Assembly (NCBI GenBank): GCA_018340375.1
Contig: JAFFJZ010000073.1
Coordinates: 124,001-188,000, forward strand
DNA from: Gonatopus flavifemur
Lineage: Eukaryota > Arthropoda > Insecta > Hymenoptera > Dryinidae
Direction of reading: 5' to 3'
DNA: 64,000 nucleotides
Shown here: positions 1 to 64,000 of the stretch, piece after piece
How positions within the stretch are numbered: the first letter of the stretch is position 1
How the letters are laid out: every line of letters starts with the position of its first letter
Program-made: the position numbers and the translations under genes
Notes under the pieces: model-generated
The model's database searches: none
What the model was told of the DNA's origin: nothing
What the model saw: the letters and a program-made list of their open reading frames with translations, nothing else

Positions 1-705
1 CTGCATAGAATGAATTTGACTTTCAATGTATTTTTGTGACTTACAGTAACCATTGCTGTTCTCTTTTTTCTGTGTAGGACCTTCATGTTAGAAGCATAAA
101 AGCATAAATTCAGATAATGCGATTTGAGCTTAATATTTTTATAATAGTGGACTATGTAATTGAAATTCGCGAGCATAATTAAGCATAATTTCCCAATCGG
201 AGCAGCATAAGAGAATTTCAGCACATTCGCTGCATAATCATTCGAAAAATCGCGAATTTCAAATTCCCAACAAATTTTTTCCCAAAACTTGATGAAAAAA
301 AATTTTTTTCTGAAATTTTGTTTTGAAAATTAGACAAAAATCTTCCTTGAAATGCGAACTCTGTATCGTGGTAAATGAATGAATCGGAATTCATTAATTC
401 AATTCAATATCAAGACCTTTGTTTTAACTTTGATTCAAATTTTTCTCAGGATGAGTGGAGAATTGGAACTCTTTCTGAGTACTCAAAAACAAAACTATTA
501 GCCGTCGGATGAGAATTAAGTCGAAGATGGATTTTTGTCTATGAATTCACCAAAATTTCCCACTGCAAAACAATCGATTTGTTTTTATCACTGAAAACAG
601 CGAATCCAAAATACTTGGACCGATTTGGGGGACCTTTGGGTGCACCCAATGAACTCAACTATTGGATATTTTATATGATTATGACTTTATGGGATTATAT
701 AATAC
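1..705. other. Unassigned AT-rich sequence
   Basis: No convincing reading frame, RNA gene or repeat boundary is visible here. The sequence is AT-rich and contains scattered repeats of the word AGCATAA. It ends at the ATAT that precedes the first long-TIR transposon. Confidence 0.6.
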
Positions 706-709
706 ATAT

Positions 710-1620
710 GGGGCATTCCATACCGAATCGGCCACTTTTTTAGGTCACCCTCTCCGATCTTTTCGAAAATTTTTGATGTTTTTGAGACTGATGAGAAACG
801 CTTTCATGAATTTTCTCAAATTTTTTTGACCACCCATGTCCGAGATATCGATTTTTTTCGAAATTCGAGGTTTTTTTTCAAGTGCTCATAACTTCGCGAA
901 AAATACACCAATCAGGCTGGTTTTTTTTTAAATTTTCGTTTTTGAATGTACTTTCGAAAAAAAATACGTTTTCATCATTAATCAATTCCTTCATTGTTTA
1001 TTTTGAGATTTAAGCAAAAAAACCGTTTTTTTGGAATGTTTGCCCGCTTCGATTTTTTTGAAAAAATTCTCAAAAGAACTTGGATGAATTTGGAAAATTT
1101 TGAGACCTATCCCATCGTGGGCAAACGTTTCGTTCTATTTTTTTTCTTAATTCGAAAAAATGTTTTTTCTCAAATTCAATGGTTTAACTCTATTTTTCTT
1201 TAGAGTATACCTGGATATGTGTTTTTTCTCCTATAAAAGCAAAATTGTAACCGATATTCTTAATAATTTACCATTTTTTCATCGATTCATTATTCTGTAA
1301 TTTTATAAGTTGAAGTTTTGCCGTGACATTAAAATAATTTCACTGTTTCAGATTTATCATAAGTTTTGTCCGCACGGTGGATTGAATATCACCCACATCT
1401 AGTTCCATATTCTTATGTTGGCATGCAAGTGACTTGTAATGATTCAAACCGTTGAAGACGCGTTCACGATGTTTGACCATTCCTTATTGAAACCGCAATT
1501 AGTTTCCGTTGCATCTAGCTCGCGGGATCCAAGGTTCAAGAGGAGGACACGCGGGTTACAGATTATCAAAAATAAAGATATCGTGTATTTGGAGGGAACA
1601 TTGATATTTATTCTGAATAA
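710..1620 (+). repeat. Left TIR of long-TIR transposon copy 1
   Basis: This arm matches the reverse complement of 5255-6161 over nearly its whole length with scattered substitutions. The inner part includes GTTGAAGACGCGTTCACGAT. The small open frames read here mirror those of the other arm and are not taken as genes. Confidence 0.85.
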
Positions 1621-2497
1621 AACACGAGTCAATATTGACGAGAAGAAGTCTCATTATATTCATAATGCTTATAATTAATTACTGATTAAAGACACGTCGG
1701 CTGGATCCAATCAGATTTACAAACCTTAAGAGGCCCAAGACGAGTTACAATCAACTCTCATCTCGTGGGCAGCCTCTGCAAGAAAAATGATGAAAAGTAT
1801 CTCCGATGAGTACAATCAAAATCTCCAATCGTGTCTTCTCTTTTTATTAGTGTAAGAAACTCTAGATTAATTCTCTAATTTGATAATGAATGCCAATGGT
1901 GATGAACAAACATTTGAAGCCCCCTAGTGCTTGGATACTCACGTGAAAGTGCTCACCTTCAGGGGCGGGGAAGTGATGGCACACTCTCCAAGCACCCCTA
2001 TCTATACAAAGACGAACATAATTCTCGCATCGAGAAGTGACGCGACAATCTCAACTAGCGGTTTATACACGTACCAACATTTCAGTTGGTACCATCGCTG
2101 TCAGTGTCACTTTATGGTGAGGTCTAACGGTAAGGTGCCAACGGAACCCGCGCAATTCGAACGACGGAGCGTAAGTATAAAGAGACAGACTACTACGTGC
2201 ATAGAAGAGTTCCACGCGACCCAACGGCTGGCGCCACTATTACCTCGTCACACATTCTCACGTATCGTTTACCGACGGATGTTGTGGATGTCAACAGACA
2301 GCTTTTCAATTAGTAACTTGTTACATACTAACCAGTGAACATTCTGCTCTTTCATCTATCATTTGTTCACATTCTTAAATCGACGTTTTAGGAATTATTG
2401 ATCTCCAACAGTCCATATCACCGAACGCTGATACAAAGCAACTCAATGCAAGGTTACTGTTGACTTATTGAAGTTGTGTATCACGAACATTCGCAAT
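1621..2497. other. Internal non-coding leader of copy 1
   Basis: This interval lies between the left TIR and the transposase start. A 135-codon open frame at 1931-2338 has no recognisable motif and no counterpart in copy 2, so I do not call it a gene. No promoter motif is clear. Confidence 0.4.
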
Positions 2498-4989
2498 ATG
2501 GAAACAACTAAACATTTTGATCGTTGCTGTAATCCATTTCACTTCGTTGGGCATAGAACTAAAAAAGGTCTACGGCTAACCTCTGAAAACACCCAGACTC
2601 AATTTGGGTTGAGTCATCATGATTATCTTTGTACTTCTTGTCAGTGAAAACTTCTCAAGCAAATTGAAAAATCAAGTGCAAACAATCCTCCTCCAGATGA
2701 CTTTCAAAATACTAATGATTTGAGTGATAATACTCATATCAACTGTAATCCTATTAATGTCACTGATAATGAAACTCATTCCAGTGATAGTAATGATAAT
2801 GGTAGTTATAATAATGATTCTAACGTTAGTGAGCCCTATAATTGTGATGATCCAGGTACCACTATTGCCGATAATGATGATCAGTGCAAACTTGAAACAT
2901 CTTTCAGTAAGGACACAATCTCAATTCCTGCTTATAATTCAGTTTTTCTTGGTGTTAATTAATTTTATGATTCCTTTTAGGAAGTTTATCATTCCATAGT
3001 GAGCTTACGCCATCACAACCAACTACTTCAGCTTCAGAAGTTAGTACTGAAATTCAGCTACCTGTGATTAATAAGGCATTACAATTGTTGAATGAGTCTC
3101 CAATAGCACCCCGAAAATTGAGTGATGAACGTTTTCTATATGGCAAGGTTATTAAAATTTGTGAAAGTCTTAAAAACACATTTGGGCTTGAGACTGATGC
3201 ACCGACAAATGTAGAGGATTCTGAAAGAGACTTTGCAAACTCACTAGAACAATTGAGAAGAAAATTTGACCACGATGACACAACAAGATCGGAAAAAATA
3301 CAAATTTTGACATTGTTTCAAACAGACTGGAGTGTGAGAAAAGTCTCTGAATTTATGAATACGTCAAAGCACATGGTGAATGTAGCGAGAAATTTGATTG
3401 AAACCAAAGGTTTGCTCTCAAAACCTGAATCTAAGTTAGGTATTTCTTCCAATCATTTTAAATATATTGTGGTTTTTTAGTGACCAAAAAATGTTTTTTC
3501 AACAGCTCCTTCACATTCAAATGATTTGAAATCAAGAATTTTTAACTTTTACCTTGACGACGAATGTAGTGTTAATATGCCCAGTATGAAAGACTATGTT
3601 TCTGTTCGGAATGATGATGATGAACGGGAACATTTACAAAAACGTTTGATTCTTTCGAACTTGTAGGAATTATATCAAGAATACCGGGAAAATTATCCTG
3701 AAGACAAAATTGGATTTTCGAAATTCGCTTCGTTACGTCCAAAACATTGTGTTTTAGCCGGAAGCAATGGAACGCGCACAATTTGCGTATGCATAATGCA
3801 CCAGAATATGAAATTATTGATGCTTGGTAAGTATATCAATCAGTTTTAGTCTTAACTTCGTTATTGTCCACTGATTAATGAATTTTTTTTTTTGTATTCT
3901 GAAGGTTCGAATTTGAGGTAATTGACTTCTCATTTCACAAGACCATTATATCACTACACTGATTGTTCCAACTCCGTTATGTGTAATAATCAAACACCAA
4001 AGTGTTATTTTGGTATATGCAAGACTTGTTCAGGAGTAGATGCATTAACGGATACCCTGCATGACATTTTTGATCGAAATGAAATCGACACGATATCATA
4101 CAAATATTGGATATCAAAACCACGTACAAGTCTTGAGACAATGATTAGTTCTTCTGATGATTTTATTGAAAAATTTAAAGAAGGCTTATTGACACTTCTG
4201 CCACATGCATTCATTGCTAAAGAACAAGCAAGTTTCATGAAATCTCTGAAAATGTCATTAAAAGACAGAGAATTTCTTGTTGTGTGTGATTTCGCAGAAA
4301 ATTATGCGTTTGTCGTGCAAAACGCTGCTTCGGGTTTTCATTGGCATAATAATACATTGACGATCTATTCAGTGGTAATTTATTTCAAGGAGGCCGACGA
4401 AATTATTCACAGAAGTTTGGTTATAATATCAGATTGCAATAACCACGATTCTGTTACGGTGTTTGTTTTCTCCAAAATTATAATTGATTTTATAAAGAGT
4501 ATCGACGACCATCCCGAAAAAATCTATTACTTTTCTGATGGTGCACCACAGCAGTTCAAGAACTTCAAAAATTTCGTGAATCTCTATTATCATAGAAGTG
4601 ATTTTAGAATCGGAGCAGAATGGCACTTTTTCGCAACCGCACATGGCAAAGGACCCTGCGATGGTATTGGCGGAATAGTGAAGAGGATGGCTGCAAGGGC
4701 TAGCTTACAGCTACCAGTCGACAAACAAATTACAACACCGCTGGAGTTATTTCACTGGGCTTCTCAACCAAATACTCTCCCGAACATCACTCCTAAATTT
4801 TCACCGTTGAAAGATTATAATGATGCGTCTGAAGCATTGTCTGATCGTTTTAGTAGAACAGTACCTATAAAAGGAACTCAAAAACTTCATTGTGTGATAC
4901 CACATAACGACGGAAGTTTACTTGTAAAACAATACTCAAACGCGAATGAATTTAAAATTCACAAATTATTCAAACGTCAAAAAGAATAA
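2498..4989 (+). pseudogene. Transposase of GGGGCA long-TIR family, degenerate
   Basis: The frame opens at ATG 2498 with a Cys/His-rich N-terminus (DRCCNPFH, then CTSC), probably a zinc-binding DNA-binding domain. It has a TGA at 2645 and then a long Asn/Ser/Asp-rich linker. The conserved core is at 3922-4989, with CDFAENYAF, YFSDGAPQQFKN and HGKGPCDGIGG. These acidic residues are candidate catalytic positions for a DDE/DDD-type transposase (inference). Likely introns are 3438-3505 (GTATTT...CAACAG) and about 3829-3905 (GTAAGT...CTGAAG). Further stops lie near 3666 and at 3917. Copy 2 aligns along the whole length and confirms the frame. The C-terminus ends with a basic tail at 4989. I recognise the family as a recurrent uncharacterised arthropod protein, not by name. 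Confidence 0.75.
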
Positions 4990-5254
4990 GAATTGCTTAT
5001 TACTTTGGGGTTTGAATACGGATGAATTCATTATTATCAATATCATTTATTATCCTTTCTTAGGTTATGAAGATATCTTATAAGTAGTTCTTAGTCAATT
5101 TTTTGAATGAATTTATTGAATGGGGAGAAAAACTTTGAAAAGTAGTGAATTCTGAGAGGCCAAGTGTTTGAAAAAGATTTGTAGCAGCTGAATAGACCAA
5201 TATGAAAATTTTCATTGGTCAAATTGAACCGAAAAATATACCTCGAAAAAAAAT

Positions 5255-6161
5255 TGTGAATAAATATTAATGTTTCCTCCAAATACACGATATCTTTATT
5301 TTTGATAATCTGTAACCCGCGTCTCCTCCTCTTGAACCTTGGATCCCGCGATCTAGATGCAACGGAAACTAATTGCGGTTCCAATAAGGAACGGTCAAAC
5401 ATCGTGAACGCGTCTTCAACGGTTTGAATCGTTACAAGTCACCTGAATGCCATCATAAGAATATGGAACTAGATGTGGGTGATATTCAATCCACCGTGCG
5501 GACAAAACTTATGATAAATCTGAAACAGTGAAATTATTTTAATGTCACGGAAAAACTTCAACTTATAAAATTACAGAATAATAAATCGATGAAAAAATGG
5601 TAAATTATTAAGAATATCGGTTACAATTTCCCTTTTATAGGAGAAAAAACACATATCCAGATATACTCTAAAGAAAAATAGAGTTAAACCATTGAATTTG
5701 AGAAAAAACATTTTTTCGAATTGAGAAAAAAAATAGAACGAAACGTTTGCCCACGATGGGATGGGTCTCAAAATTTTCCAAATTCATCCAAGTTTTTTTG
5801 AGATTTTTTTCAAAAAAATCGAAGTGGGCATACATTCCGAAAAAACGGTTTTTTTGCTTAAATCTCAAAATAAACAATGAAGGAATTGATGAATGATAAA
5901 AACGTATTTTTTTTGAAAGTACATTCAAAAACGAAAATTTAAAAAAAAACCAGCCCGATTGGTGTATTTTTCGCGAAGTTATGAGCACTTGAAAAAAAAA
6001 CCTGGAATTTCGGAAAAAATCGATATCTCGGAAACGGGTGTTCAAAAAAATTTGAGAAAATTCATGAACGCGTTTCTCATCGGTCTCAAAAACATCAAAA
6101 ATTTTCTAAAAGATCAGAGAGGGTGACCCAAAAAAGTGGCCGATTTGGTATTGAATGCCCC
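5255..6161 (-). repeat. Right TIR of long-TIR transposon copy 1
   Basis: This arm is the inverted partner of 710-1620 and carries the terminal GAATGCCCC at 6153-6161. Between the transposase stop at 4989 and this arm is about 265 bp of unassigned AT-rich sequence. Confidence 0.85.
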
Positions 6162-6165
6162 ATAT

Positions 6166-6690
6166 ATTCAGGGATGGGCAGCCTCAAATAATTTCCGACT
6201 CGATTACAGTAAAGGGTACGGACTACAAATTCACCCAGTGATATTCTGATGGCAAAGTAATGGATACAAATTCACTCGATATTGCACATATCTACAGAGT
6301 AACAATTATAAATTTCATTTGTATTCGACAGTTGAATGTTACATATATTACAAATTCATTTTTCACTCGTATGTAATCGAATTACAAATACGAATATACT
6401 CTGTTTTCTTGCAACAGCAGAGTAAAGAATTCATTCAAATTCATTCTGTAACTATTTTCCGTTTGAATATAAGACAAGGATGAGATGTCTTTGCAATAGT
6501 ATAATGACTGCATGAAACTGTGAGCTAAGTTCATACAATAAGAATTGTTCATTTCACACATAGTTTCATGACACTCTCAAACATTTGATGTTTCAAATTC
6601 GATCAAAATTATAATTTTTTCGGAACATACATTGTGTTACAAACTATTTGATTTATGGTAAGAACTGGAAAACGATCAACTAATGAAAAA
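6166..6690. other. AT-rich intergenic sequence
   Basis: No gene is seen. Near 6230-6440 words such as TTACAAATTCATTTGTA and GTAATCGAATTAC recur on both strands, so this may be a remnant of another palindromic-word repeat of the type found at 50-60 kb. Confidence 0.4.
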
Positions 6691-6697
6691 TGGTTAG

Positions 6698-7429
6698 GGA
6701 TCACCCTCACGGCCATTGGAAGCCGTTACACCGGAAAATGTGAGTGAAGTGTTAGAGATCGTAATGAAAAATCGCAAAGTGAAGGTCCGTGAGATTGCAG
6801 AAATGACACAGATATCATCTGGAAACGTATTTACAATCCTTCATGGAAAATTGAGCATGAAACAGGTTTTTTCCAAGTGGGTGCCGCGATTGATTTCAGT
6901 GGAACAAAAACAGCAACGGGTCAACGATTCAAAGAGCTGTTTATCGCTATTTACTCGCAATAAAAAGGATTTCCTGCGTCGACACGTGACCATGGATGAA
7001 ACATGGATACATCATTTCACTCCGGAGTCGAATCGGCAATCATCTGAGTTGTGCATGGCTGGCGGAAGCCGCCCAAAGCGTCCAAAAACGCAGCAGTCTG
7101 CTGGCAAAGTCATGGCGTCTGTTTTTTGGGATACACATGGCGCGGTTTTCATTGACTACCTGGAAAAAGGTAAATCGATCAACAGTGATTATTATATTGA
7201 CTTGTTGGTACGTTTGAAGAAGGAGATCGCAGCAAAACGACCGCACATGAAGAAGAAAAAAATCCTTTTTCACCAAGACAATGCACCATGCTACAAGCCC
7301 ATGAAAACAGTGGCAAAATTCAACGAGTTGGGCTTTGATTTGCTTCCCCACCCCCCGTACTCGCCAGATTTAGTTTTCGAGAAAATGAAGGTTGTGTCAG
7401 CGGAACAGTTCCGCTGGAACAACCATTGA
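6698..7429 (+). pseudogene. Mariner transposase fragment
   Basis: The frame encodes the middle of a mariner (IS630/Tc1/mariner superfamily, DD34D) transposase. The first acidic motif appears as MDETWIHHFTPE, the second as HQDNAPCYK, and the third site is reached at YSPDL. The N-terminal helix-turn-helix is missing: an in-frame TAG lies at 6695 immediately before GSPSRPLEAVTPEN. The C-terminal ~70 residues are replaced by unrelated sequence after YSPDL. No TIRs were found, so this is a truncated relic. It is clearly a different copy from the mariner at 7684-8975, which shares family motifs but is on the other strand. Confidence 0.85.
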
Positions 7430-7681
7430 TATAAAGGGCATGAAATGGTAAAAGGGATGGATGGGAATTATTCGCTTTTGATTTGCTTTAAGAGTATGCT
7501 AGATTAATCTCATTTAGACCCAAGCATAAGGGAATAAAAAATATTCGTGAGAAAAATGAAATACCTGAACATTCGGGCAGAGCGGAATCGTCATAGGGGA
7601 GAGATTTCTTGGGGACTTTGGCATTGTAGATCATACGTGAGGCAAACATCTGGGCATTACTCATCACATGGTGAACAACCA
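7430..7681. other. Interval between two mariners, possible exon
   Basis: On the minus strand an open stretch at about 7565-7690 reads through VHHVMSNAQMFASRM and ends at CAG|GTATTT, a plausible splice donor. The mariner at 7684 is inserted at its upstream end. I do not recognise the product and give this low weight. Confidence 0.2.
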
Positions 7682-7683
7682 TA

Positions 7684-8975
7684 CGAGGGTGGATTGATAA
7701 GTTTCCGGCCTGACCAAGAAAAACAACGTTTCTAAGAATTTTTTTTTTTTATTTCTCAACATAATCTCCTCCAAGGCTGATACATTTCTCATAGCGGTGT
7801 TCTAGTCTAGTAATGCCATCTCTATAGACTGATTCGTCAAGCTCCTCAAAATACCCATTGACAGCTTCGATTACTTCTTCATTGTCCGCAAATCTCTTAC
7901 CGCCAAGCCATTTTTTGAGGTTAGGAAACAGATAATAGTCACTCGGGGCTAGGTCTGGAGAGTAGGGAGGGTGCGGCATTAATTCAAACTTCAGATCGTT
8001 GATTTTAGCCATCGCAACGATTGACGTGTGCGCTGGTGCGTTATCGTGATGAACAAGATTTTTTTCTTCGCCAGATGAGGTCGTTTAATTTTCACTTTGT
8101 GGCTCAAACGTTGCAATAAGTCTGCGTAGTATTGACCAGTGATAGTTTTACCCTTTTCAAGGTAATCAATGTATATAATACCTCTTGCATCCCAAAAAAC
8201 AGTAGCCATAACCTTGTTCGCCGAAAAAATTGTTTTTGCCTTCTTTGGAGTTGGTTCCCCTGGTCCAATCCACTGTTTAGACTGTTCTTTGGTTTCAGGA
8301 GTGTAGTGGTGGACCCAAGTTTCGTCAACGGTTACGAATCGACGCAAAAATTCGCTTGGATTACGCTTATACAACGCCAAATTGGCGGTAGAAATGTTCT
8401 TTCGAATCAATTTTTGGTCCACTGTTAGCAAACGCGGCACCCATCTTGCACAGAGCTTTTCCATATACAAATGTTGGTGCAAAATATTTTGTACACGTTC
8501 ATATGACATCTTACAGGTCTCAGCTATCTCACGAACTTTTAATCTGCGATCTTTCAGCACTATTTGATGGATTTTTCCGATCATATCTGGAGTTGTGACC
8601 TCAATGGGGCGTCCTGAGCGAGGCTCATCAGAGGTGCTCACACGACCCTTTTTAAACTCGGAAACCCACTGCTCAACGGTTGAATATGATGGGGAGGATG
8701 TCCCCAGTGTTGAGTCCATCTCTTCTTTAATTTCCTCCGGCGTTAACCCCTTCAAATAAAAGTATTTGATGACAGCACGATTTTCCAGCTTTTCCATTTT
8801 CACGAAAAACACAGAGGCGTCTTGGTCAGCGTGCTCTCAAAACTAAACTAACATGGCGATCGGACTGAAACTATAGCTACAAGCTATCTAAGGATGGTAC
8901 TATAGAACGCCACCTCAAGGTAGGCCTAGTGGCGCCATCTCTTGGTCAGGCCGGAAACTTATCAATCCACCCTCG
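7684..8975 (-). mobile_element. Full-length mariner element (1292 bp)
   Basis: Two 36 bp TIRs beginning CGAGGGTGGATTGATAAG (7684-7719 and inverted 8940-8975) are a perfect match. They are flanked by TA at 7682-7683 and 8976-8977, the standard mariner target duplication. The single transposase gene lies on the minus strand. Both length and TIRs are those of a complete mariner. Confidence 0.95.
7749..8797 (-). pseudogene. Mariner transposase with one frameshift
   Basis: The protein starts at [17 protein letters not shown] (8797; an upstream in-frame ATG at 8812 is also possible). It has the bipartite helix-turn-helix DNA-binding region over the first ~110 residues, the linker motif WVPRLL, and the catalytic motifs [19 protein letters not shown] and YSPDLAPSDYYLFP (DD34D). 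It ends GGDYVEK at 7749, as full-length mariners do. One base is missing near 8054, just before the second catalytic Asp, so the frame breaks into 8812-7991 and 8012-7749. Apart from this it looks complete. The TVDETW...HHYTPET signature suggests the mauritiana-like group. Confidence 0.9.
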
Positions 8976-8984
8976 TACAGTGGA

Positions 8985-9754
8985 GAAAGGAATTGGGATT
9001 TGAAGGTATGAATGATACTGGAAATCCATACTCGTAGATTATTCACAAAATGTGAAATATTCGCTATTCTCTCGTCAAACTTTGGTTTTCTGGAACCAAG
9101 TTGTGTTTTTCCCACATATAGGGTTCAGAATAGTTGCAAGATAACCCCTACGACCAGGTGATAATGAGCACAAAAATCCAGGATAGATTAAAGCGGAGCA
9201 AAAACATCGAATGTCTCTGAGAATGTGGAATATTCGCAGTTATTATGTTAAATCTTTGCTCTTCGGAATCCAGATGCCGTTTTCGGCTCACAAATCATTC
9301 GGAATAGTTGTGGTACACCCCCGACGATGAGGTGAGAACCAGAAAGGAAAACCAGGATGGTTTGAAGAAGAGCAAAAAAATCGAGTGTCTCTGGAAATGT
9401 CAAATTTTCGCGGTCTTTTCATCAAACCTTGTTTTTTGGGGCACACATTACGTTTTTGGTTCATATAAGGATTCGGAAGAATGTAGCACACCTTCTTCGA
9501 CGCGGTGAGGAAGAGCAAAAAAATCCAGCGAGGTTTGGAGCAGAGCAACAAAATCAAATGTCTCGAAAAATGTCACATATTCGCGATTTTTTCATCGACA
9601 TTTGTTTTTCGGAGCCCAGATTATGTTTTTGGTTCATATGAGGGTTCGAATGGATGTAGCACACCTCCTCTGACGCGGTGAGAAACAGCAAAAAAATCTA
9701 GGATGGTTTGCAGCAGAGCAAAAAAAATCGAGTGCCTCTGGAAATGTCAATTAT
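8985..9754. repeat. Tandem array of ~172 bp units (about 4.3 copies)
   Basis: Units repeat with anchors such as AGGATGGTTTGAAGAAGAGC, TCTCTGGAAATGTCAAATTT, TTGGTTCATATAAGG and GACGCGGTGAG at a period of about 172 bp. Older units at the left are more diverged. The last unit is cut at 9754 by the long-TIR transposon copy 2. Open frames here are chance products. Confidence 0.85.
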
Positions 9755-10391
9755 GGGGCAAAATTTCTCAAGCGTACCAGCTCAAAAATTTTTACCTCCC
9801 CAATCTGTCTGAAATTTCACTGAAATGTAGTACTAGCTAGTGACTTTTAATCCTATAAAGGATTTTGCTCTGGTACCTCTGGTTATCAAACTACAGGGGT
9901 AAAAAATTCACAGATTTCGTTTAATCAGCTCTTTTAAAGATATAATTTCTTAAATTACATTTTCTTAAAAAATCATTTTCGATATTGTTTTCCGTAGCTT
10001 TTTTTCTGTTCTTCACAAGAGAGTAATCTGTTTTTGTGAGAAAAAATTTTTTCCAACAAATTTAACGAGTTCAAAGTTATTTTGGCATTTTTTTTCAATT
10101 TTGAAAATTTTGAAAATTTTTTTAGTTAGCTCATCTGAAAACTGGATTCTTCAGCTTTACAATCGTGTAGGAGAAATTGTGGGAAGAAAATTTTATCTGG
10201 CATTGGCAACGGTTTGAAGCGCGCGTGTCGCATATTCCCATTATCTCCTGATGCGGTTCGTCATACCATTGACGCGGAATACAAGTGAAACGAACTGTTT
10301 TTCAATAAAATATGATTTTTTAATCATGTCAATGATTTCATACAATTTTACTGTACCCTTATATCATCAAACTTCATCAATAACAGCTTTT
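9755..10391 (+). repeat. Left TIR of long-TIR transposon copy 2
   Basis: This arm pairs with 14131-14764. Shared stretches include CTCTGGTACCTCTGGTTATC and CGTTTCACTTGTATTCCGCG (in complement). Several substitutions and small indels separate the arms. Confidence 0.85.
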
Positions 10392-10489
10392 GAAATTATG
10401 AAACATAATCATGAATAAATACACATAATATAATAAATATGTAATAATTCTGCTCGAAGCAATATATTTAGCGCAATTTCTTATTCATA

Positions 10490-12540
10490 TTAATTTTTTT
10501 TTTGAATTTTCATCTTTGGGAAAACATCTACATTCAATGATGACGAAAATACTCGTAAATTCAAAGTCATGTTCGAAGTGGGGATGAAACAATGATATTT
10601 GAGCGTTCCTGGGATTGTTTTTGCACTTTCGAAGCGAGTTTTGAGCTTTTTAGCAGTGATTTCATGTTTTGTCTTCGAACTAAAAGAAACAACAGTTTCT
10701 GATAGATTTCTGTTTGCCTATTCGTAAAGCGCATCAGGATTTAAAATTTGCTGCTCAGACCTCGCTTGAAGACTCGCTCGAGCTGCTAGTCGTTTCAGAT
10801 TACCACCGATACCGTCACAAGGCCCTTTTCCATGAGCGGTTGCATGAAAATGCCATTCAGCTGCTATTCCAAAATCTTTGTAATGATACAAAAGATTTTT
10901 GAAATTATATCTATTCTTGAAGTGTTGAGATGCTCCATCCGTAAAATAGGAAATTTTTCTTGGTTGAAAATGCTCTTTCAGGTACGCTATTATAATTTTT
11001 TGGAATTCGTACACAGCGATTGTATCGTGATTCAAATTATCCGATAAAATAGCAATGCTCCGATGACTGAGTTCGTTTCCTTGTTTGTAATAAATGACAG
11101 TGGTGAAAATTGTCGTTTGGTCGTTGTTCCAGTGGAAACCCTGTGCAGCATTCTGGGCTACAAACGCATAATTTTCCGCGAAATCGCATAAAACTAAAAA
11201 TTCTCCTTCTTGTAAATTATCCTCCAAATTTCTCAGAAAAGATGACTGCTGTTCCACAACGAATGAATGGAATTTGAGTTTCGAAAGACAGCGAGAAAGT
11301 TCTTCTAAAAAATCTTCCGCATCTGCAACTTCAGTACGCAAAGTACTACGATCAGTCTGTTGCCAAATTTGATATTCGAGTTTTTCGATGCAATTGTCTT
11401 CGAAAACTGTTTGTAAAAAATTCTGGAAACCCTCTTTGCCAGGACATAATAAACATTCATCGAGATAACATTGGACACGTGGATTCTGACATAAACACAT
11501 TCTAAGAGCATCATGACAAGTGGCGATTGGATTATTCGTACCGGATGTTAATTTTTGAATATCTATCACATCAAGCATTAAATTGACATTCTCGTGATGG
11601 ACACAAACGCAAACAGTATGCGTTCCACTAGCACCAGCGAGTACGCGATTACGAGGTCTAAGCTGCGAGAATGTAGAGAGACTGACCGGAACAGTAGGAT
11701 TCTGATCTTTGAAAGCAAAATATAATTCTGAAAGATTGCACAGAATCAATCTCTTTTGTACATGCTCTCGTGATCCGGCTTCTTTTTTAACTGAATCAAA
11801 ATCTTTCATGCCCGGCATTATACGACTATTTTCGTCATCATGATAGAAACTTATGATCTTATTTTTCATTTCAAAAGCTAAAGCATGACCCTCCCTTGGA
11901 GATGGTGACGTTAAAATACCATTTTCTTTTACCAGTTCGATAGCTTTCCTAGCTTGGCGTTCAGAAGTCTCAAACTCGTCAGCAAGTCTCTCCCGACCTC
12001 AGGATTTTGGCGCAAGCGTGAGGAGTAATACTTCTTCCGAAGCACTCGAGGAAGTTTCATATTTCTGCTTAATTTGATCAAGAACCTCCATAGCCGATTC
12101 ATGTTCCTCAATATTACAATCTCTTGGTTTCTTCTCTAATGGCTGGTAATCATCGTCATTACCATGTTCATCAATACCATCATCATCGTCATCCTGAATT
12201 ATGTGAAACATATTGTAGTAATTAATTGTAATTCACATAAATGTATTATTCATTTTCAGTGATGTACAAATTGTCTTTTCAGCAATTGAAAATATGATAT
12301 CAATACCTCGAGTGAAACATGACCGAACGAATCATCTTGTGCATCAATTGGAGGCTTCTCTCCAGAACAAGCAGCAGCTTCTTTTCTACATAACCCACAC
12401 ACTTTTGCGCCGGGGAGGATACTGGGAAACTTTTTTTGTAGATTTGGAGAAATAGTTCTCAAATCTCTTGATTTGAATTTGTGATGGATTTTGTGCAAAG
12501 GGTTACAACAACGATCAACGAAAGTTTGAGTTGCAGACAT
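10490..12540 (-). pseudogene. Transposase of GGGGCA long-TIR family, two nonsense codons
   Basis: Exon 1 (12540-12310) encodes the N-terminal Cys/His domain (DRCCNPLHKIHH ... CGLC). A GTATTG...ATTCAG intron of about 113 bp follows, and exon 2 runs from about 12196. Exon 2 has an acidic linker (DDDDDGIDEHGNDDD) and a region aligning with copy 1 around LTL. The core contains CDFAENYAF, YFTDGASQHFKN and HGKGPCDGIGG. Two in-frame stops, TGA near 12000 and TAG at 10718-10720, both fall where copy 1 has Trp. Reading past the second, the frame continues to a TAA at 10490 and matches copy 1's C-terminus (GTLKYHCFIP versus GTQKLHCVIP). Unlike copy 1, this copy lacks both internal introns. It is nearly complete and the best template for defining the family. 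Confidence 0.8.
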
Positions 12541-12841
12541 TTTTGAGAATCAAGAAATGTTGTGTCAATAATGCTGTATTTCATCTATGAAATGAATTGC
12601 CTACAAACAAACACAATCAAACATTTGGAAAAGAAAAAATTGATTTTCATCACGAATTGCGAATCATATTTAGAATTGAAACAATTTTACTCACAATTCA
12701 AGATTGTGTCATGCGATGCGATTTGTCGTGTGACATCAAGTTGTATGAAGTATGCGTATAAAGAAGGAAAAACAAATAAACATCGTCGATACGTTTGATG
12801 TATCGAAGATGTTTACAGAATTCCAATTGTTCATCGAATTG

Positions 12842-12990
12842 AGAAAAATCGATCACAAATTCAAATGAATAGATTTGAGAACTATTTTCCCGAGTCTACA
12901 ACAAAAGTTTCCCAACATTCTTCCCGATGCAGAAGTGTGTGGGTTATGCAGGAAAGAAGCCAGTGTATTTTCTAGAGAGCAGAATTATTC
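12842..12990 (+). pseudogene. Partial duplicate of transposase exon 1, opposite orientation
   Basis: This stretch reads MRTIFPSLQQKFPNILPD and then CGLCRKEA. It matches residues ~28-60 of the copy 2 transposase N-terminus but on the plus strand, about 300 bp upstream of the main exon 1. It lacks the first Cys/His motif. It may be a remnant of a second family member or of an internal inverted duplication. Confidence 0.7.
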
Positions 12991-13022
12991 CATATTTATT
13001 ATATTATGTATATTTATTCATT

Positions 13023-13587
13023 CCCAAGCGTGTATTGCCTATGATGACAATGGGCCCCAGGCTGGGTCCATCCTCTTTAACCCAGTATTGGGGAATGACG
13101 ATGGGGCCCATGTTGGCTCAATCTTGGCCCTGTTGTGCTTTCTCCTACAATTATAGTTGAAAAACATGGAGATAATGAATCTTAGTGCGGGCACATTTGA
13201 ATTCGGCCCAAATTTGGATCAGCGTTAGGCCAAGATTGGGGTGAATTTATATCCCGAGCATGCGTGTACAATCCTCAGCGTGTAGGAATTTTTGTCCCAC
13301 TCTGGCCCAGTCTTGGGCCCATATTGGCAGGATGGGGCCGATGCTGACCCGGGGTGGGCCCCATGGTATATACATGCTAGGGATTTTACAATTTCAAAAC
13401 AAAAAGGAAGGGGCAGTATTGATTGCCTAGTCTGGGTTCATGCTGGGCCCGTGGTGTTACCAATTCTCGGGCAAAGCAATACGGCCGAGCTGGGAACGAT
13501 GTTATCATCCCAGGGTTGGTCCCACGTTGGGTAGCATGGGCACCCACCCTGGGCGTAGATGGGGCCCGCCGTCAATACACACTTGGG
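13023..13587 (+). mobile_element. GC-rich CCCAAG...CTTGGG element, copy A
   Basis: The element starts CCCAAGCGTGTATTGCC and ends ATACACACTTGGG, short inverted termini. Its interior is far more GC-rich than its surroundings. It is built from GGGCCC-centred words (TGGGCCCCAGGCTGGG, TGGGGCCCATGTTGG, CTTGGGCCCATATTGG). No protein is coded; open frames in it are by-products of base composition. Copy B follows after 22 bp and an inverted-orientation copy lies at 53902-54565. Confidence 0.75.
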
Positions 13588-13609
13588 TTATTATGTTCCA
13601 TAATTTCAA

Positions 13610-14130
13610 CCCGAGCATGTATTGCCTTTAATGACAATGGGCCCCAGACTGGGTCCATCCTCTTCAACCCAGTCTAGGGGAATGATGATGGGGCCCATGT
13701 TGGCTCAATCTTGGCCCTGTTGTGTTTTCCCATACAATTATGGTTGGTAGAAAATGGAAATAATGAATCTTAGTGCGGGCATATTTGATCTGGGCCCCAA
13801 TTTGGCCCAACGTTCGGCCAAAATTGGGGTGAATTTATATCCCGAGCATGTGTGTACAAAGTGGGGCTGAAATTCATGCCCGCTGGGGTAGAATTCAAAG
13901 CAATTTTCCAATTTCAAAACAAAAAGGAAGGGGCAGTATTGGTTGCCTAGTCTGGGTTTATGCTGGGCCCGTGGTGTTACCAATTCTCGGGCAAAGCCAC
14001 ACGGCCAAGCTGGGAACGATGTTATCATCCCAGGGTTGGCCCCATTTGTCTGCCCAGCTTGGCCCCACGTTGGGTAGCATGGGCACCCACCCTGGGCGTA
14101 GATGGGGCCCGCCGTTAATACACACTTGGG
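13610..14130 (+). mobile_element. GC-rich CCCAAG...CTTGGG element, copy B
   Basis: This starts CCCGAGCATGTATTGCC and ends TACACACTTGGG. It shares its order of GGGCCC words with copy A, including AACGATGTTATCATCCCAGG near 14010. It abuts the right TIR of the long-TIR transposon. No clear target duplication is seen. Confidence 0.7.
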
Positions 14131-14764
14131 AAGCTGTTATTGATGAAGTTTGATGATATGAGGGTACGGTAAAATTGTATGAAATCATTGGCATGATTAA
14201 AAAATCATATTTTATTGAAAAACAGTTCGTTTCACTTGTATTCCGCGTCAACGGTATGACGAACCATATCAGGAGATAATAGGAATATGCGACACGTGCG
14301 CTTCAAACCGTTGCGAATGCCAGATAAAATTTTCTTCCCATAATTTCTTCTACACAATTTTGAAGCAGAAAAATCCAGCTTTCAGATGAGCTAATTCAAA
14401 AAAATTTCAAGATTGTCGAAATTGAAAAACAATGCAAAAATAACTTTAAACCCGCTAAATTTGGTGGAAAAAATTCTTTCTCAAAAAACAGTTTACGCCA
14501 TTGTGAAGAACAGAAAAAAAGCTACGAAAAACAATATCGAAAATAATTTTATAAAAAAATGTAGTTTAAGAAATTATATCTTCAAAAGAGTTGATTAAAC
14601 GCAAACTGTGAATTTTGGACCCCTGTAGTTTGATAACCAGAGGTACCAGAGCAAAATCCTTTATAGAATTAAAAGTCACTAACTAGTACTACAGTTCAGT
14701 GAAATTTCAAAAAGATTGAGGAGGTAAAAATTTTTGAGCTGGTACGCTTGAGAAATTTTGCCCC
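14131..14764 (-). repeat. Right TIR of long-TIR transposon copy 2
   Basis: This is the inverted partner of 9755-10391, ending AAATTTTGCCCC. The 183-bp open frame at 14413-14598 lies in the arm and is not a gene. Confidence 0.85.
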
Positions 14765-14769
14765 ATATA

Positions 14770-15590
14770 GGACGTAGACCCGAAGAATGGTAAGGAAACG
14801 CGAAGATTGCGATTTGTTCCCTGTTTTCGCTGTTTTTCAGGTCTAAGTCCGACATGTCACTCGCACAAACGGATAAACCTGCCCGGACTCATTCTCTGGA
14901 CGTTGATCTCCCAACCACAAACCAGTGGTATGGTATTTACCTTGCTTCTGATATCCCCCACCCTTTACACACTGCTCATTGTCACTGTGACAATCCGCTC
15001 GCTGATTATTTGTCATAACCTCATCCGCGCTTTCCGATTTTTTCGTGTTCCCCACATTTTCCTCTGTAACTGTTTTCCCTTAGGTTTTGATCAAAAACTG
15101 CTTAGCGCACAATCATCTACGCGTCGAGCCCTCCCCAATGAGCATAGGATCATCGGAATCGGAGCAAGTCACCAGCGGGCCATTTTTCCAATCGTGTATG
15201 ACCGCTATATCTGAAGCAGCACAAACGAAATTTTTTATCGCATAAACAAGCACAAACGAAGTAGATTCAAATCCCATAAAGAACAAATTTTTTCCGAATT
15301 TTTGCCGGCCAAGTTCACAGAGGTTCTCTCAGTGTATATAGCCTTTGAGTACTGATGGGGATCCTTGAACAAAATCGAGTTTTTTTTACAGAAAAAGTAT
15401 TAAGTTTTCTTGAAGGGATCAAATACACGGGAAAAAATAATTTCCGTGGTTGATATTTGGATAGCGAAAACGCTTGCTATGCAAAATACATTTCGCTTGC
15501 TTACAGCGAAATCTTTTCGCACACAATGTTTCGCTGTATCAGCAACGTGGAGTAGTTCAGGAATGGCAGTGCAGCCAACATTACGTTGCA
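14770..15590. other. Unassigned sequence
   Basis: A 135-codon open frame at 14807-15214 has no recognisable domain and an improbable composition, so no gene is called. The rest is AT-rich with nothing identified. Confidence 0.4.
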
Positions 15591-15597
15591 AATGCAG

Positions 15598-15838
15598 CTG
15601 ATTTTATCGTCCCCGCTGGTAATTACATTGCAGCGATAGCTAATTTTATCGCAGACGTAGCTAATTTCATTGCAGCTGTAGCTAATTTTATTGCAGTCAT
15701 AGCTAATTTCATTGCAGCTATAGCTAATTTTATTGCAGATATAACTAATTTTATCACAGCTGTAGCTAACTTTATTGCAGCTACAACTAATTTTCTTGCT
15801 ACTGCAGCTCATTTCGCTGCAGTCGTAGCTAATCTCTT
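15598..15838 (+). repeat. 21 bp minisatellite (about 11 units)
   Basis: Units resemble GCTGTAGCTAATTTTATTGCA with substitutions. Because 21 is a multiple of three, both strands stay open. The plus strand reads a 7-residue repeat like ANFIAAV and the minus strand reads KISYSCN. I regard the open frames (15474-15884 plus, 15501-15857 minus) as consequences of the repeat, not genes. Confidence 0.85.
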
Positions 15839-15852
15839 CACACCCAGTATCA

Positions 15853-16238
15853 TCCACGGAGAAAAATGGAACTCGAAAATATAATCATTTTCATGAAAAT
15901 CTGAGGTTTTTTCCTGTTTGTGTTTTTTTTTAATCAACCAGGCAGGGTAAGGTTTAGTGAATAGATTTTCACTCCAAAATATGATGATTATCAATACGAA
16001 GTGAGAAGTAACAGAGACGATTGAAATCCAAGATACAGAACTCCCAAATGTTACTATATGCTTGAATCCCAATTATACTTGTTACTTTTTGTACAGTATT
16101 CGTAATCTTTCGTATTTTCATGTGAGAATACATTTTCTAAACCTGATCGTTTCTGATTTATTGAAACAACTAAGGGAATATCTCAAATTTTCATAAAAAT
16201 TATCATATTTTGAGTTCCATTTTTCTCCGCGAGTGAGT
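15853..16238. mobile_element. Non-autonomous MITE-like element
   Basis: Inverted termini of about 50 bp face each other. The left reads ACGGAGAAAAATGGAACTCG (15857) and the right reads the complement GAGTTCCATTTTTCTCCG (16215-16232). The roughly 385 bp element codes nothing. It directly abuts the 21 bp minisatellite. Confidence 0.65.
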
Positions 16239-16244
16239 ATCGGT

Positions 16245-17633
16245 GCTCACCGTAAAATAGGATGAAGTTCATCAAGTTCCAAACAAAACAATGAATTAGG
16301 ACGTGATTTTGAAAACGCCAGGAGTTTCAAAATTAGATTTGATCGGCTTAACCCCACCCTGTTATGAATGATCTATAAAATTCCATTGACGAATGGGAAA
16401 ATGAATAGGTTTCAATGAAATTCAATAATATTCAATCATAAATTTCACTAGTCGTAACAGCATTGAAAAGAATATTTGTACGTAGGCACATCACAGTACT
16501 AAGAGGTGTACATCATAGGCACTTCTGGTCATTGATAGTATTTGAAAATTTGAGAAAGTAACGTGAATAGATATTTCAATCAATAATAATATGTGAAAAT
16601 ATATATATATATATTTATATATCCAAATCAGTTCTTATCATAAATATGAATGTTACAAAATAAGTTTATACATTTTCAAATTGACATTTCCTGGCATTTC
16701 AGTGCATAGAAGAGTATTATTGAAAAATGTTTGCAAAAACTTCTTTTCGATTTACTTTGGTGAGTTGAAGTATAATTGAAGGGAGAAATCATGATTATTC
16801 AGTGAATCAATCATTTTCAATGGGATTAACCATCGAATATCACAGCGTTATCAATTTTTGAAGAACATATATGGGCTAGAGAATTGATTTCGTTTGATAG
16901 ATCATACATTATTCACAGTTATCCCTCAGACATTGAAGCAAACCGTACAGGAGTTCATAAAATCACCGAACATTCACTAAAATTAAACCTTTCCAAAATA
17001 AAATATGACATCAGTCAATTGTTTTAATGCACCTCACACTTATATCTAAGGATTTTCATACTAATAGAAAATGTTACTTACGAACCGAGTATCAATCAGA
17101 TGAAACATAAAAGTTTCTTTGGTATGTTTAAATCAAGTAAACTTCGTATTTTTGATTTAAACAAACATAAACATAAATAAAAATTTTGTCAAATTCCACT
17201 CTTCAAACAAAATACTCCAGTGATGGGAAAATTACACAATAATTGAATATGATATTCAGTTGTATTAGTTCGAAATATTACATGAAAATAAAATAATTAC
17301 ATAAAATTCTCACATCCTCGATGTTCGTCCTAAAATGCTGCTCATTTGGTGTTCGCATACAAATTCAATTACAGAATAACATTAAGAATGACATACAGCC
17401 CACCATCAAAAAGGTCTTTCGTTCTGACACAGGAGTATTTTGCAGATGAGCTTCGTTCAACTTCATAAGCATTAACATGTTCATGCAAACCAATAGTTTG
17501 AAAAGAACTGCAAATAAAAACTGGTTCTTCATTATAGATGAAAATATGATGTACTTCAGCGATGTGCGGACCTATTCCATCATGATCAAAATCAACTAAA
17601 ACAGCATAATTAGGCTTATATTCAATTCCATTA
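16245..17633. other. AT-rich intergenic sequence
   Basis: There is no gene or RNA that I can support. A short (AT)n run lies at about 16601-16614. The 3' end stops at the TA used by the mariner insertion at 17636. Confidence 0.5.
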
Positions 17634-17635
17634 TA

Positions 17636-18956
17636 CGAGGTGTGTTCAAAAAGTAAGGTGACTTTGTATTTTTAAGAAAAAATATTTATTTATTTATCAA
17701 TATTTATGTTGTCCCCTTCAAAGTAATCCCCCTCAGATACAATACACTTATGCCAACGGTTTTTCCAATCCTCAAAGCACTTCTCATAAGCACTTTTTGG
17801 TATAGCCTTGAGCTCTTCCAGCGATGCAGTCTTTATCTCTTCAATCGTTGCAAATCTCCGTCCTTTCATAGGTCTCTTTAGTTTTGGGAACAAGAAAAAG
17901 TCATATGGGGCCAAATCCGGTGAATATGGTGGCTGAGGCATGATTGTGGTGTTGTTTTTGGCCAAAAAATCTCTCACAAACAAAGATGAGTGAGCAGGGG
18001 CATTATCGTGATGCAAAAGCCATGAATTATTTTTCCACAATTCTGGACGTTTTCTTCGTATTGCTTCTCGCAAACGGCGCATAACTTCAAGATAATACTG
18101 TTTATTGACCGTACGACCATATGGTAAGAACTCCTGATGCACCACGCCATGGTAATCGAAGAAAACAGTGAGCAAAACTTTGACATTTGATCGAACTTGG
18201 CGTGCTTTTTGCGGTCTTGGCTCATCTGGGGTCTTCCATTGGGACGATTGGACTTTGGTTTCGACATCATAACCATATACCCATGATTCGTCACCAGTTA
18301 TGACCCTTTTGAGTAAATCTGGGTCGTCGTTGACGTCATTCAACAGTTCTTGAGCGATGCTCATGCGACGGTTCTTTTGGTCAAAATTTAGCAATTTCGG
18401 AACAAACTTCGCTGACACACGTTTCATGCCCAAAACGTTAGAAAAAATTTCATGGCACGAGCCAAGCGATAAACCAACATCCTCAGCAACTTCTCTGATA
18501 GTGATTCGACGATTTTCCAAAACAATTTTCTTCACTGCTTGAACGTTTTCATCAGTTGTTGACGTGCTTGGGCGTCCAGAGCGAGGCTCGTCATTGGCAT
18601 CTTCCCGGCCATCTTGGATGAGTTTGTACCACTTGTGAACATTTTTTCTACTCAGAACAGTTTCACCGTATGCTATGTCGACATTTCAAGTGTTTCGGAG
18701 CACTTTATTTTATTTTTTACACAAAATTTGATACAAATCCTTTGATCCATATTTTTCGATAGCAAGAAATCGCCGAGCACGCAAAACACTTATAACCTTT
18801 ACGCCTCTCACAACCAAACAAAAAATGCTATACACTTGAAACTTGGTACAGATGTTCGGGAAGAGTGTGCCAACATAACAACACAAAAAAATCGATAATC
18901 GAAAGTACGTTGCCCGCGAAATTTGAAAAGTCACCTTACTTTTTGTACACACCTCG
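17636..18956 (-). mobile_element. Full-length mariner-type element (1321 bp), second lineage
   Basis: Inverted termini CGAGGTGTGTTCAAAAAGTA and TACTTTTTGTACACACCTCG bound the element. TA duplications lie at 17634-17635 and 18957-18958. The transposase is on the minus strand. The TIRs and protein are clearly distinct from the mariner at 7684-8975, so this is a separate lineage. Confidence 0.95.
17690..18750 (-). pseudogene. Mariner-type transposase with one N-terminal frameshift
   Basis: The frame starts at ATG 18750 (MDQRICIKFCVKNKIK), shifts by one base near 18680, then continues AYGETVLSRKNVHKWY and [18 protein letters not shown]. The catalytic region is intact: [22 protein letters not shown] and PPYSPDLAPYDFFLFPKLK, a DD34D arrangement. 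It ends at 17690 after an acidic tail. The open part from 18535 down is 281 residues. It resembles the mariner group often mis-annotated as SETMAR-like in insect genomes. Apart from the frameshift in the first helix-turn-helix, the protein is full length. Confidence 0.92.
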
Positions 18957-18993
18957 TACTTAAGCCATTCATAACGACAACATTTTACATGAT

Positions 18994-19937
18994 TTACATG
19001 ATAAACTCACCCCAGTGATAATCCAGGGAGAATACTTTTATATTATTCGTTATGAGTCTGTAAGTAAATGCAAGTTGCTGTTTGATTGCAACTGACAGAG
19101 GAAGGTTCCTTCTGGACGTTGTTACATTTGTATACATTTTGAGAATATGGTGCTTTGCTTCGTAACGAATGGATGACAAATGGGAAATAGGTCCTGATTT
19201 ACAAAGTACAGACGGGTAATGCAACAGGAAATGATGCTTTGGTTTCAATTTTCTTTTAGTAAGAAACATATACAATTCATGGTGGTCACGAACAAGAGTT
19301 TTCAATAGACTGCCAACTTCTACACGGAAAGAACTCTGAAGCTACCGTAGTATGTGAGCCCGTCGCACTATAGTAGCTTGGCTGCCCACATATGAGCGTA
19401 GTGCCGCTATGTACCAAAGTCGATTCGACAGTCAGCCAATGTGGTATGACGATGCGCCGAACTGAATTTGCTCCCGTGTAATACCACGATGGTATGGCTC
19501 AGGAGCAAACAGGCCTCGACGTGCGTAGTGGGGAGCAGCGTGAGTACGCTTTGGAATGTAAAATAAAACGAATTCTTTGCAGAAGAAGGTATAACGCCCA
19601 ATATGGTGATTCGGCATCACATCTATCACCCATCAGTAAGCCAAAATATTTAACTAAATTATAGATCTCTGCAGCTGTCATTTTAATTTTACTTCCTTTC
19701 GTTGTAAGGTTTTGGATTATGATACCAGGTGGTGTATTATCATTATCAGGCCCAAAACCAAAGAGGTACATCCTATAATTCAGGGTTTCTACAAATGAAT
19801 TATCTTCGAAATAAAAGTGAGATATGATCGCTTTCATTGAATCGTGAACTATACCTTCTTCTACATCATGCATCTAATCAACAGCTATACATGAAAATAC
19901 ACCACATAATTGAAGTTCTCCAAAAATGCAACCTTCT
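18994..19937 (-). pseudogene. C-terminal part of CACTA/EnSpm-like transposase
   Basis: Reading down the minus strand, KEGCIFGEL at the junction is followed by VD, an in-frame stop, and MHDVEEGIVHDSMKAII. Then come AAEIYNLVKYFGLLMGDR and the terminal block KPKHHFLLHYPSVL ... IRYEAKHHILK. These motifs are those of an animal protein family I associate with CACTA/EnSpm elements (from memory). About 200 bp of GC-richer sequence (~19345-19545) splits the two blocks and looks inserted. The upstream half of this gene is at 37877-41160: the two halves are joined if the piggyBac-like element 19942-37872 is removed. Confidence 0.75.
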
Positions 19938-19984
19938 TTAACCCTTTGCGGCATACGTTTTTCAGATGAACGGTTTTTCATGAA

Positions 19985-21050
19985 ACTTGATATATATAGG
20001 TTTTTGAGGTCGCTGATTGCGAATCTGGACTCAGATTTGCGAAATTCAAGATGGCGGATTCAAGATGGCGGCAAAAAATTTCAAAATATGGGGGATTTCG
20101 CTGAAACTCACGTGTCGGGGATTTTTCGGGTCGCTGATTACGAATCTGGACTCAGATTTCCAAAATTCAGAATGGCGGATTCAATATGGCGGTGGAAAAT
20201 TTTTAAAATTGCGGAGTTTTGCTGAAACTCACGTGTCGGGGATTTTTCAGGTTGCTGATTACGAATCCGAACGCAGATTTGCAAAATTCGAGATGGCGGT
20301 TTCAAGATGGCGGCGAAAAATTTTCAAAATTGGGGGATTTTGCTGAAATTCACGTGTTGGGGATTTTTCGGATCGCTGATTACGAATCTCAACTCAGATT
20401 CCCGAAATTCAAAATGGCGGATTCAATATGGTGGTGGAAAATTTTAAAAATTACGGAATTCTGCTGAATCTCACGTGTCGGGGATTTTCCGGGTTGCTGA
20501 TTACGAATCCGAACGCAGATTTCCGAAATTCAAAATGGCGGATTCAGGATGGCGGCGGAAAATTTTGAAAATTGGGGGATTTCGCTGAAACTTATTTGTC
20601 GGGGATTCTTCGGGTCGCTGATTACGAATCTGAACTCAGATTTCCAAAATTCGAAATGGCGGATTCAATATGACGGCGGAAAATTAGAAAAATCGTGGAA
20701 TATCGCTGGAACTTGCATTTCAGGAGTTTTTGGGTCGCTGATTACGAATCTAGACGCAGATTTTCAAAATTGCAAATGGAGGACTCGTGATGGCGACGGA
20801 AAATTTGGAAAATTGCGGAATTCCGCCGAAAAATACGTGTCAGGGATTTTTCAGGTCTCCAATTACGAATCTGAACCAGATTTTAAAAATTCAAAATGTC
20901 AGATTCAAGGTGGTGACGGAAAATTTTGAAATCCGTATAACCATGCTGGACTTGATGCACGGAGGGGCTTTCGGTTCGTTGATTGCGAATTCAAACTCAA
21001 ATTTCCAAAATTCAAAGAGCAAATTCGGATGGCGTTAGAAAACTTGGGAA
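19985..21050 (+). repeat. Tandem array of ~122 bp units (about 8 copies)
   Basis: Units repeat GTCGGGGATTTTTCGGGTCG, CTGATTACGAATCTGGACTC and ATTCAAGATGGCGGC at a period of 120-126 bp, degenerating toward 21050. The array lies just inside the left end of the piggyBac-like element, so it is probably a subterminal region of that element. Long open frames across it are repeat artefacts. Confidence 0.85.
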
Positions 21051-21614
21051 ACAGGGATTTTGCAAGAAGCTTGTGAACTCATTGTTTCTCAATCAATCAC
21101 CGTAGACCAACTTCTTTTTTCTGGAATTCAATATTTTTCATTCGAATGATGAACAAGGAATACAAGAAATGAACATTTGAAGATCGAACAATTAAGAAAG
21201 CGGATCTCATTCATCAATCATTTAGAGAACCTTATTTTTCGACAATGAATTCTCATAGATTTAGGCTTCAATGAAAGTCACCGCGTTTGGTTGATTCCAG
21301 AGACACGAACGTGGACGTAGCGGCGATTGTCTCCATTTTGTTTTTTTTTGTTTTTTGTGTTTAATTTTTTTTAATTTTTTGATTTTCAATTTCTTTTGAT
21401 TTTGTATTTTTCAATTTTTTTTATTTTGTATTCTTTTTTCATTTCGTATTATTATATTTCTTTCATTTATTCCAAATTTCTCAATTTTTCATCAAGAATT
21501 TTTCAATCATTTCTCATTTTCAACTCTTCAGTTTCTACAGTTTTCTTTATAGCACAAAGTTTCACAATTTTGTGTTCTCAATTTCATGGTTCTACAATTT
21601 ATGTATAAGAATGT
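21050..21614. other. AT-rich interior of piggyBac-like element
   Basis: No gene is seen. A T-rich run lies at 21335-21540. This is presumably the 3' flank of the transposase gene. Confidence 0.4.
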
Positions 21615-23275
21615 TCATGCATGGTAATTTCGAAAACAATTTCCATCATGTTTTATGCACAATGGCACATTGCAAGTACTGCAGGTATATGAAGTCCTGC
21701 AAGGTTGACTCTTTGTACTACAAAAAGCACAACGTCTCGGAACGCTTACACATACGGGCATATGACATGGTTGAGATCGTCTTGTTTCAAAAGATACTGT
21801 AGGTCTTCTGACTACGTTTGATGGAGATGTTTTTGACATTTTCTTCCCGTAGGTGTAGGTAAACGATGGCTTGCCAATTGATCTACTGAAAATAACCTGA
21901 ATTTCTTTGATGCCATTGGATGTGCTGGATTTCTGGTATTATAAATAATCAATGCATTCATAATGGCTACCTTCAAAAAATGCCAAAATATGCGGTGCCA
22001 CCATTTTTTTTATTTCCTGTTAATTTTGTAAGTTGATATTAGGTGATCAGATCCATCAACATATCCCATATTTTCATGATAGCCAGAGCACATAACTGGG
22101 CGAGTTACTTGTTTCGGAGAACCATCTTTTTGTGTACGATTTGTCACAGTAGCCTCACAAGGGTCATGATAGTTGGATAAAAAGAAAACAGCTTTTTTAT
22201 CCATCCACTTGACCCAGCTGTTTCCAGCACCACAAGTACGGTATTCATACTGCCCATGCGCCATTTTTTTTATCAGGAATACTGCTTTTTGGTAAACCCT
22301 TTCTGTTGGAACGAACAGTTCCACAAGCAAACACTTTATCTCTTTTCAAATCTATCATAAGATCAAGACCGGTAAAAAAATTATCGAAAAATACATGATG
22401 ATTTTTTCCTACTAAGTAGTTACGCGTCAAATCTTTCACTACTCGGGCACCCAATTGCTTTTCAGCACTTTCAGCTTCACCTGTGTATACCTGAAACTCG
22501 CACACGTATCGCGATGCATCTGCGCGCGTCCAAACTTTGTATCCACGTTTTAGGGCTTGTTCGGCATGTACTGCTTCAAACTGCTACGGCCTTTGAACTT
22601 GATCATGGATTCATCAATAGATTGGTTTTTGCTGGGTTTCCAACAATTCTTGAAAGTTTCGAATAATTTATCTAAGAATGGTCTCAGCTTATACAATTTA
22701 TCATAATTTTTATCTCCTTTTCTCGGTTCTTGACTGTTATCAGCCATGTGTAAATGACTCAGAAGAAATCCAAACCTATTAACCGTCATCAATTTGCATA
22801 TAAATGGATCAATCAATTTTGGATCTGTCGACCAATAATCGCGGTAAGAGGGGGATTTTTTCACGCCCATCATTATATTTATAGCGAAAAACACTAGTAA
22901 TTCCTCTTTGGTTATTGAATCAGCTTTAGTTTTTTTCTGTCTCAAGTACAGGTTTGTTTGTTCAACAATTAAATCTAAAAGTTCATGGGGGAACAGACAT
23001 AAAAATATGTCTAAAGGTGTGGTACCATCATCTGTAATATTTGGACCGAAAGTTTCAGTATATGGGGAATCATCTTGGGTTTTTCTTTTTTCCGCCCACA
23101 TAAAATCATTATCATTGAATTCTATGTTATCATCATCAAAACTTTCTGAGTCAGGATAATCCCCAGAAAGATTTCTTTCGCCATCACAGTCAGTATAATC
23201 ATTCTCAATATCATCATCATCACACAACCCATCGATAGATTCAGCATCACCGGGAATATCAGTTATTTCATCCAT
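21615..23275 (-). pseudogene. piggyBac-type transposase, degenerate
   Basis: The frame starts MDEITDIPGDAESIDG (23275) with an acidic N-terminus. The DDE_Tnp_1_7 core follows: YRDYWSTDP, then SIDESMIKFKGRSSLKQYMP. Next are FFDNFFTGLDLMIDL (22505-22245 frame) and GYVDGSDHLISTYKINRK. A C-terminal Cys-rich domain closes it, with CAFC and CSTCNVPLC (21839-21615). Lesions: a missing base at about 22552 after MPNKP, another frame change near 22262, and a TAA at 22010 after KINRK. The order and spacing match full-length piggyBac transposases. The Cys-rich tail is the type that binds terminal repeats. Confidence 0.88.
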
Positions 23276-23744
23276 ATTTCGAAGTTATATGAAGTGATAT
23301 GTCTTGTGCACCAAATATAAGTGATAGATGAACTTCAGTCGTTTCCACGACTGATGGAGAAGAATGCCTTTTCACACAAAAATTTGCGGAAGACAGTTTT
23401 TCACAATCCAGTTAGCCTGCCACACAAACGCGATCTTTAACACGGATAAGTTGTCTTTACTCAATATTAAATAACAATAGACATCTCAGTCAATACCAAT
23501 ATGTACTACAATAATTAATATTTCGATTATAGATACAAAAAACTAGTTGCGAAGTAGCGATGGAAACCCTAAGTCTATCATGCGTAAAAAATCAATTTTG
23601 AGTGGTAAAGCTTCAAATAAATATTATGATGGTATTTTGCACAAAAATAATAATATTTTGGAATATTTGTATGGATTATGAAATCTGCACATATTATTAT
23701 TTTTGCGTGAGTAATTTACGTCTCAGATAGCACAAGAGTTCTCA
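23276..23744. other. 5' flank of piggyBac-type transposase
   Basis: AT-rich sequence with no reading frame of note. It presumably contained the promoter of the transposase gene, but no motif can be fixed. Confidence 0.4.
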
Positions 23745-25450
23745 AAATTTTTTCAATCGCCCGTTTGCCCTCACCAACCCCTTGATGGGGGTTGAATTTG
23801 AAAAATTCGGAAAAATTCAAATGTACGTGTATTTCTCTTTTTTTGGGACGCTCAAACCAAAAATGATAGAGGAAAAGAATTCCAATCCCTCTCTCACCTG
23901 CTAGCACTCTCCTACCACCCCCTGATGGGGGTTGAATTTTAAATTCTCATAAAAAATTCAAATGTATGTGGATTTCTATGTTTTTTGGGATGCTGAACCC
24001 AAAAATGATGAGGAAAAAGGATTCCAACCCCTCTCTTACCCGCTAGCACCCTCCTACCACCCCCTGATCGGAGTTGAATTTTAAACTTTCGTAAAAAATT
24101 CCAATGTATGTGGATTTCCATGTTTTTTGGGATGCTCAAACCGAAAATGATAACAAAATAGAAATTCAACCCCTCTTTTGCCCGCCAGCTCCCTCCCACC
24201 ACCCCCTGATGGGGGCTGAATTTGAAACTCACGTCAAAAATTTGAATGTATATGTATTTCCATGTTTTCTGGGACGTTTGAATAAGAAATGATAACAAAT
24301 AACGAATTTCACCGCTTTCTTACCCGCTAAGAGTAGAACCAAATCATGAATGCATCTGATATTTCTATTTCATGAAGTATTGACGTTTACAACATAGGAT
24401 ACTGTTCAACGTGTTGAATCAACAAGTGATTGACTTTGGATCGCCGGAATTTTGAGTATTGGGCCCATGAAAGCTTTGGTTCTTCTGTTTTATCCTGAAT
24501 CGTTAGCGTAATTCGGTGAGAACTGACTTTCATGTGGATTCTACTAGGTTCTTTTGAATGATTGTACAGGAGTGTGAGGATGTAATCGAGTCAGTGGATA
24601 TTGTTGATTGCAGTCGTTTATGGTCTCAGCATTTCAAAGAACATAGAAATACACATACATCTCAATTTTGTGAGAGAATTTCAAATTCAACCCTTTTCAA
24701 GGGGGTAGTAAGGGGGTACTAGCGGGTAACAGAGGAGTTTAATTTGTTATTGGTTATCATTTTCGATTTAAGCGTCCCAAAAAACATGGAAATACACATA
24801 GATTTGAATTTTTTACGTGAGTTTCAAATTCAACTCTCGTCCGGGGGTGGTAAGAGGGTGCTAGCGGGTAAAAGAGGGGTTGAATTTGTTATTTGTTATC
24901 ATTTCTTATTCAAACATCCTAGAAAACATGGCAATACATATGCATTCAAATTTTTTTACGTGAGTTTCAAACTCAGCCCCCATCAGGAGGTGGTAGGAGG
25001 GTGCTAGCTGGTGAGAGAGGATGAAATTCATTTTTTCTTATCATTTTCGGTTTCAGCATCCCAAAAAACATGCAAATCTACTTGGATTTGAATTTCTTAC
25101 GAAAGTTTAAAATTCAACCCCCATCAGGAGGTGTAGCAGGGTGCTAGCGGGCAAGAGAGGGGTGGAATTTCTTAAGTGTTATCATTTTCGGTTTGAGCAT
25201 CCCAAAAAACATAAAAATCCACATACATTTGAATTTTTTACGAAAATTTAAACTTCAACCCCCATCAGGGGGTGGTAGGTGGGTGCTAGCGGATAAGAGA
25301 GAGGTTGGAATTCTTTCTCCTCATCATTTTCGGGTTCAGCGTCCCAGAGAACATAGGAATACACGTACATTTGAATTTTTCCGAATTTTTCAAATTCAAC
25401 CCCCATCAGGGGGTTGGTGAGGGCAAACGGGCGATTGAAAAAATTTTTCA
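23745..25450. mobile_element. Foldback-like element with tandem-repeat arms
   Basis: The left arm (23745-24310) has four ~140 bp units with CCCCCTGATGGGGGTTGAAT and TTTTTGGGACGCTCAAACC. The right arm (about 24635-25450) has six inverted units with AACCCCCATCAGGGGGTGG. The centre (24310-24635) is unique. Each unit also contains the small inverted repeat CCCCATCAGGGG. This resembles foldback elements, where long inverted arms are made of tandem repeats. All open frames in it are artefacts of the arms. Confidence 0.8.
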
Positions 25451-26004
25451 TGGTCATATTTGGTTTCAGCGACCCCAAAAACGTAGGGATAGTGGGGTCT
25501 ACCCTCTGTTTCATGACAATTTTTTTTGTGTGTGTGAAGGAATCGCGACATATTCTTTGTTTAACAATTTTCTTTTCAATAATTTCTTTTCTTTCAACAT
25601 ATATATATATATGAATTTGTATATTATATCGAATACCCTCCTTATTTGATGAATTTATCTTGAAAATATGATTCATTCTATTACCTGCACTATGTGCATC
25701 GAATGTATACAAAGGAATGATTCGGACCGACAATGCGGCGTCTACAGAGACAAATACTTGTCTCTTCCACCCCAATAAAATGAATCATCGGTATCAAGCA
25801 AATGTGTCCTTACTTGACCGTATTGAAGGTACCGTTAAAGGGAATAATTATGTCTAGACATTATAGCTCTATGCTTGGACTTCCTTATATACATATATTA
25901 TATTTGAATTTGAATTTCTCTTAAACTCTTTTGCAAACTCAAGGTCCGTTAGATTTCTATTCCAAATTTTTACAACCCTTTACCTCCATATTGGAAAAAA
26001 TTAG

Positions 26005-26045
26005 TATATAAGGACCCATTCTTTAAGGATTTAGCAGTTCAGTTC
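26005..26045 (+). promoter_or_regulatory. LTR promoter (TATA box and likely initiator)
   Basis: TATATAAG at 26005-26012 is followed about 30 bp later by GCAGTTCAGTTC, a plausible initiator. The same arrangement occurs in the 3' LTR (36616-36623). A TATAAAAA with a downstream TCAGTC lies in the related solo LTR on the minus strand (52701-52694). Confidence 0.6.
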
Positions 26046-26229
26046 TTTAACTCAACTCGACAAGAACTCTTTAGTTCTTACAGAGCTCCTTAGCTCTACT
26101 AGAATTCTTTAATTCTTTCAGAGCTCTTTAGCTCTCTCGAGTTTTTTTTACTTGAAATTCCAAGTCGTTACTTGGTATCATTTAGAGAAACAAAAATACT
26201 CTTTTGAGAGTAACACATACAACAGTACA

Positions 26230-26804
26230 AGTAAATAACATTTAAATTTCTTAACGTTTGTCCCAATTCTCAGTTTCATATTATCATTGAATTCTATTTT
26301 TCAGTGAAAAACATTAAAGAATTAGAAGAAAAACTCTTTTTCACGAGGAAAAGAATTCAGGAAAGAATTCGAAAGATTGCACAGGGGAAAATCCATTCCA
26401 AATCAATTAGATATAAACGATTTAAGCTTAATCAAGACCAGGATTTAGAGAAGGAACAAAAACTTCTCATAGAGATAAATAATTTGAAATTTAAAAGAAA
26501 AGAAAATGAGTGGAGAAGTAACCTGCGAATAGTCAATAACATTAATGATCAAAAATTAGAATGGAATCAGGATACCATTGTAGAATGCATGATAAATAAT
26601 CAATTTAACAAAAATCAAGACAATTCTTATCCTTCACCCAAAAGGTGCATCTTATGTGTTGACCTTCGAATAGCATTTTATAAATGTGAAAATTGTAAAG
26701 ACTTCTTATATTATTATTCAACTTTAACACATAATGAACTATCAGAAATTAATTTAACTAGTAAAGAGAAAAAGAAAATAATTCATTTTAAAAATTTATT
26801 CTAA
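26230..26804 (+). CDS. LTR-encoded basic coiled-coil/zinc-motif protein
   Basis: The ORF inside the LTR encodes about 166 residues. It opens MKNIKELEEKLFFTRKRI, is rich in Lys/Glu with heptad-like hydrophobics over the first ~70 residues (likely coiled coil), and ends with a CILC...CENC pair around residues 117-133, a probable zinc site. No ATG opens the frame in genomic sequence. A donor AA|GTAAAT (26231) and acceptor TTTTCAG (26304) define a 74 bp intron. Joining them places A before TG, creating ATG-AAA-AAC at the junction (inference). The copy in the 3' LTR is identical at the protein level. Related ORFs occur in the solo LTR at 51.2-52.0 kb. Function is unknown. Position upstream of gag and a size like retroviral accessory proteins suggest a regulatory role, but nothing proves it. 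Confidence 0.65.
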
Positions 26805-26891
26805 AAGACAAATTTGTAGAGTATGAGAGAATGAGTATGGGTTATGTAAAATTTATGTTTTCAATGTATGTATTCATTTGCCTTCTAGAAT

Positions 26892-26897
26892 AATAAA
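26892..26897 (+). terminator. LTR polyadenylation signal
   Basis: AATAAA lies 87 bp past the stop of the LTR ORF, with the same signal at 37502-37507 in the 3' LTR. It would terminate both the LTR-encoded transcript and the full genomic RNA. Confidence 0.6.
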
Positions 26898-27046
26898 TTG
26901 TAATATAAAATTTGATCCATTTTTGTTCAATCCCGAAATGAATATTTCCTCTTTCTCCTTTTGAACAAGGGTGTAACAAGTTACATTGTTATATCCTTTC
27001 TTGTCGTTACGTTTAAGGCAACTTGAACGTGACATAAGAAAAATTT

Positions 27047-27067
27047 TGGTGGAGGCGCCGGGTAACC
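27047..27067 (+). other. Candidate primer-binding site
   Basis: TGGTGGAGGCGCCGGGTAAC begins 13 bp after the 5' LTR. The TGG followed by a GC-rich stretch is what complementarity to a tRNA 3' end would give. I cannot assign the tRNA without a search. Confidence 0.5.
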
Positions 27068-27164
27068 GCTCATAAGGGGGGAAGTTGGACGTTTCATTGT
27101 TGGGAGGAACCGAAGATTCGAATAATATCTTCAAGATTTTTTTTTCAATGTCTTTATATCTCAT

Positions 27165-27745
27165 TCACAGTTTTTTCCATCATTCCAAGAATAAAAAGAC
27201 GTAATGAATGAAGAAATTGAATAATAAATCTATGATAATCGAATAATATCGAAATTCAAAGGAAAATAAGATGAAAAATGAATAGATAGATGAATGAATG
27301 AAGTCAAATGAAATGAAATGAAGAAAAAAATAAAGTTCAAGGAAGATAAATAAACAAGAAAATAGATCAATGAAACAATGAATAAATGAATGAATAAATC
27401 AATGAGGAAGATCAATGAGGAAGATCAATAATGAATAAACAAGATAAATGAACAAACAAATGAATAAAACGAATCAAAATAAATGCATTGAAAAAATGAA
27501 TAAATGAGTCAAAAATAATGAATAAACGAATGAATGAATGAATAAATAAATGAGTAAATTGAATGGAAATATTGCATAAACCGGTTGAAAGAATAAAATT
27601 ATGGATGAAATAAAGAATTTTGAGAATAAAATAAAGACTTTTTGAGAATAAAATAAAGAATTTCAAGAATAAAGTGAAGAATTTTGACTCTCGAGAATAA
27701 GAGAAACAAATTTTGAGAAGGAAATTGTAATGAATCCATGCAATC
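27165..27745 (+). repeat. Purine-rich AATGAATAA leader repeats
   Basis: The untranslated leader between the primer site and gag is made of short imperfect repeats of GAATGAATAAATGA type on the plus strand. This is strongly biased to A and G and nearly free of C. The minus-strand open frame across it (27412-28167) is an artefact. Confidence 0.65.
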
Positions 27746-27748
27746 TCT

Positions 27749-29068
27749 ATGTCTGGATATACTTTACGAAAATACACTAAAGATCTGGATAAACAAACAA
27801 AAGACATTGTTTTGGGTGAAGGACTCACTTCTAATAAAAAAAAATCATCAAAAAGTAACTCCACTCTTTCTCTTCCTTTAGGAGATAAAACGAATGAAGT
27901 GAAACAAACGACAGATTGTATACCTTCTTCCTCAGGAATACAGCAGGAAAAATTAGGTTTCGAAGACAGTGTTTTAAATCCAATTTTTACTTCTACCCCT
28001 ATCAAATCCAAAGAAAACAAAGATATTTCACATGACGTTTCAATTATAGAAAATACCCTCGATGATATAGATATAACAATTATATTTACTGAAGAAATAG
28101 GGACAAAAACTAGTAAAATGACGCAACAATTTATACGAATTAAGGATGCGTTGGGACTCATACCCATTTATTCTGGAAATAATGATGAATGTAGTTTTCA
28201 GGAATTTTCATCAGCCTGTATAGATGCAAGGCAACTGGTAGATCCGGAATCAGAGGCACTTTTTGCTACCGCTATCAAATCACGACTTCGAAGTGGTGCT
28301 TTGCAGATTGTACGAAATGTCAATCCTGCAACTGTAGCAGCATTATTGAAAACGCTCAAAACAATATATTCACCTTGCGATAACGATTTAGAAATACTAA
28401 GTGAACTATCCCATCAATATCAAAAACAAAACGAATCCGTAGCAACATATTTTAATAGAATTAGAATGATGGGTTTTCGACTAATAGAAGCATATAAAAC
28501 TGAACATGATGATGCAATAGCAGATGACAAAAAACAGGAATTTGAAGAAATTTGTTGTAAGGTATTTGTTCGCGGGTTAAAATCAGAGATCAGTAATTTA
28601 ATGAAAGAGAAGAAAGATTTGAACAAAGCGGGTCCAGAGGCTATTGAATATGAAAAAGAAGCAATAATAAAACAAAATTTAAGATCAGCTGTAAATTCCA
28701 ATGAAAAATGTGGTTTATGTAGTAAAACCGGACATAAATCGATAGAATGTCCCATAATTAATTCACCCCCTGTTGAAATGGGAAAATGCCAAATTTGTGA
28801 TCTATTTGATCATACCGCAAAAAATTGTCCCACTCAAAAAAACAATCAAATTACCTGTCAAATTTGTGGTCGAAGAGGCCATATTGCTTCAAATTGCAGA
28901 AATAATGTCAGTTATGCAAATTTCTGTAAAAATTGTAATCGATCGGGTCATAAAACTCAAGATTGTAGACAAATGATTAATCGTAGTCGTGAAATTTGTC
29001 AAATTTGCAAAAAATATGGCCATATTGCAGATGAATGTCGGTATTATAGTCCAATTAAAATTGCATAA
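27749..29068 (+). CDS. gag: Gag, capsid plus five zinc knuckles
   Basis: The 439-residue frame starts MSGYTLRKYTKDLDKQ. It contains a Ty3-type capsid region (about residues 125-310, opening near LGLIPIYSGNN). Five CX2CX4HX4C knuckles follow from about residue 325 (CGLCSKTGHKSIEC, CQICDLFDHTAKNC, CQICGRRGHIASNC, CKNCNRSGHKTQDC, CQICKKYGHIADEC). It packages genomic RNA into particles. The frame ends with TAA, and the next codon, ATG 29069, opens five more knuckles in the same frame. The TAA may be a mutation, a recoding site or a reinitiation point. Confidence 0.9.
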   Translation: MSGYTLRKYTKDLDKQTKDIVLGEGLTSNKKKSSKSNSTLSLPLGDKTNEVKQTTDCIPSSSGIQQEKLGFEDSVLNPIFTSTPIKSKENKDISHDVSIIENTLDDIDITIIFTEEIGTKTSKMTQQFIRIKDALGLIPIYSGNNDECSFQEFSSACIDARQLVDPESEALFATAIKSRLRSGALQIVRNVNPATVAALLKTLKTIYSPCDNDLEILSELSHQYQKQNESVATYFNRIRMMGFRLIEAYKTEHDDAIADDKKQEFEEICCKVFVRGLKSEISNLMKEKKDLNKAGPEAIEYEKEAIIKQNLRSAVNSNEKCGLCSKTGHKSIECPIINSPPVEMGKCQICDLFDHTAKNCPTQKNNQITCQICGRRGHIASNCRNNVSYANFCKNCNRSGHKTQDCRQMINRSREICQICKKYGHIADECRYYSPIKIA

Positions 29069-29509
29069 ATGATAAACAAATGTCAAGTATGTGGTATGAC
29101 AAACCATAGAACAGAAAATTGCAGAAATAATCAAGCTTGTAGCAAATGTGGAAAATTGGGACATTTAGCAATGAGTTGTAGGATACCGATTAAATGCCAT
29201 TCTTGTGGTTTATTGGGGCATTATGCAACTCATTGTCCACAAAAATCCAATAACTTCAAATCATCAAATTCTAGAATGTGTCATTTCTGCAATAAAATTG
29301 GACATACGGTTGAAAATTGCAATGAATTGAGATATAAATTCAAAAACGAAGAATTTTGTACATATTGCAGAAATCAAGGACATGTTTCTGCAAATTGTAA
29401 GAATAGAATGGTGTCAAATCAGGGAAATGCTCAGGGAAACTCCCCAAGCCTCCCTTTGAGGGAGGCTGGAACTACACGAACCCAAGTTCAAACATTTCAA
29501 GAAGAATAG
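29069..29509 (+). CDS. Gag extension, five further zinc knuckles
   Basis: This 146-residue frame directly continues the gag frame after its TAA. It has five CX2CX4HX4C motifs (CQVCGMTNHRTENC, CSKCGKLGHLAMSC, CHSCGLLGHYATHC, CHFCNKIGHTVENC, CTYCRNQGHVSANC). Together with gag this makes ten knuckles, where one to three is usual for Gypsy Gag. It overlaps the start of the pol frame, which is open from at least 29500 in the -1 frame, so Pol is probably made by frameshifting here. Confidence 0.8.
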   Translation: MINKCQVCGMTNHRTENCRNNQACSKCGKLGHLAMSCRIPIKCHSCGLLGHYATHCPQKSNNFKSSNSRMCHFCNKIGHTVENCNELRYKFKNEEFCTYCRNQGHVSANCKNRMVSNQGNAQGNSPSLPLREAGTTRTQVQTFQEE

Positions 29510-29511
29510 AA

Positions 29512-31953
29512 ACGCATGTCACTGACGTTAAATTGACCTTACAACGAATATCACCAGTGGTAAAAATCAATGTTTTCAAGCCTACCTTGTTTTTGATTGA
29601 TTCAGGAGCAGGGGTATGTTTAATAAAAGAGAGTTTTATCAAAGATCAAGTAGAAATTGATAGTAATGAAATTTTGCAATTGTCAGGAATATCGTCAGGA
29701 ATAGTTACAACTTTAGGTAGAATAGAGATTAATCTAATGGGATATCTCACAATCTTTCACGTGGTATCTGATGATTTTCCAATACGTCAGGATGGAATCA
29801 TTGGAATTACATTCTTATCAGGTAATAAAGCTAGTATCAATTGGCAGTTGAATTGTTTGGATGTTGATGATATTCGCGTTCCTTTTCATCATGAGAAAAT
29901 ATATACGATACCTCCTCGAACAAGACAGATAATACATCTCAATCTCGTTGAAACAGAGTTAACAGAAGGATTTATACCCAGATTAAAAGTTAATGATGGA
30001 ATATATATAGGGAATGCAATAGTGAAAAATAATAATGGGAAAGTCTATTTGCCGATTGTAAATAGTACAGAAGAAGAAATACAAGTTTCTGTGCCTAAGG
30101 TTAAAATATATGAAATAGAACAGATAGGGAATTCAAAAAATTCAAAGATTAAAAAATCAAATCGAAGAAAAGGTTCAAAATCATGTAGGAATAAAAATAT
30201 TCTCACCATCCAAGACAAAGAAAGGTTCCAAAAAATAATAGAACTCTTGAGATTGGAACATTTGAATGATGAAGAGAGAAATGAAGTAGAATATTTAGTA
30301 AAACAAAGTTTAAAACAATTCCATTTACCTGAAGATGTATTAGAGTATACACATGTATTGGAACATGAAATACCTACTGTAAATGATAGGCCAATACATA
30401 CAAAACAGTATAGATTTCCACCAACATTGAAAGAAGAAATTGCTCAACAAGTAGAAGATTTACTGAATAATGGAATTGTACAGCCATCACATTCTCCATA
30501 CAACACGCCAATCTGGATAGTACCAAAGAAACCAGATTCTCAGGGTAATAAAAGATGGCGTCTTGTACTGGATTTTCGTGCATTAAATGAAAAAACTATA
30601 GGTAATGCATATCCTCTTCCGAATATTATAGAAATACTAGATCAATTAGGTGAAGCTAAATATTTTAGTATATTTGATCTCGCATCAGGTTTTCATCAAA
30701 TTAGAATGTGTGATAAGGATCGTCACAAAACCGCTTTTTCCACACCGAATGGACATTATGAATTTACAAGAATGCCCTTTGGTTTAAAAAATGCTCCTGC
30801 TACTTTCCAACATTTGATGGATATTGTACTAAGTGGATTACAGGGAGTTGAATTGTTTGTATATTTAGACGATATCGTAATCTATGCAAAAACTTTATCA
30901 GAACATCGTAAAAAATATTTGAATTTGATAGATCGTTTACGTAAAGCCAACCTCTGTTTACAACCAGATAAATGTGAGTTTTTGCGTCGAGAAGTTTCGT
31001 ATCTTGGACATAAAATTACTCAAGAGGGTTTGAAACCTGATCCAAAAAAAATAGATGCTGTAAAGAATTTTCCCAGACCAAAAAACGTAAAAAATATAAA
31101 GCAATTTTTAGGCCTTGCTGGATATTATCGCCGATTTATCCATAATTTTTCAAAAATTTCAAAACCCCTAACTAAATTATTAGAAAAAGATGCCACATTC
31201 GTATGGCAAAAAGAGCAGGAAGAAGCATTTGAAATTCTCAAACAAAAATTATGTGAAGATCCTATATTAATATATCCTGATTTTTCAAAACCATTCATGT
31301 TGACAACTGATGCAAGTGGATATGCTATAGCAGGAATTTTGAGTCAGGGTCCAGTGGGGAAAGATAAACCTATTTCATATACTTCCAGATTATTAAATAA
31401 AACAGAAAGAAATTATAGTACCTATGAGAAAGAAGCCCTGGCAATATTATATAGTGTTTCATATTTCAGACCATATTTATACGGAAGGAAATTCACAATA
31501 GTTACGGATCACCGTCCGTTGGTTTGGATGCGAACGGCTAAGGACCCAACTTCCAGATTAACGAGATGGCGTCTAAAGCTAGAAGAATTCGATTTTGACA
31601 TTATTTATAAAGCTGGAAAATCTAATGTCAACGCGGATGCACTATCTCGAAACCCTATTGTCGAAGATGATGAGATTTTAGAGAATACTAATGAAAATAA
31701 GAATAAGGAGGAATTTGAACAAATTGTAGAGGATATTAAAACTCTGTATCCTGTTGATACAAAGGTTAGAAGGTCTTCAAGGCAACCTAAATTAACATTA
31801 GAAGGTCAGCAATATAGAGAATCTATACAGAAAAAACAAAACAAGCGAAAGAATAATAAGAAAAATATAAAATCACAAAATCAATATAAAGATCTAATGG
31901 GAGATTCAACTGAAAGTTCGAATGATGACATTGGACATTTAGAACCGAATTAG
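29512..31953 (+). CDS. pol: Pol: protease, reverse transcriptase, RNase H
   Basis: No ATG is expected; the frame is -1 relative to gag. The protease active site is LFLIDSGAGVCL (about residue 20-32 of the frame). Reverse transcriptase shows WRLVLDFRALNEKT, FDLASGFHQI, MPFGLKNAPATFQ and the catalytic VYLDDIVIY. RNase H shows LTTDASGYAIAGILS, YEKEALAILYS and TDHRPLVW, followed by NVNADALSR. After RNase H a basic, Gln/Asn-rich tail (RRSSRQPKL, KKQNKRKNNKK) runs to a stop at 31953 and separates the enzyme from integrase in a different frame. Confidence 0.93.
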   Translation, partial: THVTDVKLTLQRISPVVKINVFKPTLFLIDSGAGVCLIKESFIKDQVEIDSNEILQLSGISSGIVTTLGRIEINLMGYLTIFHVVSDDFPIRQDGIIGITFLSGNKASINWQLNCLDVDDIRVPFHHEKIYTIPPRTRQIIHLNLVETELTEGFIPRLKVNDGIYIGNAIVKNNNGKVYLPIVNSTEEEIQVSVPKVKIYEIEQIGNSKNSKIKKSNRRKGSKSCRNKNILTIQDKERFQKIIELLRLEHLNDEERNEVEYLVKQSLKQFHLPEDVLEYTHVLEHEIPTVNDRPIHTKQYRFPPTLKEEIAQQVEDLLNNGIVQPSHSPYNTPIWIVPKKPDSQGNKRWRLVLDFRALNEKTIGNAYPLPNIIEILDQLGEAKYFSIFDLASGFHQIRMCDKDRHKTAFSTPNGHYEFTRMPFGLKNAPATFQHLMDIVLSGLQGVELFVYLDDIVIYAKTLSEHRKKYLNLIDRLRKANLCLQPDKCEFLRREVSYLGHKITQEGLKPDPKKIDAVKNFPRPKNVKNIKQFLGLAGYYRRFIHNFSKISKPLTKLLEKDATFVWQKEQEEAFEILKQKLCEDPILIYPDFSKPFMLTTDASGYAIAGILSQGPVGKDKPISYTSRLLNKTERNYSTYEKEALAILYSVSYFRPYLYGRKFTIVTDHRPLVWMRTAKDPTSRLTRWRLKLEEFDFDIIYKAGKSNVNADALSRNPIVEDDEILENTNENKNKEEFEQIVEDIKTLYPVDTKVRRSSRQPKLTLEGQQYRESIQKKQNKRKNNKKNIKSQNQYKDLMGDSTESSNDDIGHLEPN

Positions 31954-32000
31954 AAGCACATAAAGTTCCACCTGATAAACATATACAAAGTAATTATAAT

Positions 32001-32306
32001 ATGAGACCCAGACAATTACAAAATTATGGGATAGATGAAACAGATTCATCTGATGATCAAAATTCAATAAATTCCAATATTGAGTTTTCAGATAGGGAAA
32101 GTTCAATTGTGGATGAACAAAGGAAATCCTATATGAATCATAGAAACAATATTTCTGATAATTTAAATGACTCAGATCAAGATTCAGAAAATGAAGATTA
32201 TATAGAATATCTGATATATGGGAGGAATATATATGAAACTCGAGATCAATTGTACATGAAGAAAGATAATTATGTATTTTTATTGAATGAAAAGGAGAAC
32301 TTTTAG
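32001..32306 (+). CDS. Acidic pol linker frame
   Basis: This 101-residue frame lies between RNase H and integrase and is strongly acidic and Ser/Asn-rich (DETDSSDDQNS, DNLNDSDQDSENEDY). It is offset from both neighbouring pol frames, so it is probably part of an interdomain linker cut by indels and not an independent gene. No domain is recognised. Confidence 0.45.
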   Translation: MRPRQLQNYGIDETDSSDDQNSINSNIEFSDRESSIVDEQRKSYMNHRNNISDNLNDSDQDSENEDYIEYLIYGRNIYETRDQLYMKKDNYVFLLNEKENF

Positions 32307-32332
32307 ATGAGAAGATTAATAATTTTTCAAGA

Positions 32333-33711
32333 TTGTATAATATTAAACATTTTCGAGGTATGGAACCAGGGTCAGTCAAAGAATCAAGAATCAAAGGAAA
32401 ATGGTATATCGGAATATGCGTACAAGCAAATAGACAATCATCTACATCATATCAGACACTGAATAGTATACGAACAGGATTAAATAATTTACACAAATTT
32501 GTTGATCAGGAAGATATACAAAGTTTCAGTATTTCAAAAATTGAAGAAATTAATGGTCTACCTTGGCAAAATGTTGCAGATGAAATAAATAAGAGATTCA
32601 AAAATACCAGTATCAAAATTACCATTTGTTTAAACATTGTTGAACAACCGCCAATTTCCGAGAGATATTCATTAATACGAGAGGCACATTGTTCAGCAAT
32701 GGGCGGTCATAAAGGAGTTTCAAAAACGTATTGTAGATTGAGAGCGAATTACCATTGGGAGAATATGAGGAAAGAGATACAAAATTTCATTGAATCTTGT
32801 TTGCAATGTAAATTAAAAAATTAGTTAGAGTAAAAAATAAACAGCCAATGATGATAACCGACACTCCTGGTACTGCCTTTGAGAAGTTAGCTATGGACAT
32901 TGTAGGACCATTTCCGATTACAAGAAATAATAGTAGATACATTCTGACTATGCAATGTTTGTTAACCAAATATTGCATAGCTGTACCAATTCCCGATGCA
33001 ACTGCTATAACTATAGCCGATCAATTCATAAAACGGTTTATATGTGTCTTCGGAGCACCGAAGGTAATATTAACTGATCAAGGTACTAATTTTTTGTCCA
33101 AACTAATGAAAATCATAGCAAAAAAATTTAATATACAACAGGTCAAAACAACTGCATTCCATCCACAAAGCAATGGCTCATTAGAAAGAACGCATATCGT
33201 TCTGGTAGAGTATTTAAGACAATATACATCTAAAGATTCGGAATGGGATGAATGGGTTGAGTTGGCAACTTTTTCGTATAATACAAGTACCCATGAAAGT
33301 ACACAAAGAACACCATTTGAATTAGTTTTTGGAAAAATAGCTAATACCATTTCAAGTCAATCTCTACATAGTTTTGAACAATTAACGACATATGATGATT
33401 ATTTCATTCGATTAATGGCGAGATTAGATAATTTGCAAGAAGAAGCAAGAGAAAATTTAAAGCTAGCAAAATATAAATCAAAACAGAATTATGATAGGAA
33501 AATTAATCCTTTCACTATAGAAGTAGGGAAATATGTATTCCTAAGGAAGGGTATGAAAACAGGGAAATTGGGGAATGTTAATGAAGGACCATACAGAGTT
33601 TTAGAAGTTTATGATGATAAGAATGTGAAACTGAAAATTGGGAGAAAGGAAAAAATAATATCAATGGATAGATTAATACCCACAAAAATTAATGAAAGTG
33701 ATTTTGAGTAG
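32333..33711 (+). pseudogene. Integrase, split by a frameshift
   Basis: The N-terminal part (32333-32824) carries the HHCC zinc motif: EAHCSAMGGHKG ... CLQCK. The catalytic core (32848-33711) has MDIVGPF, LTDQGTNF and NGSLERTH, the D,D-35-E residues, with LATFSYNTSTHESTQRTPFE after it and a C-terminal domain typical of Gypsy integrases. The break between the two is a one-base change at an A run around 32815-32822. A further frame change separates the upstream linker. The enzyme inserts the cDNA and fits the 4 bp target duplication. Confidence 0.85.
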
Positions 33712-34077
33712 AGTTTTGTTTTTCAATTGAATATCATTTTCTTTTAGGGAATTAGACAAAGAATTATTGCCATGGATAAATCCCTTGATAAACATAACAA
33801 TTTTATAATTCCCAAAAGAAATTGAAAGGAGAAAACACAATTACATGTGTCATATTTATCAAATAGAAAATTCACAAAATAAAACTCAAAAAGTAGTGAG
33901 AATGAGATTTTATCCTGATTGTAGTTTAGAAATTCGAAAAATTGTAGATTTAGTATGAATTTGTAATTATTTGTCCGAAGTGTGGAATTAAACTATATAG
34001 AATTAAATTAGGATAATAATTTTGTTTAATCATTTTTGTATATATAGATTTCGATTATTAAATTCGCAGGGATATCA
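33712..34077 (+). other. Pol-env intergenic region
   Basis: No frame of note. A small CDS-like stretch is not supported. It probably contains the acceptor of a spliced env mRNA, as in other env-bearing Gypsy elements, but I cannot fix it. Confidence 0.4.
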
Positions 34078-36073
34078 TTGAAAATGGATAAGAAAATTGG
34101 ATGGCTTGGTTTATTTTTTCTTCTACAAATACATCTATGCAGCAGTTTGGTGGGTTATGACTGCGGAGCACCTAACACCAATATTACAACAATATCTTTG
34201 AAGTCTATTGGCTCATGTGAAATCCCAGAGCCGCGAGTAAACAAAACAACAGTTTATATTCAATTGCTCCAACTGGTTAACTTCGGAACGGCGCACGTAC
34301 AAACTTGCAGAATTGAAATTTTCCGGGAAGTCAATTATTGTGGGATGCATTCCCACATATCAGCTGTAAATGGAGGATTGCTGAATATATTCATGAAATA
34401 TCTAGGGATCAATGTAAAGATATTCATGAGACCGGAAGAACTAGGATTGGGTCTACAACGATAGATGGCATACGAAAAAACAGCACTACCACTTCTACAA
34501 TAACTTTAGCAGGATCTATTTCTAATGATGGCACCTGCAAAGAAACATCATATTCGGATCCTTATGGGAGCTGGGATAACGTGGTAGTTCAAGGAAGGGT
34601 TAAAATTGCAATTATGGATTATGAAGCGAAAACACACTTGGATGACAATCAAATAATTTTACAAACCGGGACGCGGTGTGTACTCAACTCTGGAAGATGC
34701 GTAGATTCAACAGGCAGTTATGTTTTTTGGGAATCTACACCCAAAGATACTTGCAAATTCAATAGATATATGGTGCTGTATGAGGGTTATGCGGACAGAA
34801 TGATGGATCTATCCGAAAATTTTGCCGAAACTGTATACTCTGTCATAACACAGGACATAGCATTCGCCTTAACAACAGAATATTCACATATGTTGTGTGG
34901 GTATCAGTTGATTAAAACACAACATCCTAAGCTGTTTATTCTAGAAGGACGGAAGGAAAGTTTTTTCAACAGACCCAAACCTTTGAATGTGCAAGAATTG
35001 GATTTGTTCACATACATTAATAGTAAATTCGTTTATGTAGAAAAACATTTTAAAACTCAAATGAATAATCTGTATAAAGATGTTATGTACCAACGATGCC
35101 GTTTAGAACGTGAACTTTTATTAAATGCTCAAGTTCTAGCACTCCTGAAGCCAGAAGAGTTTGCATATAATTATAAAAAGGGTCCAGGATTTACAGCAAT
35201 AGTCACAGGAGAAGTCGTGAGGTTGATCAAATGCATAGCTGTTGAGGTGACTATTGCTCGAGCTGAACTATGTTACCAAGAACTCCCAGTAAAAGAGGAA
35301 ATGCCCTACAGTTTTTAATGCCCAAAACTCATATATTGAAGGATAGAGGATTTGAAGTGCCATGCAGTAAGCTCATACCAACTATGTTCGAGCTTGAAGG
35401 GAATTGGTATAAAATGTTACCATTTCCAGCAGAGGATAAGGAACCACATATAATGACCCCTTTGGCACAACCTACTTGGAAATATCAAAGTCCTGGAAAT
35501 TTGGCTAAACAGGGAATTTACACTGAAGAAGATTTAGGAAAACTTAGAGACTATATAATGTCTCCGTTTGAGCAACCCGCCATCGTTAATCAAATTGTAC
35601 GTGCAGCTACAGGACAACATGTTAACCTGCGAGGATTATCGATCAATAATTTGCTGGATCAAAATGCCCTGGAGTTGATAGCGAAATCTACTTGGGATCG
35701 AATCTGCAACGGATTTAGCAATTTTGGAGTATTCAGCGCTGGGATAATGGGAGTGTTCATTATGATGAAACTACTCAAAATCATCATTGACACAATCATA
35801 CATATGATTGCTTTGCATTCAATATATGGTTGGTCCATTTATTTGGTCGGAGCAATACTTGATTCCGTAACCAATTTTTTATTGCATATGAGCCATAACA
35901 GACAACTGAGGAATATGGAAAGAACTTCAAATGAAGACATCGAAATCATCGAAGAAAATGTGGGAAACAAGACAACAATTTATCCAGGAGAAGAATTGAA
36001 GAACGTCATAATACACGATAATAAACCAAGTCCACCCAACAATAAGGAGACGAGACCATATGGTCTAGATTAA
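34078..36073 (+). pseudogene. Env-like glycoprotein (chuvirus-glycoprotein-like), two frameshifts
   Basis: The first frame (34078-34464) opens with a signal peptide (MDKKIGWLGLFFLLQIHLCS) and continues with YDCGAP and a YCGMHSH motif. The second frame (34338-35318) holds the bulk of the ectodomain with many Cys and Asn-X-Ser/Thr sites. The third (35270-36073) ends with a membrane segment (VFSAGIMGVFIMMKL, then a second hydrophobic stretch) and a charged tail. The pattern resembles glycoproteins shared by chuviruses and some arthropod retroelements (judged from memory), not the fusion-type Env of classic errantiviruses. Frames change near 34380 and near 35290, so no complete product can be made as read. 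Confidence 0.6.
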
Positions 36074-36130
36074 AATACTGTAAATAGTTTAATGTTATGC
36101 CGAATTTTCACTTCAATAAAATTCATCAAA

Positions 36131-36141
36131 AACGGGGGAGA
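36131..36141 (+). other. Polypurine tract
   Basis: AACGGGGGAGA lies immediately before the 3' LTR and is the expected primer for plus-strand DNA synthesis. Confidence 0.8.
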
Positions 36142-37644
36142 TGTGAAGGAATCGCGACATATTCTTTGTTTAACAATTTTCTTTTCAATAATTTCTTTTC
36201 TTTCAACATATATATATATATATGAATTTGTATATTATATCGAATACCCTCCTTATTTGATGAATTTATCTTGAAAATATGATTCATTCTATTACCTGCA
36301 CTATGTGCATCGAATGTATACAAAGGAATGATTCGGACCGACAATGCGGCGTCTACAGAGACAAATACTTGTCTCTTCCACCCCAATAAAATGAATCATC
36401 GGTATCAAGCAAATGTGTCCTTACTTGACCGTATTGAAGGTACCGTTGAAGGGAATAATTATGTCTAGACATTATAGCTCTATGCTTGGACTTCCTTATA
36501 TACATATATTATATTCGAATTTGAATTTCTCTTAAACTCTTTTGCAAACTCAAGGTCCGTTAGATTTCTATTCCAAATTTTTACAACCCTTTACCTCCAT
36601 ATTGGAAAAAATTAGTATATAAGGACCCATTCTTTAAGGATTTAGCAGTTCAGTTCTTTAACTCAACTCGACAAGAACTCTTTAGTTCTTACAGAGCTCC
36701 TTAGCTCTACTAGAATTCTTGAATTCTTTCAGAGCTCTTTAGCTCTCTCGAGTTTTTTTACTTGAAATTCCAAGTCGTTACTTGGTATCATTTAGAGAAA
36801 CAAAAATACTCTTTTGAGAGTAACACATACAACAGTACAAGTAAATAACATTTAAATTTCTTAACGTTTGTCCCAATTCTCAGTTTCATATTATCATTGA
36901 ATTCTATTTTTCAGTGAAAAACATTAAAGAATTAGAAGAAAAACTCTTTTTCACGAGGAAAAGAATTCAGGAAAGAATTCGAAAGATTGCACAGGGGAAA
37001 ATCCATTCCAAATCAATTAGATATAAACGATTTAAGCTTAATCAAGACCAGGATTTAGAGAAGGAACAAAAACTTCTCATAGAGATAAATAATTTGAAAT
37101 TTAAAAGAAAAGAAAATGAGTGGAGAAGTAACCTGCGAATAGTCAATAACATTAATGATCAAAAATTAGAATGGAATCAGGATACCATTGTAGAATGCAT
37201 GATAAATAATCAATTTAACAAAAATCAAGACAATTCTTATCCTTCACCCAAAAGGTGCATCTTATGTGTTGACCTTCGAATAGCATTTTATAAATGTGAA
37301 AATTGTAAAGACTTCTTATATTATTATTCAACTTTAACACATAATGAACTATCAGAAATTAATTTAACTAGTAAAGAGAAAAAGAAAATAATTCATTTTA
37401 AAAATTTATTCTAAAAGACAAATTTGTAGAGTATGAGAGAATGAGTATGGGTTATGTAAAATTTATGTTTTCAATGTATGTATTCATTTGCCTTCTAGAA
37501 TAATAAATTGTAATATAAAATTTGATCCATTTTTGTTCAATCCCGAAATGAATATTTCCTCTTTCTCCTTTTGAACAAGGGTGTAACAAGTTACATTGTT
37601 ATATCCTTTCTTGTCGTTACGTTTAAGGCAACTTGAACGTGACA
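36142..37644 (+). repeat. 3' LTR
   Basis: This is the partner of 25533-27034 and is nearly identical. Differences seen by eye are one extra AT in the (AT)n run, one fewer T in a T run and three substitutions. It includes its own TATA box, predicted intron, ORF and AATAAA. Confidence 0.93.
36840..37414 (+). CDS. LTR-encoded protein, copy in 3' LTR
   Basis: This encodes the same protein as 26230-26804, with the same predicted splice (donor at 36841, acceptor ending 36914) and the CILC...CENC motif. In this LTR the promoter, intron, ORF and AATAAA form a unit that could be expressed without the rest of the element. Confidence 0.65.
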
Positions 37645-37648
37645 TGTG

Positions 37649-37872
37649 CCTGTGTTATTCAATGAATACGGCTTTTTCTCATTGTTTATTCATTTAAATC
37701 ACAATTTGTAAAACGATTGACAATATATACGTGATACCGAATACTTCCTAAGTCCTCATCTAAATCAAATTGAAAAAAAAACTGGGGGAAAAAGCGTTAT
37801 ATTGTCTCTGGTTAACTGGAAACTTAAAACACATTGAGGTGGCTGTTATAATAGCCACCATGCCGCAAAGGG
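37649..37872. other. Right end of piggyBac-like element
   Basis: This is the segment of the piggyBac-like element beyond the Gypsy insertion. It ends with the inverted terminus and a 22 bp subterminal palindrome (GGTGGCTGTTATAATAGCCACC on the plus strand, quoted within 37838-37859). Confidence 0.6.
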
Positions 37873-38510
37873 TTCATACCAGTTGGAGAAGGATTGTTAA
37901 GTATCAAATCGTTTTCATAATCTTCACGTCCTCTCATTAGTTTTACATCTTCCTCTATCATTACCTCAGTTTCCTTTTTAGTTGCTCTACAAAATCGACA
38001 AGGAGAATTAGCTGTGAAACTCTCAATAAAACCACACATTCCATGTATGCCCAAATTATCACCCAAATTAATCCCAAAGCAAAATAAACCTGTGTTGTTC
38101 CTGCAAACGTTACAATCGGTATGCCAGATGATTCCAAATACTTAAGTTCTGCAAGTAAGGGGGCGAATGTTTTTTTGTTAGTGTATAACTTACGATCGTT
38201 TCCATTAAACAAGATTGTAAGAAAAATATTTCCCAATCGAGATTGAGCGCCAGGTGGAAGACAAGGAATAGATAGGTAGCTAGCACCAAGTTTTTCGGCA
38301 TGTGAACCGAGAACATTGTTGGGTTCAAATTCATCCCAAAAGAAGAACATTGGCAAAACAACACAGTTTGGTCCGTGTTGGATGCAATATTGAGGGACTA
38401 CTTCCTGCCAAACAGAACCCTGAATAAAATTCGATATGCAATCTTTGCTGTTTTTCAATGATTATATATTTTATATAATATATAAAATATTACTAATTAT
38501 ACATAACTAT

Positions 38511-39512
38511 AAGGTAGGAATTAATTTCAGGGATAGGAGAATAATATATGAATTATATAAGAATCAAACCGCAATAATAGAAATAGAGGATCAAAAAGGA
38601 GATGTACAAATTAAAAGGGGGGTGAGACAAGGATGCTCACCGTCGCCATTGATTTTCAACTTGTATATAGAAGAAGCGATGAACGAAGTGAAGGAGCAAG
38701 TGTAATTGAAATTACAGATTCAAGGTGAAAATGTAAGCATGCTGAGATTTGCGGATAACATAGCTATATTAGCTACGAGTGGTGCTGAGTTAGAAAATAC
38801 TCTCAACACGATGAAAACAATATTACTAGAAAACTATTGTATGAATATAAATAAGGACAAAACAAAATTCATGATTTGTACAACAGCGAAAACATCAAGA
38901 AGAACGAAAATCGAAATAGATGCAGAGACAATTCAGCAAGTGAACGAATTCAAATGTCTAGGAAGCATAATTACAGAAAACGGTAAAAGCGCGAGAGATA
39001 TAAGAGCAAGAATAGCACAAGGAAAACAGGGTTTCCACCAAAAGAAACAGTTACTGTGTTCGAAGAATATTAGCTTAGCAGTAAGAAAGAAATTCTTAAA
39101 GAGTTACGTTTGGAGCACAGCATTATATGGTTGCGAAACTTGGACAATTGGAAAAACGGACCAACAAAGACTCGAAGCTTTTGAAATGTGGTGTTATAGA
39201 AGAATGCTCAGACTAAAGTGGATAGAGAAAGTAAAAAATGAAGAAGTACTTAAGAAGGTAAATGAAAAACGAAGTCTTCTGAGACAGGTCGTGAAAAGAA
39301 GGAGTAATCTGATAAGGCACACATTAAGGCATGATAGCTCATTGAAAACCATATTGGAAGGAAAAATGAATGGTAAAACTCGAAGAGGTAGACCTAGATT
39401 AAGTTATATGAAGCAAATTATACAAGATAAGGGTTGTCGTAGATATGCAGAAATTAAGCGGTTAGCGGGTAATAGACAGGGATGGAAGATTTCATCAAAC
39501 CAGTCATAAGAC
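38511..39512 (+). pseudogene. LINE reverse transcriptase C-terminal fragment 1
   Basis: A 5'-truncated non-LTR element begins near YKDRRIIYELYKNQ-like sequence. It contains RQGCSPSPLIFNLY and RFADNIAILAT, where the catalytic FADD motif reads FADN. The usual C-terminal block follows: ARIAQGKQGFHQKK, LYGCETWTIGKTD and RRMLRLKW. It ends at ISSNQS followed by a CATGATGATG tail. A TAA at 38703 lies in frame. It sits inside the CACTA-like gene. The LINE clade is not assigned. Confidence 0.85.
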
Positions 39513-39534
39513 TGATTACTTCATGATGATGCCG

Positions 39535-40425
39535 ACTATATGCCAGTATCAATATGGCACTGGCTGACTACGAAATCGATGTTGTATTGTCGTTAAAATC
39601 GTAGCGATGGGGATCAGGGTATTAGGGTGAGCCGAAGCTCCACCAGTACTGAGCCAGAGTTGGGATGACCATTCAATATATCCAATAGGCGATCGAGTGC
39701 CAGGATCGGTAGGGCGATGGCTAACTACAAAATCGGTAGTCGAACTACGTTAAAATTATGTCTATGGAAATCCGGCTGTTATGGTAAACCAAAGCGGCGC
39801 CAGTACTGAGCCAGAGTTGGGATTGCGTGACTTCAAGGAAATTGGTGCAATAAATGGGAATTTAAGTGGTCCGTTGTCAACTCGGAGATGAGCTGATGTG
39901 ATAGAGACTCTGTTTCTCACTCGCAGGTCCCGGGTTCAATCCTTGCCCAGTGAACTTTCATGAAACCGCTTCCAAAGCGTCTTTCTCAGATAACGGTGAT
40001 GAGAAAAATAGATTCACAAAGTTTTGATAGTTCAAATTCAATTTATTTTATTTTTTTTACTTGAAATATAACTCCGGGGATCTCTAATTACCAGCACTGT
40101 GCCAGTACTGGGTCGGATCTGAATTCCTACGTAGGATGTATTATTTTGACCCTCTACCACTTCTCATCCAGGTGAGGTAGAACAACTGATTCTGTTGCAA
40201 TGCCAGAGTTCCACCATAGTAGGCACAAATATCGCTACCGACGTGGTGGTAAATGTTTTACTGGCCCTTATGTAAAATGATGTTATCATTCCGACTCCTT
40301 GCCAGTACCGCCCAAACCACTGGCCCCATAAGGGCAAGGTTGGATTTGCCAGTACTGGTAATTCTGGCAACAGTACCGCGCCAGTAGCGGCCTGTGTGTA
40401 CATTTCCACATGGGTATTGTTTGAA
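39535..40425. mobile_element. GCCAGTACTGG-word repeat element
   Basis: This GC-richer segment carries repeated CCAGTACTG words (39642, 39797, 40094, 40349). It contains two ~170 bp tandem units with GACTACGAAATCG and GAGCCAGAGTTGGGAT, and ends with GCCAGTAGCGGC. ATGATGTTATCATTCC at 40275 recalls GATGTTATCATCCC in the CCCAAG elements. It interrupts the CACTA-like gene. No coding potential of its own is seen. Confidence 0.6.
39890..39955 (+). other. tRNA-like (possible SINE head) segment
   Basis: GAGCTGATGTGATAGAGAC followed by AGGTCCCGGGTTCAATCC resembles an RNA polymerase III A box and B box at the spacing found in tRNAs. The 3' half does not pair into a clean acceptor stem, so it is not a functional tRNA. 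It could be the head of a tRNA-derived SINE buried in the surrounding repeat. Confidence 0.4.
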
Positions 40426-41160
40426 CGAGCCCTTCCAAGTCTAGAATCTATTACATACGATTCAGGGGGAATATAAAATCCACAATCAAAAAAATAATTC
40501 ATTCTTTTATAATCAGTGGCTAAATGATTCAATGGATCCTCCATAGCTTCAAACATAATTGTTATATCATCTATGGTTAATATGTCAGCTTTAGCATCAC
40601 TGAGTGATTTCAACACTTTCTGTTCTAGACACGTAATCAACTTCCCAGAAAGGAGTGTTGAGACATCAGTAACCATTTCATTGACGAAATTTCGAGGAAG
40701 ACTAGGTTTACTGTAATATTTGGCATCAAATTTGTCACACTCGGATTGCAATGAGAAACGAAATTCTTCAGCAGATACTTCAACTCGATCTATCAATGTA
40801 TCAGAGTGATGCGTATCATCATCTTGATATTACTCCATATAAGTATCATCATCAGGCGTTAATTCGACATTTTTAGGAGTATCTGAAGATACTGAAGAAG
40901 AATGGAGTGGGGCTTGATGTTGAAAAAATAAATGTTTTCTGAACGAGTCCCACTTTTCAATTTTCTAGAAATACATGAAGCAGCTTGACAAACATGAGAA
41001 GTGATTAGAGGATGCTTGAGTTTGAAGTGAACTTTAATCGATGAAATACTAATCGTAGACTCACCACATATTGAGCACTTAATAAAAAACGTATTTTCAC
41101 GTTTTTCTTCTTCGAACATCTGCAAGAAACGAAAATTGAATCTATTTGTAATACTCAAGT

Positions 41161-41529
41161 TCTGTCTGTTTTTTCCCATATCTGCTAAAAAATACGTAAA
41201 TATTGTTCGATTAGTATGACGTGAGATTACGTTATGGTACAGTGAATACGTTAGTATTCGTTTGATGAATATAATACTTTGCAAATCTTTGAAGAAAACA
41301 ATATCTAGTATTGTAAGAAATAATAAAGTCAAATCTTATTATTAAAAATCACATTATTCACTTACTATGCTAATACTGACAAAACAAGCTCTCATAGAAT
41401 CAATTTGAAAAATACTTTATGAAAACAGCTCATGAAATTCCGCAAATTTTCACTTAAACTCAAATGAAACAACAATAGATCATCAAAGACGTATGTATTT
41501 TCATGTGCAATACGTGTGTTTTATATGTA
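41161..41529. other. Unassigned sequence upstream of CACTA-like gene
   Basis: The minus-strand frame runs on to 41332, but the first convincing exon begins at the acceptor near 41115. Nothing else is seen in this AT-rich interval. Confidence 0.4.
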
Positions 41530-42932
41530 GTATAAAGCCTCCAGTGAAGGAACCCGTGACGCACTGTTTGAATTGATTTGAGATATGTACGAGGAAGGAG
41601 AAGTACCGGAAGATTTCCAAAAGAATAAAGTTTTCGCCATCCCGAAAAAACAAGGGGCAGACAAATGCGAGAACTACAGAACGATCAGTTTAACTTCACA
41701 TGCTTCGAAAATACTGACCAAAATTATATACAGGAGGATGGAAAATAAAATAGAGAGTAGATCGGCAGAAGATCAGTTTGGTTTTAGGAAAAATAGGGGA
41801 ACGCGAAAAGCAATTTCAGCACTTGAGGCAGTAATAGAGAAAAGGATAGCGCTGAAGAAATCTGTGTACATAGGTTTTGTAGATATACAAAAGGCTTTCG
41901 ATAATGTGGACTGGGAGAAGATGTTTGCTGATCCTGAAGGAGGTGGGAATAAATTATAAAGATAGAAGAATAATATACGAATTATATAAGAATCAAAGTA
42001 GACATAGAGGGTCAGGAAGGGGAAGCACAAATAAGAAGAGGGGTGAGACAAGGATGCTCATTATCCCCACTGATTTTCAATTTATATATAGAAGAAGCAA
42101 TGAACGAAGTGGAGGAGGAAATTCAATCGAAATTACAGATTCAAGGAGAAAATATAAGTATGCTGACATTCGCGGATGACATAGCTATATTGGCCACGAG
42201 TAGTACTGAGTTAGAAAATATTCTCAACACTATGAGAACAATATTATTGGAAAACTATTGTATGAATATAAATAAAGACAAAACAAAATTCATGATGTGT
42301 ACAGCAGCGAAAACAGCTAGAAGAACAAAAATCAAAATAGATACCGAGACAATTGAACAGGTGAAAGAATTCAAATATCTAGGAAGCATAATTACAGAAA
42401 ACGGCAAAAGCGAAAGAGATATAAGAGCAAGAATAGCACAAGGAAATCAGGCTTTTTACCAAAAGAAATAGTTATTATGCTCAAAAAATATAAGCTTGGA
42501 AGTAAGGAAGAAATTCTTGAACAGTTACGTTCGGAGCACAGCATTATATGGTTGCGAAACTTGAACAATGAGGAAAACTGATCAACGAAGACTTGAAGCT
42601 TTTGAAATGTGGTGTTATAGGAGGATGCTCAGAATAAAATGGATAGACAAAGTCAAAAATGAAGAAGTACTCGAGCAGATAAATGGAAAAAGAAATCTTT
42701 TGAAACACATCGTGAAAAGGAGAAGCAATCTTATAGGACACACATTACGGCATGAGAGTTTATTGAAAACAATATTGAAAGGGACAATGAATAGTAGAAC
42801 TGGTGAAGGTAGACCTAGATCAAGTTATCTGAAGCAAATCGTACAAGACAAGGGATGTAGTAGATATGTAGAAATTAAACGTTTGGCGGATAATAGACAG
42901 GGGTGGAGGGTTTCATCAAACCAGTCGTAAGA
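41530..42932 (+). pseudogene. LINE reverse transcriptase fragment 2
   Basis: This longer copy of the same non-LTR family includes the upstream fingers and palm: FAIPKKQGADKCENYRTISL, DQFGFRKNRGTRKA and GFVDIQKAFDNVDWEK (motif A). After a frame change near 41950 come RQGCSLSPLIFNLY and TFADDIAILATS (motif C intact) and the C-terminal block. Stops interrupt it at about 41578, 42468 and 42564. It ends at VSSNQS with a CATGATAATG tail. The endonuclease domain is missing. Confidence 0.88.
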
Positions 42933-43074
42933 CTGATTACTTCATGATAATGATATTACGGTATGCCTGTTTTTTTCCTTAGTCGCTCAATAATTCCCTA
43001 CATGTTAAAGAGTTTCTTCAACTGAATCATTCAATTATTATCAATATGACGAGCTAGTGAGCCTTAATTTCTTT

Positions 43075-43320
43075 TTAGTTTTTGAACATTTTATATTCAT
43101 CGGTTAAAGAACTTGTCTTTACGTTAAGAATCTTTTTATCATGTGGTGTAGTAATACCATAAACTGCCATTTGAGGGTCCGGATGCAACAACCGACGATA
43201 CGCTCGGAGAGTGATGGAAGTATTGTCCAAGCGATGACGGCACACGTCAAAATCAGAAGTTGGAATTTCGGAAATTGAAGAATACTGGGTGATAGGTATT
43301 GAAAAATCAATCCGAGTCAT
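43075..43320 (-). CDS. Unidentified short reading frame
   Basis: The frame reads MTRIDFSIPITQYSSIS and later HRLDNTSITLRAYRRLLHP over 81 residues. The composition is protein-like and it stops just before the inverted arm of the next transposon. I do not recognise it. It may be an exon fragment. Confidence 0.25.
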   Translation of the reverse strand: MTRIDFSIPITQYSSISEIPTSDFDVCRHRLDNTSITLRAYRRLLHPDPQMAVYGITTPHDKKILNVKTSSLTDEYKMFKN

Positions 43321-43412
43321 CCTTCACGATGTTTTTCTATGATCGATAGTTTTCGAGAAAAAAAATAAGAACTACATATTATTTCACACCAAAAATCAAT
43401 GTTTTTGAACAT

Positions 43413-46400
43413 TGAACTCATTCTAACTCGGCCATTTTTCAATGTATCGAAATAAATCTCATAAATTCTGATTCGTGAGACTTTTTCGAAGACGACAATG
43501 TTGAAAAAATGTGTAAAAATTAATAACAAATTGATAAATTTTTAATCCGAAGTAAAAACAACGCTTTTCATGCTCCGCACTGAAAAAGTGGTGGAGGAAA
43601 TATGAGCTACAAAGAATTTCCAGCGACAAAGTTGTTCGTTAGGATATAAAGAAATTTTCTGAAAATTTTCAGATCGATTGAACTAATAGTTTGCAAAATA
43701 CAGCGATTTTTGTATGAGCGCGCAACGGAAATTTTTCATGATCTTGCGTTGTTTCTCAAGTGAAGTCGGAGTCCGTACAAAAGATTGTACTCCTTTGATT
43801 TCTCAACGTGGGTTTTTTTTTTGAGGTCGGAAAATCCGATTTTTGAACTATTCTCGCACCTTTCGCAATACAGTTCTTCTTATAAACAATTTCATTGTTC
43901 ATAACTTTTTTATGGACAAACTGTTGATTCTGAAGGAACATTGCTCAGAAAGGAATACGGTTTTTTTTTATTTTGTGACGAGGAAATTTTCCATAAAACA
44001 TTTTCTCTTTTTCTCAACTGTTTATTTTAATAGTATTGTTATATTGGAGTCAATATGAAAACAATTCTTATAACTTCATATCTCAAGCAGGTGTATGTGT
44101 TTGGGATTCACGAATCTGAATATCATACTATTTTGTGAGAAATTCCGTATCCAATTTTTTTATAAACAATTTATTTGCCCAAATCGACTCCATGTGCTAA
44201 ATATTGGTTTTATGGTGAAAGTATTCGAACAAAAAAGATTCCTTGTGATCGTAATGTAAAGCAAAATATTGATATCATGTATTTATTGTAGGAAATGTTT
44301 CGTGTTTGTATTGGAGGAAAATGTTTCGAACAAAAGTTGTGAGATTCCGAGGGAGACATCTGATGGTGACCGTGACTTTGGCCTCGGATCTCAACTTCAA
44401 GGTCATTCAGAGGTCAACTGTTGTTTCTTGAATAAAATCCCCTATTTTTGACTGCAGATTCAGATTTGACGTTGAAAAACAAGGAACTTTTGTCTGAATC
44501 ATTCTTCCGAATTTCGCACAGATGATCCCCTAATCGATAAGAAATGAGTTTTATGAAACACTCGTATTGCTTTCTGTGTAAAACGACATTTAACTCTCCA
44601 GTGTTTTTTTTCAGCTTCTGAGGATTACCGTCGCCATTAGAGTTACCCAATGTGCACTACGAGGAGGTTGAGCGATCGGATCTTGCACATCTTTGTGGCC
44701 CTGAGAATTTGATGAAACTCTAAAGTCCAAATCCAAAGTGGTAAGATCCGGAGACCTAGCTGGGATTTTCCATCGACCAATATTGACAATTATGTCTGTT
44801 CGTAGTACCGTTACTGTGAATTGTTGCCATACACAAGTACACAACAATACTTGTGTTTATCATGAACAAGAAACTTCATACTAGAGCATTGTCTACAAAC
44901 ATAAGTGAAACGGAATGTTTAATATCCTTCATTCATTCACAATTTTTTTTCGATATACGATTCAAACTTGAAGAAGATCTTTGATCAGTGTTGTGAAGGT
45001 CTCAATACCATGGATTATCCTTGGGGTGAAATACTTGATATTCTCCTGATACTAGGAGAATGTCGACGTGATTACGCTGCAGCATCAAGATTGTATGGAG
45101 AGAGGTATCCAAATACACGCCAGCCTTCACCTCAGGCGATACGCTCAATAGAAAGACGAGTTAGAAGAATGAATATCCCACGAGTCAGAAGGCGTTATGA
45201 TGGAGATCGTATGGATGCACGCGCAGTAGCCGTTTTAGGAATGGTGCACCTGAATCCTCACGTTAGTACCAGAGAAATCCAGCACCAATTAGGTATCCCA
45301 AGATCAACGGCACACCGCATACTAAGATCTGGTAAATATCATCCTTACCACATTACATTGGTGCAAGCATTAAGTGGAAATGATCTTAGACGTAGGGTTG
45401 AATTCGGTCAATGGGCCTCGGAGCAACCGCCTGGTTTTTTCAATTACGTGATGTTTAGTGATGAGGCAACATTTCGCAGTAACGGTGTTATGAACAGACA
45501 TGATTGTCATTATTGGTGAATTGAAAATCCCAGCTGGCATCGACAAGTTGACAATCAACATCGCTGGACTCTGAATGTGTGGTGTGGGATTTTGAATGGC
45601 CAGATCATTGGTCCTTATTTCTTCCAACATACGGTTAGGAAGGAAAATGATCTGCAATTGTTTCGGCACAAATTACCAAGGCTGTTGGAAGATGTTGATC
45701 TCTACACACGGAACAGGATGTGGCTTCAACATGATGGGGCACCACCTCATAACGCTGCAATTGTCAGAAATTTCTTAAACACATCTTACCCACACAGATG
45801 GATTGGTCGCGGTGGATAAATTGCCTGGCCGGCTAGGTCTCCGGATCTTACCCCTTTGGATTTTTACTTATGGGGTTTCATCAAAGATGTAGTTTATGAA
45901 AGACCACCAACGACCAGAGATGACATGAAACGCCGAATACGAACTGTCTGCCGAACAATTCCACGTCATGTGCTTTTGTCGTTAGAACCACATTTTCAGA
46001 GACGAATTAGGTTATGCCAACAGGTGAACGGTGCGAATATCGAACATTTGATACGGTGAATTTTCATACATATTGCAGAGCGTTTGTCGTGAAAAATTAC
46101 ACACCTCTACAGTACAGACAATCGGCCCTTTTCAGGGCCACATAGATGTGCGAAATCCGATCGCTCAACCTCCTCGTGGTGCACATTGGGTAACTCTAAT
46201 GACGACGGTAATCCTCAGAAGCTGAAGAAAAGACACTGGAGAGTTAAATGCCGTTTTACACAGAAAGCAATACGAGTGTTTCATGAGACTCATTTTTTAT
46301 CGATTAGAGCGCCATCTGTGCGAAATTCGGAAAAATGATTCAGACAAAAGTTTCTTGTTTTTCAACGTCAAATCTGAATCTGCAGTCAAAAGTAGGGGAT

Positions 46401-47004
46401 TTTATTCAAGAAACAAAAGTTGACCTCTGAATGACCTTGAAGTTGAGATCCGAGGCCAAAGTCAAAGTCACCATCAGATGTCCCCCTCGGAATCTCACAA
46501 CTTTTGTTCGAAACATTCTCCTCCAAAACTCCTTGTTTTTGAGTTATTCCGATACAAAAATTAAAATGGGACACCCTGTATATGTATATTATGAAAAAAA
46601 ACACCTATTTTTCGTAACATCATAGTTTCGTATCTTATAAACTAGCAAAGATCATCAATTATTGACTTCACTCGATAAACGACGCAGGATCATGAAAAAT
46701 TTCCGTTGCGCGCTCATACAAATATTGCTGTATTTTGCAAACTATCAGTTCAATCGATCAGAAAATTCTCCGAAAATTTCTTTATATCCCAACGAACAAC
46801 TTTGTCGCTGGAAATTCTTTGTAGCTCATATTTCCTCAGTGCGGAGCATGAAAAGCGTGGTTTTCACTTCGGATTGAAAATTTATCAATTTGTTATTAAT
46901 TTTTACACATTTTTTCAACATTGTCGTCTTCGAAAAAGTCTCGCGAATCAGAATTTGAGATTTATTTTGATACATTGAGAAAGGGCCGAGTTAGAATGAG
47001 TTCA
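43413..47004 (+). mobile_element. Tc1/mariner-superfamily element with ~1 kb inverted arms
   Basis: Outer arms match in inverted orientation from TGAACTCATTCTAACTCGGC (43413) to its complement ending 47004. Inner arms match from GGATTACCGTCGCCATTAG (44622) to about 46215 and inward to 44704/46130. The left arm is about 420 bp longer because of extra sequence between about 43770 and 44290. The transposase lies between the arms. The exact outer ends and target duplication are not resolved. Confidence 0.7.
44968..46059 (+). pseudogene. Tc1/mariner-superfamily transposase with two stops
   Basis: One continuous 364-codon frame starts MKKIFDQCCEGLNTMD. It has N-terminal helix-turn-helix domains (ASRLYGERYPNTRQPSPQAI, IQHQLGIPRSTAHRIL). 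The catalytic motifs are MFSDEATFRSNG, QHDGAPPHNA and RSPDLTPLDFYLWG, an all-Asp triad with about 36 residues between the second and third, unlike the DD34E of Tc1 proper. In-frame stops are TGA at 45517 (after HDCHYW) and TAA at 45817 (after WIGRGG). The C-terminus ends NGANIEHLIR. This is the insect group commonly annotated as Tc3-like. Confidence 0.87.
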
Positions 47005-47871
47005 ATAGTTCTCAACCCTAACAAAAATGTGGTAAAATTAAATATCTTTTACAATTAAAAATTCGAACAGATAAATTTTATCTTGTCTGAAAAGTTCTCA
47101 TCGACTCTCTTAAACAATCTTAGAAATTTCTTATACAATAGTTTGCACTTTCTTCAAGTTGTCTTCGTGAAAAGATCCTCAATAAAGTCAAACTTTTTGT
47201 ATAAAATATCTTCAGAACATGCGGAAGAAATCTTATAGACAAAAACATTTTTGCTGTTTAAGAATTTCCATTATACACTACCGGTCAAGAGTATTCGAGC
47301 ACCTCTCGAGAAAACACGAAATTTTCAAAGTTTCATATCTCAGCCGGAAATTATCGTACATTTAAAAATAAAAAACCGTTTTGAAGGGTGAAGTGTGCTC
47401 CTTCAAGAAATCTTAGTCTCACCCACCTGACCAAAGTTCGTTATTAACCGCGTTCGGTTGAACTTACAACTTTTTTCGATTCTTTTCCCGACTTTTCAAA
47501 CCTTTGCATGTTTTTGGGTGATTTTTTCCTGGGAAAATGAGATCATACATTCAATAGAGCATGGATTCAGCTTCAAAATGATCTCTCATTTTTCTCCCTC
47601 GGATCATTCCTTCCAGAGTTATGTCCTTTTTTGTGAGAAAAATTGGATTTTCAGACAAAGTGCTGTAACTCTGAAAGTATCGTTCCAGTCAAAAACTGTT
47701 AAGGGGAAAAAAGTTTCGTTCCAACGTTCTCTACATGCATAACAATTTTGGGAATTATTGAGGCATATTTAATTTTCGCCACTTTCCTTATCCTTGGTGG
47801 GAATATCTTGCAGTCTCGAGATCATCAATCAATTCAAATATTCAACAAAGAATAATCGTTAGATGAGTCTA

Positions 47872-49403
47872 CAGTGGTGAACATTTTTTTTCTTTGTTGT
47901 ACATCCATGTTATGATTATGTTTTGTTGGGAACTCCATAGTGACGTGAATTTTGTGGTCAGAATGCCAGTGATTGTGAATATGAAATCCCGGAAATTTCA
48001 AAATAAACCGTGTAGGATAAATTATAACAGTCGAGCATGCTTATCATAAAATTGGAAAATCAAATTGTTCTTATTCAAATTATATTTCTAAATCAAAATA
48101 TGTACATATGTATACAATCAACATTAAAATTCAAAATCAATTCAAATCAATTCAAATTCTGATTTCAAATTGCAGATTCTTCGAAATAGCCACCTCTTGC
48201 TTTTACCACCGCCTTGCAGACTCTCGGCATCCTCAATAATAATTTCTCCAATGTCATAGGAGATATCTGACTCCAACATGTTTGCAAATATTGCCATAGT
48301 TCCTGGTTGTTCGTTGGTCTCATTTTCCTCACATCTCTTTCGAGTTGATCCCACAACAGTTCTATGGGATTGAGGTCTGGGGATTGAGCAGGCCAGTCCA
48401 TAATCTGCAACTGATGCGCGTCTTCCTTCTTCCGTATGTATCCCGTGCACAATTTGGAAGTATGCTTGGGATCGTTATCCTGTTGCAGAATGAATCCGTT
48501 TCCAATTAACCTCTTTCCAGAAGGTATGAGGTGGTTTTTTAAGATACTATGATATCCCTCTTTCTTCAAAATACCTTCAATTTTGAATAAATCGCCTACT
48601 TTTAGTCCTCCAAAACACCCCCATATCATGATCCTCCCCCGTGTTTCACTGTGGGTGTTACACATTGATTAAGCATTCGTTCACCTTTCATTCGATGGAC
48701 GTAAACTCGACGTCTCGTTCCAAATAATTCAAATTTTGATTCGTCCGTAAATAGTGCTCTCGACCACTCTTCTATGCCCCAACTTAAATGTGCGCGAGCC
48801 CAATTCAAACGTTTAATTTTGTTTTGCTTACGTAATAAAGGTTTTCGCGCAGCAATACGTCCCATGAGGCCAGAATTTCGCAGACGACGTTGAACGGTTT
48901 AGACAGACAAAGGGGAATCACGAGTTGCATTCAGTTCTTGTTGTAAGTTAGGTGCTGTTCTCATCCTTAGTCGTTTACTTTGAATACGCAAAAACTTATC
49001 TTCTTCTTTCGAAGTAACTCGCGACCTGCCAGATCGAGCCCGATTGGAATTCGATTTTGTACTTTGGTATCGCTCCAGGGTATACAATACGGTCGAACTA
49101 GTTACACCGACTCTCTTCGAAATTTCTCTTGAAGAATATCCCTCTTCACGTAATGCCACTATCACAGCACGTGTTTCTTGACTTGTTTCGCGGGTTTTAG
49201 GCATAACTGATAACCCGTAGAATTATAATTGAATAAAACAGTCGCGTTATAGGAGGCTAGCCTGTATTTATCACGATTAACGCATTGTTTTGCATGAAGC
49301 AGTTGCATATGAAATTTATCATTTGTTTGTTTCGATAAATGAATATCGATAGTTTTTCACGATGAATGCATCGTTTTGCATGGACAAAGAAATTTCACCA
49401 CTG
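47872..49403 (-). mobile_element. Tc1 element inserted at palindrome centre (1532 bp)
   Basis: Inverted termini begin CAGTGGTGAA at both ends and continue with TTTCTTTGT...CCATG. TA duplications are at 47870-47871 and 49404-49405. The transposase is on the minus strand. The TA used is the central one of the surrounding palindrome. Confidence 0.88.
48165..49204 (-). pseudogene. Tc1 transposase (DD34E) with one stop and one frameshift
   Basis: The frame starts MPKTRETSQETRAVIVALRE (49204) with the paired-like helix-turn-helix. A TAA lies at 48899-48901 after SPLSV, in the same frame as the next block. The catalytic motifs are LFTDESKFELFG, QQDNDPKHTS and SPDLNPIELLWDQLE. A base is missing near 48627 in the Gly-rich HGGGS motif. 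It ends GGYFEESAI at 48165. Full length is about 346 residues, normal for Tc1. Confidence 0.92.
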
Positions 49404-50000
49404 TAGACTGATCTGACGATTATTCTTTGTTGAATATTTGAATTGATTGATGATCTCGAGACTGCCAAGGTGTTCCACCAGAGATGAAAAAAGTGGCGAA
49501 AATTAAATATGCCTCAATAATTCCCAAAATTGTTATGCATGTAGAGAACGTTGGAACGAAACTTTTTTCCCCTTAACAGTTTTTGACTGGAACGATACTT
49601 TCAGAGTTACAGCACTTTGTCTGAAAATCCACTTTTTTCACAAAAAAGGACATAACTCTGAGAGGAATGATCCGAGGGAGAAAAATAAGAGATCATTTTG
49701 AAGCTGAATCCATGCTCTATTGAACGTATGATCCCATTTTCCCAGGAAAAAATCACCCAAAAACATGCAAAGGTTTGAAAAGTCGAAAAAAAAATCGAAA
49801 AAAGTTGTAAGTTCAACCGGACGCGGTTAATAACGAACTCCAGTCAGGTGAGTGAGACTAAGATTTCTTGAAAGAGCACACTTCACCCTTCAAAACGGTT
49901 TTTCATTTTTGAATGTACGATAATTTCTGGCTGGGTTATGAAACTTTGAAAATTTCGCGCTTTCTCGAGAGGTGCTCGAATACTTTTGACCGGTAGTGTA

Positions 50001-50329
50001 TTTCTGAGAAATATTTTCGGGTATTTCATGTGGCATTTAAAAACTTTCCCAAAATATGCCTGAAGGTATGGATTTTCACGAAAACAGTTTGATTTCTAGA
50101 TAAATGCATCATGCACAGAATAATACTGATATTTTCTACGTACCTCAATCTCTGAAGGAAAAACCTTGATTATGCAGTTGAAGATAAATTTATATCTCTC
50201 GGAAGGAATTCTGTTGGAGGAAACAGAATTTTGTCAAATTTTACATAACAAATGAAACATGTATGAGAATTCATTCAGAGAATTATGAAAATACCGAATG
50301 AACGATTCCAATTCATCAGCCTCACATAA
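50001..50329. other. AT-rich intergenic sequence
   Basis: Nothing supportable is seen between the palindromic element and the next hairpin. Confidence 0.4.
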
Positions 50330-50528
50330 AAAAAACCTATCTTGTATCAAGACAATATTGTTTTCGTTCTATATGAAACACGGATTGTCTCAGTTCAATG
50401 CAATTTGCTTTGAATCAAACACAGGGAAAAACTAAATTCTTGATTCAAAGCAAATTGCATTAAACTGAGACAATCCGTGTTTCATATATAACGAAAACAA
50501 TATTTTCTTGATACAAGATAGTTTTTTT
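50330..50528. repeat. Hairpin repeat, ~85 bp arms
   Basis: Arms 50330-50418 and 50440-50528 pair almost completely (CTTGTATCAAGACAATATTG versus its complement) around a 21 bp loop. It is probably a short foldback MITE with no coding content. Confidence 0.8.
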
Positions 50529-50663
50529 TTCTGTGCATCAGCTGAGTTGAATATTTTTCATGATCAATAAAATATTAGGATTGGATTACAAGATATCCTT
50601 ATAGGTTTTATGAAAATTGCAAATACTATTGACAGAATTACATGATCGTTTAGTTATATTCTC

Positions 50664-50883
50664 GGCTTTGTCTAGAGCTACGTCAAACGTAGCCGCAACG
50701 GTACTGTTTAGATCTACGTGCAGTGCACGCAGAGCAAAATGTTTTTCTTGGAGCTACGTGATTTTCGCACGTAGGTACAATATATTTTTTTAGAGCTACG
50801 TGATACGTACGTGTAGCTTAACCTGCAAGAAACGTCTAGAGTGATGTTAGGCGGCTACGTTTGACGTAGCTCTAGACAAAGCC
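50664..50883. mobile_element. CTACGTAG-word MITE, 33 bp perfect TIRs
   Basis: The 220 bp element has perfect 33 bp inverted ends (GGCTTTGTCTAGAGCTACGT...). Its interior repeats GAGCTACGTG and CACGTAG words on both strands. TATATT lies on both sides within a few bases. It codes nothing. Confidence 0.75.
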
Positions 50884-50917
50884 TATATTGTATCCAAAAT
50901 GATGGAATAACTTTCCA

Positions 50918-50985
50918 GAGGTGAAAATGACGTCATTTTTTACGTGATTTATGAAGTTAAAAATCACGTAAAAAATGACGTGGTA
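50918..50985. repeat. ACGT-word hairpin
   Basis: AATGACGTCATTTTTTACGT pairs with ACGTAAAAAATGACGT across a 13 bp spacer. The following GGTATAACATGATAAAATGG recurs inverted at 54985-55010, so these fragments may once have bounded one larger repeat. Confidence 0.6.
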
Positions 50986-51219
50986 TAACATGATAAAATG
51001 GACCCCTCCCCCAGAGCTCCAAATGACGTTGTCACGTCCAGAGATATCCAAAGAATATTTCTTTCAATAACAAAGGAAAGGGATTAACATTGGATATTAA
51101 TACCTTAAAAATATAAAATTCCCCTATTTTGTGTCATGGACAAGGACGGGGAGGAACAGAGCAATTGAAAAAGGAAAGTTAAATAAAGACACTGATTTTA
51201 AATAAAATACAATATTTAT

Positions 51220-51611
51220 TATTCTAAAGCTTTGAACAAGTCAATATATAAAAGTTCATTTTCAGTTAATCTCAACAATTTCAAATCTGAATCAGAAAGT
51301 TTAACATAGTTGTTGATTAAACCAATACAAACGGTACAATTATAAAATTCGGTTTTATTTGTTTCGCAATCTTAACATTAATTAAGATGGTTGAATTTTT
51401 TGATTAATCGAATTTGATAACTTTCTATTTTTTGTATTTTGGAAAAAAGTGAATTTTGAAGTTTGTCAATTCTGACAATGTTTCTCTCCAAAGATTCGCG
51501 AACAATTCTTTGCTTATCCTCACTTAATTTATTATTTGTCAAGAGTCTTTCATTAAATTTTACCTTTTCTCTCAAAAAGATTAATTTTCTAAAAATCTCT
51601 AAGTCCGACAT
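51220..51611 (-). pseudogene. LTR-type ORF B, two in-frame stops
   Basis: The frame opens MSDLEIFRKLIFLREKVKF, a Lys/Glu-rich probable coiled coil. After KKFNHLN it meets two TAA codons that bracket the first Cys, then continues in the same frame through TEFYNCTVCIGL to a stop at 51220. The motif order matches ORF A and the protein in the Gypsy LTRs. It is a tandem paralogue of ORF A, separated by 26 bp. Confidence 0.6.
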
Positions 51612-51637
51612 TAAACTTATTTATTTGGAATCGGAAT

Positions 51638-52009
51638 CTAAATCAACGATTTATTCATGTAGATACACATTAATTCTCCATAAGTTAAATTCATCTGTTC
51701 CAATTTGTCGCTATGTATTTGGATATATTTTCCCATCAAATTAATACAACGTTTGTACTTGAAAAACTCTACTGTAGTTATTTTACAAATTCTGCATCTG
51801 ATTATTGAAATTGGTTCTTGAACAGGTTTTGAATTTTCACTTTCTTCTAAGAGTTGTTTTTCAAGTGAAACTAGAATCTTTCTTTCTCTTTTGAGATTTT
51901 TCCAAATTTTGCCCGCTGTTTTAGATTCCAAATTATTTTGAAGTAACTTTGTTTCCCTTGCTTTAATAGATGATTTTAAGACAGAGATTTGGATTTCAAT
52001 TCCACTCAT
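51638..52009 (-). CDS. LTR-type ORF A
   Basis: The 123-residue frame starts MSGIEIQISVLKSSIKARE directly after TTTTTCTAG, a good splice acceptor. It has a Lys/Glu-rich N-terminal helix and a CRICKITTVEFFKYKRC segment, where the second Cys pair is partly lost (YKRC for CENC). It parallels the ORF in the Gypsy LTR in size, layout and position before a polyadenylation signal. Function unknown. Confidence 0.55.
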   Translation of the reverse strand: MSGIEIQISVLKSSIKARETKLLQNNLESKTAGKIWKNLKRERKILVSLEKQLLEESENSKPVQEPISIIRCRICKITTVEFFKYKRCINLMGKYIQIHSDKLEQMNLTYGELMCIYMNKSLI

Positions 52010-52054
52010 TATCTAGAAAAATATTTATATAGCCTTCATTTTCTAAACTATTTC

Positions 52055-52335
52055 AACCACTTCCCAAGAACTCGACACCAATGACGATTTTCTCGGTAGT
52101 TGGTTTTCAATGTTTTGACAACTAATTAATTTGTAAGAGTGTGTTCAATTGAACCTCAGAAACTCATCACCAATGACGATTTTCCTGAAGAATAATTTCT
52201 GACACTCGAATAACCACTTGTAGATTCGACACCAATGACGATTTCTACAAGCAATCATGAACAAATCAATTGTTTCTTAACCGAACCAACCCTCATGAAC
52301 TTGACACCAATGACAATTTTCATGAGATGTTTAAT
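52055..52335 (-). repeat. Four ~70 bp repeats with CACCAATGACGATTT
   Basis: The motif CACCAATGACGATTT recurs at about 52077, 52172, 52231 and 52305 with inverted flanking sequences (for example AAGAACTCG...). It lies in the leader of the solo LTR, at the position where the Gypsy LTR has its own short repeats. Confidence 0.65.
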
Positions 52336-52364
52336 TTCAGTCGAATGAGATGAATATAGAAGGC

Positions 52365-52402
<38 letters not shown>

Positions 52403-52408
52403 TATATG
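52365..52408. repeat. (TA)n microsatellite
   Basis: Alternating TA over about 44 bp with a single G interruption. A similar AT run occurs near the start of the Gypsy LTRs. Confidence 0.8.
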
Positions 52409-52899
52409 TAGATGAAAATATACGCAAGTTGGAAACAATTTTACTTCAACGTAGGTTATTTTACTTACTCGTAAGACTTATCCAAAAGAAATTCACAAAC
52501 ACAACTGTCACTTGAATGTTCGGTTGGAAAAAGAACGAACACTTAGATGAAATATTTCACTAACACTTGGGACTTGAATCGACACTTAGAATTTGAAATA
52601 ACTTTAAACACTTTGAATTTGAACACGAAATTAGAAGTTGAGCGACGAGTTGATAGCTGGAGCAGAGACTGACTTTTAGGCCCAATGCATGGGTTTTTAT
52701 ACCATAAAAATCCATCATGGTGGACTTGTTTTGGTAGATTAGAAAAATGCACTTTGGCACTATAGATAATAGGTTCGCTTGGTGAACTCATGACGCATTT
52801 CAACTATGGTGGACACGTTCTAACGTGAAATAGATATCTATGGAGTTACAGTGCATTTCTCTTACCATGATATTTGTACAAGATTACGAGTTGAATCTT

Positions 52900-53350
52900 G
52901 AAACATATAATCTGAGTATGAATTCCCTTAATGTTTAAAATGTTCAATCACATGCATATAATAAAAACATGAAATGGGCATATGACATACTTGTACGAAT
53001 ATGCATATGGAATATTATATGGAATATTTATGTACGATATATTTGCATCAATATGCATATTGAATACTACATGGAATGCATGCATTTTATGCATATAAGA
53101 CATTCATAGGAATATACACATACGAGATATTTGTATGAGTATATATATATATTTTGAACATTATATAGAATGCTTATGTACGATATATTCGTAACAATAT
53201 GCATATTGAATATTACATCGAATACTCATACACAAGATACTTACATGAATATGCATATAAGATATAACATGGAATATTCATGGGATAATCATGCATAAAA
53301 TATGCATGTGAGATATATGCATGAATATACATATTGAGCATGGTATTTAT
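52900..53350. repeat. ATATGCATAT-word repeat
   Basis: The self-complementary words ATGCAT and ATATGCATAT recur at intervals of 20-60 bp together with TGGAATATT and ACGATATAT. There is no exact period and no coding capacity. It fits the palindromic-word class described for neighbouring elements. Confidence 0.6.
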
Positions 53351-53394
53351 GTGTGGAGACGTTCACACAAGTATAAGAAATAATCGAGAAAAAA

Positions 53395-53626
53395 ACGATT
53401 TCGTCACAACGTGAAAAATCACGTTGTAGATGACGTGATTTTTCCTGTCATTTTTGTGAGGATTTCAGATGTATAAAGTTTTGGGTAGCTATTAGGAATC
53501 GAGTTCAATGATACATCGAAATGACGTGAAAAATGGAGTAAAAAATGACGTGAGAAATTACGTCATTTATAACGTCATTTTTCACGTCATTTCGACGTAT
53601 CCTTGAACTCGATTCCCAATAGCCAC
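53395..53626. repeat. ACGTCA-word hairpin elements
   Basis: The stretch contains two hairpins. One lies at about 53400-53450 (CAACGTGAAAAATCACGTTG). The larger one is at about 53484-53626, whose arms GCTATTAGGAATCGAGTTCA and TGAACTCGATTCCCAATAGC pair. Interior words are ACGTCATT and AATGACGT. Confidence 0.65.
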
Positions 53627-53627
53627 T

Positions 53628-54971
53628 TAAGGTAGTTCTTCGGGAGAATTCAGGATCAAATTAGAAAAATTATTGTCAAGCAGAGCACCAAGGTCGAAGG
53701 GATTCGATAATCATATTCGTTGGGACTTATATTCTTATTTATGACAAAAAAAGAACCAACTCGAAGTATAAATAAACAACCTTGTAAAAACAACGCGAAA
53801 TTTGACATGGTTTTTTTCTTAGAAAATTTTTATTCTTGATCCGTTTATGACTTATGAGGGCTCATTTTGTTCCTTGTTAGATTTGAAAAACCTTTATCAT
53901 GCCCAAGTGTGTATTAACGGCGGGCCCCATCTACGCCCAGGGTGGGTGCCCATGCTACCCAACGTGGGACCAACCCTGGGATGATAACATCGTTCCCAGC
54001 TTGGCCGTATTGCTTTGCCCGAGAATTGTCAACACCACAGGCCCAGCATGAACCCAGACTAGGCATTTATATACCATGGGGCCCACCCCGGGCCAGCATG
54101 GGCCCCATCCTGCCAATATGGGCCCAAGACTGGGCCAGAGTGGGACCAAAATTCTTACACGCTCAGGATTGTACACCCATGCTCGGGATATAAATTCACC
54201 CCAATCTTGGCCTAATGCTGATCCAAATTGGGGCCGAGTTCAAATGTGCCCTCACTGAGATTCATTATCTCCATGTTTTTTCAACTATAATTATATGGGA
54301 AAGCACAACAGGGCCAAGATTGAGCCAACATGGGCCCCATCGTCATTCCCCAATACTGGGTTAAAGAGGATAGACCCAGCCTGGGGCCCATTGTCATTAT
54401 AGGCAATACACACTTGGGCATTTTCTACCAACCATAATTGTATGGGAAAACTCAACAGGGCCAAGATTGAGCCAACATGGGTCCCATCGTCATTCCCCAA
54501 GACTGGGTTAAAGAGGATGGACCCAGCCTGGGGCCCATTGTCATTAAAGGCAATACACGCTTGGGTGGGGATTTTTTTATATGAGTCATCATGACACTGT
54601 CACACGCTTTTGTTTATTAATAGTAAAATACATTCTCACAAACAAAAGCGTGTGATACTGTCAAGATGACTCATATAAAAAAATCCTCATGGTAAAGGTT
54701 TTTTAAATCTCACAAAGAACAAAATGAGCGCTGATAAGTCATAAACGGATCAAAAATAATAACGATAATAACTTTTTAAGAAAAAAACCATGTCAAATTT
54801 CGCGTTGTTGTTACAAGGCTGTTTATTTATACTTCGAGTTGGTTCTTTTTTTGTCATAAATAAGAATGTAAGTCCCAACGAATATGATTATCGAATCCCT
54901 TCGACCTTGGTGCTCTGCTTGACAATAATTTTTCTAATTCGATCCTGAATTCTCCCGGAGAACTACCTTAA
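53628..54971. mobile_element. Palindromic element split by GC-rich element C
   Basis: The left arm (53628-53901, resuming at 54566) and right arm (to 54971) are inverted copies from TTAAGGTAGTTCTTCGGGAG to its complement. The central hairpin (54566-54692) reads ATATGAGTCATC...GATGACTCATAT with AAACAAAAGCGTGTGA near the centre. Removing element C (53902-54565) restores the arm. Confidence 0.75.
53902..54565 (-). mobile_element. GC-rich CCCAAG...CTTGGG element, copy C
   Basis: The copy starts CCCAAGTGTGTATTAACGG and ends GGCAATACACGCTTGGG, in opposite orientation to copies A and B at 13.0-14.1 kb. It contains the same GGGCCC words. It interrupts the left arm of the palindrome at CATG, with TG on both sides of the junction, so the duplication may be only 2 bp. 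Confidence 0.72.
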
Positions 54972-55019
54972 TAGAGCTTTGGGCAAGGGGTCCATTTTAT
55001 CATGTTATACCTCGTCATT

Positions 55020-55560
55020 TTTTTCCTCTGGGTTACGTAATCTTTCCTTTGTTTCTTGACTTGAGGGTTTTCCAATGGCTGTGCAGTTCTCTTCAGTTAT
55101 TTCCTCCAGATTCTTGAAACCCAGTAGCCGATGTTGATGGCATGATGGATTCAGCATTGGTTAAATCGGTTGGAGCCTTTTCTATAAAAATATATTGAAG
55201 ATTAACCATTGGCCATCAACGTACTGAGAAGAATTCAATCTCGTTACCTGAATGAGTGTTTATCACAGGAAAATCTAGCCCTGTAATATACTCCTCAGCT
55301 GCTGATGGGACAGTAATGTTGTTGCTCACAATCTGAAAATGTTCCAAAGTCAATGATAAGACCTACTTATTCTAATTTTTCGATACAGGAGTAAATATCG
55401 CATGAATAAATCTCTGTGTATAGGAACAATTTATACCATGCTTTTATAAGTACTCTTTGAACTTGGTCCGAGGACCACCAAGAGGAATTATCGCAACGAG
55501 ATCTGAATCACACATCAGTGCTAAAGACTCCATATCATAGTCCTCATCTAAAAAATAAAA
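55020..55560 (-). pseudogene. Possible exons of an unidentified gene
   Basis: Three open stretches with splice-like borders lie on the minus strand. The first, 55547-55437 (acceptor TTTTTTAG), reads DEDYDMESLALMCDSDLV and then GPRTKF. The second, 55332-55248 (acceptor TTTTCAG, donor CAG|GTAACG), reads NNITVPSAAEEYITGLDF. The third, about 55190-55020, reads KAPTDLTNAESIMPSTSATG. The first resembles a SAM-like end (DL..IIPLGGPR.KF) often found at the start of arthropod transposon proteins. A stop within it and uncertain phases leave it low in confidence. Confidence 0.35.
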
Positions 55561-55921
55561 ATTGTACTTTTGAACACAAACTTGAATTGAAATCATTTAA
55601 ATCAAAGGACGGAATCAAAATTGAAAACCAACATTCAGTTGAATGAAGAGAAAGTGGAATTAGGTTGTATCTGAGGTTACATCAAGGATAATTGATATAG
55701 ATTTTAAGAACTACATGGTACGTGAATACAATTGTCTATTGAAATCACATGTTGAATGAGAATTCTTGCATTTTCACTACATTCAGCATAGCTGATGTTG
55801 CCTATACACTCAGGGTACCCAAGGTATAATGCGAAAGCAAGACCACGAGTTCCAGCGCCGCCAAGGAGTTGTCTCGGAACTATGAGTAATATATATATGT
55901 ATATTTATACATACATATACC
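55561..55921. other. Unassigned sequence
   Basis: On the minus strand about 50 codons stay open around 55730-55880 (PRQLLGGAGTRGLAFALYLG), possibly another exon of the same unknown gene. No splice sites were confirmed. Confidence 0.25.
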
Positions 55922-56014
55922 AAGTATATCACGTGACCATATTTCCTATATACCACGTGACCATATGTCCTGTATACCACGTGACCATATGTCCTCTATA
56001 CCACGTGACCATAT
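55922..56014 (+). repeat. 26 bp tandem repeat, four units
   Basis: Units read ATACCACGTGACCATATGTC with CTCTAT-type spacers, so each carries CACGTG and CATATG palindromes. The open frame across it (55795-56016) is a repeat artefact. Confidence 0.85.
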
Positions 56015-56019
56015 GAGAT

Positions 56020-56514
56020 ATTTAAAAATTAGCAAAAATGATTCGATATATTCCGATACGTATTCGTACTATGGGGATAAATATGAATCAAATGTGATTT
56101 TCATTCATATTGAGAAAATCATGGACTGATTCAAATGATGAATCTGAACACACATGAATGGAATATGTATGTACATTAATATACAAACGTTTGTTTTTTT
56201 TCAATATGCAAGTAATTAAAAATTACCTGTAAGAAAATTAAGTTGAAAAACATCGGTAACACATGAAATCGAAAAAATTATTTTCATTCAAAAAAATTAA
56301 TTTCGTCGTTCAGGTTATGCGGGGATCTTGATTGCCGTTTAGGAATCAGCCATCATCGGCGACGCACATCAAATCTCTTCTGAACTTGCAAAGATAAAAT
56401 TTTTGAAGTACAGAAGAGATTTGAACCTGAATCCTACCTATCGCCTATAATCGAAACCTAACCACATAACGACCTAACCTACAGCGACTTGTAATTCATG
56501 AGAACAAAAATGTT
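56020..56514. other. AT-rich intergenic sequence
   Basis: No gene is identified. A short inverted pair (AAATCTCTTCTGAACTTGCA versus AGTACAGAAGAGATTT) lies near 56368-56420. Confidence 0.4.
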
Positions 56515-57056
56515 GTACATATTGTCGAGTATGGATAGTGGGGAGAATAGCTTCATTTAATATGACGCAGGACCGGATCAAAAAATTGATGGAGCCCTGA
56601 GGAAGTTGAAATTCAAGGGGCCCTTCCAGAATTAATGAATTTTGTCTTGTTCTTCTTAAAGTCAAATTATCCACAAGACCAAAGTGGAATATGATTCAAA
56701 TATCGCGTATCCGAATGCGAACTGAGCATAAATGAAACTATTCATGCAGTTTGAATTATTTTTTCATATGAGAAAAAACTAAAACATATATTTTCATATT
56801 TTTTCAGAGGATACTTGATAGGTATATTCAAATTAATAGAGTGGATGAGATTTGCCCATACTCAATTGAAAATTCGTTCCAATAAACGATTCACAGTTTA
56901 TCGATATACATGAAAAATGAAATTTGGAACAAAGTATATACTTCTAGAGTACAGTTCATTCCTTATTTAATGTAATTTTGAATCGAATGGCCTATTATGA
57001 CGATTTTTTGTAAAATTTCTTTATAATCTGAATGTCCATGTCTATGTACCCACCCA

Positions 57057-57383
57057 CACAGCACCGAAGATTTCATTAAGATTGCAGAAATCTAATATCT
57101 GAAACATTGAAATATCTCTATGACATTGCTGTATGTCACAGCGAGGTTTCAAAGTCTCTTCAGAAATATTGCAATGTCCGCTAATCTTACATTTCAATGC
57201 AATATTTCTGAATTATTTCTGCAATATTCCAAGAATATTTATGACATATTTCATTGTAATGTTTGTCTCGTAATATATCTGAGGCATTGCAAATAGGCAA
57301 CATTTCTGTGAAAGTATACTGAAATGTAATGAAGGTGAAAGATCGAAATGTAATTGAGACATTTCAGAGATCTGTGGTGCTGT
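57057..57383. mobile_element. AATATTTCTGAA-word element in the arm
   Basis: Short inverted ends (ACAGCACCGAAGA and TCTGTGGTGCTGT) bound about 327 bp. These are rich in GAAATATTGCAATG, CAATATTTCTGAA and related words on both strands. The mirror copy is at about 60300-60626. Confidence 0.6.
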
Positions 57384-57474
57384 ATGGGCAGATAGCAAAT
57401 CGAATTCTGAAAGAATTCCATAGGAACTCGCGAACGTGGAATAGAATTCTTTAAGAATAACTGAAATGATTGAC

Positions 57475-57725
57475 ATCCCAGATAGAAAACCATGCCCTGA
57501 ATATTTTGTAACATAATGTGCCGTTAACATACTGTCATAAACTTCGCTCAGCTTGCAATGATGCATAAAATGTAAACAGTAAGTCTTCATTATGGTACCA
57601 TCACCTCGTTTTGCTACCAAGAACAATGCTTTATGCGGAAACACCTTGGTACCACGATGCAAACATTTCTTGGCGTGAATGTCACCATTATAATGGCATT
57701 ATTGAGACATTTTTCTATCTGGGAT
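57475..57725. mobile_element. ATCCCAGATAGAAAA MITE
   Basis: Perfect 15 bp inverted ends ATCCCAGATAGAAAA bound 251 bp with GGTACC and CATTATAATG words. The mirror copy is 59958-60208. The 149-codon open frame reads through it and neighbouring repeats and is not considered a gene. Confidence 0.7.
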
Positions 57726-58090
57726 GTATTCCTTTGGAATGTGTAACATACTCGTTTATGTCACAATGATTGAATTCTTCAAGTATTCGTTTTACAATCC
57801 AGCAAAACTCTAGGCGAACTTCTCAAGGAAAACTTTTTTCTATATAAATAAGCCTTTTCGCATCCTAAAAAGAGAACTCTTACAAAAGTCACGAAGGATT
57901 TCATTGATTATAATAATATTTTTATTGTCGAATATACATCTAACCCGCACTGAGAAAAAATGGTTTGCTACAATAGCGCCTACAAACAAATTTGTTGTCC
58001 TTGCAAAAATATTTATTCCAGCAGCTGAGACGTTAGTTCTATTGTCAAATTTGTTAATGTCAGCAAAAAAATTCAGTTTTGCTACCCCAA

Positions 58091-58187
58091 CAGCACAATG
58101 TGTCTCTGGGACGTTTTCTGAACGTTCTGAAAACCTCTCCTACGTTCTATAAACCTTCCATAAACGTTCCAGTGGCACGTTGTGCTG
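58091..58187. mobile_element. GAACGTTC-word element
   Basis: About 97 bp with ends CAGCACAATGTG and CACGTTGTGCTG, filled with GAACGTTC-like words. The right arm of the inverted duplication breaks inside the corresponding copy (from 59511), so only the left copy is complete. Confidence 0.6.
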
Positions 58188-58587
58188 TCTGGGTAATTAT
58201 TTTCCTTGTTTTGTTAGCTGAATTTTTTTTGTAGGCGCTATAGTAATAGACCTGTTTGTTATGCCAGCAACAGCTTTTCCTCCGTGCGATACACCTTTCG
58301 ATAAAAAATACAACAAATTCGGAACATCCTGTACAGACAGCACACAAGTCCCTTTTGCGTTCGCAGAGAATTCAGAGTAAAGAATACCTACGGAAATCAT
58401 TTCTAGGAATTCATGGAGTATTTTAAATGAATGAATAGAGTATCACAAGAATTCTTTAAGAGTTCTTAATGAATACATGTGGGAGTTCTTGAAATACACA
58501 TAGAAAATGCATCAAGTATTCGTACAGACTACCCGTTATGACAGTGAATATGAATCTTGATGGAAGTTCAAAATGTAGTCCTGTTCT

Positions 58588-58981
58588 CCCTGCTGAACAT
58601 TTTTCCTATCGGTTTCAATGTGGTTTCTGAAACTGGAATTCCCGGAAAGTCATCGTGAATTCACGATAGAACTCTATCGGTTTTTATCGTTTTATATAGG
58701 ATTTGAGAGAAATGTATCTGGTTTTATCGTAAAATTCCTATAGGAGAAATATCAGTTATTCAAAAAAGTACCATTACATTCCTTCAAATAACTAATACTT
58801 CCTGTATAGGATTATCACGATAAAACCAGATACATTCCTCTTAAATCCTATAGAGAACGATAAGAACCGATACAGTTCTATCGTGAATTCACGAAGACTT
58901 TCTGGGAATTCAAGTTTCAGAAACCACATTGAAATCGATAGGAAAAATCTTATCGTTTTCTATCGGAAATTTTCAGCAGGG
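58588..58981. mobile_element. CGATAAAACC-word palindromic element
   Basis: Ends CCCTGCTGAACATTTTTCCT and the inverted TTTCAGCAGGG bound about 394 bp of near-complete inverted symmetry. Words such as GTGAATTCACGA, CTATAGG and CGATAAAACC recur in both orientations. Confidence 0.7.
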
Positions 58982-59201
58982 CTGCTCAAAAGAATTTATA
59001 ACGAATACCATGAACTTCGATCAACAAGAATTCGATCAGTCTTCCCGAATTTGTGAACTTCTTTGGGAATGAGTAGTATATTTTCTCTTATAAATTGATT
59101 GAACAGGTGCGTGTACGAGATTTAGACAGTGCTTAATGAAGTGAAGTAAATTATGCAATGTAATAATCAGTTCGGTGCAAGAAACATATATATGAGAATA
59201 A

Positions 59202-59468
59202 CCCAATAAACATTTGATTTCTCAAGATATGTTTTAGATATGTTTAAGATGTCTTATGCGACACTTATATGCGACACTTTTAGATATCTAAAAGATAACT
59301 TTTCGTATCTTGAGATATCTTAAACATGTCTTGGACGTTTCAAGAGACGTAAGATATGTTGAGGATATCTCAAGATACGAAAAGTTATCTTTTAAATATC
59401 TGAAAGTGTCGCATAAGACATCTTAAACATATCTAAAACATATCTTGAGAAATCAAATGTTTTTTGGG
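59202..59468. mobile_element. AAGATATCTT-word palindromic element
   Basis: Ends CCCAATAAACATTTGATTTC and the inverted GAAATCAAATGTTTTTTGGG bound 267 bp. Words AGATATCTTAAACAT and TGTCGCATAAGACATC repeat in both orientations, giving nearly full inverted symmetry. Confidence 0.75.
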
Positions 59469-59510
59469 AAATGACATATCATGTCTTATGCGACACTTTC
59501 ATTTAACGTT

Positions 59511-61168
59511 CTGGAACGTTTATGGAAGGTTTATAGAACGTAGGAGAGGTTTTCAGAACGTTCAGAAAACGTCCCAGAGACACATTGTGCTGTTGGGGTA
59601 GCAAAACTGAATTTTTTTGCTGACATTAACAAATTTGACAATAGAACTAACGTCTCAGCTGCTGGAATAAATATTTTTGCAAGGACAACAAATTTGTTTG
59701 TAGGCGCTATTGTAGCAAACCATTTTTTCTCAGTGCGGGTTAGATGTATATTCGACAATAAAAATATTATTATAATCAATGAAATCCTTCGTGACTTTTG
59801 TAAGAGTTCTCTTTTTAGGATGCGAAAAGGCTTATTTATATAGAAAAAAGTTTTCCTTGAGAAGTTCGCCTAGAGTTTTGCTGGATTGTAAAACGAATAC
59901 TTGAAGAATTCAATCATTGTGACATAAACGAGTATGTTACACATTCCAAAGGAATACATCCCAGATAGAAAAATGTCTCAATAATGCCATTATAATGGTG
60001 ACATTCACGCCAAGAAATGTTTGCATCGTGGTACCAAGGTGTTTCCGCATAAAGCATTGTTCTTGGTAGCAAAACGAGGTGATGGTACCATAATGAAGAC
60101 TTACTGTTTACATTTTATGCATCATTGCAAGCTGAGCGAAGTTTATGACAGTATGTTAACGGCACATTATGTTACAAAATATTCAGGGCATGGTTTTCTA
60201 TCTGGGATGTCAATCATTTCAGTTATTCTTAAAGAATTCTATTCCACGTTCGCGAGTTCCTATGGAATTCTTTCAGAATTCGATTTGCTATCTGCCCATA
60301 CAGCACCACAGATCTCTGAAATGTCTCAATTACATTTCGATCTTTCACCTTCATTACATTTCAGTATACTTTCACAGAAATGTTGCCTATTTGCAATGCC
60401 TCAGATATATTACGAGACAAACATTACAATGAAATATGTCATAAATATTCTTGGAATATTGCAGAAATAATTCAGAAATATTGCATTGAAATGTAAGATT
60501 AGCGGACATTGCAATATTTCTGAAGAGACTTTGAAACCTCGCTGTGACATACAGCAATGTCATAGAGATATTTCAATGTTTCAGATATTAGATTTCTGCA
60601 ATCTTAATGAAATCTTCGGTGCTGTGTGGGTGGGTACATAGACATGGACATTCAGATTATAAAGAAATTTTACAAAAAATCGTCATAATAGGCCATTCGA
60701 TTCAAAATTACATTAAATAAGGAATGAACTGTACTCTAGAAGTATATACTTTGTTCCAAATTTCATTTTTCATGTATATCGATAAACTGTGAATCGTTTA
60801 TTGGAACGAATTTTCAATTGAGTATGGGCAAATCTCATCCACTCTATTAATTTGAATATACCTATCAAGTATCCTCTGAAAAAATATGAAAATATATGTT
60901 TTAGTTTTTTCTCATATGAAAAAATAATTCAAACTGCATGAATAGTTTCATTTATGCTCAGTTCGCATTCGGATACGCGATATTTGAATCATATTCCACT
61001 TTGGTCTTGTGGATAATTTGACTTTAAGAAGAACAAGACAAAATTCATTAATTCTGGAAGGGCCCCTTGAATTTCAACTTCCTCAGGGCTCCATCAATTT
61101 TTTGATCCGGTCCTGCGTCATATTAAATGAAGCTATTCTCCCCACTATCCATACTCGACAATATGTAC
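59511..61168 (-). repeat. Right arm of 4.65 kb inverted duplication
   Basis: This is the inverted partner of 56515-58172, ending ACAATATGTAC. The outer sequence beyond 61168 is unrelated to that before 56515. Confidence 0.92.
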
Positions 61169-61538
61169 CTTAGACCATATATACTCATAGACGCGACGTC
61201 AGATAATTTCCGTGAAGCAAAGATAAATTCATCTATGTGACGTCACACGTGGGCAAAATCATGGTGGCATGGCGGGTATTCTAACCTCCAAAACAATGTA
61301 AAAGATTCAATCAATTGTAACTTCATTCAAATTAATTTTAGAACATTGACCTTCTCGTTCTTAGTTCAAATGAAGTCTTTTCTGACAAATTTTCCGAAAT
61401 CATAATCACAAATCAGTGATTTAGAATTGAATTCAACCATTATCAACCATTCATCAATGATTATTTTCAATGAATCGATTTGTTTTGAACAATAATAAAG
61501 AAAAAGTATAACCAAAGTATAGTTATATAATTTCAAAT
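61169..61538. other. 3' flank of P-element-like gene
   Basis: AT-rich sequence with GCGACGTCAG and TGTGACGTCACACG words near 61195-61250. No gene is seen, and no P-element terminal repeat could be recognised. Confidence 0.4.
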
Positions 61539-63738
61539 TCATTGATTACAAAATAGAATCGTTTTTGTAAGTTTACTCCTTATTCTATTATTTTCAGGTG
61601 AACGACTTCCAATATGGTATAATCGAATATTACAGTAATGAAAACATATGATTTTTATCAACTGTATAATATGATTAGATTCGACGTTATTATCATACAT
61701 ATGATCACGGTATTCTTTAAATACTGACGAGCGAACATTATTCATAATTTTTATTATCAATTGTGGCAATATATTTTTTTGTGTCAATTGATGTGTTTTT
61801 TCTGAAAGTCTGATTTCTGCTTCAGCTATTTTACAAATATGTACAACATCAGTCGACGGTATCGTTAGGCCACGCTTTGTATTAGTGTAGTGTTTTATTT
61901 CGATTAAATTACCAGAATGCTTATTTTCCTGGATTGCTTCCAAGCATATTTCACATTCGATAGTGTTTTTAATTCTTCGGACCACAAAACCTGCAATGTA
62001 CTCCACAGTATCCGATATGTACATTGATAACTGTGAGTAACGTGTACTTGAAATATAATCATCGTGTTCAACCTCTTCTCCGTGAAGAGCTTCATTTTCA
62101 GAATTATTTGTTAGGATATTATCGATTGTCTGCATTTTATTTTTCCTCGAAGTGCTCATTGCTGAAATGATTGTCGGAGCTTGTTCAATGCAATTAGCTT
62201 GGGGGGAACCAGTAACACTAGTGTGAATTAATAATTTTTTGTACGCAGCTTGAAAAAGTCTTGGCGTAGGATTATTATTGTGTCCTCCCATACTCCTAAT
62301 AGCACTAAAAAAAACTTCAAGATGATCTTGGGAAAGCTTATATGCCAGTAAATATCTCAATTTACCATCGTCTGGATTCTCAACATATTGACTGAATATA
62401 TTCATCAATTATCGTAAACTGATAATAAATCCCAGAAAACCAGTCTTTTTCGGACTTGAATGTAGAGGTTTCCTGTCTGGCCCGTACGTTAAAGACATAA
62501 GGTATTCGATAATTTCATTGATTTTTTGAAATATAGCTTCTTTATTATGTTGTTGCAACCCAGATTTGAAAGCTTTTGCTAATATGTTCCTGCTGTTCAA
62601 TATATCGAGAGCATCATTTATAATTGTAATGAATTTTTCTGTTACTTCAGAATCTTTGAAATGTGGAGAATAATTGGTTTTCCTCAAATATTCTAGAGCT
62701 TTCGCAACACTGAGGCTGAAAGTTTGAGCAGCCAACTTTACTTTCATTTTCTCTCTGAACCAGTTGATATGCCTCTTTCTTATTTTAGTTGCTAAATGCA
62801 ATCCTTCACTTTCTTGTATTTCTACTAAATGTTCCAAATATTCCCACTTAATTGCATTATTATCACCGTCATATAAAATTTTACAAGTTGCAAGAACATT
62901 TCGAATGAGTTTCAACATATGCGGCGGATCTAACAACAAATGAATAGATTCTCCTGTACTTGGATGAGGAAAGTATGGTTTTGAACAGGTTGAAGTTAGC
63001 TTGACCCCAAGACACGTTGCCATTGCCATATTATTTGCAGCACCGTCAAAAGTTAAACTGCAAACTGTAACTCCAATTTCATGGAGAGTTCTCAAACATA
63101 TTTGCACAAGATTACATTTTTGATCACCCGATATTCCATTGATCAAAAAATAGCCCACTGGTAGTTTCCATCGATCATTTACACAGTTGATTAAGAATAC
63201 AACTGCCTCTGTCGCTTTCGGTGGAGTATCACTCTCAGTCGGTTTGTCGATGTCCACATAACTGCAATACCGAATTTTGAGTATTGAACAATATATTGAC
63301 ATAAAATAATTATATGCATATATCTGCCTAATTAAATCATATCTATATATAGAATTGTATGCGAAAAAACCATATTCTTCTATCTTACCCGACAAACTTT
63401 TCACCATCCCACTCTATTTTCTTGTGAATTGCCATTTCATCTACCATTAAAGCACACACACAATTTTTTCCTTTACTTTCACACTCAGAAACTTTCATCT
63501 TCAAAGTATTAATAGATTCTGCATGAAAGCCTGGTTCACATGCAACTGAGGAATACCATTTTTGTAAGGTTCGAGGATGAGGTAGGATGTTGTGGAATGT
63601 TTCTCTAACATAATTATATGCTCTTGGAGAGTAGAAATTCAGGGTGAGTGCAAAGGTTTTTAGTTCAGCAGGATATATTTTGGATTGCGATCTTGTCATT
63701 TGTTTGAACAATGTTTTTGTGGAAGCAGGCAAATTATC
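61539..63738 (-). pseudogene. P-element/THAP9-like transposase, 5'-partial with one stop
   Basis: Exon A (63738-63389, acceptor CATTATAG) carries ALMVDEMAIHKKIEWDGEKF with the first catalytic Asp. A 127 bp intron (GTAAGA...TTGCAG) follows. Exon B (63261-61539) has ATEAVVFLINCV, the second-Asp motif LTFDGAANNMAMA and HLLLDPPHMLKLIRN. A TAA at 62409-62411 after GFIISLR is followed in the same frame by LSQDHLEVFFSAIRSMGG, the catalytic Glu region. The C-terminus ends near TKTILFCNQ. The N-terminal THAP DNA-binding domain and coiled coil are absent and must lie beyond the right edge. The order matches P-element transposase, including the GTP-binding insertion. One nonsense codon is the only lesion seen. 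Confidence 0.85.
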
Positions 63739-64000
63739 CTATAATGCGAAAAAATAAGAAAAAAAAACCACAAAATTACATGCAATATATACAACAGAAG
63801 GAATATACTAGCATAAAGTGTTTTTGCAAAATTCTAGTTTGGGTGAAAAGAATCATAATGAAAAGAAACTAGAATATAAAATGACATTTGCTTAATTCAT
63901 TCCCTTCCTATTTGTCACTTTGATGATTCCAATTGCTCTCATGCATCAAACTAATAATTAATGTCACAAGCAATGAACAGAGGAATTCACGGATATAAAA
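63739..64000. other. Intron or upstream sequence of P-element-like gene
   Basis: This AT-rich stretch ends in a polypyrimidine-AG acceptor on the minus strand. It is most likely an intron whose upstream exon lies outside the window. Confidence 0.5.

Follow-up and report, generated by a model that had tools for sequence, protein, structure and literature searches.

A candidate intron-containing gene with a splice-made start codon in the long terminal repeats of a Ty3/mdg4-type element of Gonatopus flavifemur

Introduction

Can a long terminal repeat (LTR) be a gene in its own right? LTRs are usually viewed as regulatory, non-coding sequences, and solo LTRs as gene-free. The question is raised by a retroelement of the dryinid wasp Gonatopus flavifemur that lies in a stretch of 64,000 nucleotides of contig JAFFJZ010000073.1 (assembly GCA_018340375.1, positions 124,001 to 188,000, forward strand), hereafter the window, in whose own numbering positions are given. 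An earlier note on this DNA had described in each LTR of the element a TATA box, a 74-bp GT-AG intron, a 166-codon open reading frame (ORF) and AATAAA in that order, and had proposed that the start codon is created by splicing. Genes of this kind would be missed by ATG-based ORF annotation or by LTR masking.

Results

Anatomy of the candidate LTR gene

The described order is exact to the base in both LTRs of the window (Table 1), and judged by its letters the window LTR looks like a complete intron-containing gene. The two LTRs are 99.6% identical, have TG...CA ends and are bordered by TGTG on both sides of the element. The coding region lies inside the LTR in both copies, comprises 166 codons counting the Met, and specifies an identical protein from each. 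In genomic DNA there is no ATG at the start of the ORF; the frame is open for 189 codons and its first in-frame ATG comes only at codon 96. Exon 1 ends in ...ACAA and the predicted join reads A/TG AAA AAC (a slash marks a splice junction here and below), at 26230/26305 in the 5' LTR and 36840/36915 in the 3' LTR, so that the proposed splice-made start codon is borne out as a prediction. The CX2C...CX2C pair that the note had seen in the product is also present (Table 1).

Table 1. Features of the element and of its LTR gene in the window
Feature	Position	Strand	Remarks
5' LTR, starts TGTGAAGG, ends GTGACA	25533..27034	+	1502 bp; TGTG target-site duplication just outside
TATA box TATATAA	26005..26011	+	read directly
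Exon 1, without ATG; last base = A of predicted start codon	26037..26230	+	start assumed about 26 bp past TATA box
GT-AG intron, 74 bp, 5' LTR	26231..26304	+	GT at 26231, AG to 26304
Exon 2, coding part: TG of predicted start codon, 165 further codons, TAA	26305..26804	+	
CX2C-X9-CX2C in exon 2 product	C114 C117 C127 C130		numbering without Met
Stop codon TAA	26802..26804	+	
AATAAA polyadenylation signal	26892..26897	+	about 88 bp past stop codon
gag-like frame with CCHC knuckles, stop-terminated	27734..29068	+	knuckles go on in-frame through 29069-29509
Reverse transcriptase and RNase H	29407..31953	+	plus protease match below Pfam cut-off (E 0.034)
Integrase, H2C2 zinc-binding domain and core	32291..33711	+	split over two frames
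Monjiviricetes-type fusion glycoprotein (envelope)	34048..36073	+	three overlapping frames, broken in window copy
Likely envelope acceptor CAG/GGATATC; envelope ATG	about 34069; about 34084	+	
3' LTR carrying identical gene	36142..37644	+	1503 bp
3' LTR gene: exon 1 end; intron; coding part	36840; 36841-36914; 36915-37414	+	

The element and its surroundings

Frames of the internal region were searched individually against Pfam. The domains follow the order gag, protease-reverse transcriptase (RT)-RNase H-integrase and then envelope before the 3' LTR, which is preceded by the polypurine tract CAAAAACGGGGGAGA, and the pol matches are Ty3-like. The only family to which the envelope frames match is Monjiviricetes_fusion (E down to 1.1e-116); a baculovirus F-type envelope was not among their matches. 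By these domain matches the window element is of the Ty3/mdg4 type (Metaviridae) and carries a Monjiviricetes (chuvirus-type) fusion glycoprotein. The window copy is not intact, having an in-frame stop in gag and split envelope frames, yet its LTR gene is intact. Between the 5' LTR and gag, the leader (27150-27720) is rich in ATGA-type microrepeats and holds many ATGs, which suggests that gag would hardly be reachable by simple scanning; the split codon therefore cannot be explained entirely by a need for a gag leader free of ATGs.

The Monjiviricetes envelope is abundant in the genome, with at least 68 matches (scored among 375 candidates), many of them open for more than 650 codons. Directly 5' of the element (23744-25447) lie inverted repeats whose arms reach 286 nt and are 77-96% complementary, and a tandem array with a 121-bp unit occupies 20001-20876 and may continue leftwards beyond the part searched. 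Remnants of other elements at 6698-8836, 17690-18685, 22550-23284 and 61539-63413 match Transposase_1 frames, which we take to be mariner-type, a DDE_Tnp_1_7 fragment, presumably piggyBac-type, and THAP9/TNP-like frames. The assembly also contains 24 COX1 matches (C150, C88, C351, C345 and others), four of them near full length; some lie deep inside long contigs, and this position suggests nuclear mitochondrial copies.

Close copies, chance and selection

The ORF could be read as a functionless frame, open by chance or decaying, in a young repeat, and the closest copies would suit this reading, being nearly identical, as would the many copies with stops. A DNA search of the 636-Mb genome returned 54 matches, many of which are short, with identities of 66-100%. 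Near-identical copies with an open ORF are both window LTRs, both LTRs of C394 and one of C142; in the C382 LTRs and the second C142 LTR the ORF match is partial or contains a stop. C142 (locus L038) and C382 (L040) have the same right flank at the insertion, so that C142 is probably an allelic copy of C382. Many related copies are interrupted by stops, and several distant copies retain the frame.

We aligned 26 chosen LTR rows representing about 20 insertions; the interrupted C219, C219b and C133 were dropped and other fragmentary loci left out, and the rows are not independent, C142 and C382 sharing flanks and C392a and C114 being nearly alike. The A/GT donor is retained in 23 of the 26 rows and the AG/TG acceptor in 24, with introns of 67-92 bp. 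The donor exceptions are C111 (AT for GT), C111b, whose ORF is nevertheless open, and C302; the acceptor exceptions, C392c and C323d, both have several stops. Exon 1 is free of ATG in 25 of the 26 rows (two are truncated in exon 1), C229a having one, compared with 2.7 ATGs expected by composition in the window's exon 1. Counted in 11 of these rows against the window as reference, gaps per copy number 0-2 in the ORF versus 10-23 in U3 and 3-11 in the region after the ORF. Two of the six ORF gaps, both in C349, are multiples of three; the others are in C392a, C302 and, twice, C111b, where the frame is still open.

The longest open run on the plus strand of the LTR is that of 189 codons, and no run of this length occurred in 20,000 first-order Markov sequences with the composition of the LTR (longest 170). 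Substitution was analysed by pairwise codon maximum likelihood in ten pairs, all from the window lineage with none inside the distant families F1-F6 described below; the pairs share sequences and hence are not independent. For the three pairs with unsaturated dS, omega was 0.285 (window-C281), 0.353 (window-C323a) and 0.275 (C281-C323a), with 2dlnL against omega=1 of 12.0, 11.1 and 17.2, respectively. Five deeper pairs also reject omega=1 (2dlnL 60-76), and their omega of 0.045-0.11 comes with a saturated dS of 2-10 and is not relied on. The two recent pairs, C229b-C323c (0.54) and C111b-C302 (0.94), are compatible with omega=1, as a functionless frame would have it and as is expected for copies drifting after insertion. 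At the level of sequence, these ratios show purifying selection on the predicted LTR protein in the window's lineage.

Among the outcomes that the earlier note had itself named as speaking against a gene are open frames no longer than chance in related LTRs and neutral substitution. Neither of these was found, since long frames recur and eight of the ten pairs reject omega=1. Selection between the older lineages, the simulations, the few gaps in the ORF as against the many beside it, and the recurrence of the ORF down to 22% identity together make a functionless frame, in our judgement, exceedingly improbable.

Distant families with the same design

Protein searches of the genome with the window, F2 and F4 ORFs gave 148, 152 and 150 matches, respectively, in each case the best ~150 of 483-609 candidates with the weakest matches near E 0.001. 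After merging, for which 141 of 148, 146 of 152 and 142 of 150 rows were used and the omitted rows were mostly neighbouring fragments, there are at least 359 distinct ORF loci in the genome. Among the matches listed, same-strand ORF pairs 5-26 kb apart, which are candidate LTR pairs, number 43 versus 11 on opposite strands. Likewise among the matches listed, the ORF flanks 14 of the 68 scored envelope matches on both sides in the expected order and five on one side, and 49 have no flanking ORF; the opposite-strand control gave 0 downstream and 3 upstream. Distant-family ORFs are 22-36% identical to the window protein. Four pairs fetched from the distant families are 98.4-99.8% alike over the parts read, indicative of young families. 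The F3 LTR measures about 2.9 kb (3') and 3.2 kb (5') and the F2 LTR at least 3.76 kb, and tandem repeats inside the LTR parts of F1, F2 and F3 (L072-L077) show up as offset self-matches when the two LTRs are compared. Going by these sequences, the LTR-gene design recurs in other element families of the same genome and is wider than the earlier note knew.

The predicted split start codon across families

Of 25 loci scanned, six yielded no row. An open frame with the Cys pattern is present in the other 19; an in-frame AG/TG accompanies it in 16 and is absent from three (L049, L050 and L077), whose frames are cut by stops or shifts. Ten of the 25 were checked closely (window, C281, C229, C349, C111b, F1, F2, F3, F4 and F6). 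In all ten, down to 22% identity with the window protein, in-frame ATGs are absent between the upstream stop and the split ATG and from the 94 codons that follow it, and an in-frame AG/TG stands where the conserved protein begins, with 13-20 pyrimidines in the preceding 20 nucleotides.

Donors were ranked by a score that ignores the -1 base; A occupies this position in F2 (aaa/GTAAGT), F3 (cca/GTAAGT), F4 (caa/GTAAGT), F6 (caa/GTAAAT), C349 (gaa/GTAAAT) and the window lineage (caa/GTAAAT). The donor with A at -1 scores highest of all sites in the stretch scanned for the window, C281, C229, F4 and F6, and highest over the LTR for F2 and F3; in C349 it outscores every other site downstream of the TATA box, and a better-scoring one with T at -1 lies further upstream. 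A donor giving A/TG was not identified in F1, whose best upstream donor has T at -1, or in C111b and C302, where the aligned donor is lost. Predicted introns range from 74 to 948 bp across families. The window, F2 and F3 have the TATA motif TATATAAGGA(C/G)C in common, and F2 and F3 further have an exon 1 without ATG and an AATAAA downstream of the ORF; their introns contain three (F2, 800 bp) and 15 (F3, 948 bp) ATGs, all of which the predicted splice would remove. No TATA box was found in the stretch of F4 that was read, and exon 1 of F6 has one short upstream ATG frame. The predicted design of a splice-created start codon is thus that of the resolved families.

These same sites could be read in another way, with the LTR donor serving the envelope mRNA and the LTR ORF being translated from a non-AUG codon (GTG) of unspliced RNA. 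A plausible acceptor, CAG/GGATATC, does lie shortly before the envelope ATG, and the near-universal lack of ATG in exon 1 of the 26 rows is what an envelope leader would need. Such translation would leave unexplained why all ten ORFs have an in-frame, pyrimidine-rich AG/TG at their N terminus, and why the exon ends in A at the resolved donors, given that splice donors usually have G as the last exon base, and we consider it very unlikely.

Solo LTRs

A matching 4-bp duplication on either side identifies four single LTRs as solo LTRs: C281 (TGTC), C361 (ATTG), C1 at 25.69 Mb (ATTC) and C1 at 18.22 Mb (ATAA). The C281 copy retains the TATA box, donor, acceptor and an uninterrupted ORF, with GATAAA in place of AATAAA. 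One stop each interrupts the ORF of C361 and of C1 at 25.69 Mb, and C1 at 18.22 Mb matches residues 31-165 only, with a gap right past the acceptor. As to the expectation that a solo LTR remains a working gene, solo LTRs exist and that of C281 has an open ORF, but none of the four examined combines an open ORF with every signal.

The GATAAA of C281, the sole solo LTR with an open ORF, also accords with the idea that the protein comes from full-length transcripts only, by a splice that joins the donor of the 5' LTR to the acceptor of the 3' LTR, solo LTRs being silent. Retroviral accessory mRNAs often arise by such long-range splicing, which here would yield an identical mRNA. In each window LTR, however, a TATA box, an intron and AATAAA of its own follow one another, and most rows retain both sites of the short intron, for which long-range splicing alone would have no use; exclusive long-range expression is in our view unlikely.

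The predicted protein

In a 12-member alignment of the LTR proteins P109, C114, C127, C130, Y137 and E154 are invariant, and removal of C323a leaves an 11-member set in which none of the four Cys varies. Two of the 11 ORFs read, C323a and C323c, have lost one Cys, the latter lying outside both alignments. The proteins are basic (pI 9.0-10.0). A structure model (pLDDT 76, pTM 0.41) predicts helices at residues 3-25 and 36-77, with confidence to about residue 65, and a C-terminal part forming a small helical Cys4 end (pLDDT 71-83). As to the probable coiled coil of the earlier note, long helices are indeed predicted and nothing beyond such helices supports it.

The window ORF has no sequence relative at E 0.001 among 5.8 billion predicted proteins (79 candidates), a collection whose coverage of eukaryotes is uncertain, nor does the 12-member alignment in the same proteins at the same threshold (3582 candidates). 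No Pfam family is matched by more than one of the 12 members (best E 0.0025), and fold searches with the moderate model reached at best E 1.4 (PDB) and 0.29 (viral). One PDB entry, 8fje 'E8', scored E 0.00023 in total with no stretch passing alone and was set aside. N-myristoylation requires Gly after Met, a position that K, D, E, F, T or P occupies in the 12 members.

Discussion

We consider it likely, from the arrangement and conservation of these signals, that the LTRs carry an R-region accessory gene, extending from TATA box to AATAAA and common to a set of Ty3/mdg4-type elements, whose product is made from spliced RNA only. Transcription would start a short way past the TATA box, excision of the intron would create the first AUG of the message, and the RNA would end at the LTR's own AATAAA, resulting in a short mRNA. 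Its source could be a 5' LTR with early polyadenylation, a 3' LTR or a solo LTR, and the same mRNA would result from a long-range splice joining the donor in the 5' LTR to the acceptor in the 3' LTR. Unspliced genomic RNA would contain the ORF at both ends and lack its AUG, leaving the ORF silent, and the missing AUG would thereby make the protein dependent on spliced RNA. The ATG-free exon 1 might in addition serve as leader of the envelope mRNA, with CAG/GGATATC as the likely acceptor.

The weakest step concerns the product, which its basic charge, predicted long helices and Cys4 motif suggest is probably a nucleic-acid-binding regulator, acting on the element's own expression or RNA fate; sequence, profile and fold searches provided no support for a regulator role. 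It is a distinct possibility, somewhat short of an even chance, that the gene is real and its protein not a self-regulator but a counter-defence or particle-associated factor, a role that the marked divergence of the families (22-36% identical to the window) would fit too, as would the basic charge and absence of relatives. The position in R beside the promoter and on both transcript ends would seem likelier for an early regulator. That every LTR, solo copies included, is an autonomous gene for a trans-acting regulator, gated by its splice-made start codon, we find rather doubtful, a reading weakened by the GATAAA of C281. If it were true, hundreds of LTR genes could act together to determine how active the family as a whole is in the genome. 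With this locus one can test whether a split start codon acts as a splicing gate and whether the remains of recombination can go on producing an element protein.

Comparison with known systems

The nearest precedent for coding inside an LTR is the superantigen Sag of MMTV, which lies in U3 and whose mRNA starts outside U3. Pfam includes a Sag model, and no Sag family is among the Pfam matches of the 12 members at E up to 1. The available text of a recent study calls Sag an LTR-encoded accessory protein and a type II membrane protein, and reports just two of the two-LTR endogenous copies without a Sag ORF (PMC11998498). As in MMTV, the coding region of the window element lies inside the LTR in both copies; unlike Sag, it sits between the TATA box and AATAAA and has its own predicted intron. 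Our literature search on LTR-encoded ORFs, which left most subscription journals outside, returned MMTV and seemingly unrelated work, and recognised no complete intron-containing LTR gene. Bdelloid LTR elements, in the portion of the paper available, have additional third ORFs, typically from spliced messages (PMC5408684), and PMC4016481, as far as its accessible part goes, concerns non-LTR ORFs.

Within the Metaviridae, sORF1 of the Drosophila MDG1 group is located near the 5' end, upstream of gag between LTR and gag; it encodes a predicted helix-turn-helix, has a short transcript ending right past it, and belongs to elements whose full-length transcripts had no detected splicing, according to the parts of the source at hand (PMC11952523). 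The window's ORF is likewise a short accessory ORF of a Metaviridae-type element, a likeness drawn from description only, and differs in lying inside the LTR with a predicted intron. It also differs from MDG1 sORF2, a FAST-like fusogen, in lacking the N-myristoylation motif (12 members).

With regard to the envelope, Anakin of mosquitoes is a Pao-type retrotransposon with a Jingchuvirales-type glycoprotein, and the same source, in the part available, states no clear Gypsy-type capture of such a glycoprotein (PMC10084718). The window element carries a chuvirus-type glycoprotein as Anakin does, and unlike the Pao-type Anakin has a pol that matches Ty3-like sequences; an LTR gene is not mentioned for Anakin in the available text of that paper.

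The split start codon itself has a parallel in the springer subclade of insect endogenous retroviruses, where the main envelope exon is reported, in the available excerpt, to be spliced from an AU dinucleotide (PMC12992720), which on our own reading completes an AUG start codon. Given this precedent, making a start codon by splicing is in itself no novelty. In springer the split is AU/G and belongs to an envelope of baculovirus F-type, whereas in the window the predicted split is A/UG and belongs to an ORF inside the LTR, the envelope having its own ATG.
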